From Pseudosulfitobacter pseudonitzschiae (GTDB lineage: Bacteria > Pseudomonadota > Alphaproteobacteria > Rhodobacterales > Rhodobacteraceae): a DNA stretch of 64,000 bases. The position numbers were made by a program, and so were the translations under genes. Of this stretch, positions 1 to 64,000 are shown piece after piece; the first letter of the stretch is position 1, and every line of letters starts with the position of its first letter. The stretch spans positions 3,224,001 through 3,288,000 of the forward strand of contig NZ_CP022415.1 of the NCBI RefSeq assembly GCF_002222635.1, read 5' to 3'. The notes under the pieces are model-generated. The model did not search any database, had not been told where the DNA came from, and saw only the letters and a list, made by a program, of their open reading frames with translations.

Positions 1-574
1 TTGAATCCATTTCCGATGTCACCCGCCGCGAATAGGCACCGATGAATATGATCGCAATCACCAGCGCGGTCCATTGGCCGAACACAAAGATGTCCGGTAT
101 GCGCAGAATGGCCCCCTGATCGGTGAGCAAGGGAAAGTGGTACTGTGACAGGATCGTCACCAGAACAATCGCGGTGCCACCTGTCATGATGGCCGACCGC
201 GCGGTCAGCACCGCGGCAGAGGTTGTCACCGGCCCCAACATCAACAGTGCAAAGGGGTTGTGCAGCCCGCCCGTCAGAAACAGCAATACCGCCAGTTGCA
301 GCAGGTCGAACATCACCATCATCAGGTTTTCGACTTCGCTAAGGCGTTTGTTTTCGGGAAAGACAAAGATCGCGATCAGATTGCCGATCACTGACACGCC
401 AATCACCAGATAGCACAGCCCCAGTTCAAGTTGCAGGCCATAAAGCCGCTGCGCCACGGTGATGGCTGTCAGCTGCCCGATGATCGCCACCCAGCGCAGC
501 AATATCAACGTCCGCAAGCGTATCCAGCTTGAACGCTGGGTGCGTGCCATCTGGTCAAGATCAGGTTGGGCCAT
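1..574 (-). CDS. regB: Sensor histidine kinase RegB/PrrB (N-terminal part, cut by window edge)
   Basis: Membrane redox-sensing histidine kinase that phosphorylates RegA in response to the respiratory/quinone state. Only the N-terminal 191 residues are in the window; the kinase core lies beyond position 1. The visible part has several hydrophobic segments (about residues 22-40, 52-72, 84-100, 112-142 and 165-182). It also has the motif GGLHNPF at about residues 102-108, which matches the conserved ubiquinone-binding heptad GGXXNPF of RegB. The ATG at 572-574 is chosen because it gives a short cytoplasmic N-terminus before the first membrane segment. It is transcribed divergently from senC, as in Rhodobacter. 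The identification is firm for the membrane domain; the redox-active cysteine of the kinase domain cannot be checked here. Confidence 0.93.
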   Translation of the reverse strand, partial: MAQPDLDQMARTQRSSWIRLRTLILLRWVAIIGQLTAITVAQRLYGLQLELGLCYLVIGVSVIGNLIAIFVFPENKRLSEVENLMMVMFDLLQLAVLLFLTGGLHNPFALLMLGPVTTSAAVLTARSAIMTGGTAIVLVTILSQYHFPLLTDQGAILRIPDIFVFGQWTALVIAIIFIGAYSRRVTSEMDS

Positions 575-668
575 TATGTCACGATGCTGTTCATTGTATT
601 TCGCACTAGGGCTACGTACCAGTGTTCCACGCAGCGCCAACAGGCGCAATCCTTAGCCGGAGGCCATC
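575..668. promoter_or_regulatory. Divergent regB / senC-regA intergenic region
   Basis: This 94-base gap separates the divergent regB and senC genes and must hold both promoters. A GGAGGCC Shine-Dalgarno stretch lies just before the senC ATG at 669. I could not identify convincing -35/-10 pairs or a RegA box by eye. In Rhodobacter the equivalent region carries regulatory sites, but that is knowledge of the family and is not read from this sequence. Confidence 0.4.
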
Positions 669-1286
669 ATGACCCGCCTTTTCTCCATTCTTGCTGCTGT
701 TGCGGTTGTTGCCGTGGTCGGCGGCACCTTTCTTTTTACCCGCATGGGTGCGGACGACCGGTTTGCCGAATGTCGCGGCAGTGCGGTTGCTGGCGGCGCA
801 GGCCAGATTGGCGGCCCTTTCGAGCTGGTGAATGGTAAGGGCGAGACGGTCACCGATAAGGATGTGATTACCGAACCGTCGCTAGTTTACTTTGGCTATA
901 CCTTCTGTCCTGACGTCTGCCCCTTTGATGTGGCCCGCAATTCCGATGCGCTGGACGTTTTGGCAGACAGGGGAATTTCAGCCGCGGGGGTATTCATCTC
1001 GATCGACCCTGCGCGCGATACGCCGGAAGTTGTGGGCGAATATGCCGATGCGATGCATGAAAAAATGATTGGTCTGACCGGATCCCCCGAACAGGTCAAA
1101 GCGGCAAGTCAGGCCTATAAAACTTACTACAAGGCGCATCCGGCTGATGATGATCTGTATCTGGTGGATCACTCGACGTTCACCTATCTGGTGCTGCCCG
1201 AAACGGGTTTTGTGGACTTTTTCCGACGCGAAGTGTCACCCGAAGAAATGGCCGACCGGGTGCAGTGCTTTGTTGATCACTCTTAG
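669..1286 (+). CDS. senC: SCO1/SenC/PrrC family copper-binding protein
   Basis: Membrane-anchored, periplasm-facing thioredoxin-fold protein of the SCO family, which helps deliver copper to cytochrome c oxidase and influences Reg signalling in phototrophic relatives. The 205-residue product has an N-terminal membrane anchor (about residues 4-24). The copper motif CPDVC lies at C80/C84, and the third copper ligand His is at about 168 in the sequence VDHST. All three ligands of the family are therefore present. A strong GGAGG precedes the start. It lies between divergent regB and co-directional regA, the standard Rhodobacterales arrangement. A PrrC-like thiol or signalling role is possible and cannot be separated from copper delivery by sequence. 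Confidence 0.95.
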   Translation: MTRLFSILAAVAVVAVVGGTFLFTRMGADDRFAECRGSAVAGGAGQIGGPFELVNGKGETVTDKDVITEPSLVYFGYTFCPDVCPFDVARNSDALDVLADRGISAAGVFISIDPARDTPEVVGEYADAMHEKMIGLTGSPEQVKAASQAYKTYYKAHPADDDLYLVDHSTFTYLVLPETGFVDFFRREVSPEEMADRVQCFVDHS

Positions 1287-1356
1287 GTGAGGTTTGACGC
1301 GGCCTGCCGCGCGCTACATAGTCACCGAAAAGGTTCTTAAATGCAGGAGAGACGGT

Positions 1357-1911
1357 ATGGCTGAGGTTAGCCCCGAGGATATCGGTGAAGACAAGTCGCT
1401 GCTGCTGGTGGACGATGACGAGCCTTTTCTGCGACGTCTGGCCAAAGCAATGGAAAAGCGCGGTTTCGAGATTGAAACCGCCGATTCCGTCGCTGCAGGA
1501 CGTGCCATCGCCACAGCCCGGCCACCCGCCTATGCGGTGGTCGATCTGCGTCTGGAGGATGGCAACGGTCTGGACATCGTCGAGGTGCTGCGTGAACGCC
1601 GCCCCGATGCGCGGGTTGTTGTATTGACCGGGTATGGCGCAATTGCCACTGCCGTTGCTGCGGTCAAGATCGGTGCCACCGACTATCTTTCGAAACCTGC
1701 GGATGCGACCGACATCACCAACGCCCTGTTGGCGCGCGGCGATGATCTGCCCCCACCCCCCGAAAACCCGATGAGCGCGGACCGTGTGCGTTGGGAGCAT
1801 ATCCAGCGGGTCTATGAATTGTGCGACCGCAATGTCAGCGAAACCGCGCGACGCCTGAACATGCACCGCCGGACGTTGCAGCGCATTCTGGCGAAACGCT
1901 CGCCGCGCTGA
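1357..1911 (+). CDS. regA: Redox response regulator RegA/PrrA
   Basis: Cytoplasmic DNA-binding response regulator, partner of RegB, controlling photosynthesis, respiration, carbon and nitrogen fixation genes in relatives. The 184-residue product has the same length as described RegA proteins. It has the acidic cluster VDDDEP near residues 18-23, phospho-acceptor Asp at residue 63 (VVDLRLEDG) and Lys of the SKPAD motif near 113. The four-proline hinge (PPPPENP) and a Fis-type helix-turn-helix at the C-terminus (SETARRLNMHRRTLQRIL) are also present. The ATG at 1357 has AGGAGAG just upstream and gives the known MAE N-terminus; an in-frame upstream extension to 1294 is rejected. It is probably co-transcribed with senC, with a 70-base gap. 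Confidence 0.97.
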   Translation: MAEVSPEDIGEDKSLLLVDDDEPFLRRLAKAMEKRGFEIETADSVAAGRAIATARPPAYAVVDLRLEDGNGLDIVEVLRERRPDARVVVLTGYGAIATAVAAVKIGATDYLSKPADATDITNALLARGDDLPPPPENPMSADRVRWEHIQRVYELCDRNVSETARRLNMHRRTLQRILAKRSPR

Positions 1912-1925
1912 TTGCCAGTGACGGG

Positions 1926-2414
1926 CTATTTCAGATCGAAGCGCTTGCTGATCTTGTTGACCACTTGACCGCTGTCCAGCTTTACGCCTTCGTCAATGGC
2001 CCAGTCGCGAAAGCCGCGGCTTTGGTAATAGGTCAGACCACCCTCGTTGTCGGCGCGGATGGTGGCGTTGATCCAGTCATAACCCAGATCCTTGGCCGCC
2101 TTGCGCGTCGCATCGAACAGCGCCGACCCGATACCCAGACCGGTGCGCCCCAATTGCACAAAGCTGGCAACATCGCAGGCTTGCGGTGGCAATTTCGCGT
2201 GCGGTGCGACCCATTGAAAGCCGACTACAGCCTCGGTGTCGTCCAGAGCCACCTGCCACGCCGAGCGGTCGGCATCGACAGTCATCCAGTCTTTCAGATC
2301 CGTTGCAGTCACCGGACGGGTCAGCGCAGTTGTCCCGCCCGTTTCAATGATCGCATTCAACAGATGCGCCATCGACGCGGCATCCAGCGCCGTGGCATGG
2401 CGCACGCGGATCAT
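1926..2414 (-). CDS. GNAT family N-acetyltransferase
   Basis: Predicted acetyl-CoA-dependent acetyltransferase of 162 residues; the substrate is unknown. The beginning (MIRVRHATALDAASMAHLLN) is a typical GNAT beta1-alpha1. The acetyl-CoA loop appears as QLGRTGLGIGSALF (about residues 107-120), and the C-terminal part contains the usual Asn-rich NEGGLTYYQSRGF segment. Its start codon overlaps the stop of the upstream HD-domain gene by four bases (ATGA), so the two are translationally coupled and probably act together. It is convergent with regA, with 14 bases between stops. Confidence 0.85.
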   Translation of the reverse strand: MIRVRHATALDAASMAHLLNAIIETGGTTALTRPVTATDLKDWMTVDADRSAWQVALDDTEAVVGFQWVAPHAKLPPQACDVASFVQLGRTGLGIGSALFDATRKAAKDLGYDWINATIRADNEGGLTYYQSRGFRDWAIDEGVKLDSGQVVNKISKRFDLK

Positions 2415-3019
2415 GGCAGTAGCCCCAGCAATTCGGTGTGACGCGCGGTAAACTCGGCGCGCGTCTCGACGGGAGGACGCAGGACAATCGACAGCCCGTC
2501 CATAAGCGTGGGATCAGGTTTGCCAAATATCTTGTCGGCTTCGGTCTTGGAAAAGCCCGCGATTTCCGTCGCCTCCATCCAAGCACTGACGGTATCGGCC
2601 TTTTTGATCTGCTTTTTCACGGCCACAGGCACCTTGGCTGGCAGTCCAAAGCGCAGATGCACTGCCGCCTCCAACCGTTCGTCCAGCACGCCATATCTTG
2701 GCCCGATGGCTGCCTTCACCGGCGAGATCATGTCGCCAATCACATATTCGGGCGCATCATGCAGCAACGCCGCCAGACGCCATTTCACAGGGGCGTTCGG
2801 GGCGATGCGGCCATAGATGGTTTCGACCAGCAATGAGTGCTCGGCGACCGAGTAAGCATAATCGCCCCGCGTCTGCCCGTTCCATCGCGCGACAAAGGCC
2901 AGTCCGTGCGCAATGTCCTCAATTTCGATGTCCACTGGGGTCGGATCCAGCAGGTCCAGACGCCGCCCCGAAAGCATCCTTTGCCAGGCTCTGGGTGCTG
3001 TCTTTGATGCGCGTGCCAT
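2411..3019 (-). CDS. HD-domain phosphohydrolase (YfbR-like)
   Basis: Metal-dependent phosphohydrolase of the HD superfamily, 202 residues. The HD signature is visible as AEHSLLV around residues 58-64, LLHDAPE around 86-92 and a downstream KKADT aspartate (about 140-144). This resembles the deoxynucleoside 5'-monophosphatase YfbR (AEHSLQV, HDASE). The segment GDMISPVK after the HD motif also resembles the YfbR GDLPTPVK region. A nucleotidase role is therefore likely but not proved. Coupled to the following GNAT gene by an ATGA overlap. Confidence 0.8.
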   Translation of the reverse strand: MARASKTAPRAWQRMLSGRRLDLLDPTPVDIEIEDIAHGLAFVARWNGQTRGDYAYSVAEHSLLVETIYGRIAPNAPVKWRLAALLHDAPEYVIGDMISPVKAAIGPRYGVLDERLEAAVHLRFGLPAKVPVAVKKQIKKADTVSAWMEATEIAGFSKTEADKIFGKPDPTLMDGLSIVLRPPVETRAEFTARHTELLGLLP

Positions 3020-3085
3020 GTAACCTCTTGCAAAAGAACGGAACCATTTCGTGCTTTTCGAGTTTTAACCTTGAAGGAGCATATC

Positions 3086-3376
3086 ATGAAACCCGTATTG
3101 ACCATCGCCGCACTGATTTTCTCGGTCTCGACCGCTTTGGCCGGTGGGGTCTGCATGTCCAGCGCTGAAATGGAAGCTTCGCTGGTGGACTGGTACGGTG
3201 AAACACCCGTTGCAGGCCAAGAAGCCAAAGACACCCAGCTGTGGGTATCCGAGCGGAATGGAACATGGTCGCTGGTGCAATATCTGCCCGACGGCAACAG
3301 CTGCGTTCTGGACTCTGGCAAGGACTGGAATAGCGATGGGGACGCTGGCGAATTGCTGGCGATGCTGACCGACTAA
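3086..3376 (+). CDS. Small secreted protein of unknown function
   Basis: Predicted 96-residue exported protein. The N-terminus (MKPVLTIAALIFSVSTALAGG) is a clear Sec signal peptide with probable cleavage after ALA. The mature part has two cysteines (GGVC and NSC) that could form a disulphide, and an acidic C-terminus (DWNSDGDAGELL). The ATG at 3086 is preferred over a TTG at 3071 because AAGGAG sits seven to twelve bases before it. It stands alone before ahcY with its own terminator. I do not recognise a characterised domain. Confidence 0.75.
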   Translation: MKPVLTIAALIFSVSTALAGGVCMSSAEMEASLVDWYGETPVAGQEAKDTQLWVSERNGTWSLVQYLPDGNSCVLDSGKDWNSDGDAGELLAMLTD

Positions 3377-3401
3377 GATCCACATTACATGACATTTCCC
3401 G

Positions 3402-3431
3402 ACCGGCCCGGCACCTGCTTGGCCGGTTTTG
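3402..3431 (+). terminator. Rho-independent terminator of the small secreted protein gene
   Basis: A 7-bp stem ACCGGCC (3402-3408) / GGCCGGT (3421-3427) with a 12-base loop is followed by TTTTGT on the + strand. It is positioned 25 bases after the stop of the 3086-3376 gene. Confidence 0.75.
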
Positions 3432-3528
3432 TCGTGCCCATACTAACTGCCCCCTCGTTCCTGCGGGGTTATGGATTGTTTCGTTAGGATCTGCCTGATA
3501 TGCGCTGAGCAAATTTCACAACACCCAC

Positions 3529-3538
3529 GAGGGCCCTC
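3529..3538. promoter_or_regulatory. Perfect palindrome abutting the ahcY start codon
   Basis: GAGGGCCCTC is a perfect 10-bp palindrome ending at the base before the ahcY ATG (3539). Its left half GAGGG is also the only visible Shine-Dalgarno candidate, so intermolecular pairing or protein binding could affect initiation. Function is inferred only. Confidence 0.35.
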
Positions 3539-4930
3539 ATGGCAAACGACTATATCGTCAAAGACATCGCACTGGCCGATTACGGACGCAAAGAACTGGA
3601 CATCGCCGAAACCGAAATGCCCGGGCTGATGGCCCTGCGCGAGGAATATGGCGAAAGCAAACCGTTGAAAGGGTCGCGCATTGTCGGGTCGCTGCACATG
3701 ACGATCCAGACCGCTGTGCTGATCGAAACGCTGGTGGCGCTGGGCGCTGACGTGCGTTGGGCTTCGTGCAACATCTTTTCGACCCAGGATCACGCTGCGG
3801 CGGCCATCGCGGCCAGCGGCGTGCCCGTTTTTGCGATCAAAGGCCAGTCGCTGGTCGAACATTGGGATTACCTCGACAAATCCTTTATGTTTGAAGAGGG
3901 TCCGAACCTGATCCTTGATGATGGCGGCGACGCCACGTTGTATATCCTTCTGGGTGCGCGCGTCGAACAGGGAGAGGACGAGCTGATCGCCATTCCCAAG
4001 TCAGAAGAAGAAGAAGCGATTTTTGCCCAGATCAAAAAACGCATGGCAGCCAACCCCGGTTGGTTCACCAAGATGCGCAGCCAGATTGTTGGCGTTTCCG
4101 AAGAAACCACGACGGGCGTTCACCGTCTGTATGATCTGAAAAAACGGGGCCAACTGCCCTTCCCTGCGATCAACGTGAATGACTCTGTGACCAAGTCGAA
4201 GTTCGACAATAAATACGGCTGCAAGGAATCGCTGGTCGATGGCATCCGCCGTGCCACCGACACTATGATGGCGGGCAAGGTCGCTGTCGTCATGGGCTAT
4301 GGCGACGTTGGCAAAGGTTCGGCCGCATCGCTGCGCGGCGCGGGTGCCCGTGTGAAAGTGACCGAAGTCGATCCAATCTGCGCCCTACAGGCAGCGATGG
4401 ATGGTTTCGAAGTTGTGCTGTTGGAAGACGTGGTTGCCGACGCAGATATCTTTATTACCACCACCGGCAACAAAGACGTAATCCGCATCGAGCACATGCG
4501 CGAGATGAAGGACATGGCGATCGTCGGCAACATCGGCCACTTTGACAACGAAATTCAGGTTGCCGCCCTGAAGAACCACAAGTGGACAAACATCAAAGAA
4601 CAGGTGGACATGATCGAGATGCCAAGCGGCAACCGTCTGATCCTGTTGTCCGAAGGCCGCTTGCTGAACCTTGGCAACGCCACGGGTCACCCGTCGTTCG
4701 TGATGTCCGCCAGCTTTACCAATCAGGTTCTGGCGCAGATGGAACTGTGGATGCGCGGCGATAACTACGAAAACGATGTTTATATCCTGCCCAAGCATTT
4801 GGATGAAAAAGTCGCCCGTTTGCACCTTGCGAAAATCGGCGTGAAGCTGACCAAGCTGGATGCAGAACAAGCAGCCTATATCGGCGTCGCCCCTGAGGGA
4901 CCGTTCAAGCCGGAACATTACCGCTACTGA
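3539..4930 (+). CDS. ahcY: Adenosylhomocysteinase (S-adenosylhomocysteine hydrolase)
   Basis: Hydrolyses S-adenosylhomocysteine to adenosine and homocysteine, removing the product inhibitor of methyltransferases. The 463-residue cytoplasmic enzyme has the NAD-binding motif GYGDVGKG (about residues 252-259). The Cys-containing [15 protein letters not shown] region (about 80-94), the [15 protein letters not shown] segment and the family C-terminal ending [12 protein letters not shown] are all present. The length matches alphaproteobacterial AhcY. It follows regA at a short distance, as in Rhodobacter. The leader from 3432 to 3538 has no S-adenosylhomocysteine riboswitch core that I can recognise. 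A strong terminator follows. Confidence 0.98.
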
Positions 4931-4955
4931 TCTGCTTCGCAGGTTCGAGACAACG

Positions 4956-4987
4956 AAAAAGCCGCCCTGCCACCGGGCGGCTTTTTT
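4956..4987 (+). terminator. ahcY: Strong rho-independent terminator after ahcY
   Basis: Stem AAAAAGCCGCCC (4956-4967) pairs with GGGCGGCTTTTTT (4975-4987) around a 7-base loop and ends in a T6 run. The A-run on the other side lets it work for both strands, but the nearest leftward gene stops at 5094, so ahcY is the main user. Confidence 0.9.
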
Positions 4988-5093
4988 CGATATTAGTGGC
5001 ACGATAATTTATTCGCACTTACCGCAGCACATCACAGGGTGGCCTGCTTTCGGAACCTGCCCGTGCGTCGCAACGCTCTCATTGAAATGATTG

Positions 5094-5318
5094 TCAGTTC
5101 GGTATGGTCAGCAGAACTGTCAGAACCGATCCGACAACCACCAGTGCCACAACCCCGCCAAAGGCGATCATCAGCGTCTTGGGTGTCATGAGTATAGCGC
5201 CACCAGTGGCGTCCGGCTTTGGCACGGGGGCTGGCTTGGCCGTGCCCGCCAAGGCAGGTTGGCCATTCTTTGCCTCAAGCCGTTTCAGCCGTTCCTGAAA
5301 GCTGTTCGAAGTTGTCAT
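5094..5318 (-). CDS. Small tail-anchored membrane protein, unknown function
   Basis: Predicted 74-residue protein. The N-terminal half is hydrophilic with a short helical basic/acidic stretch (FQERLKRLEAKNG). A Pro/Ala linker (PAPVPKPDATGG) follows, then one C-terminal transmembrane helix at about residues 47-71. The ATG at 5318 is chosen because an 18-residue upstream extension has no hydrophobic or conserved character. The reading frame has normal codon use for this region. It lies downstream of hemY on the same strand, with 151 bases between. No family recognised. Confidence 0.55.
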   Translation of the reverse strand: MTTSNSFQERLKRLEAKNGQPALAGTAKPAPVPKPDATGGAILMTPKTLMIAFGGVVALVVVGSVLTVLLTIPN

Positions 5319-5469
5319 AGTGCATGCCTGTCGCAAGATTTGGTGATGACGCTCGCCGATGTTCAACACAAACGTGCCGCTAAAGTGCGACAGGAATACG
5401 GCAGGAATGGTCTGATTTTACGGAGACGTCAAAGGCCACAGAGTTTTCCACTGCGGCCATTGACGCATA

Positions 5470-6951
5470 TCAGGTCTGTTTCTGATCCGATACGGGGTCG
5501 TCCGCAGCGTCAGATTCCAACAACTCGGCATCCTCGATCATGTTCAGATCAGCCTTGGGGTCGGTCTGCGGCTCGGGGTTGCCGACGATCATCGGCAGCA
5601 TTCCAATGCTGCCTGGCATGGCAACTTCGGCCATCGGCGGCTTGATCCACGCCAGCGTGTCAAAGCTTTCGCAGTTCTCGCAGACGGGTTGCCAGTTTGC
5701 ATGGATGTGCAGGCAGTTCTCGCAGACCCACTGCGGCCCGCGTGGCACTGTCAGGGCACGGGTCAACCAGCCTTTGACCACATTGTCAGGGGCACCTTCC
5801 CCACGCTCGATTGCGGCCAGCAGGGTCGCGACACGCGCAGTCGGATCGGTTTCGAACAGATCGCCCAGATCGCGGCGCGCTTGCGGAAAATCCTCATTCG
5901 CGATGTGCAACTCGGCCAGCAGCATCCGCGTTTCAGAATGTTCGCGATGCAGCTTGGTCAGTGTCTGAAACCGTTTGAGCCGTGCAGCCGCGGTTTCCTC
6001 GGGTTCGATCGCGGCAAAGGTTGCAGCCAGATCGGGGTGCGGCGATGCCTCCCACGCTTTTTTCAGCACGCGGGTCGCGTATTTCTTGTTGCCCTGCTGG
6101 ATATAGCTTTGCGCGGCCATGACCGCAGCTGGGATCAGGTCGGGCGACAGGCGGTTGGCTTCGATTGCGGATTCACGGGCTTCGATGCTCTGGTCAGCCT
6201 TGAACACCTGCTTGGCCTCGGACAAGGCAAGCACGGCATCGCGACGCTTGTGAACGTCGCGGGGCAGCGCGCCTGCTTTCAACTTCGTGTGCAGTGTGGT
6301 GCGCGCGCCGGACCAATCCGAAGATTGTGCCTGCAGCTTTAACAGCACATCGCCCGTTTCCGTGTGGCGCGGTTTCAGCGCAAAGGCTTTCTTGGCCAGT
6401 TCCAGCGCCGTGGCGGTGTCCCCCTCGGCCAGTTTTTGCTTCATGATGCCGCGCACGCCGACAAAACGGGTCTGTTCGTTTTTCACCAATTTGCGATAGG
6501 TTTCCTCGGCCTTGCGACGGTCGCCCGACATTTCGGCGGCCTGCGCGGTCAGAAGGTCGGTCAGTTCGGGGCGCTTGAGGTATCTCTCGGCTTTGGCGGC
6601 CTTGGTCATCGCCAGGCGCCCTTCGCCAGACGCCAGCGCCATCATCCCCTCGGCCAGCGCGTCAAAGCCTTTACTTTGCCGGTTGCGGGCGAAATAGCGG
6701 GTGATGGCTGTCTCGTCTCCGTTCAGGAAATGCCAGACTGCAATCAAAGCGCCGACAATCTTGATCAGCAGCCAGACGGCCAGCACCAAAAGCACCAGCG
6801 CCATGACGGATTCGAGCGGTCCCAGCGTGAATTCGGTGCCTGCAACGACAACCTGAATACCCCCCTGACTTTCCAGCAGATATCCCGCGCCCAAGGCAAC
6901 GGCAGCGACGGCGCAAACGAACAGAATAATTTTAACCAGTGACCAGATCAT
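5470..6951 (-). CDS. hemY: HemY-type membrane TPR protein with C-terminal CxxC zinc-ribbon
   Basis: The 493-residue protein has two N-terminal transmembrane helices (about 4-24 and 44-66). A HemY_N region and a long alpha-helical tetratricopeptide array follow to about residue 380. Near residues 400-425 there are two CxxC pairs (CENC...CENC) arranged like a rubredoxin-type zinc ribbon. This is the haem-associated HemY of proteobacterial hem operons, not the unrelated protoporphyrinogen oxidase with the same symbol. It probably acts as an inner-membrane scaffold for late tetrapyrrole or envelope steps; the biochemical role is unclear. It lies 10 bases after mic60 and in the same direction as hemD. 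E. coli HemY lacks the metal ribbon as far as I recall, while LapB has one. Confidence 0.85.
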   Translation of the reverse strand: MIWSLVKIILFVCAVAAVALGAGYLLESQGGIQVVVAGTEFTLGPLESVMALVLLVLAVWLLIKIVGALIAVWHFLNGDETAITRYFARNRQSKGFDALAEGMMALASGEGRLAMTKAAKAERYLKRPELTDLLTAQAAEMSGDRRKAEETYRKLVKNEQTRFVGVRGIMKQKLAEGDTATALELAKKAFALKPRHTETGDVLLKLQAQSSDWSGARTTLHTKLKAGALPRDVHKRRDAVLALSEAKQVFKADQSIEARESAIEANRLSPDLIPAAVMAAQSYIQQGNKKYATRVLKKAWEASPHPDLAATFAAIEPEETAAARLKRFQTLTKLHREHSETRMLLAELHIANEDFPQARRDLGDLFETDPTARVATLLAAIERGEGAPDNVVKGWLTRALTVPRGPQWVCENCLHIHANWQPVCENCESFDTLAWIKPPMAEVAMPGSIGMLPMIVGNPEPQTDPKADLNMIEDAELLESDAADDPVSDQKQT

Positions 6952-6961
6952 GCGGGTCCCC

Positions 6962-8248
6962 TCAGTTTGCGGCCAAACGCTGAATCAGCGCTTCGGCGGC
7001 ATTCATGGCCTCAAGACGGGCCTGTGCGGCGTCCATCCAGGATTGCAGTTCTGCCTTGGCCGGATCAGGCAAGGTTTCGGCTTCGGCCAGCGCATCGGCA
7101 AGGTGCCCCTGTCGGGTGGCCTCTTCGACGCGCGACAGCACCGCATCGGGATCGGTGCCTTCGCGCGGTTGTACCGAACGTGCGCCAAGTTGACGCCGCA
7201 AGAACCCGCCAAACCCGCCGGTTTCGTCGGTGGCATTGGTGCGCGCCGCAGCCAGTGCAGCGCGCGCGGCGTCGGGCAGGGCTTGTTGTAGGTCGGGCAG
7301 CGGTGTCACGCCGTCATCCGCAACGCGCGAAAGCGCAACAGGAACGTCCACGTCGCTGTTGGCGGAAACATCGGCCAGAGCTGTCGCAAAGGGCGATCCG
7401 CTGTCCACAGCAGCCAGAACGCGGGTGGCTGCAGCGCGTGCCAGCGTTGTGCCCGCCGCCGCCGTGGCCGATTCTTGAATCAATCGGGCGTCTTTCAGCA
7501 ATTTGTCGATCTGTTCTTGCTGGGTCGCCATCTGATCGGTCAGCGCGGAAACATCAACGTTCGATGCGCCATCAGCGGGTGGCTGCGGACGCTGTTCCAA
7601 CGCGTCGGTCCGCGCCACCAGTTCCTCGACCGAGGCCGACAGGGTGTTCAACGTATCCGAGTTGTCGGTGGGTGCATCCGGTATCTGGCTGCGCAGTTCT
7701 TCGATCTCGTTGCGCAACTGGCTGACGGTTTGCCCCATCGCCTCTACGTTGGCCGCTGTCTCGGTGTTCTCGCCCGCGCTGCGCCAACTGGAAGGTAATA
7801 TGGGGTCGATTATCTGTGACTTACCCGCGACAAATCCAAGGCAGGCGGCAACCATGCCGCCCAGCACCAGTGGCCAGAAACCGCTGCTGGATCGCTCGGG
7901 CGCGACCGCGGGCATTGTTGAGGGCGCTGCGGGATATTCGTTGGGCGTTGGAGTTTCTTCTGGGGTGACGACCTCTTCCGGCGTGTCATCTTCCGCGGCA
8001 TCGTCATTCGGCGCAGTCACCTCTTCAGTTGCGATAATTTCGCCTGGCTCGCTCAGTTCAACGGGTTCGTCGGCACTGTCAGGTTGTGGCGTGTCGGCAA
8101 TCTCTGGCTCGTCCGATTTATCGGGCTCTGGCAGCCCAGCGTCTTTGTCCGGATCTGTGGCGGTCTTATCGTCGGCGTTCGCTTCGGTTGCGACCTTATC
8201 TTTGTCTTCCGCTGGACCAACACTTTCAGGAGACTTGGATTTCGCCAC
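6962..8248 (-). CDS. Mitofilin/Mic60-like inner-membrane protein (COG4223)
   Basis: A 428-residue protein with a very acidic, Pro/Thr-rich N-terminus (about 1-110). One transmembrane helix follows at about 122-142, then a coiled-coil region (about 160-260) and an Ala-rich helical C-terminus. This is the architecture of alphaproteobacterial Mic60, the bacterial relative of mitochondrial mitofilin that shapes intracytoplasmic membranes and bridges to the outer membrane. Gene position supports this: Mic60 homologues in Alphaproteobacteria sit between hemD and hemY, exactly as here. The start is a GTG at 8248 with GGAAGG seven bases upstream. Sequence conservation in this family is low, so the call relies on architecture and context. 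Confidence 0.82.
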   Translation of the reverse strand: MAKSKSPESVGPAEDKDKVATEANADDKTATDPDKDAGLPEPDKSDEPEIADTPQPDSADEPVELSEPGEIIATEEVTAPNDDAAEDDTPEEVVTPEETPTPNEYPAAPSTMPAVAPERSSSGFWPLVLGGMVAACLGFVAGKSQIIDPILPSSWRSAGENTETAANVEAMGQTVSQLRNEIEELRSQIPDAPTDNSDTLNTLSASVEELVARTDALEQRPQPPADGASNVDVSALTDQMATQQEQIDKLLKDARLIQESATAAAGTTLARAAATRVLAAVDSGSPFATALADVSANSDVDVPVALSRVADDGVTPLPDLQQALPDAARAALAAARTNATDETGGFGGFLRRQLGARSVQPREGTDPDAVLSRVEEATRQGHLADALAEAETLPDPAKAELQSWMDAAQARLEAMNAAEALIQRLAAN

Positions 8249-8319
8249 GATATTACCTTCCGATTCCCGAACGCTTGAACGCGCGCCCGTTTAAACTTAG
8301 CCGCCTCTCTTGGCATGCT

Positions 8320-9024
8320 TCAAGCTGATAGCACCTGTGCCAAAAGTATTTGCACAACCTCAATCATCGAAACACGGTTCGGGTTCCGTGCTATCTGCAA
8401 TGCCACGTGGTCGACATCTGCGCAATTTGCCGCAGCAGCCGCGCTGATCGCACCCAGATAAAGCGGCGCAGCGCCCACCGTGCTCTGACTGAAATGTAGC
8501 GCGCTGCGTGAAGAAAAAAGAGGAACGATGACAGGATTTGTCCCATTCAGCCTGTTTTGTGCCGCTTCTGTAAGCGGCAGTAGCACCTGATCATAAACCG
8601 CAACGCTGTCAGCCGTCAGACCGGCGGCGCGCAAATGGCCTACCACATCTCCCCGCGTGTGGGTGCCTGAAAAATGTACCAACCGCCCTTGGGGCTGTGC
8701 TGCTATCAGGGCGGCGACCAAGGTTTCGGCATCTTGCCCGCTGTGCTGTGCCTGCCAGCCTGCTTTTGCGGCAGCGTCTGTGGTGGCGTTACCCACACAA
8801 AACGCACGCCGCCCAAGCGCTTGCGGTGCATGTGCCACACCATGCGCCGAGGTAAAGACAGCGGCGTCGCAATCAGGTGTGTCTACCGTCAGTGGTTCAA
8901 TGCGGATCAGCGGCGATATGACAACCTCGCAGCTTTGCGTCACAGCATCGGGCAGGGCGGCGACAAAGCCATGCGATCCGGCCTCGGGGCGGGTCATCAA
9001 AAGCGTGATCCGGTGCCGTGACAT
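8320..9024 (-). CDS. hemD: Uroporphyrinogen-III synthase
   Basis: Cyclises hydroxymethylbilane to uroporphyrinogen III in haem, chlorophyll and cobalamin synthesis. The product has 234 residues. It starts with the typical [17 protein letters not shown] motif, contains a central [11 protein letters not shown] segment (around residues 57-67) and [18 protein letters not shown] in the second domain, which corresponds to the family RG motif. Sequence similarity in this family is always weak; the context with mic60 and hemY strengthens the call. hemC, often upstream, is not here: the next gene upstream is divergent tsaD. Confidence 0.9.
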
Positions 9025-9096
9025 GCTGTGCTCTGGTTGTTTGAACGATGTCTAGGTGTTACCTCGGAGCGGAACAATGCGCAACGGACACGCATC

Positions 9097-10167
9097 ATGA
9101 ACAACGATCTAACAGTGCTGGGCATCGAAAGCAGTTGCGACGATACGGCCGCGGCTGTGTTGCGGGGGCGGCGCGTGCTGTCTTCGGTGGTGCTGGGGCA
9201 AACCAGCCTGCACGCGGATTTCGGCGGTGTCGTACCCGAGATTGCGGCGCGTGCCCATGCGGAAAAGCTGGACGGCGTGGTGCGGCAGGCGCTGGCTGAA
9301 GCAGGCTCTAACCCAAGTGATATTGACGCAATTGCTGTCACCGCAGGGCCGGGATTGATCGGGGGCGTGGTGTCGGGTGTGATGCTGGCCAAAGGGATGG
9401 CGGCAGCATTGGATGTGCCGCTCTATGGTGTGAACCACCTGGCGGGCCATGCTTTGACGCCGCGCCTGACGGATGCGATTGAATATCCCTATTTACTGCT
9501 GCTGGTGTCGGGCGGGCATTGCCAGTTTCTGTGTGTTTCTGGACCTGACGAATTTCGCCGTCTTGGTGGCACCATCGACGACGCCCCCGGAGAGGCGTTC
9601 GACAAGGTTGCGCGGCTGATCGGCCTGTCACAGCCGGGTGGGCCGTCGATTGAACATGCAGCGACGGGTGGGGATGCCAAACGCTTTGCCCTGCCGCGTC
9701 CTCTGTTGGATCGTGAGGGGTGCGATATGTCGTTCTCGGGTCTTAAAACCGCAACATTGCGCGCGCGTGACAAGGTCATCGCGGAAAAGGGCGGGCTGAC
9801 CGAACAGGATCAGGCTGATCTGTCCGCCGGATTCCAGGCCGCCGTCGCGGATGTCCTGCAAGAGAAATGCAGGCGCGCCTTGGTGGCCAGCGGTCCGGTA
9901 AGGGCACTGTGCGTTGCTGGTGGTGTGGCTGCAAACCAGACTATACGCGCTGCATTAGAGACTGTTTCGAACGCGAACAGCATCCCGTTTATTGCGCCAC
10001 CCTTGGCTTTGTGTACCGATAATGCGGCAATGATTGCTTATGCGGCCATCGAACAGATGCAAACCCGCGAAGCTGACGGAATGGACCTGTCGGCCCGCCC
10101 CAGAATGCCACTGGACACCGCCAGTCAGGCGATGCTGGGCAGCGGCAAAAAAGGGGCCAAAGCATGA
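9097..10167 (+). CDS. tsaD: tRNA N6-threonylcarbamoyladenosine transferase TsaD
   Basis: Transfers threonylcarbamoyl to A37 of ANN-decoding tRNAs. The 356-residue product has the ASKHA-fold start [13 protein letters not shown]. The metal ligands are H114 and H118 in VNHLAGHA, the nucleotide loop is LLVSGGH, and the [13 protein letters not shown] segment and a late CTDNAAMIA aspartate motif are present. The ATG at 9097 fits family length; a 23-residue upstream extension has no family match and lacks a better ribosome site. It heads a tight operon: gpsA overlaps its stop by four bases. Confidence 0.97.
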
Positions 10168-11126
10168 GCGTTTCTGTCCTTGGGGCAGGGGCCTTTGGCA
10201 CCGCGCTGGCGATTTCTCTGGCACAGAAGGGTGCCGTGACCCTGTGGGGGCGCAATCCTGATCATGTGGTTGAAATGCAGGCCAACAGAACAAATACCGC
10301 GCGTTTGCCGGGTGTGGATTTGCCTGCATCTATGTCTCTAACAAGCGATATAGCGCAGGCGCTGGCCGCAGATGTGATCCTGCTGGCGGTTCCGATGCAA
10401 CGGCTTGCCGGCTTTCTGACCGACCACATTCCGCAGAGCAGCACCGCCAATCTGGTCGCGTGCTGCAAGGGTTTCGAGGTTTCGACCGGACGTGGCCCTG
10501 TTACGGTGATCCGCGATATGGTGCCACAGGCCACCGCCGCGATCCTGACGGGCCCCAGCTTTGCCGCCGACATTGCGCGTGGGTTGCCAACCGCACTGAC
10601 GCTGGCCTGTGCGGATGATGCGGCGTGTCAGAAGTTGCAACAGGCTCTAACAACGCAAAACCTGCGTCTTTACCGTACAACGGACACTCAGGGTGCCGAA
10701 CTGGGCGGCGCGCTGAAGAACGTCATCGCCATCGCCTGCGGGGTCGCCATTGGCGCGGGACTGGGCCAAAGCGCGCGCGCTGCATTGATGACGCGGGGGT
10801 TCTCCGAGATGACCCGCCTTGCGCGACACCTTGGGGCCGAAACCGCAACGCTCGCAGGGCTGTCCGGTTTTGGCGATCTGGTGCTGACCTGCACGTCAGA
10901 GCAGTCGCGCAATTACCGGCTGGGTCTGTCGCTGGGCGTCGGAAACAGCTTTGATCCCTCGACCACGGTAGAGGGCGTCGCCACGGCCCGCGCGATTGTG
11001 CAGATGACGCAAGCCAGCGGAGTTGATATGCCGATTACACACACAGTTGCCCGCCTGCTGGACGGCGAGGCCGACGTGCCCACATCTATGGCGGCCCTGT
11101 TGTCGCGCCCACTGAAGGAAGAATGA
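10164..11126 (+). CDS. gpsA: NAD(P)-dependent glycerol-3-phosphate dehydrogenase
   Basis: Reduces dihydroxyacetone phosphate to sn-glycerol 3-phosphate for phospholipid synthesis. The 320-residue product starts with the dinucleotide-binding loop [10 protein letters not shown] (residues 6-15). It contains the family motif [16 protein letters not shown] with the catalytic Lys near 174, and GFGDLVLTC further on. The start ATGA overlaps the tsaD stop, and the gene is followed after one base by a YciI-like gene. Confidence 0.97.
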
Positions 11127-11127
11127 C

Positions 11128-11400
11128 ATGCTGATCGCATTGATTGCCACAGACCGAGAGGGCGCGCTGGACGTGCGCAAGGCCAATCGGGACAACCACT
11201 TGGCTTATATTGAAAAAACTGGCGTTGTGGCTCAGGCTGGCCCGTTGCTGGATGGCAGTGGTCAGATGGCTGGATCGCTGGTGATCTTGTCGGTGGACAG
11301 CATGGCAGACGCGCAATTGTGGGCCGACAACGACCCCTATGCGCTGGCCGGTTTGTTTGCCGACGTCAAACTGATCGAATGGAAAAAGGTTATTGGCTGA
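11128..11400 (+). CDS. YciI-like family protein
   Basis: A 90-residue protein of the YciI/YCII fold, small ferredoxin-like dimeric enzymes or binding proteins of mostly unknown substrate. Visible features are the N-terminal LIALIATDREGAL strand-turn, the HLAYIEKTGVVAQAGPLLD segment carrying the typical His and Gly, and the DPYALAGLF motif near the C-terminus. It begins one base after gpsA and its stop shares one base with the next start, so it belongs to the tsaD-gpsA operon. Confidence 0.85.
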   Translation: MLIALIATDREGALDVRKANRDNHLAYIEKTGVVAQAGPLLDGSGQMAGSLVILSVDSMADAQLWADNDPYALAGLFADVKLIEWKKVIG

Positions 11401-11819
11401 TGGCATATTGGCTGTTTAAATCGGAACCGTCCACCTGGGGCTGGGATGACCAACTGGCCAAGGCCGACGCGGGCGAGGAATGGGACGGCGTGCGCAACTA
11501 TCAGGCACGCAATTTCATGCGCGAAATGAAACTGGGCGATCGGGGTTTTTTTTATCATTCTCTAAAGGAAAAAGCCGTGGTTGGCGTGGTCGAGGTGATC
11601 GCCGTGGCGCACCCTGACAGCAGCACCGACGATGACCGGTGGGAATGTGTGGACATCAAGGCGGTCAAATCCGTTAAAACACCTGTAACGCTGGACATGA
11701 TCAAGGCTGATGGCCGTCTGGACGATATGGTTCTGGTGCGTAATTCGCGTCTGTCGGTGCAGCCGGTCACAGATGTGGAATGGCAGATTGTTTGCGGTTT
11801 GGCGGGGATTGATCCCTGA
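11400..11819 (+). CDS. EVE domain-containing protein
   Basis: A 139-residue single-domain EVE protein, a PUA-like fold expected to recognise modified bases in DNA or RNA. It starts MAYWLFKSEPSTWGWDDQ and contains WDGVRNYQARNFMREMKLGDRGFFYHS, both hallmark EVE segments, followed by GVVEV and a late LVRNSRLSVQPV. The start is the ATG inside TGATG that overlaps the yciI stop. It is coupled to a t6A tRNA-modification operon, which makes an RNA or DNA modification-linked role attractive but unproved. Confidence 0.92.
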   Translation: MAYWLFKSEPSTWGWDDQLAKADAGEEWDGVRNYQARNFMREMKLGDRGFFYHSLKEKAVVGVVEVIAVAHPDSSTDDDRWECVDIKAVKSVKTPVTLDMIKADGRLDDMVLVRNSRLSVQPVTDVEWQIVCGLAGIDP

Positions 11820-11843
11820 CACCGGACCGGGACCAAACGAATA

Positions 11844-11864
11844 AGGCCCGCGTAATGCGGGCCT
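11844..11864 (-). terminator. Terminator hairpin between convergent EVE and DUF2853 genes
   Basis: Perfect 8-bp stem AGGCCCGC (11844-11851) / GCGGGCCT (11857-11864) with a 5-base loop. On the minus strand it is followed by TATTCGTTT, so it best serves the leftward DUF2853 gene; it may also stop the rightward operon. Confidence 0.65.
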
Positions 11865-11888
11865 GAAACCGTCTTTGACAAAGGGAAA

Positions 11889-12230
11889 TCAGCCGTAAAC
11901 GCTGTCTTTCCCAAAGTGTTTGGTTAGCATATAGTAAACCACCGCGCGGTATTTGTTACGCTCGGATTTGCCATAGGTTTCGATCACGCTGTTGATCGCT
12001 TCCATCAGTTGGGGGCCATCGGCCAAGCCCAGCTTTTTAATCAGAAAGTTTTCTTTGACTGTCTCCAGTTCGGATGGCTGCGTGCCTGCCACAGTGGACG
12101 CATCAGCGTTATAGATCGCGGGCCCGCAGCCGATAGTGACCTTGGTCAAAAGGTCCATGTCTGGCGTCATGCCACATTTGTTCTTCAGATCATCCGCGTA
12201 CTGCGCGATCAGGTCGTCACGTTTTCCCAT
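11889..12230 (-). CDS. DUF2853 family protein
   Basis: A 113-residue small cytoplasmic protein whose sequence (MGKRDDLIAQYADDLKNKCG, ASTVAGTQPSELETVKENF, KYRAVVYYMLTKHF) matches the DUF2853 family as I remember it. Predicted all-helical with no membrane segment. Function is unknown. It is a single gene with GGAGACTG before the start and a terminator after it. Confidence 0.75.
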   Translation of the reverse strand: MGKRDDLIAQYADDLKNKCGMTPDMDLLTKVTIGCGPAIYNADASTVAGTQPSELETVKENFLIKKLGLADGPQLMEAINSVIETYGKSERNKYRAVVYYMLTKHFGKDSVYG

Positions 12231-12532
12231 AGTCAGTCTCCTACCTTGGTATTGGCCGCAAAACCGGCCTTGGATAAAAGTCTAAGGGCTATCCGTGCCG
12301 CAAAAAAGGAAAAATTTTCACAAAGTTCCCCCTCTGCGCGCGCATACAGACCCAATTCCAAGTGTGCTTACCGTTAAAGCTGACTGTTTGGCGTGCATAA
12401 GGCACAACTGCGCCCCGCCGTGTCACCAAGGCGGACTGCACATGCCGCAGGGTGTCAAAAGTTCCGCGATACCCGAACCGAATACAGACAATCGGGCGCG
12501 TGCCATGCTGCGCCAGCACGCCCCCTGATTGA
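12231..12532. other. Intergenic region without a supported gene
   Basis: This gap of about 300 bases lies between the DUF2853 start and the gyrB stop. It contains a GC hairpin GGCCG-N6-CGGCC near 12252-12267 and the probable gyrB terminator near 12494-12524. A 76-codon leftward reading frame (12289-12519) exists but has no signal, family resemblance or good ribosome site. Confidence 0.5.
12494..12524 (-). terminator. gyrB: Possible gyrB terminator hairpin
   Basis: Imperfect stem GGGCG(CG)TGC / GCACGCCC around a 12-base loop, 8 bases downstream of the gyrB stop. The downstream minus strand has only a weak T-rich stretch, so efficiency is uncertain. Confidence 0.4.
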
Positions 12533-14956
<2,424 letters not shown>

Positions 14957-14977
14957 TCACCCTATATTTTTTGTTAT

Positions 14978-15006
14978 TTTATACTGTTTTTGCAGGGGGA
15001 TGTCAC
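14978..15006 (-). promoter_or_regulatory. gyrB: Sigma-70-type promoter of gyrB
   Basis: Reading the minus strand, GTGACA (15006-15001) and TATAAA (14983-14978) are separated by exactly 17 bases. Each matches the sigma-70 consensus at five of six positions. The -10 element is 28 bases before the gyrB ATG, in an AT-rich stretch that stands out from its surroundings. Confidence 0.7.
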
Positions 15007-15028
15007 GCAATCGAGACAAGTTTCTGAC

Positions 15029-15649
15029 CTAGACAAAGGGCAGGGCCAACCCCACCAGAATCAGCAGCGCACCGGCCCCGATATTGATTCGCCGCAGGGC
15101 GCCCGAGGTGGTGATAAACGTCCGCACACGCCCGACAAAAGCAGCCATCGTCAGATTGCCGACAAGCGGGATCAGAACCGATGCACCGACGATCAAAAGC
15201 ACGTCGACCCACGTCACCGCGCGCAGATCGAAAAAGCCGGGCAAGACGCCCATGTAGAACAACACCGCCTTTGGGTTGCCCAGAATCGCAAGGATACCGG
15301 CCAGAAATCCGGCCATCATGCCGGGGCGGGTCAGGCGGCTGTCAGCGCTGATGGCAGCATCGGCATGGCGGATCAGCATGGCCCCCATGACGACGAACAC
15401 GCCGCAGGCAATCCACCGCAGCACCAGCATAAAAGTGTCGAACACCGACAATATCCAAGAGATGCCCAGAATCGCGACCAACGGCCAGACGATATCGCCA
15501 ATCGCTACGCCAAGCGCTAGCGGCCAAGCAGCGCTAAACCCGCCTGACAGGCCGCGTGCCATTAACGCCAGCCACACCGGACCCGGCGTCAGGAACAGGA
15601 TCAACAGCGCGCTGCAATACAGCAACAGGTCGGACCACTGAAGCGTCAT
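15029..15649 (-). CDS. LysE/RhtB family amino-acid exporter
   Basis: A 206-residue membrane protein with about six hydrophobic helices. It has the family hallmark FLTPGPVWLALMARGLSGG near the N-terminus and an ILGNPKAVLFYMGVLPGF segment near residues 120-137. Such proteins export amino acids or related metabolites; the substrate cannot be read from sequence. Its ATG overlaps the recF stop by four bases (ATGA), so it is translationally coupled to recF inside the replication cluster, an unusual place for an exporter. Confidence 0.9.
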   Translation of the reverse strand: MTLQWSDLLLYCSALLILFLTPGPVWLALMARGLSGGFSAAWPLALGVAIGDIVWPLVAILGISWILSVFDTFMLVLRWIACGVFVVMGAMLIRHADAAISADSRLTRPGMMAGFLAGILAILGNPKAVLFYMGVLPGFFDLRAVTWVDVLLIVGASVLIPLVGNLTMAAFVGRVRTFITTSGALRRINIGAGALLILVGLALPFV

Positions 15650-16749
15650 GTCACTGCCTCTACATGCGAAGCGCCATCCGCTTCGGTCACATTCAAATAC
15701 TGCGCCCGCGCGCCCAGCGCATCAAACAGATTGCGGTCTGTGCCTGTCATCCAAGCCTGCGCACCCAGCGCCACGATTTCGTCATACAGCGCCGCGCGCC
15801 GGTCCGCGTCCAGATGGGCTGCAACCTCGTCCAGCAGCAACAGCGGTGGTGCGCCAAAGCTTTGTGCCAATGCCCGCGCATTCGCAAGGATCAGTGACAC
15901 CAGCAGCGCCTTTTGCTCGCCGGTGGAGCAATCTCGGGCAGGCACGTCCTTGGCGGCATAGGTACCGATCAGATCGGCACGGTGCGGCCCGATCAGCGTG
16001 CGCCCTGCCGCCAGATCGCGTTTGCGACCCTCGGCCAATGCTGTGCGCAAATCGGCCTGGGTCGTGGGCAGGGGGACATCGGCGTGGGTCAACTCCAGAT
16101 CTGCCGTGGGAAAGGCCGTCTGCGCGTCCTGCTGGGCGCTGTGCAGCTCGGACAAGGTCGTCAACCGGTTGGCGTGGATCGCCGCACCGGCCTGCGCCAT
16201 CTGTGCCTCAAGTGCGCCGTACCACGCAGGATCGCGCACCATGTCTTTCAGCAGCCGGTTGCGTTCCCGCATCGCCTTTTCATAGGACAGCGACAGCTCC
16301 GCATGACCGGGCTCAAAACTCAGCGTCATCCGGTCCAGAAACCGCCGCCGCCCTTCCGCACCTTCGATCCACAGCCGGTCCATCGCTGGGATCAGCCACA
16401 GCACCCGTGCTACCCGCCCCAGCGCCACCTGAGCTGCCGCCTTGCCGTCAATCCGCACCTGCCGCGCGGCGCCTGCCTCTGATGTGATGTCAATCTCGTG
16501 AACCTGCCGCAGCGATGTCAGTACGCCAGAGATCTTCCAACCCAGCGCCTCCGGCCGTCGCGTCATATCCTCGGCGCTTGACCTGCGCAAACCGCGACCG
16601 GGCGAAAACAATGACACCGCTTCCAGAATGTTGGTCTTGCCTGCACCATTGGGTCCAAAGATCGCAACCGGGCGCGGGTCCACCGAAATTCGCGCCATGC
16701 GGTGCGACCTGAAATGGGAAACGGTCAATGCAGAAAGGGACAGCGTCAC
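15646..16749 (-). CDS. recF: DNA replication and repair protein RecF
   Basis: SMC-like ATPase that helps load RecA at gaps. The product has 367 residues. Walker A is GPNGAGKTN (about residues 32-40), the signature region is DCSTGEQKALLVSL near residue 290, and Walker B is LLLLDEVAAHLD shortly after. The GTG at 16749 is chosen because it gives the usual MTLSLSALTVSHFRSH start and has AAAGGGA upstream; the longer frame to 16854 would run into dnaN. The GTG sits in the loop of an 11-bp hairpin. Confidence 0.96.
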   Translation of the reverse strand: MTLSLSALTVSHFRSHRMARISVDPRPVAIFGPNGAGKTNILEAVSLFSPGRGLRRSSAEDMTRRPEALGWKISGVLTSLRQVHEIDITSEAGAARQVRIDGKAAAQVALGRVARVLWLIPAMDRLWIEGAEGRRRFLDRMTLSFEPGHAELSLSYEKAMRERNRLLKDMVRDPAWYGALEAQMAQAGAAIHANRLTTLSELHSAQQDAQTAFPTADLELTHADVPLPTTQADLRTALAEGRKRDLAAGRTLIGPHRADLIGTYAAKDVPARDCSTGEQKALLVSLILANARALAQSFGAPPLLLLDEVAAHLDADRRAALYDEIVALGAQAWMTGTDRNLFDALGARAQYLNVTEADGASHVEAVT

Positions 16750-16762
16750 AACTGTCCCTTTC
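16733..16762 (-). promoter_or_regulatory. recF: Hairpin enclosing the recF start codon and Shine-Dalgarno
   Basis: An 11-bp perfect stem GAAAGGGACAG (16733-16743) / CTGTCCCTTTC (16752-16762) has an 8-base loop. In the minus-strand RNA, the 5' arm carries the AAAGGGA ribosome site and the loop carries the GTG start (16749-16747). Folding would hide the site between dnaN and recF. It could also act as a partial terminator after dnaN. Confidence 0.6.
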
Positions 16763-16801
16763 TTTTGGCCTGAAATATCCCCGCCGGAGGCAAGAAAACT
16801 C

Positions 16802-17920
16802 TTAAACGCGCATCGGCATGACGACATAGACAGCCGACATGTCATTGCCTTCACGCATCAACGTCGGGTCGCCTGACGAGTTGAACATGAACACAGCGTT
16901 TTCGCGGTCCACCTGGCTGGCGATCTCCAGCAGGTATTTGGCGTTAAAGCCGATTTCCAGCCGCTCGTCATTGTACGACACCGCCAATTCCTCTTCGGCG
17001 GCACCGCTGTCGGGGGCGTTCACCGACAGGATCAAACGATCTTCGTCCAGTTGCAGTTTTACCGCGCGCGAGCGTTCTGATGACACGGTCGCAACGCGGT
17101 CTACAGCGCGGGCAAAGTCGCTGGCGTCTACTTCCAGCTTGCGGGTGTTGCCCTGCGGAATAACGCGGGTGTAATCAGGGAATGTGCCGTCGATCACCTT
17201 CGACGTCAGCGTGATTTCCGGCGTGGCAAAGCGCACTTTGGTTTCTGACACCGACACGGCAATCTTCATCTCGTCATCATCCAGAAGCTTGCGCAACTCG
17301 CCTACGGTTTTACGTGGAACAATGACGCCGGGCATATCTTCGGCCCCTGCGGGCAGATCGGTGTCGATCCGCGCCAGACGGTGGCCATCTGTCGCGACAC
17401 AGCGCAGCACCTTGCCGTCTTCGCCGGTGGACACGTGCATGTAGACACCGTTCAGATAGTACCGGGTTTCTTCAGTCGAAATGGCGAATTTGGATTTGTC
17501 GAAAAGGCGGCGCAGCTTGGCCGCCTCGATCGAGAAGTTCGACGCATATTCCGACGAGGCCATGACTGGAAAGTCTTCCTTGGGCAGCGTCGCCAGCGAA
17601 AAGTTCGACCGGCCCGCTTCCACTGTCAGACGACCGGCGGCGGCGTCGGCGGTCAGGGTGACCAACGCACCATCGGGCAGTTTGCGCACGATTTCATGCA
17701 GCGTGGTGGCGGACACGGTGGTGGCACCCGCGCGTTCGACCTGTGCTGGGGCCTTGTCCACCACTTCGATATCCAGATCGGTGGCGCGGAACATCACGTC
17801 AGATCCTTCGGCCTCGATCAACACGTTGGCGAGGATCGGGATCGTGTTGCGGCGTTCGACCACAGACTGGGCCTGGCTCACGGCTTTGAGCAACGCGGCC
17901 CGTTCAATACTGATTTTCAT
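16802..17920 (-). CDS. dnaN: DNA polymerase III subunit beta (sliding clamp)
   Basis: Processivity clamp of the replicative polymerase. The 372-residue product matches the usual three-domain length. It starts MKISIERAALLKAVSQAQSVVERRNTIPILANVL, contains the repeated clamp segments (RYYLNGVYMH, DGHRLAR), and ends with the conserved VYVVMPMRV clamp C-terminus. The start has GGAGAGGGA upstream. It lies between dnaA and recF in the classical order. Confidence 0.98.
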   Translation of the reverse strand: MKISIERAALLKAVSQAQSVVERRNTIPILANVLIEAEGSDVMFRATDLDIEVVDKAPAQVERAGATTVSATTLHEIVRKLPDGALVTLTADAAAGRLTVEAGRSNFSLATLPKEDFPVMASSEYASNFSIEAAKLRRLFDKSKFAISTEETRYYLNGVYMHVSTGEDGKVLRCVATDGHRLARIDTDLPAGAEDMPGVIVPRKTVGELRKLLDDDEMKIAVSVSETKVRFATPEITLTSKVIDGTFPDYTRVIPQGNTRKLEVDASDFARAVDRVATVSSERSRAVKLQLDEDRLILSVNAPDSGAAEEELAVSYNDERLEIGFNAKYLLEIASQVDRENAVFMFNSSGDPTLMREGNDMSAVYVVMPMRV

Positions 17921-18057
17921 CTGTCCCTCTCCAATCGGACCACCGGGACGGGCAAACTACCCTATACCGGCACATTCTCAAGCTTTTTGTTTGTTGTCGG
18001 CTGGATTGCAGGAAGGGTCAAGCGTGGCAGGTGGATTGCATCCGTTCCAAACACAAA

Positions 18058-18078
18058 CGGCACCCGAAAAGGGTGCCG
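18058..18078 (-). terminator. dnaA: Rho-independent terminator after dnaA
   Basis: Perfect 8-bp stem CGGCACCC (18058-18065) / GGGTGCCG (18071-18078) with a 5-base loop. On the minus strand it continues into TTTGTGTTTGG. It is 21 bases past the dnaA stop. Confidence 0.75.
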
Positions 18079-18099
18079 TGTTGTACAGGTGACGCAGGT

Positions 18100-19455
18100 T
18101 TACGCTTCGAGCGCGCGGCGCAGCAGTTCAAGATCTTCAGCGATTTGCCCGTCCTGCACTTTCAGCTCTTCGATACGGCGCACGCCGTGCATGACGGTGG
18201 TGTGGTCGCGACCCCCGAACCGGCGGCCAATCTCGGGCAATGACCGGCTGGTCATATGTTTGGACAGATACATGGCCACCTGACGCGGCCGCGCATAGCT
18301 GCGCAGACGTTTGGGGCCGATCATATCCGACAGACGGATGTTGTAGTGTTCGGAAACACGGCGCTGGATTTCTTCGATGGTGATCTTGCGCTCGGACGCG
18401 CGCAGCACGTCGGCCAGACAGTCTTGGGTCAGATCCATGTCGATTTCGCGGCCCACAAGCGAGGCAAAGGCGAACAGACGGGTCAGCGCACCCTCGAGAA
18501 CACGCACATTGGTCGAAATGCGGTGGGCAAGAAATTCCAGCACGCCGGGGGCTATGGTCAGACCGGGATAGTTGCGGCCCTGTTGTTCGACCTTGCTTTG
18601 CAGGATGCCCAAGCGCAGTTCGTAGTCTGTGGGGTGCAGGTCGACGACCAGACCACATTGCAGACGCGATTTGACGCGATCCTCAAGATCCTTGATTTCG
18701 CCGGGGGCGCGGTCAGCCGAGATGATGATCTGGCGGTTCTGGTCTACCAGTGCATTAAAGGTGTGAAAAAACTCTTCCTGCGTCGAATCCTTGCCAGCGA
18801 TGAATTGAACATCATCCACCATCAACACATCGACATTGCGAAAGATTTCTTTGAAATCCATCATCTTGCGATCACGCAGCGCCTGAACAAACCGGTACAT
18901 GAACTGTTCGGCGGACAAGTACAGCACAGACAGATCGGGGCGTGTTTGTTGCAGTTCCCATGCGATCGCGTGCATCAGGTGTGTTTTGCCCAGACCCACG
19001 CCGCCATACAGAAACAGCGGGTTGAACGTAACAGGGCCACCTTCGGCCACGCGTTTGGCGGCGGCATGGGCCAGTTCGTTGGGCTTGCCCACGACAAAGC
19101 TGTCAAAGGTGAAACGACGGTCCAGTGGTGCTGTGTTCAGCGCCGAGGAAGGTGCGACCTTGGCTGGGGCGGCGGCAGGCTTGGCAGGCGTTGAACGTGG
19201 TTTTTCGGACATATTGGCAGCGACGGTAAAGTTTAGCCGGTTTACGCTGGCATTCTCATGGCGCAGTTCGTGCAAAATCAGATCTGCAAAGTTCTGGCTG
19301 ACATAATTGCCCATGAAGTTGGTCGGCACGTTGAATGTGGCAATGCCATCTTCAAGTTGCTGGAATTCCAGCGGCTCGATCCAAGTTGTGAAATTGTTCT
19401 GTCCCACGGTTTTGAGCAGCCGTTGTCTCAGCTGTCCCCATTTTTCTTGTGTCAT
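18100..19455 (-). CDS. dnaA: Chromosomal replication initiator protein DnaA
   Basis: AAA+ initiator that opens the origin. The 451-residue product has domain I at about 1-85, an Ala/Pro linker at about 88-110, Walker A GGVGLGKTH at 151-159, and Walker B VLMVDDVQFI. The C-terminal DnaA-box-binding signature GRDHTTVMHGVRRIEEL is present. The ATG at 19455 gives the familiar MTQEKWGQLRQRLLKTVG start; the 24-residue upstream extension is not family-like. It has its own terminator, so dnaN has a separate promoter in the 179-base gap. I see no clear DnaA box (TTATCCACA type) nearby. Confidence 0.98.
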   Translation of the reverse strand: MTQEKWGQLRQRLLKTVGQNNFTTWIEPLEFQQLEDGIATFNVPTNFMGNYVSQNFADLILHELRHENASVNRLNFTVAANMSEKPRSTPAKPAAAPAKVAPSSALNTAPLDRRFTFDSFVVGKPNELAHAAAKRVAEGGPVTFNPLFLYGGVGLGKTHLMHAIAWELQQTRPDLSVLYLSAEQFMYRFVQALRDRKMMDFKEIFRNVDVLMVDDVQFIAGKDSTQEEFFHTFNALVDQNRQIIISADRAPGEIKDLEDRVKSRLQCGLVVDLHPTDYELRLGILQSKVEQQGRNYPGLTIAPGVLEFLAHRISTNVRVLEGALTRLFAFASLVGREIDMDLTQDCLADVLRASERKITIEEIQRRVSEHYNIRLSDMIGPKRLRSYARPRQVAMYLSKHMTSRSLPEIGRRFGGRDHTTVMHGVRRIEELKVQDGQIAEDLELLRRALEA

Positions 19456-19961
19456 TCTTTTATTCCCCAAGCCTTTCCGCTGTCCCCACCAAGCGCAATA
19501 TGCACTCGGCCGCCTAATACTTCCCACGACACGCTCACATCATTCCGTGTCCCGACGGAAACAGATGCGACTTGCGTCGTCTTCGATCAGAAAACAGACT
19601 ACGTCCGTGGGTGCCACGTAGGACCCCCAGAACGACGTGCGTCATTCCAAATATTGATGCGACAGGTGGCGCCAAAAAATCGGCATTCCACAGACACCAT
19701 TCAGTCTTTGTCCAACTGTCCGGCCGGCAAACAAACCCTTTATAGTGCGGCAGCACGCGGGTCTGAGTGTCCTGTCCCCCCAGGCGAAGTGAATCGCTGG
19801 AACCTTGGTAGCAACTTCGTCAGCGACGCGGCAACAGAACTTAAATGTTGACTCGGGCTTTTGTGAAAAAGAATCTACGGGCCTTATTTTGAAGGCTCAA
19901 AAAACAAACGGCACCGCCTGAGCGATGCCGTTGCAAAACCGTCATAATTTTGTGTCTTGGC
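19456..19961. other. dnaA-rpsT intergenic region (about 500 bases, no gene)
   Basis: This is the longest gene-free stretch of the window. It must hold the dnaA promoter and the rpsT terminator. Three GANTC sites (19791, 19850, 19871), the CcrM methylation target in Alphaproteobacteria, fall within 85 bases. I found no DnaA boxes, CtrA half-site pairs or AT-rich unwinding element, so I do not call it an origin. Confidence 0.5.
19894..19932 (-). terminator. rpsT: Rho-independent terminator after rpsT
   Basis: Stem AACGGCA (19907-19913) / TGCCGTT (19926-19932), with an additional CGC/GCG inner pairing, runs on the minus strand into TTTGTTTTTTGAG (19906-19894). It is 29 bases past the rpsT stop. 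Confidence 0.85.
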
Positions 19962-20225
19962 TTACGCCAGCGATTTAACGCGCGACGACAACCGTGACAT
20001 TTTCCGCGAAGCGGTGTTTTTGTGATAGACACCCTTGGTGACGCCACGCATCAGTTCGGGCTGTGCAACGCGCAGTGCAGATTCGGCTGCGGCCTTGTCA
20101 CCGGAAGCAATCGCTTCCTCGACTTTGCGCAGATATGTACGAATCCGCGAGCGGCGTGCTTTGTTGATTGCGAAACGTTTTTCGTTTTGACGGGCCCGTT
20201 TCTTGGCCTGAGGCGTATTTGCCAT
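19962..20225 (-). CDS. rpsT: 30S ribosomal protein S20
   Basis: Small-subunit protein binding the 5' domain of 16S rRNA. The 87-residue basic product starts [20 protein letters not shown] and contains [14 protein letters not shown] and [20 protein letters not shown], all hallmarks of bS20. A near-consensus promoter lies 66-94 bases upstream and a terminator follows, so it is a single-gene unit next to dnaA as in many Alphaproteobacteria. Confidence 0.98.
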
Positions 20226-20290
20226 GTTTATCTCGTCCCAATGATTGGTGCGGTAGTTTAAGAACAGCCAAAAGCTGCGGTGAAGCCGCG

Positions 20291-20319
20291 TCTTTAGGCG
20301 CGCGGCCCGCCCGAGTCAA
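20291..20319 (-). promoter_or_regulatory. rpsT: Sigma-70-type promoter of rpsT
   Basis: On the minus strand TTGACT (20319-20314) and TAAAGA (20296-20291) are separated by exactly 17 bases in a very GC-rich spacer. The -35 box overlaps a GANTC site (20313-20317). The leader to the rpsT ATG is about 60 bases, plausible for S20 control. Confidence 0.65.
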
Positions 20320-20320
20320 C

Positions 20321-20342
20321 GTCTGACGTGTGAACGTCAGAC
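20321..20342 (-). terminator. Hairpin after the enoyl-CoA hydratase gene
   Basis: Perfect 8-bp stem GTCTGACG (20321-20328) / CGTCAGAC (20335-20342) with a 6-base loop, 7 bases past the crotonase stop and directly abutting the rpsT -35 box. No T-run follows, so it may pause rather than fully terminate. Confidence 0.5.
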
Positions 20343-20349
20343 GCAGGTA

Positions 20350-21126
20350 CTATTTGTCGCGGAACTGCGGTTCACGTTTTTCCAGAAAGGCAGCCATACC
20401 TTCAGACTGGTCGTCGGTGGCGAACATTGAATGAAACAGCCGACGTTCAAACAGCAATCCGTCGCGCAGGGGCACTTCGAACGCCTGATTGACCGATTCC
20501 TTGATTGCCATAACCGAAATCATCGACTTCGACGCGATCTTGTTGGCGGCGGCCATCGTTTCTTCCATCAGCTTTTTGTTCGGCACCACGCGGCTGACCA
20601 ATCCGCAACGTTCGGCCTCTTCGGCGTTCATGAAGCGGCCCGTCAGGTTCATATCCATCGCCTTGGACTTGCCTACGAACCGCGCCAGACGCTGGGTGCC
20701 ACCGATGCCGGCCATTACGCCGAGGTTCACTTCGGGCTGGCCGAACTTGGCGCTTTCCGATGCGATGATGAAATCGCACATCATCGCCAGTTCACAGCCA
20801 CCGCCCAGCGCATAACCGGACACAGCGGCGATGATCGGCTTGCGCACGCGGGTGATCGCTTCGGTGGAATCGGTGAACAGGTTACCCATAAAGCTGTCGA
20901 CAAAGCTCATCTCGCTCATCATTGCGATGTCGGCGCCTGCGGCGAATGCTTTTTCCGATCCGGTGATGACGATGCAGCGCACCTTGTCATCCTTTTGCGC
21001 GTCGGTGACGGCATCTGCCAATTCACCCAACAACTCTTCGCTCAACGCATTCAAAGCGTCGGGGCGGTTCAGCGTGATGCGGGCGATGTGGTCATCTACG
21101 TCAACGATGATCGTCTCATAGGCCAT
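20350..21126 (-). CDS. Enoyl-CoA hydratase (crotonase family)
   Basis: Hydrates trans-2-enoyl-CoA in fatty-acid beta-oxidation. The product has 258 residues. The oxyanion-hole segments are AFAAGADIAMM (about 61-71) and ALGGGCELAMMCDFIIA (about 105-121). The two catalytic glutamates fall in the GCELAMM and FGQPEVNLGVMAGIGG segments, as in short-chain enoyl-CoA hydratase (E144 and E164 of the rat enzyme). It stands alone; a thiolase of the same pathway lies 3.3 kb away. Confidence 0.92.
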   Translation of the reverse strand: MAYETIIVDVDDHIARITLNRPDALNALSEELLGELADAVTDAQKDDKVRCIVITGSEKAFAAGADIAMMSEMSFVDSFMGNLFTDSTEAITRVRKPIIAAVSGYALGGGCELAMMCDFIIASESAKFGQPEVNLGVMAGIGGTQRLARFVGKSKAMDMNLTGRFMNAEEAERCGLVSRVVPNKKLMEETMAAANKIASKSMISVMAIKESVNQAFEVPLRDGLLFERRLFHSMFATDDQSEGMAAFLEKREPQFRDK

Positions 21127-21189
21127 ATGAATGCTTCCATTTGTTGCCGTCTGAGGGCGTTCCTTAACATGGGTAGTGCATGTTTCAAG

Positions 21190-22041
21190 CTAAGTTTGAC
21201 ATAGCGCACAATAGAAAGAAGACCGCCCCGATTGCACAATTCTTTTCACAGTCCCGCCACAGCCGGGGGTGCGACAGGGCCGGCCTTCGCGGCCATAGAC
21301 ATCAAAGCTGTGTTGGAAATACCCAAGTTCTCCATCGGCTTGGCGGAAATCACGCAACGATGATCCCCCCGCGGCGATGGCGTCGGCCAGCACGTCGCGG
21401 ATGATGGGAACAAGGGCGCGCACACGGGGTGGCGAGATGTTGCCGGCCTTGCGACGTGGCGACACACCGGCGCGAAAAAGGGCTTCGCAAACGTATATAT
21501 TGCCCAATCCCGCGACAATCCGTTGATCCAGCAGCGCCGATTTCACCGGTGAAGCTTTGCCTTTGAACGCGCGCAGCAGCACGTCTTCGTTGAACGCATT
21601 GCCCAGCGGTTCGGGCCCCAGCACCGCCAACAGCTTGTGCTGTTCGGCAGTGTCGGTCTGCATCAGGTCCATCGCGCCGAACCGTCGCGGATCGTTGAAT
21701 GTAATGCGCGCACCGTTGTCCATGTGCAGCACGACATGATCGTGTTTCGCGGGGGCGGGGTGGGTGTGTGCGAACTGCCCCAGCGGATCGCCCGAAACCA
21801 GCATCCGCCCCGACATGCCCAGATGGATCAACAACGTCTCGCCACTGTCCAGATCGGCAAGGATGTACTTTGACCGCCTGCGCAGCGCCAACACCTGTCG
21901 TCCGGTCAGCCGCGCCGCCATGTCGGGCGGGAACGGCCAGCGCAGATCGGGCCGGTTTACGTCCGCTTGGACAATCACCGCACCCTCCATCGCCGGTGCC
22001 AGCCCGCGGCGTACTGTCTCGACTTCTGGTAATTCGGGCAT
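21190..22041 (-). CDS. mutM: Formamidopyrimidine-DNA glycosylase (Fpg/MutM)
   Basis: Bifunctional glycosylase/AP lyase removing 8-oxoguanine and formamidopyrimidines. The 283-residue product begins [14 protein letters not shown], where the N-terminal Pro after Met removal and the Glu are catalytic. It contains a [18 protein letters not shown] helix-two-turn-helix. It ends with a C4 zinc finger (CRTPGCGG...FYCALC). The ATG at 22041 is required by the catalytic proline, so the 9-residue longer frame is rejected. Divergent from ubiE. Confidence 0.97.
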
Positions 22042-22130
22042 CGGATTGTTTCCTGTGACAAAAGGCACGCATTGTGCGCAGGCCCCAGCACCCTATAACA
22101 AGGCAGACTGACAAAGGCGACATTGACCCG

Positions 22131-22883
22131 ATGACCGAAGACACAAACAAAACCACCCATTTCGGATTTGAAACCGTACCCGAGGCAGACAAGGCCGGTC
22201 GGGTTCAGGGCGTGTTCAACTCTGTTGCCAGCAAATACGACATCATGAACGATGTGATGAGCATGGGTATCCACCGCATCTGGAAAGATGCGATGATGGA
22301 CTGGCTGGCACCGCGCGCCGGTCAAAAGCTGCTGGATGTGGCAGGCGGCACCGGTGACATATCGTTCCGGTTCCTGAAACGCGCAGGCAGTGGCCATGCC
22401 ACCGTGCTGGACCTGACCGAACCCATGCTGGTCGAAGGCCGCAAGCGCGCCGAAGCCGAACAGATGCACGACAGTCTGGATTGGGTTGTGGGCGACGCGA
22501 TGGCGCTGCCCTTTGCCGACAATACGTTCGACGTCTACACAATCAGCTTTGGCATCCGCAACGTAACCCGTCCCCAAGAAGCGCTGAACGAGGCCTTTCG
22601 TGTACTGCGCCCCGGTGGACGCCTGATGGTTCTGGAGTTCAGCCAGTTGCCGAACGCCGCGATGCAAAAGGCCTATGACCTTTATTCCTTCAACGTGATC
22701 CCGCAGATGGGCAAGATGATCGCGGGCGATCGCGACAGCTATCAATATCTGGTCGAATCGATCCGCAACTTTCCGGACCAGGAGACATTCCTTGGCATGG
22801 TTCGCGCGGCGGGCTTCGAGAATGCCAAATACCGCAATATGACAATGGGCGTTGCCGCCCTGCATTCGGGATGGAAAATCTAA
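22131..22883 (+). CDS. ubiE: Ubiquinone/menaquinone C-methyltransferase UbiE
   Basis: SAM-dependent C-methylation of the quinone ring (DDMQH2/DMK). The 250-residue product has the UbiE signatures [20 protein letters not shown] and [19 protein letters not shown] (SAM motif I), and later [24 protein letters not shown]. The start at 22131 agrees with family length. It is followed after one base by ubiB, making a ubiquinone operon. Confidence 0.97.
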
Positions 22884-22884
22884 G

Positions 22885-24414
22885 GTGCGTGGACCCCACA
22901 ACATCTGGCGGTTGATCCGCACGGGCGCCACGCTGGAACGCACGGGCGCCATGAACGTGGTGCTTGACGCATTCGACGCGCCCAAACCCATTCGCTTTGT
23001 GGCCAAGCTGTTGGGCAAGCCGTTCATGTGGCTGGGCTATAAGGGCGACCCGACAATGCCGCCCGCTACCCGTGCGCTGACGGCGCTTGGCCCTGCGTAC
23101 ATCAAGTTTGGACAGGTTCTGTCCACCCGGCCCGATGTGGTTGGCGATGCACTGGCTGTGCAACTGCGCGTTCTGCAGGACAAACTGCCGCCCTTCGGTG
23201 TTGATGTGGCCAAGCGCGAGATTGAAAAGGAACTTGGCCAGCCCGTTGATACGATCTTTTCCGCGTTCAGCGAACCCGTGGCTGCCGCATCCATCGCGCA
23301 GGTCCACAAGGCGACCCTGCGCGAGAGCGGTGAAGAGGTTGCGGTCAAGGTGCTGCGCCCCGGCATCGAAGCGGCCTTTCGCAAGGACGTGGATGCGTTT
23401 TACTTTGCCGCCCGTCTGGTCGATATTTTCGCCCCCGGTGCTCGCCGTTTAAGACCGATAGATGTGATCGAACATTTCGATGGCGTCGTGCGCGGGGAAC
23501 TGGACCTGCGACTGGAAAGCGCGTCGGCTTCGGAATTCTCGGCCAACACGGTGGATGATGCGGGCTTTCGCCTGCCGCAGATCAAATGGGACTATTCCGC
23601 GCGTCGCGTGATGACGCTGGGCTGGGCCGATGGTGTGTCGATGGGCGACAACGATGCCATTGATGCGCTGGGCGTTGACCGTGTCGAACTGTCGGAACGG
23701 GTGTTGCAACTGTTCCTGAATCACGCCCTGCGCGACGGTTTCTTTCATGCCGACATGCATCAGGGCAATCTCAAGGTTGCGGCCAACGGTGACATTATCG
23801 CCTATGATTTTGGCATTATGGGCCACATCGACGAATACACCCGCCGCGTCTACGCCGAGATTCTCTTTGGCTTTATCCGCAAGGACTATAAACGCGTTGC
23901 CGAGGTCCACTTTGAAGCGGGCTATGTGCCCGCCGACAAGGATGTTGACGAATTTGCCCGCGCGTTGCGTGCTGTGGGCGAACCGATCTTTGGCATGGAC
24001 GCCACCCGCATTTCGATGGCGCGGCTGCTCAGCTATCTGTTCGAGGTCACCGAACGCTTTGGCATGGAAACCCGTACGGAACTGATTTTGCTGCAACGCA
24101 CGATGGTGGTGGTCGAAGGTGTTGCGCGGTCGCTGAACCCGCGCATGAACATCTGGGAAGTCGCCAGCCCGATTGTCACCGACTATATCAAGACATCCAT
24201 CGGCCCGCGCGCAGTGCTGGGTGATCTAGGCAAAACGGCAATGGTTCTGGCCCGTTTCGGTCCTCGACTGCCCGGATTGGTCGAGGCGGCGTTGGTGCGT
24301 CAGGCCAAGGATGAGGTGCCGCCGCACCGGCCCTTTTGGCGCTGGATCGTTCTGGCCGGTGTCTGCGGTATGATTGGCGGTGGTGCACTGTTTACTTTGG
24401 CCCAACACCTTTAG
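22885..24414 (+). CDS. ubiB: Ubiquinone biosynthesis kinase-like protein UbiB
   Basis: Membrane-associated atypical kinase/ATPase required for ubiquinone synthesis. The product has 509 residues. It has the UbiB KxGQ motif (YIKFGQVLSTRPDV), the Ala-rich loop AAASIAQVHKA, the VKVLRPGIE lysine, and the catalytic HADMHQGNL and YDFGIMG motifs. Two C-terminal transmembrane helices are predicted near residues 450-505. The GTG at 22885, one base after the ubiE stop, gives the usual RGPHNIWRLIRTG start; the 11-residue longer frame would overlap ubiE. Confidence 0.96.
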   Translation: MRGPHNIWRLIRTGATLERTGAMNVVLDAFDAPKPIRFVAKLLGKPFMWLGYKGDPTMPPATRALTALGPAYIKFGQVLSTRPDVVGDALAVQLRVLQDKLPPFGVDVAKREIEKELGQPVDTIFSAFSEPVAAASIAQVHKATLRESGEEVAVKVLRPGIEAAFRKDVDAFYFAARLVDIFAPGARRLRPIDVIEHFDGVVRGELDLRLESASASEFSANTVDDAGFRLPQIKWDYSARRVMTLGWADGVSMGDNDAIDALGVDRVELSERVLQLFLNHALRDGFFHADMHQGNLKVAANGDIIAYDFGIMGHIDEYTRRVYAEILFGFIRKDYKRVAEVHFEAGYVPADKDVDEFARALRAVGEPIFGMDATRISMARLLSYLFEVTERFGMETRTELILLQRTMVVVEGVARSLNPRMNIWEVASPIVTDYIKTSIGPRAVLGDLGKTAMVLARFGPRLPGLVEAALVRQAKDEVPPHRPFWRWIVLAGVCGMIGGGALFTLAQHL

Positions 24415-24433
24415 TGAAACGCCCGAAGACGAC

Positions 24434-24450
24434 GGGGGCACAAAGCCCCC
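24434..24450. terminator. GC hairpin between convergent ubiB and thiolase genes
   Basis: Stem GGGGGC (24434-24439) / GCCCCC (24445-24450) with a 5-base loop in the 45-base gap between two convergent stops. No T-run is visible on either strand, so it may only protect 3' ends. Confidence 0.45.
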
Positions 24451-24459
24451 GACGTCCGG

Positions 24460-25638
24460 TCAAGCGATGCGTTCGATGGCCAGTGCGATGCCCTGACCGC
24501 CACCGATGCACATGGTTACCAGCGCGCGTTTGCCACCAATCCGCTCCAGTTCGTACAGCGCCTTGACCGTGATGATCGCACCTGTTGCCCCGACCGGGTG
24601 GCCCAACGCGATTGCGCCGCCGTTCGGGTTTACCTTGTCGGGGTCCAGACCCAGATCGTTGCTGACCGCAAGCGCCTGTGCGGCAAAGGCTTCGTTGCTT
24701 TCGATCACGTCAAAGTCGGCGACCGACAGGCCGGTTTTTTCAAGCAGTTTGCGCACGGCAGGGATCGGGCCGATGCCCATAACTTCGGGGCGCACGCCCG
24801 CGTGGGCATAGCCGATGATGCGGGCCTTGGGCTTTAGCCCTGCCTTTTGTGCCGCTTCTGCCGTTGCCAGAACAACCGCCGCCGCGCCGTCGTTGATGCC
24901 GCTGGCATTGCCTGCGGTTACTGTACCGTCTTTGCGGAAAACTGTACGCAATCCCGACAGCGCGTCGATGCTGGTGGCTTTTGGATGTTCGTCAACTTCG
25001 AAGGGCACCATATCGCGTTTGACGCGCACTTCGACGGGCGTGATCTGGCTGGCAAACCGGCCTTCGGCAATCGCCGTTGCCGCGCGTTCCTGACTGAGCA
25101 GGGCAAATGCATCTTGCGCTGAACGTGACACGCCATGTTCGTCCGCTACGTTTTCCGCCGTTACGCCCATGTGTCCGGTGCCAAAGGGGCAGTTCAGCGT
25201 GCCCAGCATCATATCAAGTGCTTGCACATCGCCCATTTTTGCACCCCATCGGGTTGCCGGCACGATGTAGGGGCTGCGCGACATATTCTCGGCGCCGCCT
25301 GCCAGTCCGAAATCGGCGTCGCCCAGCATCAGGGATTGCATCACCGATACAATTGCCTGCACGCCCGAGCCGCACAGCCGGTTTACGTTCATCGCCGGTG
25401 TGGTGTCGGGCACGCCTGCCTGCATTGCGGCGACGCGGCTTAGGTACATGTCGCGCGGTTCGGTGTTGATGACGTTGCCAAATGCCACATGACCGATTTG
25501 TGCGCCCTCGACGCCCGAGCGTTCCAGCGCCGCCTTGGCTGCTGTTGCGCCAAGATCGACTGTGGGTGTTCCTGCCAGTGATCCGCCGAAGGTGCCGATT
25601 GCGGTGCGCGCGCCGTCCAGAATTACGATGTCTTGCAT
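24460..25638 (-). CDS. Acetyl-CoA acyltransferase / beta-ketothiolase
   Basis: Thiolase of 392 residues, catalysing acyl-CoA + acetyl-CoA exchange in beta-oxidation or acetoacetyl-CoA formation. The nucleophile Cys is in NRLCGSGVQA near residue 89. The HPVGATG motif is near 350 and the second Cys in CIGGGQG near 380. The ATG at 25638 has AAAGGAT seven bases upstream; the 67-residue longer frame would run into the neighbouring regulator gene. Chain-length preference (AtoB/PhaA versus BktB type) cannot be decided. Confidence 0.93.
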   Translation of the reverse strand: MQDIVILDGARTAIGTFGGSLAGTPTVDLGATAAKAALERSGVEGAQIGHVAFGNVINTEPRDMYLSRVAAMQAGVPDTTPAMNVNRLCGSGVQAIVSVMQSLMLGDADFGLAGGAENMSRSPYIVPATRWGAKMGDVQALDMMLGTLNCPFGTGHMGVTAENVADEHGVSRSAQDAFALLSQERAATAIAEGRFASQITPVEVRVKRDMVPFEVDEHPKATSIDALSGLRTVFRKDGTVTAGNASGINDGAAAVVLATAEAAQKAGLKPKARIIGYAHAGVRPEVMGIGPIPAVRKLLEKTGLSVADFDVIESNEAFAAQALAVSNDLGLDPDKVNPNGGAIALGHPVGATGAIITVKALYELERIGGKRALVTMCIGGGQGIALAIERIA

Positions 25639-25745
25639 GATCTGATCCTTTTGCTTTGCTGATGTTATGGTGCGCTTGCCCGCCGATGTCAGCCGCAACG
25701 TGCCGTCAGTTGACAGCGGGCAGTGCCCCGCGCATATCTTCCGCC

Positions 25746-26309
25746 ATGACGGATGACACTGACGCAATACTGACCCGCCTGCCCAGTCGCCTGAAAGAGG
25801 CGCGGCGCGCCCAAGGCTTGTCATTGGATGCTGTGGCAAAGCTGTCGGGCGTCAGCCGCTCGATGGTCAGTCAGATCGAACGCGGCGAAAGCAGCCCCAC
25901 CATTGCAACCCTTTGGAACCTGACCCGCGCGTTACAGGTGGATTTTGCAGGTCTTCTGGATGGCGATGCAGCCACCGCCCGCATCGAAGTGCTGCGCAGT
26001 GCAGACGTTCCGACCATCGAAAACCGTGGCAGCGGCTGCCGCATCCGCATTCTGTCACCGCCCGAAGAGGCAGGTCATCACGAGGTGTACGAGTTGCGCT
26101 TTGCCGAAGGCGGTGTGTTGGACAGCCAGCCCCACACCCGTGGCGCGCGCGAGTATCTGACAGTGATCGACGGCACGCTGGAGGTCACCAGCGCCGAAAC
26201 CACGCAGACCATTGGCGCAGGCGACACCGCCAGATATGCCGCCGATGTACCGCACCGCATCAGCGCCACCAGCGCCGCGCGTGCCTTTCTGGTGGTACAG
26301 AACGCCTGA
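25746..26309 (+). CDS. XRE-family regulator with C-terminal cupin domain
   Basis: A 187-residue transcription factor. The N-terminal helix-turn-helix spans about residues 12-66 (LKEARRAQGLSLDAVAKLSG, SRSMVSQIERGESSPTIATLW). The C-terminal cupin spans about 105-185, with DSQPHTRGAREYLTVIDGTLEV carrying the His and Glu typical of metal- or ligand-binding cupins. Such proteins usually sense small metabolites and control an adjacent operon. It is followed directly by kbl-tdh on the same strand, and two matching 14-bp inverted repeats lie in between, so control of threonine degradation is likely. Confidence 0.88.
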   Translation: MTDDTDAILTRLPSRLKEARRAQGLSLDAVAKLSGVSRSMVSQIERGESSPTIATLWNLTRALQVDFAGLLDGDAATARIEVLRSADVPTIENRGSGCRIRILSPPEEAGHHEVYELRFAEGGVLDSQPHTRGAREYLTVIDGTLEVTSAETTQTIGAGDTARYAADVPHRISATSAARAFLVVQNA

Positions 26310-26327
26310 TTGCACAATCCAGTATAC

Positions 26328-26376
26328 CGGACAAAAATCCGTGATACAGAAATCCTCTATTTCGGAATCAATTCCG
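26328..26376. promoter_or_regulatory. Paired CGGA-N6-TCCG inverted repeats upstream of kbl
   Basis: Two 14-bp sites with the same form are present: CGGACAAAAATCCG (26328-26341) and CGGAATCAATTCCG (26363-26376). Their centres are 35 bp apart, close to whole helical turns. The second is a perfect 6-bp inverted repeat around CA. They sit between the XRE-cupin gene and the kbl start at 26411, a natural operator position. Confidence 0.55.
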
Positions 26377-26410
26377 GTATGCTAGAAGTGATGGCAAACA
26401 GGAGCCGTCC

Positions 26411-27595
26411 ATGACCCAAGCATTTCTTTCCTACATCACCGACACCTTGGCCCAGATTGATGCCGAGGGATTGACCAAGGTCGAACGTTTGATCACCTCG
26501 CCTCAGGGTGGTAAAATTCAGGTCGCGGGCCGCGAGATGATCAATCTGTGTGCCAACAACTACCTTGGGCTGGCCAACCACCCCGATCTGATCCGCACGG
26601 CCTGTGATACGATGCAGCCCAAGGGCTTTGGCATGGCGTCGGTTCGGTTCATTTGCGGCACGCAGGACATGCACCGCACGCTGGAACAAAAACTGGCGGC
26701 GTTTCTGGGCAAGGACGATTCGATCCTGTTTGCCGCTTGTTTCGACGCCAATGGCGGTCTGTTCGAGCCGCTTCTTGGCCCCGAGGACGCAATCATTTCG
26801 GATGCGCTGAACCACGCGTCGATTATCGACGGCATCCGTCTGTGCAAGGCCAAACGCTATCGCTATGCCAACAGCGACATGGCCGACCTTGAGGCGCAGT
26901 TGAAACAGGCCAAGGCCGACGGCGCACGGTTCATCATGATTGCGACTGATGGCGTGTTCAGCATGGACGGGTATTTGGCGAACCTGCCCGGGATCACTAA
27001 ACTGGCCGAGGCCTATGGCGCTTTGGTCATGGTCGACGACTGCCACGCCACCGGATTTATGGGGCCGAAGGGCGCGGGCACCCCGTCGCATTTCGGTGTT
27101 GATGTCGACATTCTGACCGGCACGCTGGGCAAAGCGCTGGGTGGCGCGATCGGTGGCTATATTGCAGGTCCGCAACCGGTCATCGACCTGCTGCGCCAAC
27201 GCGCGCGGCCCTATCTGTTTTCGAACGCCTTGCCGCCTGCGATCGTCGCCGCAGGGATCGAGGCGCTGCGCCTGGTCGAGGAGGGCGATGCTCTGCGCGC
27301 GCAACTGTTCGAAAACGCTAAATACTGGCGCGACGGTCTGGAAAGCCTCGGCTTTGATCTGCTGGCGGGCGAACACCCGATCATTCCCGTGATGCTGGGC
27401 GAGGCGCAACTGGCGCAGGATATGGCAACGAAACTCTATGATGAAGGGGTCTATGTCTCGGGGTTTTTCTTTCCAGTGGTGCCGCGCGGTCAGGCCCGCA
27501 TTCGCACCCAGATGAACGCAGCCCTGACCCGCGCCGATCTGGATCAGGCGCTGGCAGCCTTCGAAAGGGCAGGCAAAGCCTGTGGTGTGATCTGA
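26411..27595 (+). CDS. kbl: Glycine C-acetyltransferase (2-amino-3-ketobutyrate CoA ligase)
   Basis: PLP enzyme converting 2-amino-3-oxobutyrate and CoA to glycine and acetyl-CoA, the second step of threonine degradation. The product has 394 residues. NYLGLANHP lies near the N-terminus, the [17 protein letters not shown] aspartate-histidine region near residues 209-225, and the PLP lysine at about 241 in [21 protein letters not shown] precedes the ATG. The stop overlaps the tdh start (TGATG). Confidence 0.96.
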
Positions 27596-28635
27596 TGAAG
27601 TCCAATGAAATGAAAGCCCTGTCTAAACTGCACGCCCGCGAAGGGCTGTGGATGGTGAACGCGCCGGTGCCCGAGATCGGGCCCGATGATGTGCTGATCA
27701 AGATCAACAAAACCGGCATTTGCGGCACCGATATTCACATCTGGAACTGGGACGACTGGGCGCAGAAAACCGTGCCGGTGCCGATGATCACCGGTCACGA
27801 ATTTGCAGGCGAGATCGTCGAGATCGGACGCGATGTGCAAGGGTTGGAATTGGGCCAGCGCTGTAGTGGCGAGGGGCACTTGATCGGCACCCAAAGCCGC
27901 CAGAGCCGCGCGGGGAAATTCCATCTTGATCCGGCGACACGCGGCATCGGTGTGAATGAACAGGGCGCTTTTGCCCAATACCTGCGGCTGCCTGCGTTTA
28001 ACGTGGTGCCGCTGCCCGACGAAATCAGCGACGATATCGGTGCGATCCTTGATCCGTTGGGCAACGCGGTTCACACCGCGCTGAGCTTTGATCTGATCGG
28101 CGAGGATGTGTTGATTACGGGGGCCGGCCCCATCGGGATCATGGCCGCTGCCGTGGCCCGTCACGCGGGGGCGCGTCATGTGGTGATCACGGATGTGAAC
28201 CCCGACAGGTTGGCGCTGGCGTCGCAGGTGGCCGATGTGGTGCCGGTGAATGTGACGCAAGAGTCGTTGCAGGATGTGATCCCGCGTCTGAAGATGAAAC
28301 AGGGCTTTGACGTGGGTATGGAAATGTCGGGCAACCAGCAGGCGCTGGACCAGATGGTCGAAGCGATGACGATGGGCGGGCGGATCGCCATGCTGGGCAT
28401 CCCGCCGGGCAAAAGCCCCGTCGATTGGAGCCGGATCGTGTTCAAGGCGATCACCATCAAGGGCGTTTATGGCCGCGAGATCTTCGAGACTTGGTACAAG
28501 ATGATTGCAATGCTGGAAAACGGTCTGGACGTGTCCCGGGTGATTACGCACCGGTTTCATGTGGACGACTTCAAGGCTGGCTTTGCCGCAATGAAATCGG
28601 GACAAAGCGGCAAGGTCGTTCTGGACTGGACGTAA
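27595..28635 (+). CDS. tdh: L-threonine 3-dehydrogenase
   Basis: NAD-dependent medium-chain dehydrogenase oxidising threonine to 2-amino-3-oxobutyrate, which Kbl then cleaves. The product has 346 residues. The catalytic zinc site is intact (C43 in GICGTDIH, H68 and E69 in GHEF), and the NAD loop is [17 protein letters not shown] (about 176-192). The lobe that in E. coli Tdh holds four structural-zinc cysteines instead reads [20 protein letters not shown] followed by Asp, so all four cysteines are absent (see findings). Translationally coupled to kbl. Confidence 0.95.
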
Positions 28636-28644
28636 AAGACCGGA

Positions 28645-29373
28645 TCAGGGCGTAAGTGGCACGCGTCCATCGGCTGTCAAAGTCCAGCATGTGCGCCCCT
28701 CGAATACAGCGGCGGTCATCGGTTTGCCATATCCGGCACCCGTATCCAGATTGACGCGGTTGCCGTAATGGGTGGCCACGTCAACGGGCGTGTGGCCATG
28801 CACGATTAGTTTGGGATGTGGGGTCGTGACCTTGTGAAACTCGTCACGAATCCAGATCAGGTCGTGTTCGGTTTGCTGGTCAAGCGGCACATCGGGACGG
28901 ATGCCTGCGTGGCAAAAAAACAGGTCTTCCGTCTCGTGGCTCAGCTTGCACTGCGCGATGAAGTCCAGGTGCGCCTGCGGAACGGATTCAAGCGCTTCGG
29001 CGTGAACTGCGGTCTGACGGTTTTTGACTGTGAATTCGATGCCATAAGACGCCAGCGTCGTGTCACCGCCCAGACGCGGGTGCAGCCAGTACAATTCGAC
29101 CGGTAAATAGGCCTCTTGGCGGGGATAATCCTGCATCCACCAATCGAACATGCGGTCGTGGTTGCCCAGCAAAAAGGTCCAGTCGCGGCCTGCGTCACGG
29201 CCCGCGATCAGAGTATCAAGCACGGCACAGCTGTCTGCACCACGGTCGATATAGTCGCCCACAAACACAACACGTGCATCAGCGCCGCCATCCGCCTCGA
29301 TCAGGTCAAGGATGCGGGTCAGCTCTCCCAATTGTCCGTGAATGTCGCCGACGGCATAGATGGGCTGGGTCAT
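28645..29373 (-). CDS. Metallophosphoesterase, serine/threonine protein phosphatase-like
   Basis: A 242-residue calcineurin-type phosphatase. The three metal motifs are in order: GDIHG (about residues 9-13), GDYIDRG (about 39-45) and LLGNHDRM (about 67-74). HAG (about 150) and a late VHGHTPV follow. This resembles bacterial PrpA/PphA and the diadenosine tetraphosphatase-like group. The ATG at 29373 places the first metal motif at the usual distance; a 26-residue upstream extension is rejected. Convergent with tdh, 9 bases apart. Confidence 0.9.
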   Translation of the reverse strand: MTQPIYAVGDIHGQLGELTRILDLIEADGGADARVVFVGDYIDRGADSCAVLDTLIAGRDAGRDWTFLLGNHDRMFDWWMQDYPRQEAYLPVELYWLHPRLGGDTTLASYGIEFTVKNRQTAVHAEALESVPQAHLDFIAQCKLSHETEDLFFCHAGIRPDVPLDQQTEHDLIWIRDEFHKVTTPHPKLIVHGHTPVDVATHYGNRVNLDTGAGYGKPMTAAVFEGRTCWTLTADGRVPLTP

Positions 29374-29502
29374 GGGAAATCCTTGAGGCTGTGAAATGCG
29401 TTCAAGGGTGGAATAGGCGGGGCAGTCCAAGGGTGCAAGAGACCGGCGCATGCCTCGTACCGGATCGGCAAAGTTGCGTGTCTCTTTCAGGTCGAAGCAG
29501 CA

Positions 29503-29534
29503 TTTGGCGGCCCTGTCCGTGCAAGGCCGCCAAA
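29503..29534 (-). terminator. serA: Hairpin terminator after serA
   Basis: Perfect 10-bp stem TTTGGCGGCC (29503-29512) / GGCCGCCAAA (29525-29534), loop 12, starting 10 bases past the serA stop. Only a poor T-tract follows on the minus strand, so strength is uncertain. Confidence 0.55.
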
Positions 29535-29544
29535 AATTTGTGCG

Positions 29545-31140
29545 TCAGGAAACCATGAATTCCAGCGGTTTGACCTGATTAAACATACCGGTGCCTTCCA
29601 GCGTTTTCAGAACGTCGTGGGGCAGCGCGTCGTCGATATAGAGCAGGGCAATCGCCTCGCCGCCCGCTTCGTTGCGGCCAAGGGTAAAGTTGGCGATGTT
29701 CACGCCGTTCTTGCCCATTGTGTTGCCCAACAGGCCAATGATCCCCGGAACGTCGTTGTTGGTGGTGTACAACATGTGCTGGCCGATCTCGGCGTCGATA
29801 TTGATGCCTTTGATCTGGATAAAGCGCGGCTTGCCGTCGCTGAACACTGTACCAGCCACCGAACGCTCGCGTTTGGCGGTCACCACTGTCACTTTGACAT
29901 AGCCGTCGAAGACGCCCGATTTGTCCTGATTGGTGGTGCTGATCTGGATGCCTTTTTCACGGGCAACCACAGGGGCCGAAACCATGTTCACATCGGGGTT
30001 GGCGCGTTTCATGATACCCGCGACAACGCCACAGTTCAGCGCGTCAAGGTTCATCGACCCGACAGAGCCGTCGTACAGGATGTTGATCGCGCGGATCGGC
30101 TCGTCGGTCATCTGGCCGATGAACGACCCCAGATGTCCGGCCAGCGTCAGCCATGGACCCATTACCTTTGCCTCTTCTGCCGTGACCGATGGCATGTTCA
30201 GTGCGTTTTCAACTGCGCCGGTCAGCAGATAATTTGCCATCTGCTCGGCCACTTGCAGCGCCACGTTTTCCTGTGCCTCGGATGTCGCAGCCCCCAAATG
30301 TGGGGTGCAGACGACGTTGGGCAGGTTGAACAGCGGGTTTTCCGTTGCAGGCTCGACCTTGAACACGTCAAAGGCGGCACCGGCGACATGACCCGATTTC
30401 AGGGCGTCGGCCAGAGCTTCTTCGTCCACCAGACCACCGCGGGCACAGTTGATGATGCGCACGCCCTTCTTGGTCTTGGCCAGATTTTCGCGCGACAGGA
30501 TGTTGGCCGTCGATTCGGTATAGGGAACATGCAGCGTGATGAAATCGGCACGCGCCAGCAGCTCGTCTAACTCGACCTTTTCAACACCCATATTGTCGGC
30601 TTTTTTGTTGCTCAAGTAGGGATCGTAGGCCACGACTTTCATTTTCAGTCCACGTGCACGGTCGCAGACGATGCCACCGATGTTGCCCGCACCGATAACA
30701 CCCAGCGTTTTGCCGGTCAGCTCGACACCCATGAACTTGGACTTTTCCCATTTGCCCGCGTGCGTCGATGCCGATGCTTCAGGAATTTGGCGGGCAACGG
30801 CGAACATCATCGCGATGGCGTGTTCTGCGGTTGTGATCATGTTGCCAAACGGCGTGTTCATCACGATCACGCCCTTTTTCGATGCCGCGTCCTTGTCGAC
30901 GTTGTCGGTGCCGATACCGGCGCGCCCGACGACTTTCAGGTTGTCGGCAGCAGCAAGGATTTTTTCGGTCACCTTGGTGGCCGAGCGGATTGCCAGACCA
31001 TCATATTTGCCGATCACTTCGGCCAGCTTGTCTTTATCCTTGCCCAGATCGGGCTGGAAATCGACCTCGATGCCGCGGTCTTTGAAGATTTGCACAGCTG
31101 CGTCGCTGAGTTTGTCGGAGATAAGTACCTTGGGAGCCAT
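29545..31140 (-). CDS. serA: D-3-phosphoglycerate dehydrogenase
   Basis: First step of serine synthesis: 3-phosphoglycerate to 3-phosphohydroxypyruvate, NAD-linked. The 531-residue long form has the NAD motif GAGNIGGIV (about 149-157), the catalytic Arg in NCARGGLVDEEAL (about 231-243) and the His in TPHLGAATSEAQ (about 281-292). An intervening domain and a C-terminal ACT domain (from about 455, DVPGIIGLLGNTMGKNGVNI) likely sense serine. It lies 92 bases downstream of serC, in one operon. Confidence 0.97.
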   Translation of the reverse strand: MAPKVLISDKLSDAAVQIFKDRGIEVDFQPDLGKDKDKLAEVIGKYDGLAIRSATKVTEKILAAADNLKVVGRAGIGTDNVDKDAASKKGVIVMNTPFGNMITTAEHAIAMMFAVARQIPEASASTHAGKWEKSKFMGVELTGKTLGVIGAGNIGGIVCDRARGLKMKVVAYDPYLSNKKADNMGVEKVELDELLARADFITLHVPYTESTANILSRENLAKTKKGVRIINCARGGLVDEEALADALKSGHVAGAAFDVFKVEPATENPLFNLPNVVCTPHLGAATSEAQENVALQVAEQMANYLLTGAVENALNMPSVTAEEAKVMGPWLTLAGHLGSFIGQMTDEPIRAINILYDGSVGSMNLDALNCGVVAGIMKRANPDVNMVSAPVVAREKGIQISTTNQDKSGVFDGYVKVTVVTAKRERSVAGTVFSDGKPRFIQIKGINIDAEIGQHMLYTTNNDVPGIIGLLGNTMGKNGVNIANFTLGRNEAGGEAIALLYIDDALPHDVLKTLEGTGMFNQVKPLEFMVS

Positions 31141-31232
31141 GTCAGTGGTCCTTCATTGAATAAACGGGGGATATGACGGGGCGACCGTACTTTGCCTGTC
31201 GGGCAAATGGGTTCGTGGTCACCCCGTCTGGA

Positions 31233-32372
31233 TTATGCGTTGATTTCAGTCTCGAAGGCCCATTCCAGCCAGGGCAGCATCGCGTCGATGTCCGCAGTTT
31301 CGACTGTACCACCGCACCAGATGCGCAGGCCGGCAGGTGCATCGCGATAGGCGCCGATGTCCAGCGCCACGTCAGCGTCGGCCAGCCGGCTCGCCACAGC
31401 CTTGGCAAAGGCAGCGCCGTCGGTGATGCGGGCATCGTTGAATTTCAGGCAGACGGATGTGTTCGAGCGGATCGCGGGATCAGCGGCCAGAAATTCGATC
31501 CAGTCGTGCGTGTCGACGAAATCGGCGATGGCTTTGGTGTTTGCATCGGCCCGTGCGATCAAACCCTTCAAGCCGCCAACGGTGCGCGCCCATTCGAGCG
31601 CTTGCAGGTAATCCTCGACGCACAGCATCGACGGGGTGTTGATGGTTTCACCCTTGAAGATACCCTCGATCAGCTTGCCGCCTTTGGTCATGCGAAAGAT
31701 TTTCGGCAGGGGCCAAGCGGGTGTATAGCTTTCCAGACGTTCCACGGCGCGGGGGCTGAGGATCAGCATGCCGTGCGCCGCTTCGCCGCCCAGCACCTTT
31801 TGCCAGCTGAACGTGGTCACATCCAGTTTGTCCCATGGCAGGTCCATCGCGAATGCGGCGCTGGTCGCGTCGCATAGGGTCAGGCCCGCACGGTCTGCGG
31901 GGATTGCATCGCCGTTTGGCATACGCACGCCCGAGGTGGTGCCGTTCCATGTAAAGCAGACGTCGTTGTCGTAGTTCAGCGCGGCCATATCCACGATCTC
32001 GCCGTATTCGGCGGTGTGGGTGGTGGCGTCGATTTTCAGCTGTTTGACCACATCAGTGACCCAGCCTGCGCCAAAGCTCTCCCAAGCGACCATCTGGGCA
32101 GGGCGTTCACCCAGCAGCGACCACATCGCCATTTCAAAGGCGCCGGTGTCGGATGCGGGAACGATGCCGATGCGGTAGTCGGCAGGCACGCCGAGAATCT
32201 CGCGGGTGTCCTCAATTGCCTTCAACAGCTTGGCTTTGCCAACGGCTGCACGGTGCGAACGGCCCAAAGGCGCGTCGGACAGGTTGTTCAGATTGAATAC
32301 GGGGGGTTTGGCACAGGGGCCGGAAGAAAAACGCGGGTTGGCCGGCCGCGTTGCCGGTTGGTCAATAGCCAT
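31233..32372 (-). CDS. serC: Phosphoserine aminotransferase
   Basis: PLP enzyme making 3-phosphoserine from 3-phosphohydroxypyruvate and glutamate. The 379-residue alphaproteobacterial-type enzyme starts [16 protein letters not shown]. It has [28 protein letters not shown] and the PLP lysine in [14 protein letters not shown] (about residue 195). The ATG at 32372 has a TGAGGAT ribosome site; the longer frame is not family-like and crosses the divergent serB leader. A two-hairpin leader precedes it. Forms serC-serA, divergent from serB. Confidence 0.96.
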
Positions 32373-32396
32373 TGCTGGTATCCTCACAGATAATCG

Positions 32397-32448
32397 CCCT
32401 TCGTTGGGGAAGGGTGTCCCACCGACGCGTCTAAGGGCGTCTGGTGGG
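32397..32448 (-). promoter_or_regulatory. Two-hairpin leader upstream of serC (candidate serC-type RNA element)
   Basis: On the minus strand two stems follow one another. The first pairs CCCACC(A)GACG with CGTCGGTGGG (32448-32418, 10 bp with one bulge). The second pairs CCCTTC with GAAGGG (32414-32397, perfect 6 bp), 24 bases before the serC ATG. A conserved structured element called the serC motif is known upstream of serC in Alphaproteobacteria; I cannot compare the consensus here, so identity is inferred from position and structure. Confidence 0.5.
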
Positions 32449-32523
32449 TGGCGCAATGGGGAAAACGCGACTATAGCGCCGCTTGAACAGCTTTTTGCGA
32501 CATGGATGGAGCGGATCGGAAAC

Positions 32524-33396
32524 ATGGAAACTTTTATCTGTACGCTGATCGCGACCCGTGGCGCGCTGCAACCCGGACTGGCCGAGGCGTTGCGCAATGC
32601 CTGGGGCGGCGGTGCGGTGGACTGGTTGTCGCCGGACGAGGCGGCGGAATTCACGTTGGCGCAGATGCCCGACAACCGATGGGATGTCTGGTCCGACGTG
32701 CAAAAGCTGGGCGTCGATCTGGTAATCCAGCCCGCCGAAGGGCGACGCAAAAAGATGTTGCTGGCCGATATGGACAGCACGATGATCCAGCAGGAATGCA
32801 TCGACGAGCTGGCCGATGCCGCTGGCGTTGGTGATTTTGTGAAGGACATTACCGCCCGCGCGATGAACGGCGAACTGGATTTCGAAGCGGCCCTGCGTGA
32901 ACGCGTTGGCTTGTTGAAAGGGCTGGATGCCGCCGTGATTGATCAGGTTCTGGCCGAACGCATCACCTATATGCCCGGTGGTGCGACATTGTTGGCCACG
33001 ATGAAGGCGAACGGTGGCCACGCGGCGTTGGTATCGGGCGGTTTCACAGCCTTTACCGGCGCTGTTGCGGCGCATTTGGGCTTTGACGAGAACCGTGCCA
33101 ACACGCTGACCGTCGAAGGTGGCAAACTGACGGGCACCGTGGGCGAGCCAATCTTGGGCAAGCAGGCCAAGGTCGACGCGCTGGAACAGATCACTGCACG
33201 GCTGGGCATTTCCGAGGCCGATGTGATCGCCGTGGGCGACGGCGCCAACGATCTGGGCATGTTGCACCGCGCAGGCACCGGCGTGGCGCTGCACGCCAAG
33301 CCGGTGGTTGCTGCCGAATGCGATGTGCGGATCAACCACAGCGACTTGACGGCGCTGCTGTTCGTCCAAGGCTATGCGCGGTCCGAGTTTGTTTAG
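32524..33396 (+). CDS. serB: Phosphoserine phosphatase
   Basis: Last step of serine synthesis. The 290-residue HAD enzyme has the nucleophile motif [20 protein letters not shown] (first Asp near residue 82), [16 protein letters not shown] (motif II Ser near 173) and [15 protein letters not shown] (motif III). An N-terminal region of about 75 residues precedes the HAD core, as in E. coli SerB. The ATG at 32524 is preceded by GGATCGGA; in-frame ATG 32506 is an alternative. Divergent from serC-serA, so the whole serine pathway is controlled from one intergenic region. Its stop overlaps the asparaginase stop. Confidence 0.95.
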
Positions 33397-34373
33397 ACCA
33401 GCGCAGGTGCCGCGCGCACGGCACCTGTCACCAGATCACGCCGGTTGCGGATCGGCGCGTTCAGGTATTTCAGCGTTTCGGGGTGATCTGGTTCCAGCAC
33501 GCCCAGCTTGACCAGAATTGCGGCAATGGCGCACTCGGCGGCGCGGGTGCCGCCATCGTCGATTTTCAGCGCCACGCCCATCTTCAGCTCGGGGATGATG
33601 GCGATAAAGAACGCCTCGGCCCCGGTCTTGATCGCCACCTTGCCGCCCATCGCACGCATCAGGTTGGTACAGGCCCGACCTTCGCCAGCCACCAGATCGG
33701 GGTGCAGCATCATGGCGCTGCGCAACCGTTCTTCGGCACTGCCTGTGGGCGCGGCAGCGAAATGGGACATGGCGCGGGCCATACCGTGCAGGCTGGTGGC
33801 AAAATTCGGCGCGCTGCATCCGTCAATACCGAATCCGGGACTTGATTCGCCGGTGACACGCTCGAACGCCTCAAGGCAGGCGCGCTGCACCGCGTGGTCG
33901 GGATCAACATAGTCGGGGCCCGTGCCCAGATGTTTGTTTAGCGTCAGAAAGCCGCTGTGCTTGCCCGAGCAGTTGTTGTGCATCTGGCAGGGGCTTTCAT
34001 GGGCGCGGATCAGCGCATTGCGCGCGTCGCGGTCGTCGGGTTCCTGCGGGCCGCAGCGGAAATCGCTGTCGTTCAAGCCCAAGTAATCCAGCCATTTTGT
34101 CACCCGATCCGTGTGAATCGCGGCACCGTTATGCGACGCGCAGGCCAGTGCCAGATGTTCTGTCCCAAGGCCATAGGCATCCGCCGCACCGCTTTCGATC
34201 AGCGGCAGCGCTTGAATCATCTTGGCCGACGATCGGGGCAGGATCATCTTGTGCGGATCACCCCACGTTTGAACGATCTGGCCGGTGTCATCGCAGACAA
34301 CCGCGTGCCCGTGATGCACGCTTTCCAGAAACGGGTCACGCCAGACTTCGGCCATTGCAACAGGATTTGTCAT
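33393..34373 (-). CDS. L-asparaginase II family (Rhizobium-type) protein
   Basis: A 326-residue protein of the thermolabile, Rhizobium etli-type asparaginase family (pfam Asparaginase_II), not the E. coli AnsA/AnsB fold. Family segments seen are MILPRSSAKMIQALPLIESG, ACASHNGAAIHT, HNNCSGKHSGFL and GIDGCSAPNFA; the SxxK serine and lysine and paired Cys are present. It probably hydrolyses L-asparagine in the cytoplasm. GAGGTGAACT precedes the ATG. Convergent with serB with a 4-base stop overlap. Confidence 0.9.
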   Translation of the reverse strand: MTNPVAMAEVWRDPFLESVHHGHAVVCDDTGQIVQTWGDPHKMILPRSSAKMIQALPLIESGAADAYGLGTEHLALACASHNGAAIHTDRVTKWLDYLGLNDSDFRCGPQEPDDRDARNALIRAHESPCQMHNNCSGKHSGFLTLNKHLGTGPDYVDPDHAVQRACLEAFERVTGESSPGFGIDGCSAPNFATSLHGMARAMSHFAAAPTGSAEERLRSAMMLHPDLVAGEGRACTNLMRAMGGKVAIKTGAEAFFIAIIPELKMGVALKIDDGGTRAAECAIAAILVKLGVLEPDHPETLKYLNAPIRNRRDLVTGAVRAAPALV

Positions 34374-34549
34374 AGTTCACCTCACAACTTGGCGATTTCC
34401 TGCCAATTTAGGTTTCGTGGGTCGCGGTTTTCGCGTTAATATGTTTCTTGTCGAGAAGATTTGAGGCAGTTGCAAGAGAAGGCCCCGACCAAGGGGTGAC
34501 CGGCAATGCCCTGCGTATTGAGGCTAAGGACAGTCTGGAGGCTGGACAG

Positions 34550-35092
34550 ATGGGATTTATGAAAACAACGGCGGGTGCTTTGGGCATGGCCGGACTGGCA
34601 TTTACATTGGCTGTACAGTCTGCCGCCGCGCAAGATCAAAGCACCAACCGTGTTGCAGCCAAAACCGACTGGAGTGTCTTTGTCGAAGACAACCCGACCG
34701 AATGCTGGAGCGTGTCAACCCCGAAGGAAACCGTGAACACCCGTGACGGACGCGTGGTCGCCGCGACCCGCAGCCAGATTCTGTTGATGGTGTTCTATCG
34801 CCCCAGCGCCGAGGCCAAGGGGCAGGTTGCCTTTACCGGCGGTTATCCTTTTGCCAGCGGCAGCACGGTTAACCTGAACATCAGTGGCAACGAATTCGAA
34901 CTGTTCACCGACGGCGAGTGGGCTTGGCCTGCGACTGCGGCTGATGACGGCAAGATTGTCACGGCAATGAAACGCGGGGCCGATGCGGTTGTTACTGGCG
35001 TGTCCGGACGGGGCACGACCACCAAAGACACATTTTCGCTGTTGGGCTTTACGGCCGCAGTGGAAGAAGCCGAAGGCCGCTGCGGCGGTTGA
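34550..35092 (+). CDS. Invasion-associated locus B (IalB) family periplasmic protein
   Basis: A 180-residue exported protein. It has a signal peptide (about residues 1-24, ending AAAQ), then a beta-rich domain typical of IalB-like proteins (DWSVFVEDNPTECWSVSTPKE, a basic mid-region, SFSGRG-type late turn) and a final Cys near the C-terminus that may pair with the early Cys. Such proteins are widespread in non-pathogenic Alphaproteobacteria, so the name should not be read as virulence. The ATG at 34550 follows GGAG by nine bases. Confidence 0.8.
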   Translation: MGFMKTTAGALGMAGLAFTLAVQSAAAQDQSTNRVAAKTDWSVFVEDNPTECWSVSTPKETVNTRDGRVVAATRSQILLMVFYRPSAEAKGQVAFTGGYPFASGSTVNLNISGNEFELFTDGEWAWPATAADDGKIVTAMKRGADAVVTGVSGRGTTTKDTFSLLGFTAAVEEAEGRCGG

Positions 35093-35178
35093 CCGCGTCC
35101 GGTTCGCGGGGCGAATCCTTTTGATCCTGCCCCGCTTTCCTATATAGAGGCGCATCACCCGAACTGCGGAGTTGCCCG

Positions 35179-36357
35179 ATGTCTGCCGATGCGCCGATTA
35201 CCCAAGATGTTATGACCCTTCCACGCAAGCTGCCTGCGGGGCCCGTGAACCTTGTGGGAATGACGCGCCCCGCGATGCGTGATGCCCTGATCGCCCTTGG
35301 TACGCCGGAAAAGCAGGCCAAGATGCGCGTCGGGCAAATCTGGCAATGGATTTACCAGTGGGGCGTGCGCGACTTTGATGCGATGACGAACCTCAGCAAA
35401 GCCTTTCGTGCCGAATTGGCCGAGGCGTTTGTGATCGAAATCCCCGAGGTTGTTTCCAAACAGGTCAGCACCGACGGCACCCGCAAATGGCTGGTGCGCA
35501 TTGCGGGCGGTCACGAGGTCGAGGTGGTCTATATCCCCGAAGAAGGGCGTGGCACGTTGTGCATTTCGTCCCAAGTCGGATGCACGCTGACCTGTTCGTT
35601 CTGTCACACCGGCACGCAAAAACTGGTACGCAATCTGACAGCAGGTGAAATCATCGGTCAGGTGATGATGGCCCGCGATGATCTGGACGAATGGCCCGAA
35701 CATGGCAAACGCACTGAAGACGCCCGTTTGCTGTCGAACATCGTTCTGATGGGCATGGGCGAGCCGCTGTATAATTTTGAAAACGTGCGCGACGCGATGA
35801 AAATCGCGATGGACCCCGAGGGCATCCAGTTGTCGCGCCGCCGTATCACATTGTCGACGTCGGGTGTGGTTCCCGAGATTGCCCGAACCGCAGAAGAAAT
35901 CGGCTGCCAACTGGCTGTTTCGTTCCATGCCACCACTGACGAGGTGCGCAACAAGCTGGTGCCGATCAACAAACGCTGGAACATCGCGGCACTTCTTGAT
36001 GTGTTGCGCACCTATCCCAAGGTCAGCAATTCGGAACGGATCACGTTTGAATATGTCATGCTGGACGGTGTGAACGACAGTGATGAAGACGCCTATCGGT
36101 TGATTGAACTGATCCGGGGCATTCCGGCCAAGATCAATTTGATCCCGTTCAATGAATGGCCCGGCGCACCCTATAAACGGTCGTCGAACAACCGGATTCG
36201 TGCGTTTTCCGAGATTGTTTACAAGGCTGGCTATGCCAGCCCCGTGCGTAAACCGCGGGGCGAAGACATCATGGCGGCCTGTGGTCAGTTGAAGTCGGCA
36301 ACCGAACGGGCGCGCAAGTCGCGGCGCGAAATTGCGGCAGAAACCGGGCTGAACTAA
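35179..36357 (+). CDS. rlmN: Dual-specificity 23S rRNA/tRNA adenine C2-methyltransferase RlmN
   Basis: Radical-SAM enzyme methylating A2503 of 23S rRNA and A37 of some tRNAs. The 392-residue product has CxxxCxxC at C135, C139 and C142 ([12 protein letters not shown]), GMGEPLYNF, and the late cysteine in ACGQL that forms the catalytic pair near residue 370. An AT-rich stretch TATATAGAGG lies about 36 bases before the start and could be a -10 element. Confidence 0.97.
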
Positions 36358-36444
36358 ACTTCTGGGGGTATTTGTGTCTATGACGGACACGGTTGCCCCG
36401 AAGAAATCCTGATTGTGTACGATTGACGCCGATAAGTGCGGCCA

Positions 36445-36474
36445 TCCTGAACCTGCAATTAAGCAAGTTCAGGA
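36445..36474 (+). promoter_or_regulatory. Hairpin sequestering the Shine-Dalgarno of the 36483 gene
   Basis: An 8-bp perfect stem TCCTGAAC (36445-36452) / GTTCAGGA (36467-36474) has an inner TGC/GCA pairing and an AATTAA loop. The AGGAG ribosome site (36471-36475) lies almost wholly in the 3' arm, seven bases before the ATG. This is the geometry of a translation-control hairpin or RNA thermometer. Confidence 0.5.
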
Positions 36475-36482
36475 GAATTATA

Positions 36483-36695
36483 ATGTCGAAATTTACAAAG
36501 ACAGATGTACTGGTTGCTGCGCAGATTCTTGATCTGATCAAACAGGAACGCGCAAAAGCATTGTCCAAACGCGAGTGGCAGCACCGGATTGCCGGTTACG
36601 GCTATGGTATCCGTGATACGCAGCATGGCCAGATTGTTGAAACCCTGCCACACCATGTTCCGGTCTGCACGCTTCCGCCCGAGCTCGCAGCCTGA
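36483..36695 (+). CDS. Small conserved-looking protein of unknown function
   Basis: A 70-residue basic cytoplasmic protein (MSKFTKTDVLVAAQILDLIK...). It has a helical N-terminal half, a central SKREWQHRIAGYGYGIRDTQHGQ stretch that could form a small beta-turn region, and a C-terminus PVCTLPPELAA with the only cysteine. AGGAG lies seven bases before the ATG inside a hairpin. I recognise no characterised family. Confidence 0.6.
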   Translation: MSKFTKTDVLVAAQILDLIKQERAKALSKREWQHRIAGYGYGIRDTQHGQIVETLPHHVPVCTLPPELAA

Positions 36696-36711
36696 TGGTC
36701 CGTCCGCATTC

Positions 36712-37068
36712 TTAGCGGCGGCGGCCTGCTGCGATGCCTTGGGCAATCCCTTGGGCAAATGCGACGGCCAGCGGTATCATGACGCTTGTGCCCGGCGCTC
36801 CTGCTTGAACGCCCAGTGTAGCCTCTAGGGTGGGTTTGGATACCGGCACGCGGGGTTTGCGGGCTAAAAACATCAAGATCAGGCCGGCGCCGAGAAAGGC
36901 GCAGCCGACGATGGCACAGGCTGTGATTGGGTCGGTGACTGTCAGCAACAGCATGAAGCCAGCAGCGCACAGGAACCCAAGGCCAATCAGGGCCATCAAA
37001 CCACCCAGACCGCCCAGCGCGTAACGCTGGACGGCTTTGTGGATGCGGTAACGCAGTCCCAAAAACAT
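36712..37068 (-). CDS. Holin-like/YqjE-type small membrane protein
   Basis: A 118-residue protein with two transmembrane helices (about 18-43 and 46-69) separated by a tight turn, and an amphipathic Ala/Gly-rich C-terminus (PLAVAFAQGIAQGIAAGRRR). The layout resembles the phage-holin-superfamily/YqjE group. These commonly sit next to DUF883 (YqjD-like) genes, as here: the DUF883 gene ends three bases upstream of this start. Function unknown, probably envelope stress related. Confidence 0.65.
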   Translation of the reverse strand: MFLGLRYRIHKAVQRYALGGLGGLMALIGLGFLCAAGFMLLLTVTDPITACAIVGCAFLGAGLILMFLARKPRVPVSKPTLEATLGVQAGAPGTSVMIPLAVAFAQGIAQGIAAGRRR

Positions 37069-37071
37069 GCT

Positions 37072-37437
37072 TTAGTTCCGGCGCGAGGTCATCAGACCCA
37101 CAAGAAAGCCCAAGCCAGCGGCAATGCCGACAGCCATGACCGGCTGTTTGCGCACAGCCTCTTCTGCCTGACCATAATATTCTTCGGCCAGTTCCTGAAC
37201 GTGATCGCTGGCTTCGTTGGCGCGCGCGCGCGCATAGGTTGCCTGATCCGAGGCCGAATTTTTCAGGTCCGACACGGATTGCTTAACCCGCGCCGACGCT
37301 TCGTCCCTTTTGTGGGCTGTCAGTTGACCCAGAAGCGAGGTCAACTGTGCAATATCCGATTTGATCAGTTCAAGCTGTGCGGACACGTCTGACGTGTCTG
37401 CTGTTTTGTTTTTGGTCGATGCTGCGGGGCTAGCCAT
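37072..37437 (-). CDS. DUF883 (ElaB/YqjD-like) tail-anchored protein
   Basis: A 121-residue protein with a helical, charged N-terminal body (about 20-95, coiled-coil-like). One C-terminal transmembrane helix follows (VMAVGIAAGLGFLVGLM, about 100-116) with a short Arg tail. This is the architecture of YqjD/ElaB, which bind stationary-phase ribosomes to the inner membrane in E. coli. Two adjacent ATG codons (37440 and 37437) are possible; the second has the better spacing to AGGAG. Lies between the LOG-family and holin-like genes in one direction. Confidence 0.75.
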   Translation of the reverse strand: MASPAASTKNKTADTSDVSAQLELIKSDIAQLTSLLGQLTAHKRDEASARVKQSVSDLKNSASDQATYARARANEASDHVQELAEEYYGQAEEAVRKQPVMAVGIAAGLGFLVGLMTSRRN

Positions 37438-37496
37438 CATTGTCTCCTGAATTTCATTTCTGCGGCACAACGCGCAGCCCCCACAGCATGTTCCAT

Positions 37497-38339
37497 CTAG
37501 CGACCGGGTATTGAATCGCGGGGTAGGGTGGTTTCCCAGTTGTCGATCACTTTCACCGCCTCGTCTGCGGTTTCGACAAATCGGAACAGGTCCAAATCCT
37601 GCGCCGAGATGGTGCCCGCATCGGCCAGCGCGTCCCAGTTGATAATTTTTTCCCAAAAGGCACGGCCGAACAGCAAGAAGGGCACGCGCTCCATGCGGCC
37701 GGTCTGGATCAGTGTCAGCGCTTCGAACATTTCGTCCATCGTGCCGAACCCGCCCGGAAACACACAGATCGCGCGGGCCCGCATCAGGAAATGCATTTTG
37801 CGAATGGCAAAGTAATGAAAGTTGAAACACAGTTCGGGTGTGACGTATTCATTCGGGGCCTGTTCGTGCGGGAGCACGATATTCAGGCCGATTGATTTGC
37901 CGCCCGCCTCCATCGCGCCACGGTTGCCCGCTTCCATCACACCGGGGCCACCGCCGGTGACAATGACGTTTTCCTGTCCGTTATCGTCCATCGACTTGCG
38001 CGTCATCTGATGTGCGAATTCTTGGGCGACATCGTAGAAATGCGACAGATCGGCCAGCGTCCTGGTGCGGGCATTGTCCTTTTTGGCAGGGGCGGGAATG
38101 CGCGCGCCGCCAAACAGAACGATGGTGGACTTGATCCCCTGTTCGTCCAGCATCAGCGTGGGTTTCATTAGTTCAAGCTGCAACCGGACGGGGCGCAATT
38201 CTTCCCGACACAGGAAATCGTCGTCGGTAAAGGCCAGATGATAGGCGGACGAGCGCGTTTGCGGTGTATCAGGTACTTCTTTCGCCTTGGAGCGGTCGGC
38301 GCCAGCGTGGCGCAGCGGATGACGTGCGGTTTCGGTCAT
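37497..38339 (-). CDS. LOG family protein (nucleotide 5'-monophosphate phosphoribohydrolase-like)
   Basis: A 280-residue Rossmann-fold protein of the TIGR00730/LOG group, which cleaves base-ribose bonds of nucleoside monophosphates (cytokinin precursors in plants, AMP in bacteria). The motifs are [16 protein letters not shown] (about residues 126-141) and the diagnostic [12 protein letters not shown] (about 194-205). An N-terminal stretch of about 75 residues is longer than in minimal LOG proteins and may be a separate helical extension. The ATG at 38339 has GGAGACAC upstream. Confidence 0.85.
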
Positions 38340-38490
38340 AGGTGTCTCCGGTGTGGTGTTGGGGGCAACATGCATGGGTTTGGCGACATTGACCACGCGA
38401 TATTGGGCAGGCTGGTTTTCCCCTGCGCATTGCGCGGCAGGGCGTCAGACGGTAAAGGGGCTGAAACGCCCCAACTCTGGAATTTACACC

Positions 38491-39318
38491 ATGTCCAACG
38501 CCCAACTTGAATCCTCTATCGAAGCCGCATGGGAAGAACGCGACAGCATCACCTCTGCCACCACAGGTGAAACCCGCGACGCCATCGAAGACACGCTGAA
38601 CGCGCTGGACAGCGGCAAGCTGCGCGTCGCGGAAAAACAGGCCGACGGAACGTGGCATGTGAACCAGTGGGCCAAAAAGGCGGTTCTGTTGGGCTTTCGG
38701 ATCAAGGACATGGAACAACAGGACGGCGGCCCCCAAGGCGGCGGCTGGTGGGACAAGGTCGACAGCAAGTTCAAAGGCTGGGGCGACAACCAGTGGAAAG
38801 CAGCAGGCTTTCGCGCCGTACCCAACTGCGTGGTCCGCAAGTCCGCCTTTATCGCGCCTGGTGTGGTGCTGATGCCATCCTTTGTGAACCTTGGTGCCTA
38901 TGTTGACGAAGGCACGATGGTTGACACGTGGGCCACCGTGGGCAGCTGTGCGCAGATCGGCAAGAACGTGCACCTGTCCGGTGGCGTCGGCATTGGTGGT
39001 GTTCTGGAACCGATGCAAGCGGGTCCGACCATCATCGAAGACAACTGCTTTATCGGCGCGCGTTCCGAAGTTGTCGAAGGCTGCATCGTGCGTGAAGGGT
39101 CGGTTCTGGGCATGGGCGTATTCATCGGCCAGTCAACCAAGATCGTTGATCGCGAAACCGGTGAAGTCACCTATGGTGAAGTGCCTGCGGGTTCGGTTGT
39201 TGTGGCGGGTACCTTGCCGTCGAAGAACAATGTCAGCCTATATTGCGCTGTGATCGTCAAAAAGGTCGATGCCAAGACACGCTCTAAAACCTCGATTAAC
39301 GAACTGCTGCGCGACTGA
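38491..39318 (+). CDS. dapD: 2,3,4,5-tetrahydropyridine-2,6-dicarboxylate N-succinyltransferase
   Basis: Succinylase step of lysine/diaminopimelate synthesis. The 275-residue product has the N-terminal helical domain and then a left-handed beta-helix of hexapeptide repeats (for example [50 protein letters not shown]). The start at 38491 has the expected [19 protein letters not shown]-terminus. DapE, a later step, is 4.8 kb downstream, separated by unrelated genes. Confidence 0.97.
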
Positions 39319-39343
39319 CGGAACCAAATGCGCCTTTGCCAGT

Positions 39344-39374
39344 TGTCTCTTTAACATAGATATTAGGAGAGACA
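39344..39374 (+). promoter_or_regulatory. Hairpin overlapping the GlsB-like ribosome site
   Basis: TGTCTCT (39344-39350) can pair with AGAGACA (39368-39374) around a 17-base loop. The AGGAG site (39365-39369) is partly in the 3' arm, just before the ATG at 39377. The large loop makes the fold weaker than the one at 36445. Confidence 0.35.
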
Positions 39375-39376
39375 TC

Positions 39377-39631
39377 ATGACAGGTATAGGCTGGTTTGCT
39401 GCCATTATCGTAGGGGCCATTGCGGGTTGGATTGCTGAGAAAATCATGAATTCCAGCATGGGTCTGCTTGCCAACATCGGCTTGGGGATCGTTGGTGCGC
39501 TTGTTGCCAACTTCCTGTTGGTTGCCATTGTCGGTTCGACACTGGGCGGCTGGATTGGCCAGTTGGTTGTGGGTGTGATTGGTGCATGTTTGCTGATCTG
39601 GATCACTCGGTTGATCCGCGGTCGTGCCTGA
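39377..39631 (+). CDS. GlsB/YeaQ/YmgE-family membrane protein
   Basis: An 84-residue protein with three hydrophobic helices and Gly-rich packing (MTGIGWFAAIIVGAIAGWIAEKIM...). It matches the transglycosylase-associated/GlsB family of small stress-linked membrane proteins. AGGAGAG lies upstream. Ends with a terminator hairpin whose T-run abuts the next gene. Confidence 0.85.
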   Translation: MTGIGWFAAIIVGAIAGWIAEKIMNSSMGLLANIGLGIVGALVANFLLVAIVGSTLGGWIGQLVVGVIGACLLIWITRLIRGRA

Positions 39632-39660
39632 ACCCTTTTCAGGGCGACAATAACACGCTA

Positions 39661-39693
39661 GGGCTGCCGTAACTTCATGCGGCGGCTCTTTTT
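39661..39693 (+). terminator. Terminator after the GlsB-like gene, abutting the next ATG
   Basis: A 9-bp stem GGGCTGCCG (39661-39669) / CGGCGGCTC (39680-39688), containing two G-U pairs, is followed immediately by TTTTT (39689-39693). The ATG of the next gene begins at 39694. Loop of 10 bases. Confidence 0.75.
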
Positions 39694-40038
39694 ATGTCTG
39701 ATACCAAAAAACCAAAGAAACCCTCGCGTCAGCAGGTCTATACCCTGTTGGTTCAGATTGGCCGGAAAAAAGGCGACGGCCTGCCGGACAAGGCGACAGG
39801 GGCAGCCCTGATGTGTTTTGCCAGCGGTGTGGATGAGGCCGAGGCCGTTCGAGAGACCGTGGCGATCCTGAAACAGGCGGATACAGCGCCTCTGGATGTC
39901 ACAGGCTACGGCACATTGGCCGAGCGTGAGGAAGAAGGCCACGAGATTGACGACGAAGAGCGCGCGCTGATGCAGCAGGCGCTGGATGAAAACGCGGTGA
40001 TCGTGGCGCAGGTAACGCCCTTCTTCGACAAGCTTTAA
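39694..40038 (+). CDS. Hypothetical cytoplasmic protein starting directly after a terminator
   Basis: A 114-residue protein with a basic start (MSDTKKPKKPSRQQVYTLLVQIGRKKGDG), a helical middle (ALMCFASGVDEAEAVRETVAILKQ) and an acidic C-terminal half (EEEGHEIDDEERALMQQALDENA). No membrane segment or known motif. The ATG has no recognisable Shine-Dalgarno; the preceding 33 bases are a terminator-like hairpin and T-run. Either translation is leaderless, or the fold controls it, or the true start is later. Confidence 0.6.
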   Translation: MSDTKKPKKPSRQQVYTLLVQIGRKKGDGLPDKATGAALMCFASGVDEAEAVRETVAILKQADTAPLDVTGYGTLAEREEEGHEIDDEERALMQQALDENAVIVAQVTPFFDKL

Positions 40039-40049
40039 GGCTTGCGCTA

Positions 40050-41102
40050 TTACGGGTTTTTGCCGAACCATTTGCGGTGGATTGTGGCATAGGTGCCGTC
40101 TTCGCGCAGGCTGAGTAACACCCGGTTGATGTCCTCGCGCAGCGCGCTGTTGGTGGGCAGTGCAATGCCATAGTTTTCGCTTTTGAACACCGAACCGGTC
40201 AATTCAGCCAGTCCAGCGCCGGATGTGTTCACATAATAGGCCAGCACCGGTGCGTCAAAAACGACGGCATCCAGTTCGTTGGACTCGAATTTTTCCAGCA
40301 AACGGGCCAGATCAGGCGACCCTTCCGAGCGCATATCGCGCGCGTCCATAAACACTTGGGCGGTGCTGCCTTCGATGGTGCCGACGCGTTTGCCGTACAG
40401 ATCGTTGACTGACCTGACCGATCCGTTGATCGCCTCGACCGTCATGGTTGCCGTAATGTGGGCGACGAACAACGACACGATAAACAGTGACGAAACCACC
40501 AGCAAAACACCGAACACACGTCCGAACACACTGCGCGGCATCCGTTCTTCGAACCCGCCGTTAACCACAAGGTTCAGCGCCCACCAGAACGAGGGAAAGA
40601 TTGCCTGTCGCAGCGGTTTGTCGAAATAGTCCTGTGACCGCTTTTCGAAATGCCACATTATCATGCCACCCGTCATCAGCAGGGCAAAGGCACCGATAAT
40701 CGCCAGCAACAAATCCCACGACAGGAATGCAGACCAGAACGACGTGCCACTGCCAGCTTGGCGGTGCACCATGATTTGCAGACCCGATGCAAAAATTGGT
40801 TGGGAAAAATCCATCTCAGCCAAGCGGTCCGCTGTGATCGAGATATTTGCGATGGCCAGATCGGAGTCGCCGTTTTTAATGCTTCCCAGCATCTCGCTGA
40901 AGTTGTCATAGCGCACGGTCTGATAGGGGCGGCCAAGCTGGGAGGCGATCTCGTGCCACAATTCTGTGGAAAAGCCGGTATCCTCACCGTCCGCGACCAT
41001 CGAGAACGGCGGCCGTGTGACTGTGGCAACGGTCAGATCCTGTGCCGCTGCCTCGGTCACAAGGCAGCAGGTGAACAGGAACGATAGAAAATAGCGGATC
41101 AT
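40050..41102 (-). CDS. Ionotropic glutamate receptor-like channel/binding protein
   Basis: A 350-residue protein. It has a signal peptide (about 1-20), then a periplasmic amino-acid-binding lobe (about 22-118). A membrane region follows with helix M1 (about 128-150), a pore-loop-like segment (about 168-187, FPSFWWALNLVVNGGFEE) and a second helix (about 192-222). The second half of the binding domain runs from about 223 to 348. The binding fold split by a TM-pore-TM module is the layout of prokaryotic GluR0-type channels. The K+ filter TVGYG is absent here. Whether it conducts ions or only senses ligand is unknown. Confidence 0.8.
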   Translation of the reverse strand: MIRYFLSFLFTCCLVTEAAAQDLTVATVTRPPFSMVADGEDTGFSTELWHEIASQLGRPYQTVRYDNFSEMLGSIKNGDSDLAIANISITADRLAEMDFSQPIFASGLQIMVHRQAGSGTSFWSAFLSWDLLLAIIGAFALLMTGGMIMWHFEKRSQDYFDKPLRQAIFPSFWWALNLVVNGGFEERMPRSVFGRVFGVLLVVSSLFIVSLFVAHITATMTVEAINGSVRSVNDLYGKRVGTIEGSTAQVFMDARDMRSEGSPDLARLLEKFESNELDAVVFDAPVLAYYVNTSGAGLAELTGSVFKSENYGIALPTNSALREDINRVLLSLREDGTYATIHRKWFGKNP

Positions 41103-41168
41103 CCCCTAACCCCATTTTTTTCATCGGAGGTAAAGCAAGGGTATTGGCCCCGCAAGGGCGCGCAATTG

Positions 41169-42263
41169 TCAGGCTGCACGTTGATCCGTCAGTGTGATCG
41201 CTTCGAACCACTTCAGCACCGGAAACGCGGGTTTTCCGTGTTCTGGCAGGGTCGAACGCTCAAGATTCTGTAGTGCGCTGTTGCTCAGCAGATCAACCTT
41301 GCGTCGCAAGCGTCCGATATACAGGCTTTCGACCCAGGTGCCGGCGGTCAGCAGGGTTTCGTGCCCTGGCAACAGCAGTTGCGTATAGGTGATGACCGGC
41401 CCGCAGGGTGCCGGATGCGCAGCGTGGCCGTTCATCAGGTGGCGAGCAGGGACCAGAACGGCCTCTTGGTTGAACAGATATTCAACGTCCGACCCGCGCA
41501 GCACCAGCCGTTGCTCGGGAGCAACAACCATGTCTTGTTGCAAGTTGAAATAGGGCGCACGCAGACGCACAGGGGAAAAGCTGCCGCGCGCAGGCACGGT
41601 GCGATCAATGCGGTGCAGCACAGGCACCACGCCCGAACTTTCGGTCATCACCGTATCGCCGCGCTGCAACTCGCCCACAGGTCGGTAACCGTGGGGCGTG
41701 GCCGCCATCACCGACGGGTCCAGCGACGGCATCGGGCCGATGGGTTCAATCTGCGTGGACAGAGCGGCAAAGATAACGTCCTGTGCCAGAACACGGTCGG
41801 TCTGGCCCAATATCAGTTCGCGCAGGTCCGAGACGAGAAACGGTTTGGGGTCATTGATCGGCACTGCCAAAACTTCGCCCTGCTCGGGTTCTTCGATCGA
41901 CAACCGCGCCCAGTTGCTTTCGGTGTCCCAAGCATAGGTCACGCGTAGCACATCGGTGCGCGCAAATGTCTTGCGCCGGATGGCCCCGTGCACAACCGTA
42001 CCATCGTGACTGTGTACCATCGAAATACCGCCACCCGGGATCGCCTGAAACGTCAGGCTGCGCGGCCACGGGTGGCCCGCGGAAAAGCCAAACAACTCTT
42101 GCGGACGACCATCGGGCGACATTCGTGTTTCCAACATCAGGCTGCCGCTTGTCAGCATCCCCCCGTCGGCCATGTCGCATTGTGGTGCGTCGTGATGATC
42201 AAATCCCAAACCGTTGGCGCAAAAGCGTCCTTCGCGGGTGTCGAGCAGTGCAATCCAAGCCAT
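41169..42263 (-). CDS. Hint-domain protein with Ser in place of the catalytic Cys
   Basis: A 364-residue protein. The N-terminal ~160 residues form a beta-rich region of unknown type. The Hint (hedgehog/intein) module starts near residue 179 (PSLDPSVMAATPHGYRPVGELQRGD) and continues through the block-B-like ...YFNLQQDMVVAPEQRLVL... region. Aligned to the neighbouring gene product, the nucleophilic Cys position is Ser (about residue 180). It ends without an intein-type C-terminal Asn-Cys. It begins three bases after the stop of the upstream Hint gene, so the pair is one unit. Confidence 0.75.
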   Translation of the reverse strand: MAWIALLDTREGRFCANGLGFDHHDAPQCDMADGGMLTSGSLMLETRMSPDGRPQELFGFSAGHPWPRSLTFQAIPGGGISMVHSHDGTVVHGAIRRKTFARTDVLRVTYAWDTESNWARLSIEEPEQGEVLAVPINDPKPFLVSDLRELILGQTDRVLAQDVIFAALSTQIEPIGPMPSLDPSVMAATPHGYRPVGELQRGDTVMTESSGVVPVLHRIDRTVPARGSFSPVRLRAPYFNLQQDMVVAPEQRLVLRGSDVEYLFNQEAVLVPARHLMNGHAAHPAPCGPVITYTQLLLPGHETLLTAGTWVESLYIGRLRRKVDLLSNSALQNLERSTLPEHGKPAFPVLKWFEAITLTDQRAA

Positions 42264-42266
42264 ACT

Positions 42267-43850
42267 TCAGGCAACCTTTTGTGCGCGGCGCCACAGGTCC
42301 GCTTCGAAATGTTTCAGTGTCCGGCGCGCGGCGGGGGAATAACCCTGTCCGGTTGACGGGTCGAGTTCGGGGAAAAGGGCGCAGATTTCGTTCAGGATAT
42401 CTTGTTCAAAGCTCTTTTCGGTCTGCGGTCCGGGCAGGAAGGATTCTGTAGCCAGACCTTCCGAAAAAACCACCTGATGCTTGTCGAACATCAGGTGGAC
42501 ATAGGTCACCTCGCCGCCGGCACGGGCGCGCACCGAACGGTCGTTCACCAGATCTTTGGCGGCGACCAGCACCTCTGCCTCTCCGAACAGCAGTTCTGCC
42601 AGACTGTCGCGGATCAGGATGCGGTGTTCGGGCGACACCAGCAATTCGCGGTGGGTTCCAAATGTGTTGGCACGCACGCAAACCGGCGCGAATTTTCCAG
42701 CAGCGGCCACAGTGCGCTGGCCGATCCAGCGCAACGGTTGGGCACCTTCGTCTTGTGTCATGACCAGATCACCGGGCACCAGGTCTTCGACCCGCGCTTC
42801 GCCCGTGGGCGTCGCGATCATCGTGCCCGCCACAAAGCAGGGGATCGAGCTGACATTGACGTAACCGATGTCGGTGTTGTCACCATTGTCGACCTGATAG
42901 GTAAAATTGAAGTCTTCGGAGTCGCCGTCACCGATCAGTGTCAGCGTGCCGTCGGCGTTCAGCATCACCTGCTGGCCAGTCGGCAAGGTGATGGTCTGAC
43001 CGGCGACCACAGCCATGTTGTTGATATGGGTGATGGTCAGCGAGCCGTTGCCGTTGTTGACGTCGTTGGCGAGAACATCAACGACTTTGGAACCATCAGG
43101 TGCCACATGCGCGTCGTCGGTGTTGGCAATCAGCAGGGTTTGCATCGAATCCGCCGCGATCAGCAGGTTTGAATCGTAGTTGGAATCGGACACGTCCGCG
43201 ATGCCGATGCGGATCGAGTTCACTGATCCCGAGATAACCGGAATCGTCAGGGTCATGGTGATGGTCAGCCCGTCCATCTCGGTGTTGAACGCGTCATTCG
43301 AGTTGTCCAGAAACATGTTCAAGTTGTTGGTCTGGTTCACGTTCCCGGGGTCGGTATCGCCGTCACCAATCGTCATTTCGACGAACTGCCCGTTGATCCA
43401 CACACCAACAAAATCCTGATAGACCGAGTTTTGGAATTCAGGGTACTCTTCGGACGAGAACACGAACTGCATCGTCATCACGTCACCGGTAGGGATAAAG
43501 TCGATGTCGAGCCAGGCAGCGTCATACGTGTTGGCGCCAGCCTGCTGGTTGAACATCGAGTCGTTGGACCGGCCTGACGTGTTTGTAGAGGTGCTGGTAG
43601 ACTGGTTCGAGCTGCCCCAACGATTGGTAAAATCCTGCGCATCACCAGTGGACAGAATCACGCCCGTGTCACTGGGTGTGGCGCCGGGTGCTACGTTGTC
43701 GCCATTGCTGTAGATGCCGGCCGAGTCGCGGTCACCGGAGTAGGTTGCGCCGACCACTGTAACGCCATCACCAAAAATGGTTTCGGCCATATCCGTGGCA
43801 TCGGTGCCTTCACGCACCGTCCGGATAGGAAGTTCACTTGCTGCGACCAT
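42267..43850 (-). CDS. Choice-of-anchor L/cadherin-like protein with C-terminal Hint domain
   Basis: A 527-residue protein. The N-terminal choice-of-anchor L domain (about 1-235) contains YDAAWLDIDFIPTGDVMTMQFVFSSEEYPEF and Asp/Asn-rich turns likely binding Ca2+. A tandem Ig/cadherin-like repeat (about 245-325, VDVLANDVNNGNGSLTITHINN) precedes the Hint domain, which starts at C338 (IPCFVAGTMIATPTGEARVEDLVPGD) and has the EHRILI block later. No signal peptide is seen, so export by a type I or other system is likely. Common surface/adhesin design in Roseobacters; self-cleavage is possible. Confidence 0.82.
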   Translation of the reverse strand: MVAASELPIRTVREGTDATDMAETIFGDGVTVVGATYSGDRDSAGIYSNGDNVAPGATPSDTGVILSTGDAQDFTNRWGSSNQSTSTSTNTSGRSNDSMFNQQAGANTYDAAWLDIDFIPTGDVMTMQFVFSSEEYPEFQNSVYQDFVGVWINGQFVEMTIGDGDTDPGNVNQTNNLNMFLDNSNDAFNTEMDGLTITMTLTIPVISGSVNSIRIGIADVSDSNYDSNLLIAADSMQTLLIANTDDAHVAPDGSKVVDVLANDVNNGNGSLTITHINNMAVVAGQTITLPTGQQVMLNADGTLTLIGDGDSEDFNFTYQVDNGDNTDIGYVNVSSIPCFVAGTMIATPTGEARVEDLVPGDLVMTQDEGAQPLRWIGQRTVAAAGKFAPVCVRANTFGTHRELLVSPEHRILIRDSLAELLFGEAEVLVAAKDLVNDRSVRARAGGEVTYVHLMFDKHQVVFSEGLATESFLPGPQTEKSFEQDILNEICALFPELDPSTGQGYSPAARRTLKHFEADLWRRAQKVA

Positions 43851-44116
43851 GTCTGCCTCTTGCCCTTAAGCGAGACAGATCAGCCAGCAGCGCACAGTTA
43901 TCCTGTGCCCATTGCGCCATGCGGTTTTTGCATGTTTGTGCCATACGTTGATGGCGGTACTGCTGAATGCCCTGCCTCGGGTCATGTTATTGAGGCAAGC
44001 CTAGCATGTATTTTCGGAGTTTGTTAACAAAATCTCCATGTGAAACGCGCGGTTCCGTGCCGATTTCGCCACAAATCTGTTTTCGCCGTGCAGCACCATT
44101 AATCCAAGGAAACCAA
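43851..44116. other. Divergent Hint / dapE intergenic region
   Basis: This gap of about 266 bases lies between the divergent choice-of-anchor L gene and dapE. AAGGA lies before the dapE ATG. I found no clear promoter pair, repeat or RNA gene. Confidence 0.4.
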
Positions 44117-45262
44117 ATGCCTGTCACTGATCCCGCCCGACTGACCGCTGAACTGGTCAAATGCGCATCTGTAACACCTGCCGATGCGGGGGCGCTGGAT
44201 GTGCTGTCCGACGCGCTGTCGCAGTCCGGTTTTGCCGTATCCTGGGCGGATCGGGGGGGCATCCGCAACCTGTTCGCCCGCTGGGGGGACAAGGGCCACG
44301 CGCGTACCTTTGGTTTTAACGGCCATACCGATGTGGTGCCTGTGGGTGACACAGGCGCATGGACCCACCCGCCGTTTTCCGCCGAAATTGCCGATGGCGT
44401 AATGTACGGGCGCGGGACGACCGACATGAAATCGGGCGTTGCGGCCTTTGCTGCCGCAGCTATTGATTTTGTACAGAACACACCGCCCGACGGTGCGATC
44501 ATTCTGGCAATCACCGGAGACGAGGAAGCCGATGCCGAGGACGGCACCACAGCATTGCTTGATTATATGGACAAACAGGGAGAAGCGATGGATGTCTGTC
44601 TGGTGGGCGAACCGACCTGCCCCGAAACAATGGGCGAGATGATCAAGATTGGTCGCCGCGGGTCGATGACCGCATGGATCGAAGTGACTGGCAAACAGGG
44701 GCATTCGGCCTATCCACACCGTGCGCTGAACCCGTTGCCCGCGATGGTGCGGCTGATGGACCGTCTGGCCAGCTATCCACTGGACGAGGGCACCGATCAC
44801 TTTGATCCCTCGACCTTGGCCGTGGTGACTGTGGACACAGGCAACCCTGCCACCAACGTGATCCCTGCGGGGTGTTCCGCCTGCGTCAACATCCGCTTTA
44901 ACGACATCCATTCCGGCGACAGTCTCAGCCAATGGCTGCAACAGAATGTCGATCAGGTGATCGAAGAGTTTGGCGTAACGATCGACATGCAAATCAAGGT
45001 CTCGGGCGAGGCCTTTCTGACACCTCCCGGTGAATTGTCATCGCTGGTCAGCACGGCGGTCGAGGCCGAGACAGGGCTGAAACCGGTTCTGTCCACCACC
45101 GGCGGCACATCGGATGCGCGGTTTGTGAAAAACCATTGTCCTGTGGTCGAGTTTGGATTGGTTGGGCAGTCGATGCACCAAGTGGACGAACACGTGCGCG
45201 TCGAACATATCCACCAGCTGAAATCCATCTATGGCCGCATTCTGCGCGATTACTTTGCATGA
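44117..45262 (+). CDS. dapE: Succinyl-diaminopimelate desuccinylase
   Basis: Di-zinc M20 hydrolase releasing LL-diaminopimelate in lysine synthesis. The product has 381 residues. Metal ligand H70 and catalytic D72 are in [11 protein letters not shown], the bridging Asp is in [10 protein letters not shown], and the Glu pair is in [12 protein letters not shown]. Also present are [10 protein letters not shown] and the late GGTSDARF. The ATG at 44117 follows AAGGA; the longer frame to 44006 is rejected. The next GNAT gene overlaps by four bases. Confidence 0.96.
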
Positions 45263-45681
45263 CGGTCGAGATTGCACAAACCCGCGACATTACCACCTGC
45301 CGCGCGTTGCGACGCACCGTGTTCATCGAAGAACAGCACGTGCCCGAAGCGGACGAAATCGACGATCTGGATGATGTGGCCCTGCATGTTCTGGCCACTG
45401 ATGCGGGCCGCCCAGTTGGGTCGGCGCGCATTATCCTGCTGGACGAAACCGCTAAGATCGGGCGCGTTTGCGTACTGCAAGACCAACGCGGCACTGGACT
45501 TGGTGCTGCATTGATCCGCGCGTCGTTGGACATTGCGCGGCAACAACAGGGGGTGACACGGGCCAAGCTGGGCGCGCAGGAATATGCGATTCCATTCTAT
45601 GAAAAGCTGGGCTTTACCGTATTTGGCCCCGTTTATCTGGACGCAGGCATTCGCCACCGCGACATGGAGTTGGCTTTGTGA
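45259..45681 (+). CDS. GNAT family N-acetyltransferase (ElaA-like region)
   Basis: A 140-residue acetyltransferase. It shows [33 protein letters not shown] at the start, typical of the PhnO/ElaA-like GNATs. The acetyl-CoA loop is [17 protein letters not shown] (about 76-92), followed by [22 protein letters not shown]. Substrate unknown. ATGA overlap with dapE and GTGA overlap with the next gene make it the middle of a coupled three-gene unit. Confidence 0.88.
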
Positions 45682-46262
45682 AGCCAACGCTGGTCGTCAT
45701 GGTCAAGGAACCGCGCGCGGGGCGTGTGAAAACGCGGCTGGGGCGCGACATCGGTATGACCGCCGCCGCATGGTGGTTTCGCCATCAGGTGCGCCGTCTG
45801 TTGCGCCAAATTCACGACCCGCGCTGGACCACGGTTCTGGCGGTCGCGCCCGATCGTGCGGGGATGGCCAGCCGCGTCTGGCCCGCGCATTTGCCCCGTT
45901 GGCCACAAGGGCAGGGCGATCTGGGCGACCGGATGGCGCGGATGATGGCACGGGCGGGTGGGCCGGTCTGTGTGATCGGGGCCGATGTTCCGGGCATCAC
46001 CCGTGTACATGTCGCCACGGCGTTCGCCGCACTTGGCAACAATGATGCGGTGTTCGGTCCGGCACACGACGGCGGCTATTGGCTGATTGGCCTGCGTCGG
46101 GCGCGCCCCGTGCCGCAGGGGTTGTTCCAAGGCGTGCGTTGGTCCACCGAACACGCACTGGCCGATACCCGCGCCAACCTGCGCGGATTGCGCATTGCTC
46201 AGACCGCCACGCTGCGCGATGTGGACACTGTCGCCGACCTTGATACGATAAATAGCCGATGA
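45678..46262 (+). CDS. DUF2064/TIGR04282 family glycosyltransferase-like protein
   Basis: A 194-residue GT-A-fold protein. The N-terminus (TLVVMVKEPRAGRVKTRLGRDIG) is the nucleotide-binding start of the DUF2064/TIGR04282 family. VIGADVPGI carries the metal-binding Asp, and GPAHDGGYWLIGLRR follows. Family members include putative sugar-nucleotide-dependent transferases; no substrate can be named. GTG start coupled to the upstream GNAT stop. Confidence 0.85.
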   Translation: MKPTLVVMVKEPRAGRVKTRLGRDIGMTAAAWWFRHQVRRLLRQIHDPRWTTVLAVAPDRAGMASRVWPAHLPRWPQGQGDLGDRMARMMARAGGPVCVIGADVPGITRVHVATAFAALGNNDAVFGPAHDGGYWLIGLRRARPVPQGLFQGVRWSTEHALADTRANLRGLRIAQTATLRDVDTVADLDTINSR

Positions 46263-46293
46263 CGCTGCCCCAAGCCCGTGCTAACTCGGGTCT

Positions 46294-48549
46294 ATGAGCC
46301 GTATACCTTCAAAACCCGAGATTCTCGACTGGATTGCCGCCAATCCGACCCTGACCGCCAAGCGCGATATCGCCAAGGCTTTCGGGATCAAAGGCGCTGC
46401 CCGTATCGACCTGAAACGCCTGCTGCGCGAGTTGGAAGACGAAGGTCATCTGGAAAAGCGCAAAAAGAGCTATCAGGATCCGGATCGTTTGCCGCCCGTC
46501 AGCGTTTTGCAGGTGCTTGCCCCTGGCAGCAATGGCGACCTGTTTGCCCGCCCGCTGGAATGGCACGGGGAGGGCGTAGAGCCCGTTGTGCTGATGATCA
46601 CGCGCACCTCTGATCCGGCGCTGGGCGAGGGGGACCGTATTCTGGCGCGTCTGACTGTGGTGACGGCAGAGGATCACAACTACGAAGCGCGGATGATCCG
46701 GCGCGTTGGGACCAACCCCAAGAAGATTCTCGGCGTGTTTCGCAAGACCGCCGAAGGCGGGCGCATCCTGCCCGTGGACAAGGGCGCCGACAAGGAATGG
46801 CAGGTGCCATCCGACGCCACCGGTGGTGCCAAAGACGGCGAACTGGTCGAGGCTGAACTGGCCGGCCCTGCCCGTATGGGCCTTCCCCGCGCCCGCATTA
46901 TCGAACGCCTGGGCGACCCGTCCGCACCCAAGGCCGTGTCGCTGATCGCCATCCGCCAGCACGGCATTCCCGATGATTTCCCCGACGATGTTATTGCAGA
47001 AGCCGACGCGATGAAACCGATGGGCCTGAAGGGCCGCGAAGACCTGCGCGACATGCCCCTGATCACCATCGACCCGTGGGACGCGCGCGATCATGACGAC
47101 GCTTGCTATGCCCATCCCGATGATGATCCCAAAAACGAAGGCGGCCACATCATCTGGGTCGCGATTGCGGATGTGGCGGCCTATGTCACCCCCGGTTCGG
47201 CGCTGGACCGCGAGGCGCGCAAGCGGGGCAACTCGACCTATTTCCCGGATCGAGTGGTGCCGATGCTGCCCGACCGGTTGTCCGGCGACCTGTGCAGCCT
47301 GCACGAAGGTGTGCCCCGCGCCTGCATCGCCGTGCGGATGCAAATCGACGCCCACGGTGAAAAGATCAGCCACCACTTTGTGCGTGGTCTGATGCGCTCG
47401 CCCGCGTCACTGAACTATGAAGAGGTGCAGGCGGCCATCGACGGCACTCCGAACGAGCGTTGCGGGCCGTTGATAGAGCCTGTGTTGCAGCCGCTTTACG
47501 ATGCCTATGCTGCGCTGGTCAAAGCGCGCCACTTGCGTCAACCGCTGGAACTGGACCTGCCGGAACGCCAGATTGTGCTGGAAGACAACGGCACCGTCAG
47601 CTCGGTCAACTTCAAGGATCGTCTGGACGCGCACCGTTTGATCGAAGAGTTCATGGTGATGGCCAACGTTGCCGCCGCCGAGACACTGATTGCCAAAAAA
47701 CAGCCGCTTCTGTTCCGCGTGCATGAAGAGCCAAGTCCTGAAAAACTGGAATCGCTGCGCGAGACGGCGCTGGCGGCAGGTTTGACATTGGCCAAAGGGC
47801 AAGTGCTGAAGACCGCGCACCTGAACCGGCTGCTGAGCGCGGCAGCCGGGTCCGAGGATGCGGAACTGATCAATATTTCGACGCTGCGCTCGATGATGCA
47901 GGCCTATTACGGGCCGCAGAACTTTGGCCACTTTGGACTGGCGCTGCGCAACTATGCGCACTTCACTTCGCCCATTCGCCGCTATTCCGACCTGATCGTG
48001 CACCGCGCTTTGGTCACTGCCCACGGATGGGGTAAGGACGGGTTGAAGCCCGAAGATATCGAACGGCTGGAAGAGACCGGACAGCACATTTCGGACACCG
48101 AACGGCGGTCGATGTTGGCAGAGCGGGACACGACTGACCGGTATCTGGCGTCGTATCTGTCGGAACGTGTGGGTGACGAATTTACCGGTCGGATCAACGG
48201 AATTGCCAAATTCGGGGCCTTTGTTAAGCTGGACGACAGCGGGGCGGACGGTCTGGTTCCGATCCGCACCTTGGGGCGTGAATTTTTCCACTTTGACCGC
48301 GAGGCAGGCACCCTGATGGGGGCGGACACCGGCCTGACCATCAGCATCGGCCAGCGGGTGACAGCCCGCCTGACAGAAGCGGCGCCTGTCACGGGTGGTA
48401 TTGCGCTGGAACTGTTGTCGATCGACGGGGAAAAGATGCCTCAGGGCGGCAGTTGGTCGCCTGCGGGCCGCGCACCGCGACGCAAAGCGGCCAAGGGCAA
48501 GCGCAAAAGCGACAAGATCAAGCGCAAGGTCAGCCGGAAACGCAGCTAG
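46294..48549 (+). CDS. rnr: Ribonuclease R
   Basis: Processive 3'-5' exoribonuclease of the RNB family. The 751-residue product has an N-terminal winged-helix region (about 1-65) and cold-shock-like domains. The RNB catalytic motif TIDPWDARDHDDACYA (about residues 256-271) carries the clustered Asp residues, and the late HFTSPIRRYSDLIVHR is diagnostic. An S1 domain (about 625-700) and a Lys/Arg-rich tail complete the protein. The start is ATG at 46294. It follows the small GNAT-DUF2064 unit by about 30 bases. Confidence 0.97.
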   Translation: MSRIPSKPEILDWIAANPTLTAKRDIAKAFGIKGAARIDLKRLLRELEDEGHLEKRKKSYQDPDRLPPVSVLQVLAPGSNGDLFARPLEWHGEGVEPVVLMITRTSDPALGEGDRILARLTVVTAEDHNYEARMIRRVGTNPKKILGVFRKTAEGGRILPVDKGADKEWQVPSDATGGAKDGELVEAELAGPARMGLPRARIIERLGDPSAPKAVSLIAIRQHGIPDDFPDDVIAEADAMKPMGLKGREDLRDMPLITIDPWDARDHDDACYAHPDDDPKNEGGHIIWVAIADVAAYVTPGSALDREARKRGNSTYFPDRVVPMLPDRLSGDLCSLHEGVPRACIAVRMQIDAHGEKISHHFVRGLMRSPASLNYEEVQAAIDGTPNERCGPLIEPVLQPLYDAYAALVKARHLRQPLELDLPERQIVLEDNGTVSSVNFKDRLDAHRLIEEFMVMANVAAAETLIAKKQPLLFRVHEEPSPEKLESLRETALAAGLTLAKGQVLKTAHLNRLLSAAAGSEDAELINISTLRSMMQAYYGPQNFGHFGLALRNYAHFTSPIRRYSDLIVHRALVTAHGWGKDGLKPEDIERLEETGQHISDTERRSMLAERDTTDRYLASYLSERVGDEFTGRINGIAKFGAFVKLDDSGADGLVPIRTLGREFFHFDREAGTLMGADTGLTISIGQRVTARLTEAAPVTGGIALELLSIDGEKMPQGGSWSPAGRAPRRKAAKGKRKSDKIKRKVSRKRS

Positions 48550-48562
48550 GCGCGGAACTATA

Positions 48563-48579
48563 CTGTCAGTTTTTGACAG
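48563..48579. promoter_or_regulatory. Inverted repeat upstream of the WYL-type regulator
   Basis: CTGTCA-N5-TGACAG, perfect in both 6-bp arms, lies 22 bases before the regulator start (48601) and just 3' of the rnr stop. It is a natural autoregulatory operator candidate. Confidence 0.4.
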
Positions 48580-48600
48580 GAGTTGTGGTATAACTGGCCT

Positions 48601-49305
48601 ATGACCCGCACCCATCGCCTGTTCCAATTGATGCAACACCTGCGCCGCCTGCCACCTCCGGTGACGGCGCAGCAGCTTGCCGATGACATGGAAGTGTCGC
48701 TGCGCACAGTGTACCGCGACATGGATGCCCTGCGCGGTCTGGGCGCTGTGATCGACGGCGAGGCGGGCTTTGGTTTTACCTTGATCGAGGACGCAACCCT
48801 GCCGCCGCTGGGGTTCGAGGATGACGAACTGGAAGCGCTGGTTCTGGGGTTGCGCGATGTGGCGGTGATTGGGGATCCGGCGCTGTCCAAAGCAGCGCAA
48901 TCTGCGCTGGTCAAGATTCAGGCCCGTGTGCCACCCCGTCAGGCGCACCGATTGAAACATGCCATTCTGGATGCGCACCGGTTTCATCGTCCTGCCGAAC
49001 CGACTATTGATGTGGGCCTGCTGCGTGCTGCCACGTGGGAAGAAGTGTGCGTGCGTTTTGCCTATTCCGACGCAACCGCGCGTCAGACCGAGCGCACCGT
49101 GCGTCCGCTGGGCATTGTCTATTTCGACCACAACAACGTGCTGTTGGCGTGGTGCCTGCTGCGGCAGGATTTCCGGTCGTTCCGGCTGGACCGGATGACC
49201 GATCTGGAACGGACCGAGGTCAGCTTTCGTCCGCACCGCGTGCCGTTGCTGCGCCAGCATCTTGAGCGGATCAGAGCCGAACAAGAACGTCACACCCTCT
49301 CGTGA
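48601..49305 (+). CDS. YafY/DeoR-like transcriptional regulator with WYL domain
   Basis: A 234-residue regulator. The N-terminal helix-turn-helix (about 1-60) reads RLFQLMQHLRRLPPPVTAQQLADDMEVSLRTVYRDMDALRGLG, typical HTH_11/DeoR. The C-terminal WYL domain (about 135-230) shows the FDHNNVLLAWCLLRQDFRSFRLDRM ligand-binding strand cluster. Such proteins respond to small ligands or nucleic acids; the target is unknown. An inverted repeat overlaps its leader. Confidence 0.88.
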   Translation: MTRTHRLFQLMQHLRRLPPPVTAQQLADDMEVSLRTVYRDMDALRGLGAVIDGEAGFGFTLIEDATLPPLGFEDDELEALVLGLRDVAVIGDPALSKAAQSALVKIQARVPPRQAHRLKHAILDAHRFHRPAEPTIDVGLLRAATWEEVCVRFAYSDATARQTERTVRPLGIVYFDHNNVLLAWCLLRQDFRSFRLDRMTDLERTEVSFRPHRVPLLRQHLERIRAEQERHTLS

Positions 49306-49379
49306 TGCTTTCGACACCGTATAATAGTCGCTAACCTGTTGGTAATCACGCGGACCACACAAGCGAGAATCGAGGCACT

Positions 49380-50666
49380 ATGCGGTATTTTTCCCTGACA
49401 GCAGCGGCGGCACTGAGCGTCGGATTTGGTGGCTTGGCACACGCCGATACATCCCTAAGACCCGTGCTGCGCCCGCAACCGGCGGCGTCGGCCAGTGATA
49501 CCACCGTGGCCGCAAACCCCATATCAGAGACGCAAAACCTGTCGAATGCGGGTTTTCAGACATGGATCAAAGAATTTTTTCCGCGTGCGATGGCGCAGGG
49601 CATCCGGCAGAGCACGCTGGACCGCGCTTTTTCGAGTGTCAGCTTTGACGCGGACGTGGTGCGACGTGACCGCAACCAGTCGGAGTTTACCAAGACGATC
49701 TGGGATTATTTGGACACGGCCGTGTCGGACGCCCGTATCGCGAACGGACAGGCCGCTGTGCACAAACATAGCGCAACTCTGAACAAGATCGAGGCGACCT
49801 ATGGCGTTGATAAATACGTGGTGGCCGCGATCTGGGGGCTTGAAAGCGCCTATGGCGGGTTTCGCGGGTCGAACAAGACGATCCAGAGCCTTGCCTCTTT
49901 GGCCTATGACACGCGGCGCAGTGCGTTCTTTGAAGAGCAACTGATGGCGGCACTGACCATTTTGGAAAACGGGGACGTTGCCGCCAGCCAGATGAATGGA
50001 AGCTGGGCGGGGGCGATGGGACATACGCAATTCATGCCCACGTCTTTCTTGGCCCATGCGGTGGATTTCACCGATGATGGCAAGCGCGACATCTGGTCGG
50101 ATGATCCCGCAGATGCGCTGGCGTCGACAGCTGCGTATCTGAAGCATCACGGTTGGAAGACGGGCATGCCTTGGGGAGTTGAGGTGACGCTGCCTGAAGG
50201 GTTTGATTACACTCAAGCTGATCGCGAAATCAGGCGGTTGCCCTCGGTCTGGGCGGGCATGGGTGTTGCGGGTGTCGGTGGCGCGGTGCCTGATCATGGC
50301 CCCGCTGCGGTTTTGTTGCCTGCGGGCGCGCAGGGTGCTGCATTTCTAGTGTTCGACAATTTTGAAGTGATAGAAGCTTATAACACTGCCGACGCTTATG
50401 TAATTGGCGTGGGCTATCTGGCTGATCGCATTCGGGGTGGCGCGGCAATTCGCGCCGAGTGGCCGCGCGGGGACCGTGTGCTGACCTTTGATGAGCGGAT
50501 TGAGTTGCAGGAGCGGCTGACGGCACAGGGGTTTGATACCCAGAAGATTGACGCCAAGATCGGACCGCTGACGGTGGATGCGGTGCGGCGGTATCAATCG
50601 GCGGAAGGTTTGGTGCCGGATGGCTATGCGTCGCTGCGCATTCTTGAGCGTTTGCGCGGCGGGTAG
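49380..50666 (+). CDS. MltB-type lytic murein transglycosylase with peptidoglycan-binding domain
   Basis: A 428-residue exported enzyme that cleaves peptidoglycan with 1,6-anhydro product formation. It has a signal peptide (about 1-22, ending AHA). The SLT_2/MltB catalytic domain has the active Glu at 155 (AAIWGLESAYGGFRGSNKT) plus WAGAMGHTQFMPTSFL and STAAYLKHHGWKTGMPWG. A C-terminal PG_binding_1 repeat (about 360-428) carries LTAQGFDTQKIDAKIGPLTVDAVRRYQ. The start at 49380 is the first of the frame. Confidence 0.94.
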   Translation: MRYFSLTAAAALSVGFGGLAHADTSLRPVLRPQPAASASDTTVAANPISETQNLSNAGFQTWIKEFFPRAMAQGIRQSTLDRAFSSVSFDADVVRRDRNQSEFTKTIWDYLDTAVSDARIANGQAAVHKHSATLNKIEATYGVDKYVVAAIWGLESAYGGFRGSNKTIQSLASLAYDTRRSAFFEEQLMAALTILENGDVAASQMNGSWAGAMGHTQFMPTSFLAHAVDFTDDGKRDIWSDDPADALASTAAYLKHHGWKTGMPWGVEVTLPEGFDYTQADREIRRLPSVWAGMGVAGVGGAVPDHGPAAVLLPAGAQGAAFLVFDNFEVIEAYNTADAYVIGVGYLADRIRGGAAIRAEWPRGDRVLTFDERIELQERLTAQGFDTQKIDAKIGPLTVDAVRRYQSAEGLVPDGYASLRILERLRGG

Positions 50667-50689
50667 GGGCAGGACCGGAGCGCTGCCCC
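50666..50689. terminator. GC hairpin after the lytic transglycosylase
   Basis: Perfect 7-bp stem GGGGCAG (50666-50672) / CTGCCCC (50683-50689) with a 10-base loop, starting at the last base of the stop. No T-run follows; low-strength or factor-dependent. Confidence 0.4.
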
Positions 50690-50720
50690 GGACCCCGAGA
50701 TATTTTCAGCCAAAAGAAGT

Positions 50721-51605
50721 TTAGCTTTCGACGATTCCGCGCAGACGTTCAGAGCGGCGGCGTAGCAGTTCGACCACGGTCAACAAAAGGATCGAGATGC
50801 CGACCAGAAGCGTGGCAACTGCAAGGATCGTTGGGCTGATTTGTTCGCGCAGGCCTGTGAACATCTGCCAAGGTAGGGTCTTTTGGCCGGCTGAACCCAC
50901 GAAAAGGACCACCACGACTTCGTCGAATGAGGTGATAAAGGCGAACAGGCCGCCCGAGATCACGCCGGGCAGGATCAGAGGCATTTGCACGCGAAAGAAA
51001 GTGGTGACGGGGTTTGCGCCCATATTCGCCGCCGCGCGGGTCAGAGAGCGGTCGAAGCCGACAAGTGTCGCCGTTACCGTGATGATAACGAAGGGAATGC
51101 CAAGCACTGCGTGTGCCAGAATGACTTTGACGTAGCCGACAAAGTTTTTGTCCAGGCCCAGCGACGATTCAAGCCAGTTGCCCAAGGCCGAGTAGAAAAA
51201 GAACATGCCCGTGGCCGAGATGATCAGGGGAACGATCATTGGCGAGATCAGGATCGCCATGATGGTGCCTTTGAACGGGACGTGGCTTTGTGACAGGCCG
51301 ATTGCCGCCAGTGTGCCCAGCGAAACCGAGATGATCGTCGCAATTGGTGCGATGATCAGCGAGTTTTTCAGACTACGCTGCCACTCGTTGTTGGTGAAGA
51401 AGTCCTCATAGTGCTTCAGCGAATAGCCGTCGGGATCCAGTCGGAGCATTTCCGGCGTGAAGGTGAAGAAGTTCTCGGCGTTGAAGCTGAGCGGCATCAC
51501 CACAATGATCGGAGTGATCAGAAAAATGAAGATCAGCGCGCAGATCACGCGGAAGGCGTAGTACCAGATCCGCTGAGGCATCGTTGCATAAGGAGGCAGG
51601 CCCAT
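50721..51605 (-). CDS. ABC transporter permease, PotC-like (importer 1)
   Basis: A 294-residue inner-membrane permease with about six transmembrane helices. It has the typical start ...FRVICALIFIFLITPIIVVMPLSFN and the EAA signature AAANMGANPVTTFFRVQMPLILPGVISG (about residues 192-219) that contacts the ATPase. With the neighbouring permease, binding protein and ATPase it forms a spermidine/putrescine-type importer. Substrate not decided. Starts 6 bases after the potB-like stop. Confidence 0.9.
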   Translation of the reverse strand: MGLPPYATMPQRIWYYAFRVICALIFIFLITPIIVVMPLSFNAENFFTFTPEMLRLDPDGYSLKHYEDFFTNNEWQRSLKNSLIIAPIATIISVSLGTLAAIGLSQSHVPFKGTIMAILISPMIVPLIISATGMFFFYSALGNWLESSLGLDKNFVGYVKVILAHAVLGIPFVIITVTATLVGFDRSLTRAAANMGANPVTTFFRVQMPLILPGVISGGLFAFITSFDEVVVVLFVGSAGQKTLPWQMFTGLREQISPTILAVATLLVGISILLLTVVELLRRRSERLRGIVES

Positions 51606-51611
51606 AATCAG

Positions 51612-53312
51612 TTATCCCAGTTTCACGTTGTCGATGCCTACGATCCGGTCGTAGCACCAGTAAAGGACGAGAACGACCGCCAGCAGGATCGACCCCAGTG
51701 CGGCCGCGAGGCCCCAGTTAAGCGAGGAGGAAATGTGGTAGGCGATGCGGTTGGAGATGAACACGCCTTTGGTTCCGCCGACGATTTCGGGGGTGATATA
51801 GTAGCCGATGGACAAGATAAACACGAGGATCGAGCCCGCGCCGATGCCCGGAATCGACTGGGGGAAGTAGACGCGCCAGAAAGCAGTCCAGTTTGTGGCA
51901 CCCAGCGATTTGGCTGCACGGAGATAGGTGGGCGGAACGGTCTGCATCACGGAATACATCGGCAGAATCATGAACGGCAGCAGAATGTGCGTCATCGCGA
52001 CGATCGTACCGAACTGGTTGTTGATCATGACCAGACGGTCGGCGTCATCGACAAGGCCGATCCACACCAGCACGTCGTTGATCACACCCTGTGATTGCAA
52101 CATCACCTTCCACGCCGATGTTCGCACCAGAAGTGAGGTCCAGAATGGCAGCAGCACGAGGATCATCAGCAGATTTGCTCTGGATGCAGGCAAGTTCGCC
52201 AGCAGCCATGCCACCGGATAGCCCAGCAGGATGCACGAACCGGTGATCATCAAAGACATGACCAGAGTGCGGCCAAAAAGTGTCAGCAGGATCTGTTTTT
52301 CTTCCGGCTGCCAGGCAAAACCGTCGGGTGTCTTCTGCGCGTCGATGGCATTCAGGAAATAGCCGGCGGTATATTTGGCCGAATGTGTCTGTAGGGTTTC
52401 CCACGCTGTAACATTGGCCCAGTCCTGGTCGATCTCGGCAAAAGTATCGGTATAGGACGGGATTTCGAAATCGACAGCCTGCGCCTGTTGCAGCAAGGCG
52501 GCGCGCTCACCGCTTAGGCCCGACAGGTCGGCGGTTTTCAACTCTTCCAGCAGCGCCAGCGAAACCAGTTCCCACGGGGCGCGGTTGGTCGGAACACGTT
52601 CTGCGTCAGTGACTTCGAAGATGGCCCATTCGGTATATGTGCGCGCGGTGCGCGGCAGAAGTGCGGCAATCTCGGCGCTTGGCACAAAGTCCATGTCTGC
52701 GCTGGCTGGACCGTCGTTCAGACGACCGATGCGACCGCGTGTGTTTTTCAGCAGGGTTGTGTTGCCCTCACCGTCACCGGCGTCCATCAGCGCGTACCAG
52801 GTTTCGCCATTCTCGAAGGCAGGAACGGCGTCTTCCAGTGCTTTGGCTGCATCCTTGGCCAGATCATCAACCTTGCGGCCAGATTGGCGGAACAGGGACG
52901 AAATGCCGGTTTGCTCGTAGTTCAGCCGCGAGCCGAGGCGGGTGTGTTTCTTTGCCTCAGTGGCGACGAACAGGTCGTCGTACATGGCTTTGTAAACAGC
53001 TTCGGAGGGCAGTTCGCCCGACGCGGCGTCCCAGCTTGCCAGTTCTTGCACCGCGTAGGGCAAGGTGTTGGCCACAATGTCATTTTCCACCGACCGGAAC
53101 AGCATCGAGCCGATCGGGATAATGAAGGTAACCAGAACAAAGATCAGCAACGGCGCGATCAACAACAACGCCCGGCCCTTCTGGCGGCGCAATGCGCGCC
53201 CCAGACTGCGTTTCAGTGGCGTGCCATCCGCTGCAAGAACGGGTCCTGCATCTACGGGTGCAACAGGCACGGGGCCTGCGACGGCGTCATCATCTTTTGA
53301 GTTGCTCATCAT
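51612..53312 (-). CDS. Enlarged ABC transporter permease, PotB-like, with big periplasmic insertion (importer 1)
   Basis: A 566-residue permease, nearly twice the usual ~290. Helix 1 is at about 47-72 (GRALLLIAPLLIFVLVTF). A soluble stretch of about 265 residues (about 75-340), rich in Asp/Glu/Ala, follows. The rest is standard PotB, beginning ...LFGRTLVMSLMITGSCILLG and including the EAA motif AAKSLGATNWTAFWRVYFPQ. The insertion sits between helix 1 and helix 2, so it is expected on the periplasmic side and might contact the binding protein. Compare the 291-residue PotH-like protein at 62891. Start choice between the two adjacent ATGs is uncertain. Confidence 0.88.
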   Translation of the reverse strand: MMSNSKDDDAVAGPVPVAPVDAGPVLAADGTPLKRSLGRALRRQKGRALLLIAPLLIFVLVTFIIPIGSMLFRSVENDIVANTLPYAVQELASWDAASGELPSEAVYKAMYDDLFVATEAKKHTRLGSRLNYEQTGISSLFRQSGRKVDDLAKDAAKALEDAVPAFENGETWYALMDAGDGEGNTTLLKNTRGRIGRLNDGPASADMDFVPSAEIAALLPRTARTYTEWAIFEVTDAERVPTNRAPWELVSLALLEELKTADLSGLSGERAALLQQAQAVDFEIPSYTDTFAEIDQDWANVTAWETLQTHSAKYTAGYFLNAIDAQKTPDGFAWQPEEKQILLTLFGRTLVMSLMITGSCILLGYPVAWLLANLPASRANLLMILVLLPFWTSLLVRTSAWKVMLQSQGVINDVLVWIGLVDDADRLVMINNQFGTIVAMTHILLPFMILPMYSVMQTVPPTYLRAAKSLGATNWTAFWRVYFPQSIPGIGAGSILVFILSIGYYITPEIVGGTKGVFISNRIAYHISSSLNWGLAAALGSILLAVVLVLYWCYDRIVGIDNVKLG

Positions 53313-53331
53313 CGGTCTCGCTTTGGAGGGT

Positions 53332-53357
53332 GGTGGGGGCCGGACATGGCCCCCACC
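53332..53357 (-). terminator. Strong intercistronic hairpin after the importer-1 binding protein gene
   Basis: A perfect 10-bp GC stem GGTGGGGGCC (53332-53341) / GGCCCCCACC (53348-53357), loop 6, lies in the 68-base gap between the binding protein and permease genes. No T-run; probably protects the upstream message, which is needed in excess. Confidence 0.55.
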
Positions 53358-53380
53358 GAAATTATGCGATCAAGCGGGGC

Positions 53381-54475
53381 TTATTGTGCCAGCCACGCTT
53401 GGAAGCGCGCGTCGATGTCGTCGCGGTAGTCAGCCCAGAACGTGTAGTTGTACAGGAACGTGTTCTCGGCGTTCGCGGGGTCAGTCGGCATGTGCTGTTT
53501 CATGTTCTCGGGGACCAGCGGTGCGGAAGACGCACGTGCAGGGCCGTAAGAAATGTAATTTGCCTGATCCGCCAGACGCTTGGTGTCTGTTGCGAATTTC
53601 ACAAAGTCTTTTACACGTGCCAATTTGTCGTCAGGCAGACCGGCCGGGATGATCCAACCGTCAAGGTCGAACACCTGCGCGTCCCACATCATGGCGACGG
53701 GCTGGTTTTGCTCTTCGATGACAGAATACAGGCGACCGTTATAGGTCGAACCCATGAAGATTTCGCCATCTGCCAGCAGCTGGGGTGTGTCAGCACCGGC
53801 CGACCACCAGATTACGCTGTCTTTGATGGTGTCGAGCTTGGCCAGAGCCTGCTCTTGACCTTCGGCAGTTGCCAGAACGTCGTAGACTTCGTCTTTTGCG
53901 ACGCCGTCACACAGCAGAGCCCATTCCATGTTGTTGATGGGACGCTTTTCCAGCGAACGTTTGCCCGGATATGTTTCCAGATCAAAGACGTCGCAGATTT
54001 CGTCAGGTGCATCGACGCCTTCGGGAACCATGTCTGTGCGGTAGCCGAATGTTGTCGAATAAACAATCTGCGGGATGTAGCAGTCGGAAACGATCAGGTC
54101 GCCGAAGTCATCCGTCGCCGAGGAACCATCATCGCCTTCGGCGAGCAGTTCGTCGGGATCATATTCCATCGCCAGACCTTCGTCGCACAGGCGAATGGCG
54201 TCAGCAGCCACAACGTCGACCAGATCCCAAGTGATGTTACCGGCTTCGTTCATGGCGCGCAGTTTGGCCACAGCTTCGTTCGAGCTTTCATCCCAAACGA
54301 TGGTAACTTCTGGGTGCATTTCGGCATAGGGCTCAGCATAGGCTTTGAGCTGGCTGTTCTGATAGGCGCCGCCCCAGGAAACGATGGTCATTTCGCTGGA
54401 CATTTCCTGCGCAACCGCGACCGAGGCGGCGGCGGTGAGTGCAGAAGACGCAAGTAGCGTTTTCATCAAATTCAT
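53381..54475 (-). CDS. Polyamine/solute-binding protein, PotD-like (importer 1)
   Basis: A 364-residue periplasmic protein. It has a signal peptide (about 1-22, LLASSALTAAASVAVAQ), then the PotD/PotF-class start MTIVSWGGAYQNSQLKAYAEPY. Conserved acidic pocket regions follow (LVDVVAADAIRLCDEGL, WSAGADTPQLLADGE, WIIPAGLPDDKLARVKDFVKF). The ATG at 54475 has GGGAGA upstream. It is closer to the generic spermidine/putrescine/opine-type group than to canonical PotF; the ligand is unknown. Confidence 0.88.
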   Translation of the reverse strand: MNLMKTLLASSALTAAASVAVAQEMSSEMTIVSWGGAYQNSQLKAYAEPYAEMHPEVTIVWDESSNEAVAKLRAMNEAGNITWDLVDVVAADAIRLCDEGLAMEYDPDELLAEGDDGSSATDDFGDLIVSDCYIPQIVYSTTFGYRTDMVPEGVDAPDEICDVFDLETYPGKRSLEKRPINNMEWALLCDGVAKDEVYDVLATAEGQEQALAKLDTIKDSVIWWSAGADTPQLLADGEIFMGSTYNGRLYSVIEEQNQPVAMMWDAQVFDLDGWIIPAGLPDDKLARVKDFVKFATDTKRLADQANYISYGPARASSAPLVPENMKQHMPTDPANAENTFLYNYTFWADYRDDIDARFQAWLAQ

Positions 54476-54545
54476 TGATAGTTCTCCCATTTGTATGCCC
54501 GTTGGGTTCGGAGGCCATGATTGGGCTTGATCACAGCCTCATAGA

Positions 54546-54570
54546 AGGCGCATCCCGAAAGGGTGCGCCT
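54546..54570 (-). other. Intercistronic hairpin between importer-1 ATPase and binding protein
   Basis: A 10-bp stem AGGCGCATCC (54546-54555) / GGGTGCGCCT (54561-54570, one G-U), loop 5, lies in the 110-base gap. No T-run. It may act as a partial terminator or RNA stabiliser. Confidence 0.4.
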
Positions 54571-54585
54571 GCCGTGCCTTGGATG

Positions 54586-55686
54586 CTATGCGTCCAAAGC
54601 GCGGCAATCTTCAGGCAACCAGCCGATTTCGATCTGGGTGCCAGGTGTCAGACGCTCCTGATCCGGTGCGTTCCGGGTTTTGATGACAAAGTCATCAGTG
54701 CCAGCCACACGCAGACGGGTGCGGAAAATGTCGCCCATATAGATGAATTCAAGCACTTCGGCCTTCAGCGTTCTAGCGCCGGGCATCAAGCGTTCTTTGT
54801 TCATCTCGACTCGTTCGGGGCGGATCGACACACGGGTACGTTCACCAACTTCGGTGACGTTCACCGGAACAGCGTCGATCAGATCGCCGCCGTCCAGTTG
54901 CACAACGGCGGTGCCGTTGGTGATTTCCTTGATTTCGCCCATCAGTGTGTTGTTCTCGCCAATAAACTGCGCGACAAAACTGTTTTCAGGCTTTTCGTAC
55001 AGTTGATCCGGCGGTGCCAGCTGTTGAATGCGACCGTTTTCAAACACGGCAACGCGGTCGGACATGGTCAGCGCTTCTGTCTGGTCGTGTGTCACATAGA
55101 CCACGGTAATGCCCAGCTCGTGCGCCAGATTGGTAATCTCGAACTGCAGGGTTTCGCGCAACTGTTTGTCAAGCGCACCCAGAGGTTCGTCCATCAAGAC
55201 CAGTTCGGGTTCAAAAACCAGTGCCCGCTCCAGCGCGATCCGTTGTTGCTGGCCACCCGACAGTTGTGTGGGGCGGCGTCCGGCGAAATCGTTCATCTGC
55301 ACCATGCCAAGCGCGCGATGGATTTTTTCCTCGCGGTCGGACTTGCCGATCTTGCGGACCTCCAGAGGGAAGGCCAGATTTTCGGCCACAGTCATGTGCG
55401 GGAACAACGCATAGTTCTGGAACACCATGCCGATGCCACGCTTATGCGGTGGAATGTTGTTGATCGATGTTCCGCCTAGACGGATGTCGCCATGTGTTGC
55501 TGTTTCAAATCCCGCCAGCATCATCAGGCAAGTGGTCTTGCCCGATCCAGATGGGCCGAGCATCGTCAGAAACTCGCCCCGTGGCATGGAAAGGTTCAAG
55601 TCTTTGACGACGAGGCTCACGCCGTCATAGCTTTTTTGCACGCGTTCGAACTCTACAAACGCCGCATCAGTCGATGTGTTAGCCAA
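54586..55686 (-). CDS. ABC transporter ATPase, PotA-like (importer 1)
   Basis: A 366-residue ATPase. Walker A is GPSGSGKTT (about 44-52), the signature is LSGGQQQRIALERAL, Walker B is LVLMDEPLGALDK and the switch His is in THDQTEALTMSD. A C-terminal regulatory TOBE-like domain runs from about 280. The TTG at 55686 is the likely start: AGGGAG is six bases upstream, and the longer frame reaching 55953 has no PotA-like content. It is the first gene of the leftward importer operon, divergent from the M24 gene. Confidence 0.92.
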   Translation of the reverse strand: MANTSTDAAFVEFERVQKSYDGVSLVVKDLNLSMPRGEFLTMLGPSGSGKTTCLMMLAGFETATHGDIRLGGTSINNIPPHKRGIGMVFQNYALFPHMTVAENLAFPLEVRKIGKSDREEKIHRALGMVQMNDFAGRRPTQLSGGQQQRIALERALVFEPELVLMDEPLGALDKQLRETLQFEITNLAHELGITVVYVTHDQTEALTMSDRVAVFENGRIQQLAPPDQLYEKPENSFVAQFIGENNTLMGEIKEITNGTAVVQLDGGDLIDAVPVNVTEVGERTRVSIRPERVEMNKERLMPGARTLKAEVLEFIYMGDIFRTRLRVAGTDDFVIKTRNAPDQERLTPGTQIEIGWLPEDCRALDA

Positions 55687-55953
55687 ATTCGGCTCCCTGA
55701 ATTTACGACGACGGTGAACCCGCCTTGTTGGCCCAAGTAAAGCGACCACGGTCCAGTATTGCAACCGGATTGGTAGAAAACAGTTGGTTGCGCCCACAAT
55801 GCAGGCATATTTTCTGCTAAATCCTTGAAAACAGGACAATCGCCTGCGAGAGGGGCTGCTTTTTGAGCATGCACTTTCGCAGGAATCGCAAAAACACGTA
55901 GGTGTTGCGTCCCGTGACGACACAAAGCAAGGTCCAGAAAACGGAGTACGCAC
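55687..55953. promoter_or_regulatory. Divergent importer-1 / M24 intergenic region
   Basis: This 267-base region separates the divergent potA-like and DoeA-like genes and should carry two promoters. A loose inverted pair GCAACC...GGTTGC occurs in its left half, near 55770-55795. ACGGAG precedes the ATG at 55954. No TTGATCAA-type motif like those near 59720 and 60565 is present. Confidence 0.4.
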
Positions 55954-57132
55954 ATGATAATAAAGAATCTGCCCTTTGCTTCTGCAGAGTACGATCGTCG
56001 CATCGCACTGGTGCGAAGTGCGATGGATGTAGCAGGAATTGATACGCTGTTCGTCACCGACCCCAGCAATCAGGCATGGCTGACCGGCTACGACGGATGG
56101 TCATTTTATGTGCATCAGGGCGTGATCTTGCAGGGCGAGGGCGACCCGATCTGGTGGGGACGGCGTCAGGACGCCAGTGGTGCGCGGCGCACGGTCTGGA
56201 TGGATGACGACAACGTGCGCGGCTATGCCGACCATTTTGTGCAATCCACCGAACGCCATCCGATGCAGGAACTGGCGGGCATTCTGCAAGAACTGGGTGC
56301 CGAGCACATCGGCGTCGAGATGGACAACTATTATTTTTCGGCCAAGGCATTTGCGGTGATGCAATCCAGCCTGCCGGACGCCAGATTTTCGGATGCCACT
56401 GCGATGGTCAACTGGAAGCGCGGCGTGAAATCCGAGCCGGAGCTGGAGTATATGCGCAACGCGGCGCGGATTTCGGAAAAGATCATCGACGGCTTGCTTG
56501 AGCGGGTCGAACCCGGCGTGCCCAAGAACGAAGTCGTCGCGGAAATTTATCGTGACGCGGTGCGCGGTGTGGATGGCGCTTGGGGCGATTATCCCGCGAT
56601 TGTGCCACTGTTGCCGTCGGGAACGGACGCTGCTGCGCCGCACCTGACATGGGACGGTCGCCCGTTTGAAACCGGCGAGGCGACCTTTTTCGAGATTTCC
56701 GGCTGCTATCGCCGCTATCACGCGCCGTTCTGCCGTTCGCTGTTTCTGGGCACGCCACCTGATTTCCTGAAGCGTGCCGAGGCCGCGCTGGTCGAGGGAC
56801 TTGAGGCTGGATTGGAGGCCGCCCGCGCGGGCAATCGCGCCTGTGACATTGCCAACGCATTGGCTGCGCCGCTTGAGGCGGCAGGGATCGAGCGCGGCGA
56901 ACGCTGTGGTTATCCGATCGGGCTAAGCTATCCACCCGATTGGGGCGAGCGCACGATTTCCCTGCGCGTGACCGACGAAACCGTGCTGGAGCCGAATATG
57001 ACCTTTCACTTTATGCCCGGCCTATGGATGGCCGATTGGGGGCTTGAGATCACCGAAAGTATCCGTATCACCGAGGACGGCCCCGCCGAGTGTTTCTGCG
57101 ACCGTCCTCGCAAGATGTTTGTCAAACCGTGA
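55954..57132 (+). CDS. M24-family ectoine hydrolase-like enzyme (DoeA/EutD type)
   Basis: A 392-residue pita-bread-fold enzyme. The segments TDPSNQAWLTGYDGWSFYVH (about 36-55), EMDNYYFSAKAF (about 124-135), PHLTWDGRPFETGEATFFEI and CGYPIGLSYPPDWGERT match the ectoine hydrolase DoeA as I recall it, including its lack of the usual M24 metal ligands. In that pathway it opens ectoine to N-acetyl-diaminobutyrate. The call by recall is strong at family level; the substrate is not proved, since the usual DoeB partner is missing here. Coupled to the M20 gene by a GTGA overlap. Confidence 0.8.
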   Translation: MIIKNLPFASAEYDRRIALVRSAMDVAGIDTLFVTDPSNQAWLTGYDGWSFYVHQGVILQGEGDPIWWGRRQDASGARRTVWMDDDNVRGYADHFVQSTERHPMQELAGILQELGAEHIGVEMDNYYFSAKAFAVMQSSLPDARFSDATAMVNWKRGVKSEPELEYMRNAARISEKIIDGLLERVEPGVPKNEVVAEIYRDAVRGVDGAWGDYPAIVPLLPSGTDAAAPHLTWDGRPFETGEATFFEISGCYRRYHAPFCRSLFLGTPPDFLKRAEAALVEGLEAGLEAARAGNRACDIANALAAPLEAAGIERGERCGYPIGLSYPPDWGERTISLRVTDETVLEPNMTFHFMPGLWMADWGLEITESIRITEDGPAECFCDRPRKMFVKP

Positions 57133-58271
57133 GCCTGCGCCAGACTATCGATTTGCTGGAACAGCTGATTGCGATGCCCACGGTGTCAGCGGACAGCAAT
57201 ATGGTAATGATCGCTGAACTGGCCCACCGGCTGGAAGATGCGGGCGCGCGCACAGATGTGATGTTGGCACCTTGTGGCACCAAGGCGAACCTGTGGGCCA
57301 GCATTGGCCCCGAGGCACCGGGTGGTTTGCTGTTGAGCGGGCACACTGACGTGGTGCCGGTCGAAGATCAGGACTGGACCTCGGACCCGTTTGAGATGCG
57401 CGAGGCTGATAGCCGTCTGTACGGGCGCGGCACCTGCGACATGAAGGGGTTTATCGCCGCGGCTGTGGTGATGGCAGGCAAGGTAAAGCCGCAAAAGCCT
57501 GTGCATTTCGCCTTTACCTACGACGAAGAGGTGGGGTGCATCGGCGCGCGCGCGCTGGTGCCGGAACTTCAGGCGCGCGGGTTGCAGCCAGCGATGGCAG
57601 TGATCGGAGAGCCGACGGGGATGCGTGTGATCGAAGGTCACAAAGGCTGCTGCGAATACACCACCCACTTTACCGGCCTCGAAGGGCACGGCAGCGATCC
57701 GGGGCGCGGTGTGAACGCCGCTGAATATGCTGTACGCTATGTTATCCGTCTGATGGAATTGCGCTGTGATCTGATGGCACGCGCCCCTGCCACCAGTCGG
57801 TTCGAGCCGCCGTGGACCACCATTAACATTGGTCGCGTTTCAGGCGGCGTGGCGCACAACGTGATCGCGGGCAAAGCCGAGGTCGAATGGGAAATGCGCC
57901 CGGTGGTGCAAGACGATGCGCGTTTCGTAAAGCAAAGCATCGAAGCCTTTGTCGAAAACGAAATGCTGCCGATGATGCGCACCATCTATCCACAGGCCGA
58001 CATCCGTACCGAAACGATTGGCGAAATAGCAGGCCTGCAACCGATGGAGGTGAACACCGCCCGCGATGTGCTGGCCGGATTGCTGGGCACCAACAGCGCC
58101 GAACTGGTCCCCTTCGGGACCGAGGCGGGGTTGTTTCAGGAGATGGGGATGGATGTGGTGGTCTGCGGGCCCGGACATATTGCCCAGGCTCACAAACCGG
58201 ATGAATTTGTCGAGATCGACCAGATGAAAGCCTGTCTGGCGATGTTAGAGCCGCTAATGACAGGCGCCTGA
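57129..58271 (+). CDS. M20-family deacetylase, ArgE-like
   Basis: A 380-residue zinc hydrolase. Metal/catalytic residues are in SGHTDVVPV (H72), GRGTCDMKGF (D104), DEEVGCIGA (E133) and GEPT, with a late His in GPGHIAQAHKPDEFV. It resembles acetylornithine deacetylase ArgE, which removes an N-acetyl group from a diamino acid. The GTG start overlaps the M24 stop, so the two are translationally coupled and likely work on one substrate chain. Its true substrate is an inference. Confidence 0.88.
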   Translation: MSLRQTIDLLEQLIAMPTVSADSNMVMIAELAHRLEDAGARTDVMLAPCGTKANLWASIGPEAPGGLLLSGHTDVVPVEDQDWTSDPFEMREADSRLYGRGTCDMKGFIAAAVVMAGKVKPQKPVHFAFTYDEEVGCIGARALVPELQARGLQPAMAVIGEPTGMRVIEGHKGCCEYTTHFTGLEGHGSDPGRGVNAAEYAVRYVIRLMELRCDLMARAPATSRFEPPWTTINIGRVSGGVAHNVIAGKAEVEWEMRPVVQDDARFVKQSIEAFVENEMLPMMRTIYPQADIRTETIGEIAGLQPMEVNTARDVLAGLLGTNSAELVPFGTEAGLFQEMGMDVVVCGPGHIAQAHKPDEFVEIDQMKACLAMLEPLMTGA

Positions 58272-58278
58272 CGACCCC

Positions 58279-59676
58279 TCAGGATGCGGCTTTAAACAGC
58301 CCCTGTTCCTTGATCTGGGCATAGGATTCATCCAGCGCGGTGCGGGCACGTTTGCCCATTTCCGTGATCTCTTCAGGGGTGATGATCAGCGGAGGCGAGA
58401 TCACCATGCGGTCATAGACGTGACGCATGATAAGGTTGTTTGCAAAACTGCGTTCACGCGTCATGTAACCGGCGGTGCCCGCATCGGCCGCAAATTTGGC
58501 GCGGCTGTCTTTGTCCGGTGTCAGCGCCAGCGACGCCATCATGCCGACAATCTTGGTTTCGCCCACCATCGGGTGATCGCCCAGACCGTGCCACATCTCG
58601 GCCAGTGCCGGGGCTGCCACGTTACGGACGTGGTCCAGCAAACTTTCGTCTTCCATGATCCGCAGGTTTTCCAACGCGACGGCGCTGGCGACGGGGTGAC
58701 CGGAATAAGTATAGCCGTGGTTGAACTCACAGGCGTTCATCACCTCGGCCACTTCGTCCGACACGATTGACCCGCCGATGGGCTGGTAGCCGGATGACAG
58801 ACCTTTGGCGATGGTCATAATGTCGGGCTTGATTCCCACTGTGGTTGATCCGAACCATTCGCCGGTGCGGCCAAAGCCGCAGATCACTTCGTCGGCGATC
58901 AACAGGATTTCGTATTTGTCGCAGATGCGCTGGATTTCCGGCCAGTATGTTGATGGCGGTACGATAACGCCGCCCGCGCCCTGAATCGGTTCGGCAATGA
59001 AGGCGGCGACACGGTCTTCTCCCAGTTCAAGAATCGCTTTTTCCAGTTCTTGCGCACGTTGCAGCCCAAAATCTTCGGGCGTTGCGCTGCCGCCCTCGGC
59101 CCACCAGTTGGGCTGGTCGATGTGGTGAATATCAGGGATCGGAAGCCCGCCCTGTGCGTGCATGGGGGTCATCCCCCCCAAGCTGCCCGACCCGACGGAC
59201 GAGCCGTGGTAGGCGTTCTTGCGGCTGATGATGATGGATTTGGACGGCTTACCCTTTTGCGTCCAATAAGTGCGCACCATGCGGATGTTGGTGTCGTTCG
59301 CTTCTGATCCCGAACCGGCAAAGAACACATGGTTCAGATGCGCTGGCGCCAGTTCTGCAATCTTGGCGGCAAGTGCGATGACCGGTGCGTGCGATGTCAT
59401 GAAAAAGGTATTATAAAAGGGCAGTTCGCGCATTTGGCGCGCAGCAACGTCCGCCAGTTCGCCGCGGCCATAGCCGATGTTGACGCACCACAAGCCGGCC
59501 ATACCATCCATGATATGGTTGCCCTCACTATCCGTCAAATAGACGCCATCGGCACGGGTGATGATACGCGCACCCTTGGCCGCCAGTTCGTTGTTGGTGG
59601 TAAATGGGTGCATGTGGTGTGCGGCATCCAGCGCCTGCAATTCGGCGGTGGGCAAATGGTTGGTAATTGCGGCCAT
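58279..59676 (-). CDS. Class III aminotransferase, putrescine/polyamine (SpuC)-like
   Basis: A 465-residue PLP enzyme. It shows HHMHPFTTNNELAAKGARII, FAGSGSEANDTNIRMVRTYW, IADEVICGFGRTGEWFGS with the Asp contacting PLP, and the Lys in TIAKGLSSGYQPIGG (about residue 286). It is similar to omega-amine:pyruvate and putrescine transaminases. A DoeD-like diaminobutyrate transaminase role is also possible given the neighbours. AAGGAC lies upstream. A TATGATCAAAT motif lies 41-54 bases before the start. Convergent with the M20 gene, 7 bases apart. Confidence 0.9.
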   Translation of the reverse strand: MAAITNHLPTAELQALDAAHHMHPFTTNNELAAKGARIITRADGVYLTDSEGNHIMDGMAGLWCVNIGYGRGELADVAARQMRELPFYNTFFMTSHAPVIALAAKIAELAPAHLNHVFFAGSGSEANDTNIRMVRTYWTQKGKPSKSIIISRKNAYHGSSVGSGSLGGMTPMHAQGGLPIPDIHHIDQPNWWAEGGSATPEDFGLQRAQELEKAILELGEDRVAAFIAEPIQGAGGVIVPPSTYWPEIQRICDKYEILLIADEVICGFGRTGEWFGSTTVGIKPDIMTIAKGLSSGYQPIGGSIVSDEVAEVMNACEFNHGYTYSGHPVASAVALENLRIMEDESLLDHVRNVAAPALAEMWHGLGDHPMVGETKIVGMMASLALTPDKDSRAKFAADAGTAGYMTRERSFANNLIMRHVYDRMVISPPLIITPEEITEMGKRARTALDESYAQIKEQGLFKAAS

Positions 59677-59716
59677 GACGGTGTCCTTTTTATCCGAAAT
59701 GCGGTTGAGTGCATAA

Positions 59717-59730
59717 TATGATCAAATATT
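59717..59730. promoter_or_regulatory. TGATCA-centred site upstream of the aminotransferase
   Basis: TATGATCAAATATT (59717-59730) contains the palindrome TGATCA followed by AAAT, as does the site at 60561. It lies in the 80-base gap between the regulator and the aminotransferase it may control. Confidence 0.45.
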
Positions 59731-59756
59731 GCACTGTCAATCCGACTGGTCCCGAA

Positions 59757-60467
59757 TCACCGTGGTGCGGGATCTTCGGACAATGCGATTCGGACCTGTA
59801 CCATCCCTTGGCGAATGTCTTCGGCAATGGCGTTGCGCGCGGCGTCTGCGTCTCTGTGTTTTAGCGCCTCGAGCAGTTCGGCATGTTTGTCCGGCAGGTT
59901 CGAGGTGCCGAACCGCCCGCACACGACCCGTAGTGAGGGCCCAAAGCGTAGCCAAAGTGCGTCAGCTGACTGTGCCAGAATGGGGGCGTTCGCAACCGCA
60001 TAAAACGTCGTGTGAAAGGCGTGGTTTAGCCGTAAATAGCCGCTGATATCACCTGCGGAGATCGCTTGGTTCAGGCCGTTGTCTATGGTGGTTAGTGTCG
60101 CGATATTGTCGGAAGAGACATATTTTGTCGCCCGAAATGCCAGCTCGGGTTCCAGATTTAACCGCATAAATTCAAGTTGTTCCAAGGTATGTAAATCCAG
60201 AACCGGCACCGATGCGCGGCGGTTGCCCTGCATGACCAGTGCGCCTTCGGCGGTCAGCTTACGGATCGCCTCGCGCACGGGCGTCATACCCGCGTCCAGC
60301 AAGGCCGTAAGACCCTGGATCGTGATCGGCTGACCGGGGGCCAGATCACCAAACAGAACTGCATCGCGCATCTTTGCATAGACTGCTTGGTGGGCAGGCG
60401 TCTTGGCGATCTGCGCTGCGGGGGCGGCTTTGCTGCGAAGCGCCTCTTTTTTCAGCGTTGCATTCAT
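59757..60467 (-). CDS. GntR-family regulator with FCD domain (FadR subfamily)
   Basis: A 236-residue regulator. The N-terminal winged helix-turn-helix spans about 28-95 (AVYAKMRDAVLFGDLAPGQPIT, GMTPVREAIRKLTAEGAL). The helical FCD ligand-binding domain (about 110-230) has metal-ligand-like His/Asp residues (LRLNHAFHTTFY, DKHAELLEALKHRDADAARNAI). The ATG at 60467 fits the family start; a 30-residue upstream extension is rejected. Between aminotransferase and the divergent potF operon, so it probably controls both. Confidence 0.9.
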   Translation of the reverse strand: MNATLKKEALRSKAAPAAQIAKTPAHQAVYAKMRDAVLFGDLAPGQPITIQGLTALLDAGMTPVREAIRKLTAEGALVMQGNRRASVPVLDLHTLEQLEFMRLNLEPELAFRATKYVSSDNIATLTTIDNGLNQAISAGDISGYLRLNHAFHTTFYAVANAPILAQSADALWLRFGPSLRVVCGRFGTSNLPDKHAELLEALKHRDADAARNAIAEDIRQGMVQVRIALSEDPAPR

Positions 60468-60560
60468 TGCGATCTCACTTTCTGGCACCTCTATGGCGAA
60501 CCGCTTGCACGGCTCCATTTGCCATGAAAGCATAAAACATCTTGCCGAAAAGGGCAAAAC

Positions 60561-60568
60561 TTGATCAA
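60561..60568. promoter_or_regulatory. TTGATCAA palindrome upstream of the PotF-type operon
   Basis: A perfect 8-bp palindrome TTGATCAA followed by AT lies in the divergent regulator/potF gap. The shared core TGATCAAAT with 59719-59727 suggests a common regulator, the nearby GntR protein being the obvious candidate. Confidence 0.45.
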
Positions 60569-60615
60569 ATTACACCAAGCCGGGATCAACTCGGTCTGAT
60601 GAACGGGAGAATATT

Positions 60616-61701
60616 ATGACTAAGATGATGCTTAGCACAGTTGCAGCTTTGGCTGTCGTTGCCACTTCGGCAATGTCCGAAGAGGTGCGCGTTTACAACT
60701 GGTCTGACTATATAGACGAAGCCTTGCTGACCAAGTTCGAGGAAGAAACAGGCATTGACCTGATCTATGATGTTTTTGACAGCAATGAAGTGCTGGAAAC
60801 CAAAATGCTGGCCGGATCATCCGGCTATGATGTTGTAGTGCCGTCGGGCACCTTCTTGCAACGCCAGATCAGTGCGGGCGCTTTCCAGAAACTGGATAAA
60901 TCCAAGCTGTCGAATCTGGACAACATGTGGGACGTGATCAGCAAACGTGTCGGCAAATACGACCCCGGCAACGAATATGCGATCAACTATATGTGGGGCA
61001 CCACCGGCATTGGTGTGAACATCGACAAAGTCAAAGAAGTGCTGGGTGAGGATGCACCCGTCAACTCGCTTGCGTTGATCCTTGATCCTGCCAATATGGA
61101 AAAACTGGCCGATTGCGGCGTTCACTTTCTTGATGCACCGGCTGAAATCATTCCGGCCGCTCTGAATTACATCGGCGAAAACCCCGATGCGCAAGACGCC
61201 GAGACCATCAGCAAAGCCGAGCCTGTTCTGTCCGCCATCGCACCCTTTGTTCAGAAATTCCACAGTTCTGAATATATCAATGCACTGGCAAATGGCGACA
61301 TTTGTGTGGCTGTTGGCTGGTCGGGTGACGTTTTGCAGGCGCGCGACCGTGCTGCCGAGGCCGATAACGGCGTGACCATCGAATACTATGCGCCAAAAGA
61401 AGGTGCGCTGATGTGGTTCGACAATATGGCGATCCCCGTAGACGCGCCAAACCCCGATGGCGCGCACAAGTTCCTGAACTTTATCATGGACGCGCAGAAT
61501 ATGGCGGCGGCATCGAACTATGTCTACTACGCCAACGGTAATCTGGCGAGTCAGGAGTATCTGGTCGAGGACGTGATCGGCGATACGGCGATCTATCCTG
61601 ACGCCGCGACGCTGGAAAACCTCTACACCACCTCGCCGTATGATGCGAAAACCCAGCGCGTCGTCACGCGCATGTGGACCAAGGTCAAATCGGGCACCTG
61701 A
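60616..61701 (+). CDS. Putrescine-binding periplasmic protein, PotF-like (importer 2)
   Basis: A 361-residue binding protein. It has a signal peptide (about 1-21). It starts VRVYNWSDYIDEALLTKFEEETGI, the classic PotF/PotD N-terminus, and continues with DSNEVLETKMLAGSSGYDVVVPSGTFLQRQI and GDICVAVGWSGDVLQARDRA. It ends TRMWTKVKSGT. Strong similarity in motifs to putrescine-binding PotF, more so than importer 1. GGGAGA precedes the start; the TTGATCAA site lies about 50 bases upstream. Confidence 0.92.
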   Translation: MTKMMLSTVAALAVVATSAMSEEVRVYNWSDYIDEALLTKFEEETGIDLIYDVFDSNEVLETKMLAGSSGYDVVVPSGTFLQRQISAGAFQKLDKSKLSNLDNMWDVISKRVGKYDPGNEYAINYMWGTTGIGVNIDKVKEVLGEDAPVNSLALILDPANMEKLADCGVHFLDAPAEIIPAALNYIGENPDAQDAETISKAEPVLSAIAPFVQKFHSSEYINALANGDICVAVGWSGDVLQARDRAAEADNGVTIEYYAPKEGALMWFDNMAIPVDAPNPDGAHKFLNFIMDAQNMAAASNYVYYANGNLASQEYLVEDVIGDTAIYPDAATLENLYTTSPYDAKTQRVVTRMWTKVKSGT

Positions 61702-61711
61702 ACTTGATTGG

Positions 61712-61738
61712 GGGGCGCGGCCATCGGGACCGCGCCCC
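61712..61738 (+). terminator. Intercistronic GC hairpin after the PotF-like gene
   Basis: A perfect 9-bp stem GGGGCGCGG (61712-61720) / CCGCGCCCC (61730-61738), loop 9, with no T-run, lies 11 bases past the stop. It sits exactly as the hairpin of importer 1 sits after its binding protein gene; a differential-stability role is likely. Confidence 0.55.
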
Positions 61739-61763
61739 AACTTCTCTGTGATTTCTGTGAGGA

Positions 61764-62894
61764 ATGATTTTGGCCCAGACCGTATTCGCCCCTTGGGATG
61801 ATCCGCAGCAAAAGCCTCTGATTCAGTTTGTGGGCGTGACCAAGCGCTTTGGCGACTTTGTGGCGATCGACAACCTGACTCAGGATATTTACGAAAAAGA
61901 ATTCTTTGCCCTGCTTGGCCCTTCGGGTTGTGGTAAAACCACGATGATGCGGATGCTGGCGGGCTTCGAGACACCAACAGAAGGTTCTATCCTGCTTTCG
62001 GGGCAGGATATTGCGGGTGTGCCGCCGAACAAGCGCGCCGTGAACATGATGTTCCAGTCTTATGCGCTGTTCCCGCACCTGACAGTCTGGGACAATATTG
62101 CCTTTGGTTTGCGCCGGTCTGACATGCCCAAAGACGCCATTGCCGCCCGCGTCGAGGAAATGTTGAAGCTGACCCGTCTTTCCAAGTTCGGTCGTCGCAA
62201 GCCACACCAGATTTCTGGGGGCCAACGTCAGCGAGTGGCGCTGGCGCGGTCGCTGGCCAAGGCGCCTAAACTGTTGCTGCTGGACGAACCGTTGGGCGCG
62301 CTGGATAAAAAGCTGCGACAGGACACCCAGTTTGAACTGATGGACATTCAGGAAACCACCGGCACCACCTTTGTCATCGTGACCCACGATCAGGAAGAGG
62401 CGATGACCGTCGCCAGCCGTGTCGCCGTGATGGACGAGGGGCGTATCATTCAGGTGGCCACCCCCGAGAAGATCTACGAGGTGCCAAACAGTGTCTACGT
62501 TGCCGATTTCATCGGCGATGTGAACATTCTGGAAGGTACGGCCAAGCCCAACGGCACTGAAAGCTATGCCATTGACTGGGGCAACGGCGCACCGGTCACC
62601 GCCACCAGCGTGCGGCCTTTCACTGACGGGCAAAAAGCATTTCTGGCGATCCGCCCCGAAAAAATCGCGATCAGCGCCGAGTGTCCAGCGGATGCCGTAA
62701 ACGCAGTGCAGGGCAAGGTTCTGGACATCGCTTATCTGGGCAATCTGTCGACCTATCACGTTGAACTGCCCACTGGTCAGGTGATTAAGGCGCAATCCGC
62801 CAACACACGCCGTGTGTCACGCCGTGCATACACATGGGAAGACCCTGTCTGGCTCAGTTGGAGCGCCACTGCCGGCGTGTTGTTGGTATCGTGA
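61764..62894 (+). CDS. Putrescine-type ABC ATPase, PotG-like (importer 2)
   Basis: A 376-residue ATPase. Walker A is GPSGCGKTT (52-60), the Q-loop is MMFQSYALFPHLTVWDNIAFGL, the signature is ISGGQRQRVALARSL, Walker B is LLLLDEPLGALDKKL and the switch is THDQEEAMTVASRV. A C-terminal TOBE-like domain follows from about 300. The stop overlaps the next permease start (GTGA). Confidence 0.93.
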   Translation: MILAQTVFAPWDDPQQKPLIQFVGVTKRFGDFVAIDNLTQDIYEKEFFALLGPSGCGKTTMMRMLAGFETPTEGSILLSGQDIAGVPPNKRAVNMMFQSYALFPHLTVWDNIAFGLRRSDMPKDAIAARVEEMLKLTRLSKFGRRKPHQISGGQRQRVALARSLAKAPKLLLLDEPLGALDKKLRQDTQFELMDIQETTGTTFVIVTHDQEEAMTVASRVAVMDEGRIIQVATPEKIYEVPNSVYVADFIGDVNILEGTAKPNGTESYAIDWGNGAPVTATSVRPFTDGQKAFLAIRPEKIAISAECPADAVNAVQGKVLDIAYLGNLSTYHVELPTGQVIKAQSANTRRVSRRAYTWEDPVWLSWSATAGVLLVS

Positions 62895-63766
62895 GACGCT
62901 TTGCCCTTATAGCGGTGCCGTATCTCTGGCTGTTGGCACTGTTTCTGGTGCCCTTCGCCATCGTCTTCAAAGTTTCACTGTCGGATTTCGCTCTTTCGAT
63001 CCCGCCCTACACGCCAACCATGAAAGACGGCTTTGCCGCGCTGATTTCAGGTCTGGATTTTGAAAACTTCGTCTTTCTGACGCAGGATGATCTGTATTGG
63101 AAAGCCTATGTCAGCTCGTTGCAAATCGCATTCTTCTCGACCATTGCAACGCTGCTGGTCGGCTATCCGATGGCCTATGGTATGGCTCGCGCGCCCGAAG
63201 AATGGCGCCCGACACTGATGATGCTGGTGATCCTGCCGTTCTGGACCTCGTTCCTGATCCGCGTTTACGCGTGGGTTGGAATCCTCAGTACCGAAGGGTT
63301 CCTGAACCAGCTGCTGTTGTGGATTGGTGTGATCAACGAACCGCTGACCATCCTGAACACCAACTGGGCGGTCTATATCGGCATCGTCTATACCTATTTG
63401 CCCTTCATGATCCTGCCGATCTATGCCGCTCTCGAGCGGCTGGACGAAAGCCTGATCGAAGCCGCCGAAGACCTTGGCTGTTCGCGGATGCAAGCCTTCT
63501 GGCTGGTGACGATCCCGTTGTCGCGTAACGGCATTGTGGCGGGTTGTTTTCTGGTGTTCATCCCCGCGCTGGGCGAATTTGTGATCCCGTCATTGCTGGG
63601 CGGATCGGGTACATTGATGATCGGCAAGGTTCTGTTCGAGGAATTCTTTGCCAACCGCGACTGGCCCGTGGCCAGCGCCGTTGCTGTAATACTGCTATTG
63701 ATCCTGATCATTCCGATCATCCTGTTCCAGCGCAACGAACAGCGGCAGCAGGAGGCAGAACAATGA
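62891..63766 (+). CDS. Putrescine-type ABC permease, PotH-like (importer 2)
   Basis: A 291-residue permease of normal length with six predicted helices. It starts RRFALIAVPYLWLLALFLVPFAIVFKVSL and has the EAA signature AAEDLGCSRMQAFWLVTIPLSRNGIVAG (about 206-233). The periplasmic loop after helix 1 is only about 60 residues, a useful contrast to the enlarged permease at 51612. GTG start at 62891 in a GTGA overlap with potG. Confidence 0.92.
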   Translation: MRRFALIAVPYLWLLALFLVPFAIVFKVSLSDFALSIPPYTPTMKDGFAALISGLDFENFVFLTQDDLYWKAYVSSLQIAFFSTIATLLVGYPMAYGMARAPEEWRPTLMMLVILPFWTSFLIRVYAWVGILSTEGFLNQLLLWIGVINEPLTILNTNWAVYIGIVYTYLPFMILPIYAALERLDESLIEAAEDLGCSRMQAFWLVTIPLSRNGIVAGCFLVFIPALGEFVIPSLLGGSGTLMIGKVLFEEFFANRDWPVASAVAVILLLILIIPIILFQRNEQRQQEAEQ

Positions 63767-64000
63767 ACCGTCTCAGCCCGTTCAATGTCGTCAGCCTGAC
63801 GTTCGGCTTCGCCTTTTTGTACCTGCCAATGCTGATTCTGGTGATCTTCAGCTTTAACGAATCCAAGCTGGTCACAGTCTGGGCGGGGTTTTCGACCAAA
63901 TGGTACGGGACCCTGATCCAGAACGAGGCGTTTCTGGACGCCGCTTGGGTTACGCTGAAAGTCGCCGTGATGTCGTCGACACTCGCCACGGTTCTGGGCA
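63763..64000 (+). CDS. Putrescine-type ABC permease, PotI-like (N-terminal part, cut by window edge)
   Basis: The first 79 residues of a second permease (MNRLSPFNVVSLTFGFAFLYLPMLILVIFSFNESKLVTVWAGFSTKWYG...), which is the typical PotI/PotC beginning with FNESK...WYGTL. The ATG overlaps the potH stop (ATGA) and has GGAGG upstream. It completes importer 2; the rest lies beyond the window. Confidence 0.9.
   Translation, partial: MNRLSPFNVVSLTFGFAFLYLPMLILVIFSFNESKLVTVWAGFSTKWYGTLIQNEAFLDAAWVTLKVAVMSSTLATVLG

Follow-up and report, generated by a model that had tools for sequence, protein, structure and literature searches.

A probable ectoine catabolic gene pair in which an ArgE-type M20 deacetylase stands in the place of DoeB

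Within the window (the whole stretch of 64,000 nucleotides analysed), we identified a pair of overlapping genes for a DoeA/EutD-like M24 enzyme and an ArgE-type M20 deacetylase, which very probably form an ectoine catabolic bimodule in which the M20 enzyme replaces DoeB/EutE. To judge from sequence comparison, the locus would most likely let its host feed on ectoine, a salt-protecting compound. The ectoine pathway is itself known, and it is the M20-partnered arrangement that appears to be a new variant; the importer paired with the ectoine enzymes probably also differs from the usual one. The region contains the following features.

50721-51605, minus strand: importer 1 permease, PotC type (family match)
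51612-53312, minus strand: importer 1 permease, PotB type, with a long N-terminal part (family match)
53381-54490, minus strand: importer 1 binding protein (SBP_bac_8), candidate ectoine/hydroxyectoine binder
54586-55953, minus strand: importer 1 ATPase, PotA type (TIGR01187, 369 bits, cut-off 355.6)
55954-57132, plus strand: DoeA/EutD-like M24/Creatinase_N enzyme (open frame and family match), proposed ectoine (hydroxyectoine) hydrolase
57129-58271 (open frame from 57090), plus strand: ArgE-type M20 deacetylase, proposed N-alpha-acetyl-diaminobutyrate deacetylase replacing DoeB
58279-59676, minus strand: class III transaminase, polyamine/omega type (PRK07480)
59757-60557, minus strand: GntR/FCD regulator (family match)
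60616-61701, plus strand: importer 2 PotF-like binding protein, putrescine-binding, PotF/SpuD-type
61764-62894, plus strand: importer 2 PotG-like protein (family match)
62834-63766, plus strand: permease gene, related to the importer 1 PotB-type permease (35%)

The proteins that cluster with the importer 1 ATPase have a median length of 366 aa, so its start probably lies about 90 codons into the open frame. For the M20 gene, the GTG at 57129 is the most likely start rather than 57090, giving a 4-base overlap (GTGA) with the M24 stop; in many relatives the alignment begins only at about residue 14-18.

The sequence-only reading of this DNA had called the M24 enzyme DoeA-like, which is borne out by a score of 520 bits to the Halomonas elongata DoeA (solved structure, 6twk), the next family reaching 79 bits. 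Over its full length the protein reaches 608.7 bits with TIGR02993, the DoeA model, which is 4.3 bits below the cut-off of 613. In a tree built by a quick method, with creatinase and prolidase left out, it falls within the DoeA family, in a subclade of its own next to DoeA (60 rows, SH-aLRT 98); one M20-partnered M24 protein (L121) falls outside this clade. Its Glu247 aligns with Glu255 of DoeA, which we take to be the catalytic residue. Between 53 M20-partnered proteins and a DoeB-partnered set of 18 loci plus H. elongata DoeA, 86 positions (Glu255 included) reached 95% conservation or more in both types and 4 were type-specific. The protein is an M24 enzyme of the same family as the ring-opening H. 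elongata DoeA/EutD and keeps the same conserved positions.

The coupled second gene had been read as an ArgE-type M20 deacetylase, and this is confirmed by the overlap and by scores of 362 bits on TIGR01892 (cut-off 297.7) and 438 bits on PRK07522 (cut-off 412). H85, D117, E146, E147, E174 and H368, presumably the residues that bind metal and serve catalysis in M20 enzymes, are invariant across 19 orthologues. In family, profile scores and these expected positions the protein resembles the acetylornithine deacetylase ArgE, but its genomic partner is an ectoine-hydrolase-like gene. N2-acetylornithine, the known ArgE substrate, is the one-carbon-longer homologue of N-alpha-acetyl-diaminobutyrate, and the genomic context (co-occurrence with M24, ectoine-type neighbours) argues for a role other than N2-acetylornithine deacylation in arginine synthesis. 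The second gene is M20, and not of the AstE/aspartoacylase-type DoeB/EutE family (TIGR02994); nor was a DoeB found elsewhere in the genome, this model giving no match at E<=1e-40.

We investigated the distribution of these proteins in 198 genomes, one per genus, of which 131 encode M24 and 67 do not. The M20 orthologue was identified in 84 genomes, all 84 of which also possess M24, and it adjoins M24 in 64 of them; DoeB was found over the cut-off in 26 genomes, again all with M24 (the Fisher tests on co-occurrence ignore shared ancestry). TIGR02994 matches at E<=1e-40 occurred in 47 genomes in total, 21 of them weaker, under the cut-off and left uncounted as DoeB. Among the 131 M24 genomes, 82 contain M20 only, 24 DoeB only, 2 both and 23 neither. 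EutC (E<=1e-80) was identified in 39 genomes, every one with M24, comprising 21 with M20 and without DoeB, 11 with DoeB and without M20, 2 with both and 5 with neither. This presence and absence, together with the gene neighbourhood, strongly supports the idea, raised in the sequence-only reading, that an ArgE-type M20 enzyme has taken over from DoeB as a non-orthologous replacement.

In relatives, eutB, eutC, ehu, asnC, ssd and atf genes were found beside the M24/M20 pair; in Pseudooceanicola atlanticus, atf-ssd-asnC-eutCB run on one strand with the PotABCD genes. A PRK07482-type transaminase occurs at 19/54 M20-type loci versus 11/18 DoeB loci, and EutB with EutC at 8/54 versus 8/18. Genes for EhuB and EhuC lie divergent to M24/M20 at four loci (L079, L080, L092, L101); at L080, EhuC and EutB score over the cut-off, EhuB below it, and EutC over PRK08291 and below TIGR02992, and at L092 EhuB is over the cut-off. 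Unlinked M20 orthologues were fetched at 19 loci, of which 7 adjoin eutB/eutC/asnC/atf-type genes and 3 adjoin importer 1, while 9 have neither ectoine genes nor importer 1 nearby. This genome contains a PRK07482-type transaminase (Atf/DoeD role) at C1:872718; searches for EutB (E<=1e-60) and EutC (E<=1e-80) gave no match in it, and PF06339 (ectoine synthesis) matched neither this genome nor the controls. A part of the M24 clade lying beside Pho and rpsB/tsf genes (L108, L123, L126 and others) gave no clue to an alternative substrate, as of 9 neighbour representatives annotated 8 were phosphate-regulon or housekeeping proteins and 1 was unmatched.

The gene order in Halomonas elongata is doeABXCD. 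In the DoeA/EutD-DoeB/EutE system, as here, the second gene lies directly downstream of M24, and relatives have transaminase, dehydrogenase, AsnC and EutBC genes of the same types; the differences are that the second gene is M20/ArgE-type instead of AstE/aspartoacylase-type, that the pair adjoins a PotABCD-type importer or EhuABCD, and that some lineages also carry a GntR/FCD gene that has an operator of its own. The abgB gene we take to be M20-type, of a different M20 subfamily from the enzyme here. Putative Bacillota ectoine clusters are described, in part of one study (PMC13188858), as containing abgB and lacking eutE, and eutE is likewise absent here.

Comparison between genomes supports the pair, the exchange of partner and the pathway context, while we infer the substrate, the order of steps and the role of the importer. 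The M24 enzyme would open the ectoine ring to give N-alpha-acetyl-L-2,4-diaminobutyrate, as DoeA/EutD does, and the M20 enzyme would deacetylate this product, a step otherwise carried out by DoeB/EutE, to which it is unrelated. Diaminobutyrate would then pass to the PRK07482-type transaminase and on to a semialdehyde dehydrogenase, ectoine probably having been brought in by the divergent PotABCD-type importer.

That this importer takes up ectoine is likely. Its ATPase gene is divergent to M24 in relatives too, and its binding protein (at least 61% identity) occurs in 97 of the 131 M24-bearing genomes versus 13 of the 67 without M24, shared ancestry being uncorrected in these counts. Importer 1 also stands in one same-strand order with atf-ssd-asnC-eutCB in L227, and in L053 with an EutA-like gene (below the cut-off), EutC and EutB. 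It differs from EhuABCD, whose EhuB/EhuC genes hold the same divergent position elsewhere, in being an ABC importer of the PotABCD type whose binding protein belongs to SBP_bac_8; TIGR02995 (EhuB) gave no match in the genome at E<=1e-45. A serious competing possibility, to which we give somewhat less than even weight, agrees that the pair degrades ectoine and disputes the importer only, holding that it carries creatine, GABA, a polyamine or an opine-like compound and that its nearness to M24 is incidental or reflects broad specificity. The 13 M24-less genomes favour this; of 4 that were inspected (one contig being cut), 2 carry creatinase alongside importer 1 (L294, L295). Three further loci, L078, L113 and L290, likewise have a creatinase in its vicinity. 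The closest entries to the binding protein are likewise named for spermidine/putrescine, a GABA sensor, polyamine, MotA, agropine and mannopine, with no ectoine binder by name among its nearest solved relatives (a literature search on PDB entries 8jv1-8jv4 gave unrelated papers only). Against it stand the strong co-occurrence with M24, the L227 gene order and a shared operator.

This operator, TTGTNNACAA, is linked to a GntR gene, and was found upstream of M24 at 20/22 loci with that gene and 0/43 without it. It is common to the importer 1, EhuB, EutB and transaminase contexts in relatives, suggesting co-regulation of the pair with the importer there; the window locus has neither the operator nor its GntR gene. 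A palindrome enriched beside importer 1, GCGTTCGA-N5-TCGAACGC, was dropped as coding constraint, because its window copy (55642-55662) sits inside the ATPase open frame.

It is unlikely that the pair acts on some other nitrogen compound, cyclic or acylated, such as an ectoine homologue one carbon longer or another amidine, to yield N-acetylornithine. Such a substrate would fit the M20 scores above the ArgE models, the M24 score just under that of DoeA, and a genome without EutB and EutC. The few type-specific positions, the retention by M24 of those conserved in DoeB-partnered DoeA, and the eutB, eutC, ehu, asnC, ssd and atf neighbours in many relatives (EutB over the cut-off, EhuB and EhuC over or near it) disfavour it, as they do the different cyclic solute suggested earlier.

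The class III transaminase and GntR/FCD regulator expected after the pair are both in place, and of the two PotABCD-like importers proposed both are present, although they are of different kinds, the binding protein being PotF/SpuD-type in importer 2 only (390 bits to 3ttm, 387 to 1a99; 443 on PRK10682, below the cut-off of 636) and SBP_bac_8 in importer 1. The window transaminase is not of the PRK07482 type seen in ectoine loci, and the transaminase, GntR gene and importer 2 form a separate polyamine module, with the probable ectoine transaminase elsewhere. That 50721-64000 is a single locus for taking up and degrading putrescine/spermidine, in which M24/M20 would act on N-acylated derivatives of polyamines, is very improbable and was rejected, since for all the recurring order of pair, transaminase, GntR and importer 2 in relatives, the polyamine/omega transaminase and the PotF/SpuD-like protein, a polyamine binding protein lies near M20 in 18/80 named loci only, the module adjoins importer 1 without M24 or M20 in L296, and it is with ectoine genes that the pair recurs.

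In one data set the mark of an ectoine catabolic cluster was, in the part of the source concerned, eutD next to eutE (PMC8739950), and part of another study describes following up genomes, mainly proteobacterial, with EutD, EutE and EutB (PMC13188858). The M24/M20 arrangement would escape surveys that rely on the usual second enzyme, and if M20 takes the place of EutE, ectoine use in the family would be several-fold commoner than published markers show. The R. pomeroyi ectoine transporter is given, in part of a comparison of 14 Roseobacter strains, as unique or nearly so (PMC10130141). On this reading, a family whose proteins now bear the name acetylornithine deacetylase gains a proposed function, and there are testable candidates for an importer class and a regulator that would both be new. 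More tentatively, and with somewhat less than even confidence, we suggest that Roseobacter-type bacteria may possess a second, largely overlooked ectoine system, more frequent in the family than the one with DoeB. It would be composed of DoeA with M20 and a PotABCD-type importer for small amidinium/guanidinium carboxylates (ectoines, plus creatine in relatives where creatinase adjoins the importer), and many lineages would add a GntR/FCD regulator that acts at the operator described above.

The L212 and L210 loci were counted in support of the ectoine reading, L210 having the neatest gene order. The L210 M20 protein may be a separate recruitment, since it has only 43% identity and falls outside the main group, among other M20 proteins.

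The modules of the locus, recognised from open frames and family matches, are arranged in the window as follows.

Modules of the M24-M20 locus (coordinates, strand, identity)
50721-55953, minus strand: importer 1, of PotABCD type
55954-58271, plus strand: the M24-M20 pair, divergent from importer 1
58279-60557, minus strand: class III transaminase and GntR/FCD gene
from 60616, plus strand: importer 2, with a PotF/SpuD-type binding protein

For M20, GTG 57129 is the most likely start codon, so that the gene overlaps the stop codon of M24; a PotC-like gene carries importer 2 on beyond the window end. Among the matches listed, the closest named relatives of M20 (Pseudosulfitobacter koreensis and a Sulfitobacter MAG, 88-89% identity) share the gene order of the window. 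The polyamine option of the sequence-only reading applies to the right half, best seen as an ordinary module separate from the pair. Two adjacent Hint-domain proteins are encoded at 41169-43850 (minus strand).

Comparative sequence data lend good support to reading the M24-M20 pair as a new version of the ectoine catabolic pathway, which it very probably is. To follow the distribution of the enzymes, we sampled one genome from each of 198 genera of the family, the window's own among them. M24 was counted at E<=1e-60, distant and partial copies included, M20 orthologues at >=52% identity, below which there is a gap down to 44%, and DoeB only over its model cut-off, leaving out 21 more genomes with weaker TIGR02994 matches. 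On these terms M24 occurs in 131 genomes, M20 in 84 and DoeB in 26, and M24 is present in all genomes with M20 (84/84) and all with DoeB (26/26). M20 only was found in 82 of the 131 M24 genomes, DoeB only in 24, both in two and neither in 23, strongly supporting the proposal that M20 is a non-orthologous replacement of DoeB. Fisher tests, which ignore shared ancestry, gave p 5e-22 for M20 with M24 and p 3e-11 for mutual exclusion. M20 adjoins M24 in 64 of its 84 genomes and is located elsewhere in 20. At least one of the 23 genomes with neither partner, G036, has a distant M20 gene (L171, 43-44% identity) neighboured by EutB, EutC, AsnC and transaminase genes. All 39 genomes with EutC also have M24: 21 contain M20 but not DoeB, 11 DoeB but not M20, two both and five neither. 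In the window's genome a single DoeA-like gene was found, and no DoeB at E<=1e-40; the DoeB set with its own DoeA that might have lain elsewhere was not encountered.

One genome, G119, has the window's gene order with M24 missing between importer 1 and M20 (L161), and an M24 gene adjoining DoeB elsewhere. L186 and L187, from bacteria of this class whose genomes are very small (1.2-1.3 Mb), each carry an M20 gene that shares 45-46% identity with that of the window and has an aldehyde dehydrogenase gene convergent with or facing it.

By best match and tree position, M24 falls within the DoeA family. It matches the solved ectoine hydrolase DoeA at 520 bits, against 79 bits for the next match among prolidases and creatinases, but lies 4.3 bits under the cut-off of the curated DoeA model. 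In a quick-method tree of 110 proteins it falls inside a 60-row clade (SH-aLRT 98), in which 52 rows adjoin M20 and none adjoins DoeB by the script's adjacency rule; all DoeB-labelled rows lie outside, as does one M20-partnered row, L121. Comparison of 53 M20-partnered with 19 DoeB-partnered M24 proteins (H. elongata DoeA and those of 18 loci) shows 86 positions conserved across the two types, including Glu255 (DoeA numbering), a catalytic residue, and four type-specific ones, which argues for the same substrate in both.

A further DoeA-family clade (L108, L123, L124, L126, L129, L133, L136, L141) has neither DoeB nor M20 adjacent, the neighbour representatives that were annotated being phosphate-regulon genes (pst, phoU, phoB, phoR) and rpsB/tsf; an M20 orthologue is retained elsewhere in some of the genomes. 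The M24 gene of one relative contains an in-frame TGA (L004, G097:C9:48718-49896).

Other ectoine genes were found near the pair in relatives. The PRK07482-type transaminase occurs in 11/18 DoeB-type and 19/54 M20-type loci, and EutB and EutC in 8/18 and 8/54. Divergent to the pair, L080 carries EhuC and EutB over cut-off, EhuB below it, and a EutC that passed one model and missed another; L092 has EhuB over cut-off, with EutB and EutC assigned by similarity. Both ehu-type loci contain a second M24 gene near EutC (L080:2849-3988, best model DoeA_2 NF038259, 183 bits vs cut-off 575; L092:2998-4146, grouped with the L080 copy by similarity). In another family of the class (L212; M20 61% identical to the window's), transaminase, AsnC, EutC and EutB genes run divergent to M24-M20. 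In yet another (L210), M24, M20, AsnC, aldehyde dehydrogenase and transaminase genes lie on one strand, as in the H. elongata ectoine-degradation order, but with M20 in the DoeB slot. The L210 M20 may be a separate recruitment, because it is only 43% identical and, in the M20 tree, clusters with the L171 protein outside the main group, next to further M20 proteins from the class.

Of the named loci found with an M20 alignment (best 80 of 590), M24 is present in 64 and importer 1 in 31, in four of these with a binding protein of only 44-45% identity. An ectoine-type gene, meaning EutB, EutC, transaminase or EhuB, is present in 38, L245 counting by a 42% EutB-like match only. Importer 1 or an ectoine-type gene occurs in 62 of the 80 loci, and DoeB in none. 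Seven of 19 fetched unlinked M20 orthologues lie beside ectoine genes, three beside importer 1 and nine beside neither. Listings and passages from the open-licence literature yielded no description of ArgE/M20 as a EutD partner or of a PotABCD-type ectoine importer; among the papers listed, only PMC5320631 names 'acetylornithine deacetylase', meaning argE of a GABA regulon.

In the window's genome, a PRK07482-type transaminase gene with an intact open frame lies beside xseA (C1:872718; 840 bits vs cut-off 687), and EutB and EutC were not found. Diaminopropionate-ammonia-lyase-like, second M24-family and EutA-like genes stand together at C1:614.7-617.6 kb (L152:8682-11571). This trio occurs beside importer 1 and/or M24 or M20 in L051, L053, L070, L088 and L172, suggesting that it may form an alternative hydroxyectoine branch; L078 and L113 have it in part, with no diaminopropionate-ammonia-lyase-like gene seen.

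In many relatives a GntR/FCD gene, c16, follows M20. Such loci tend to have a palindrome, TTGTNNACAA (frequently GTTGTGCACAAC), no more than ~320 bases upstream of M24. Among 65 loci, window included, it is present in 20/22 named loci with c16 and 0/43 without. In 54 region loci, sharing some organisms with the named-locus set on which the palindrome was discovered, it is present in 7/11 with c16 and 0/43 without, and in 35/10,800 shuffled sequences. The window has neither c16 downstream of M20 nor the site.

Loci with operator-like TTGTNNACAA upstream of M24
L227-L232, L234, L235, L237-L240, L246
L250, L255, L270, L282, L285, L289, L292

The palindrome is present irrespective of which gene is divergent (importer 1, EhuB, EutB or transaminase), and this candidate operator would tie these modules together.

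Importer 1 is divergent to the pair, a place like that held by EhuB in some relatives. In Pseudooceanicola atlanticus (L227), the importer 1 genes for binding protein and ATPase lie on the strand that also carries the transaminase, dehydrogenase, AsnC, EutC and EutB genes, divergent to M24-M20; L053 also has a EutA-like gene, under the EutA cut-off. The binding protein was found in 97/131 M24 genomes vs 13/67 M24-less ones. Four of these 13 were inspected: creatinase adjoins importer 1 in two, the polyamine module in one, and in one the contig ends early. Ectoine is thus the leading, but not the sole, candidate substrate, and creatine, another amidine-type zwitterion, fits the pattern too. Creatinase-type genes lie by importer 1 at L294:1519-2907, L295 from 8717, L078:10736-11905, L113:7085-8254 and L290:6457-7626, suggesting it as a possible carrier of creatine or of various amidinium/guanidinium carboxylates. 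A creatinase-like gene of the window's genome lies far off, at C1:3434424, and is 54% identical to that of L294.
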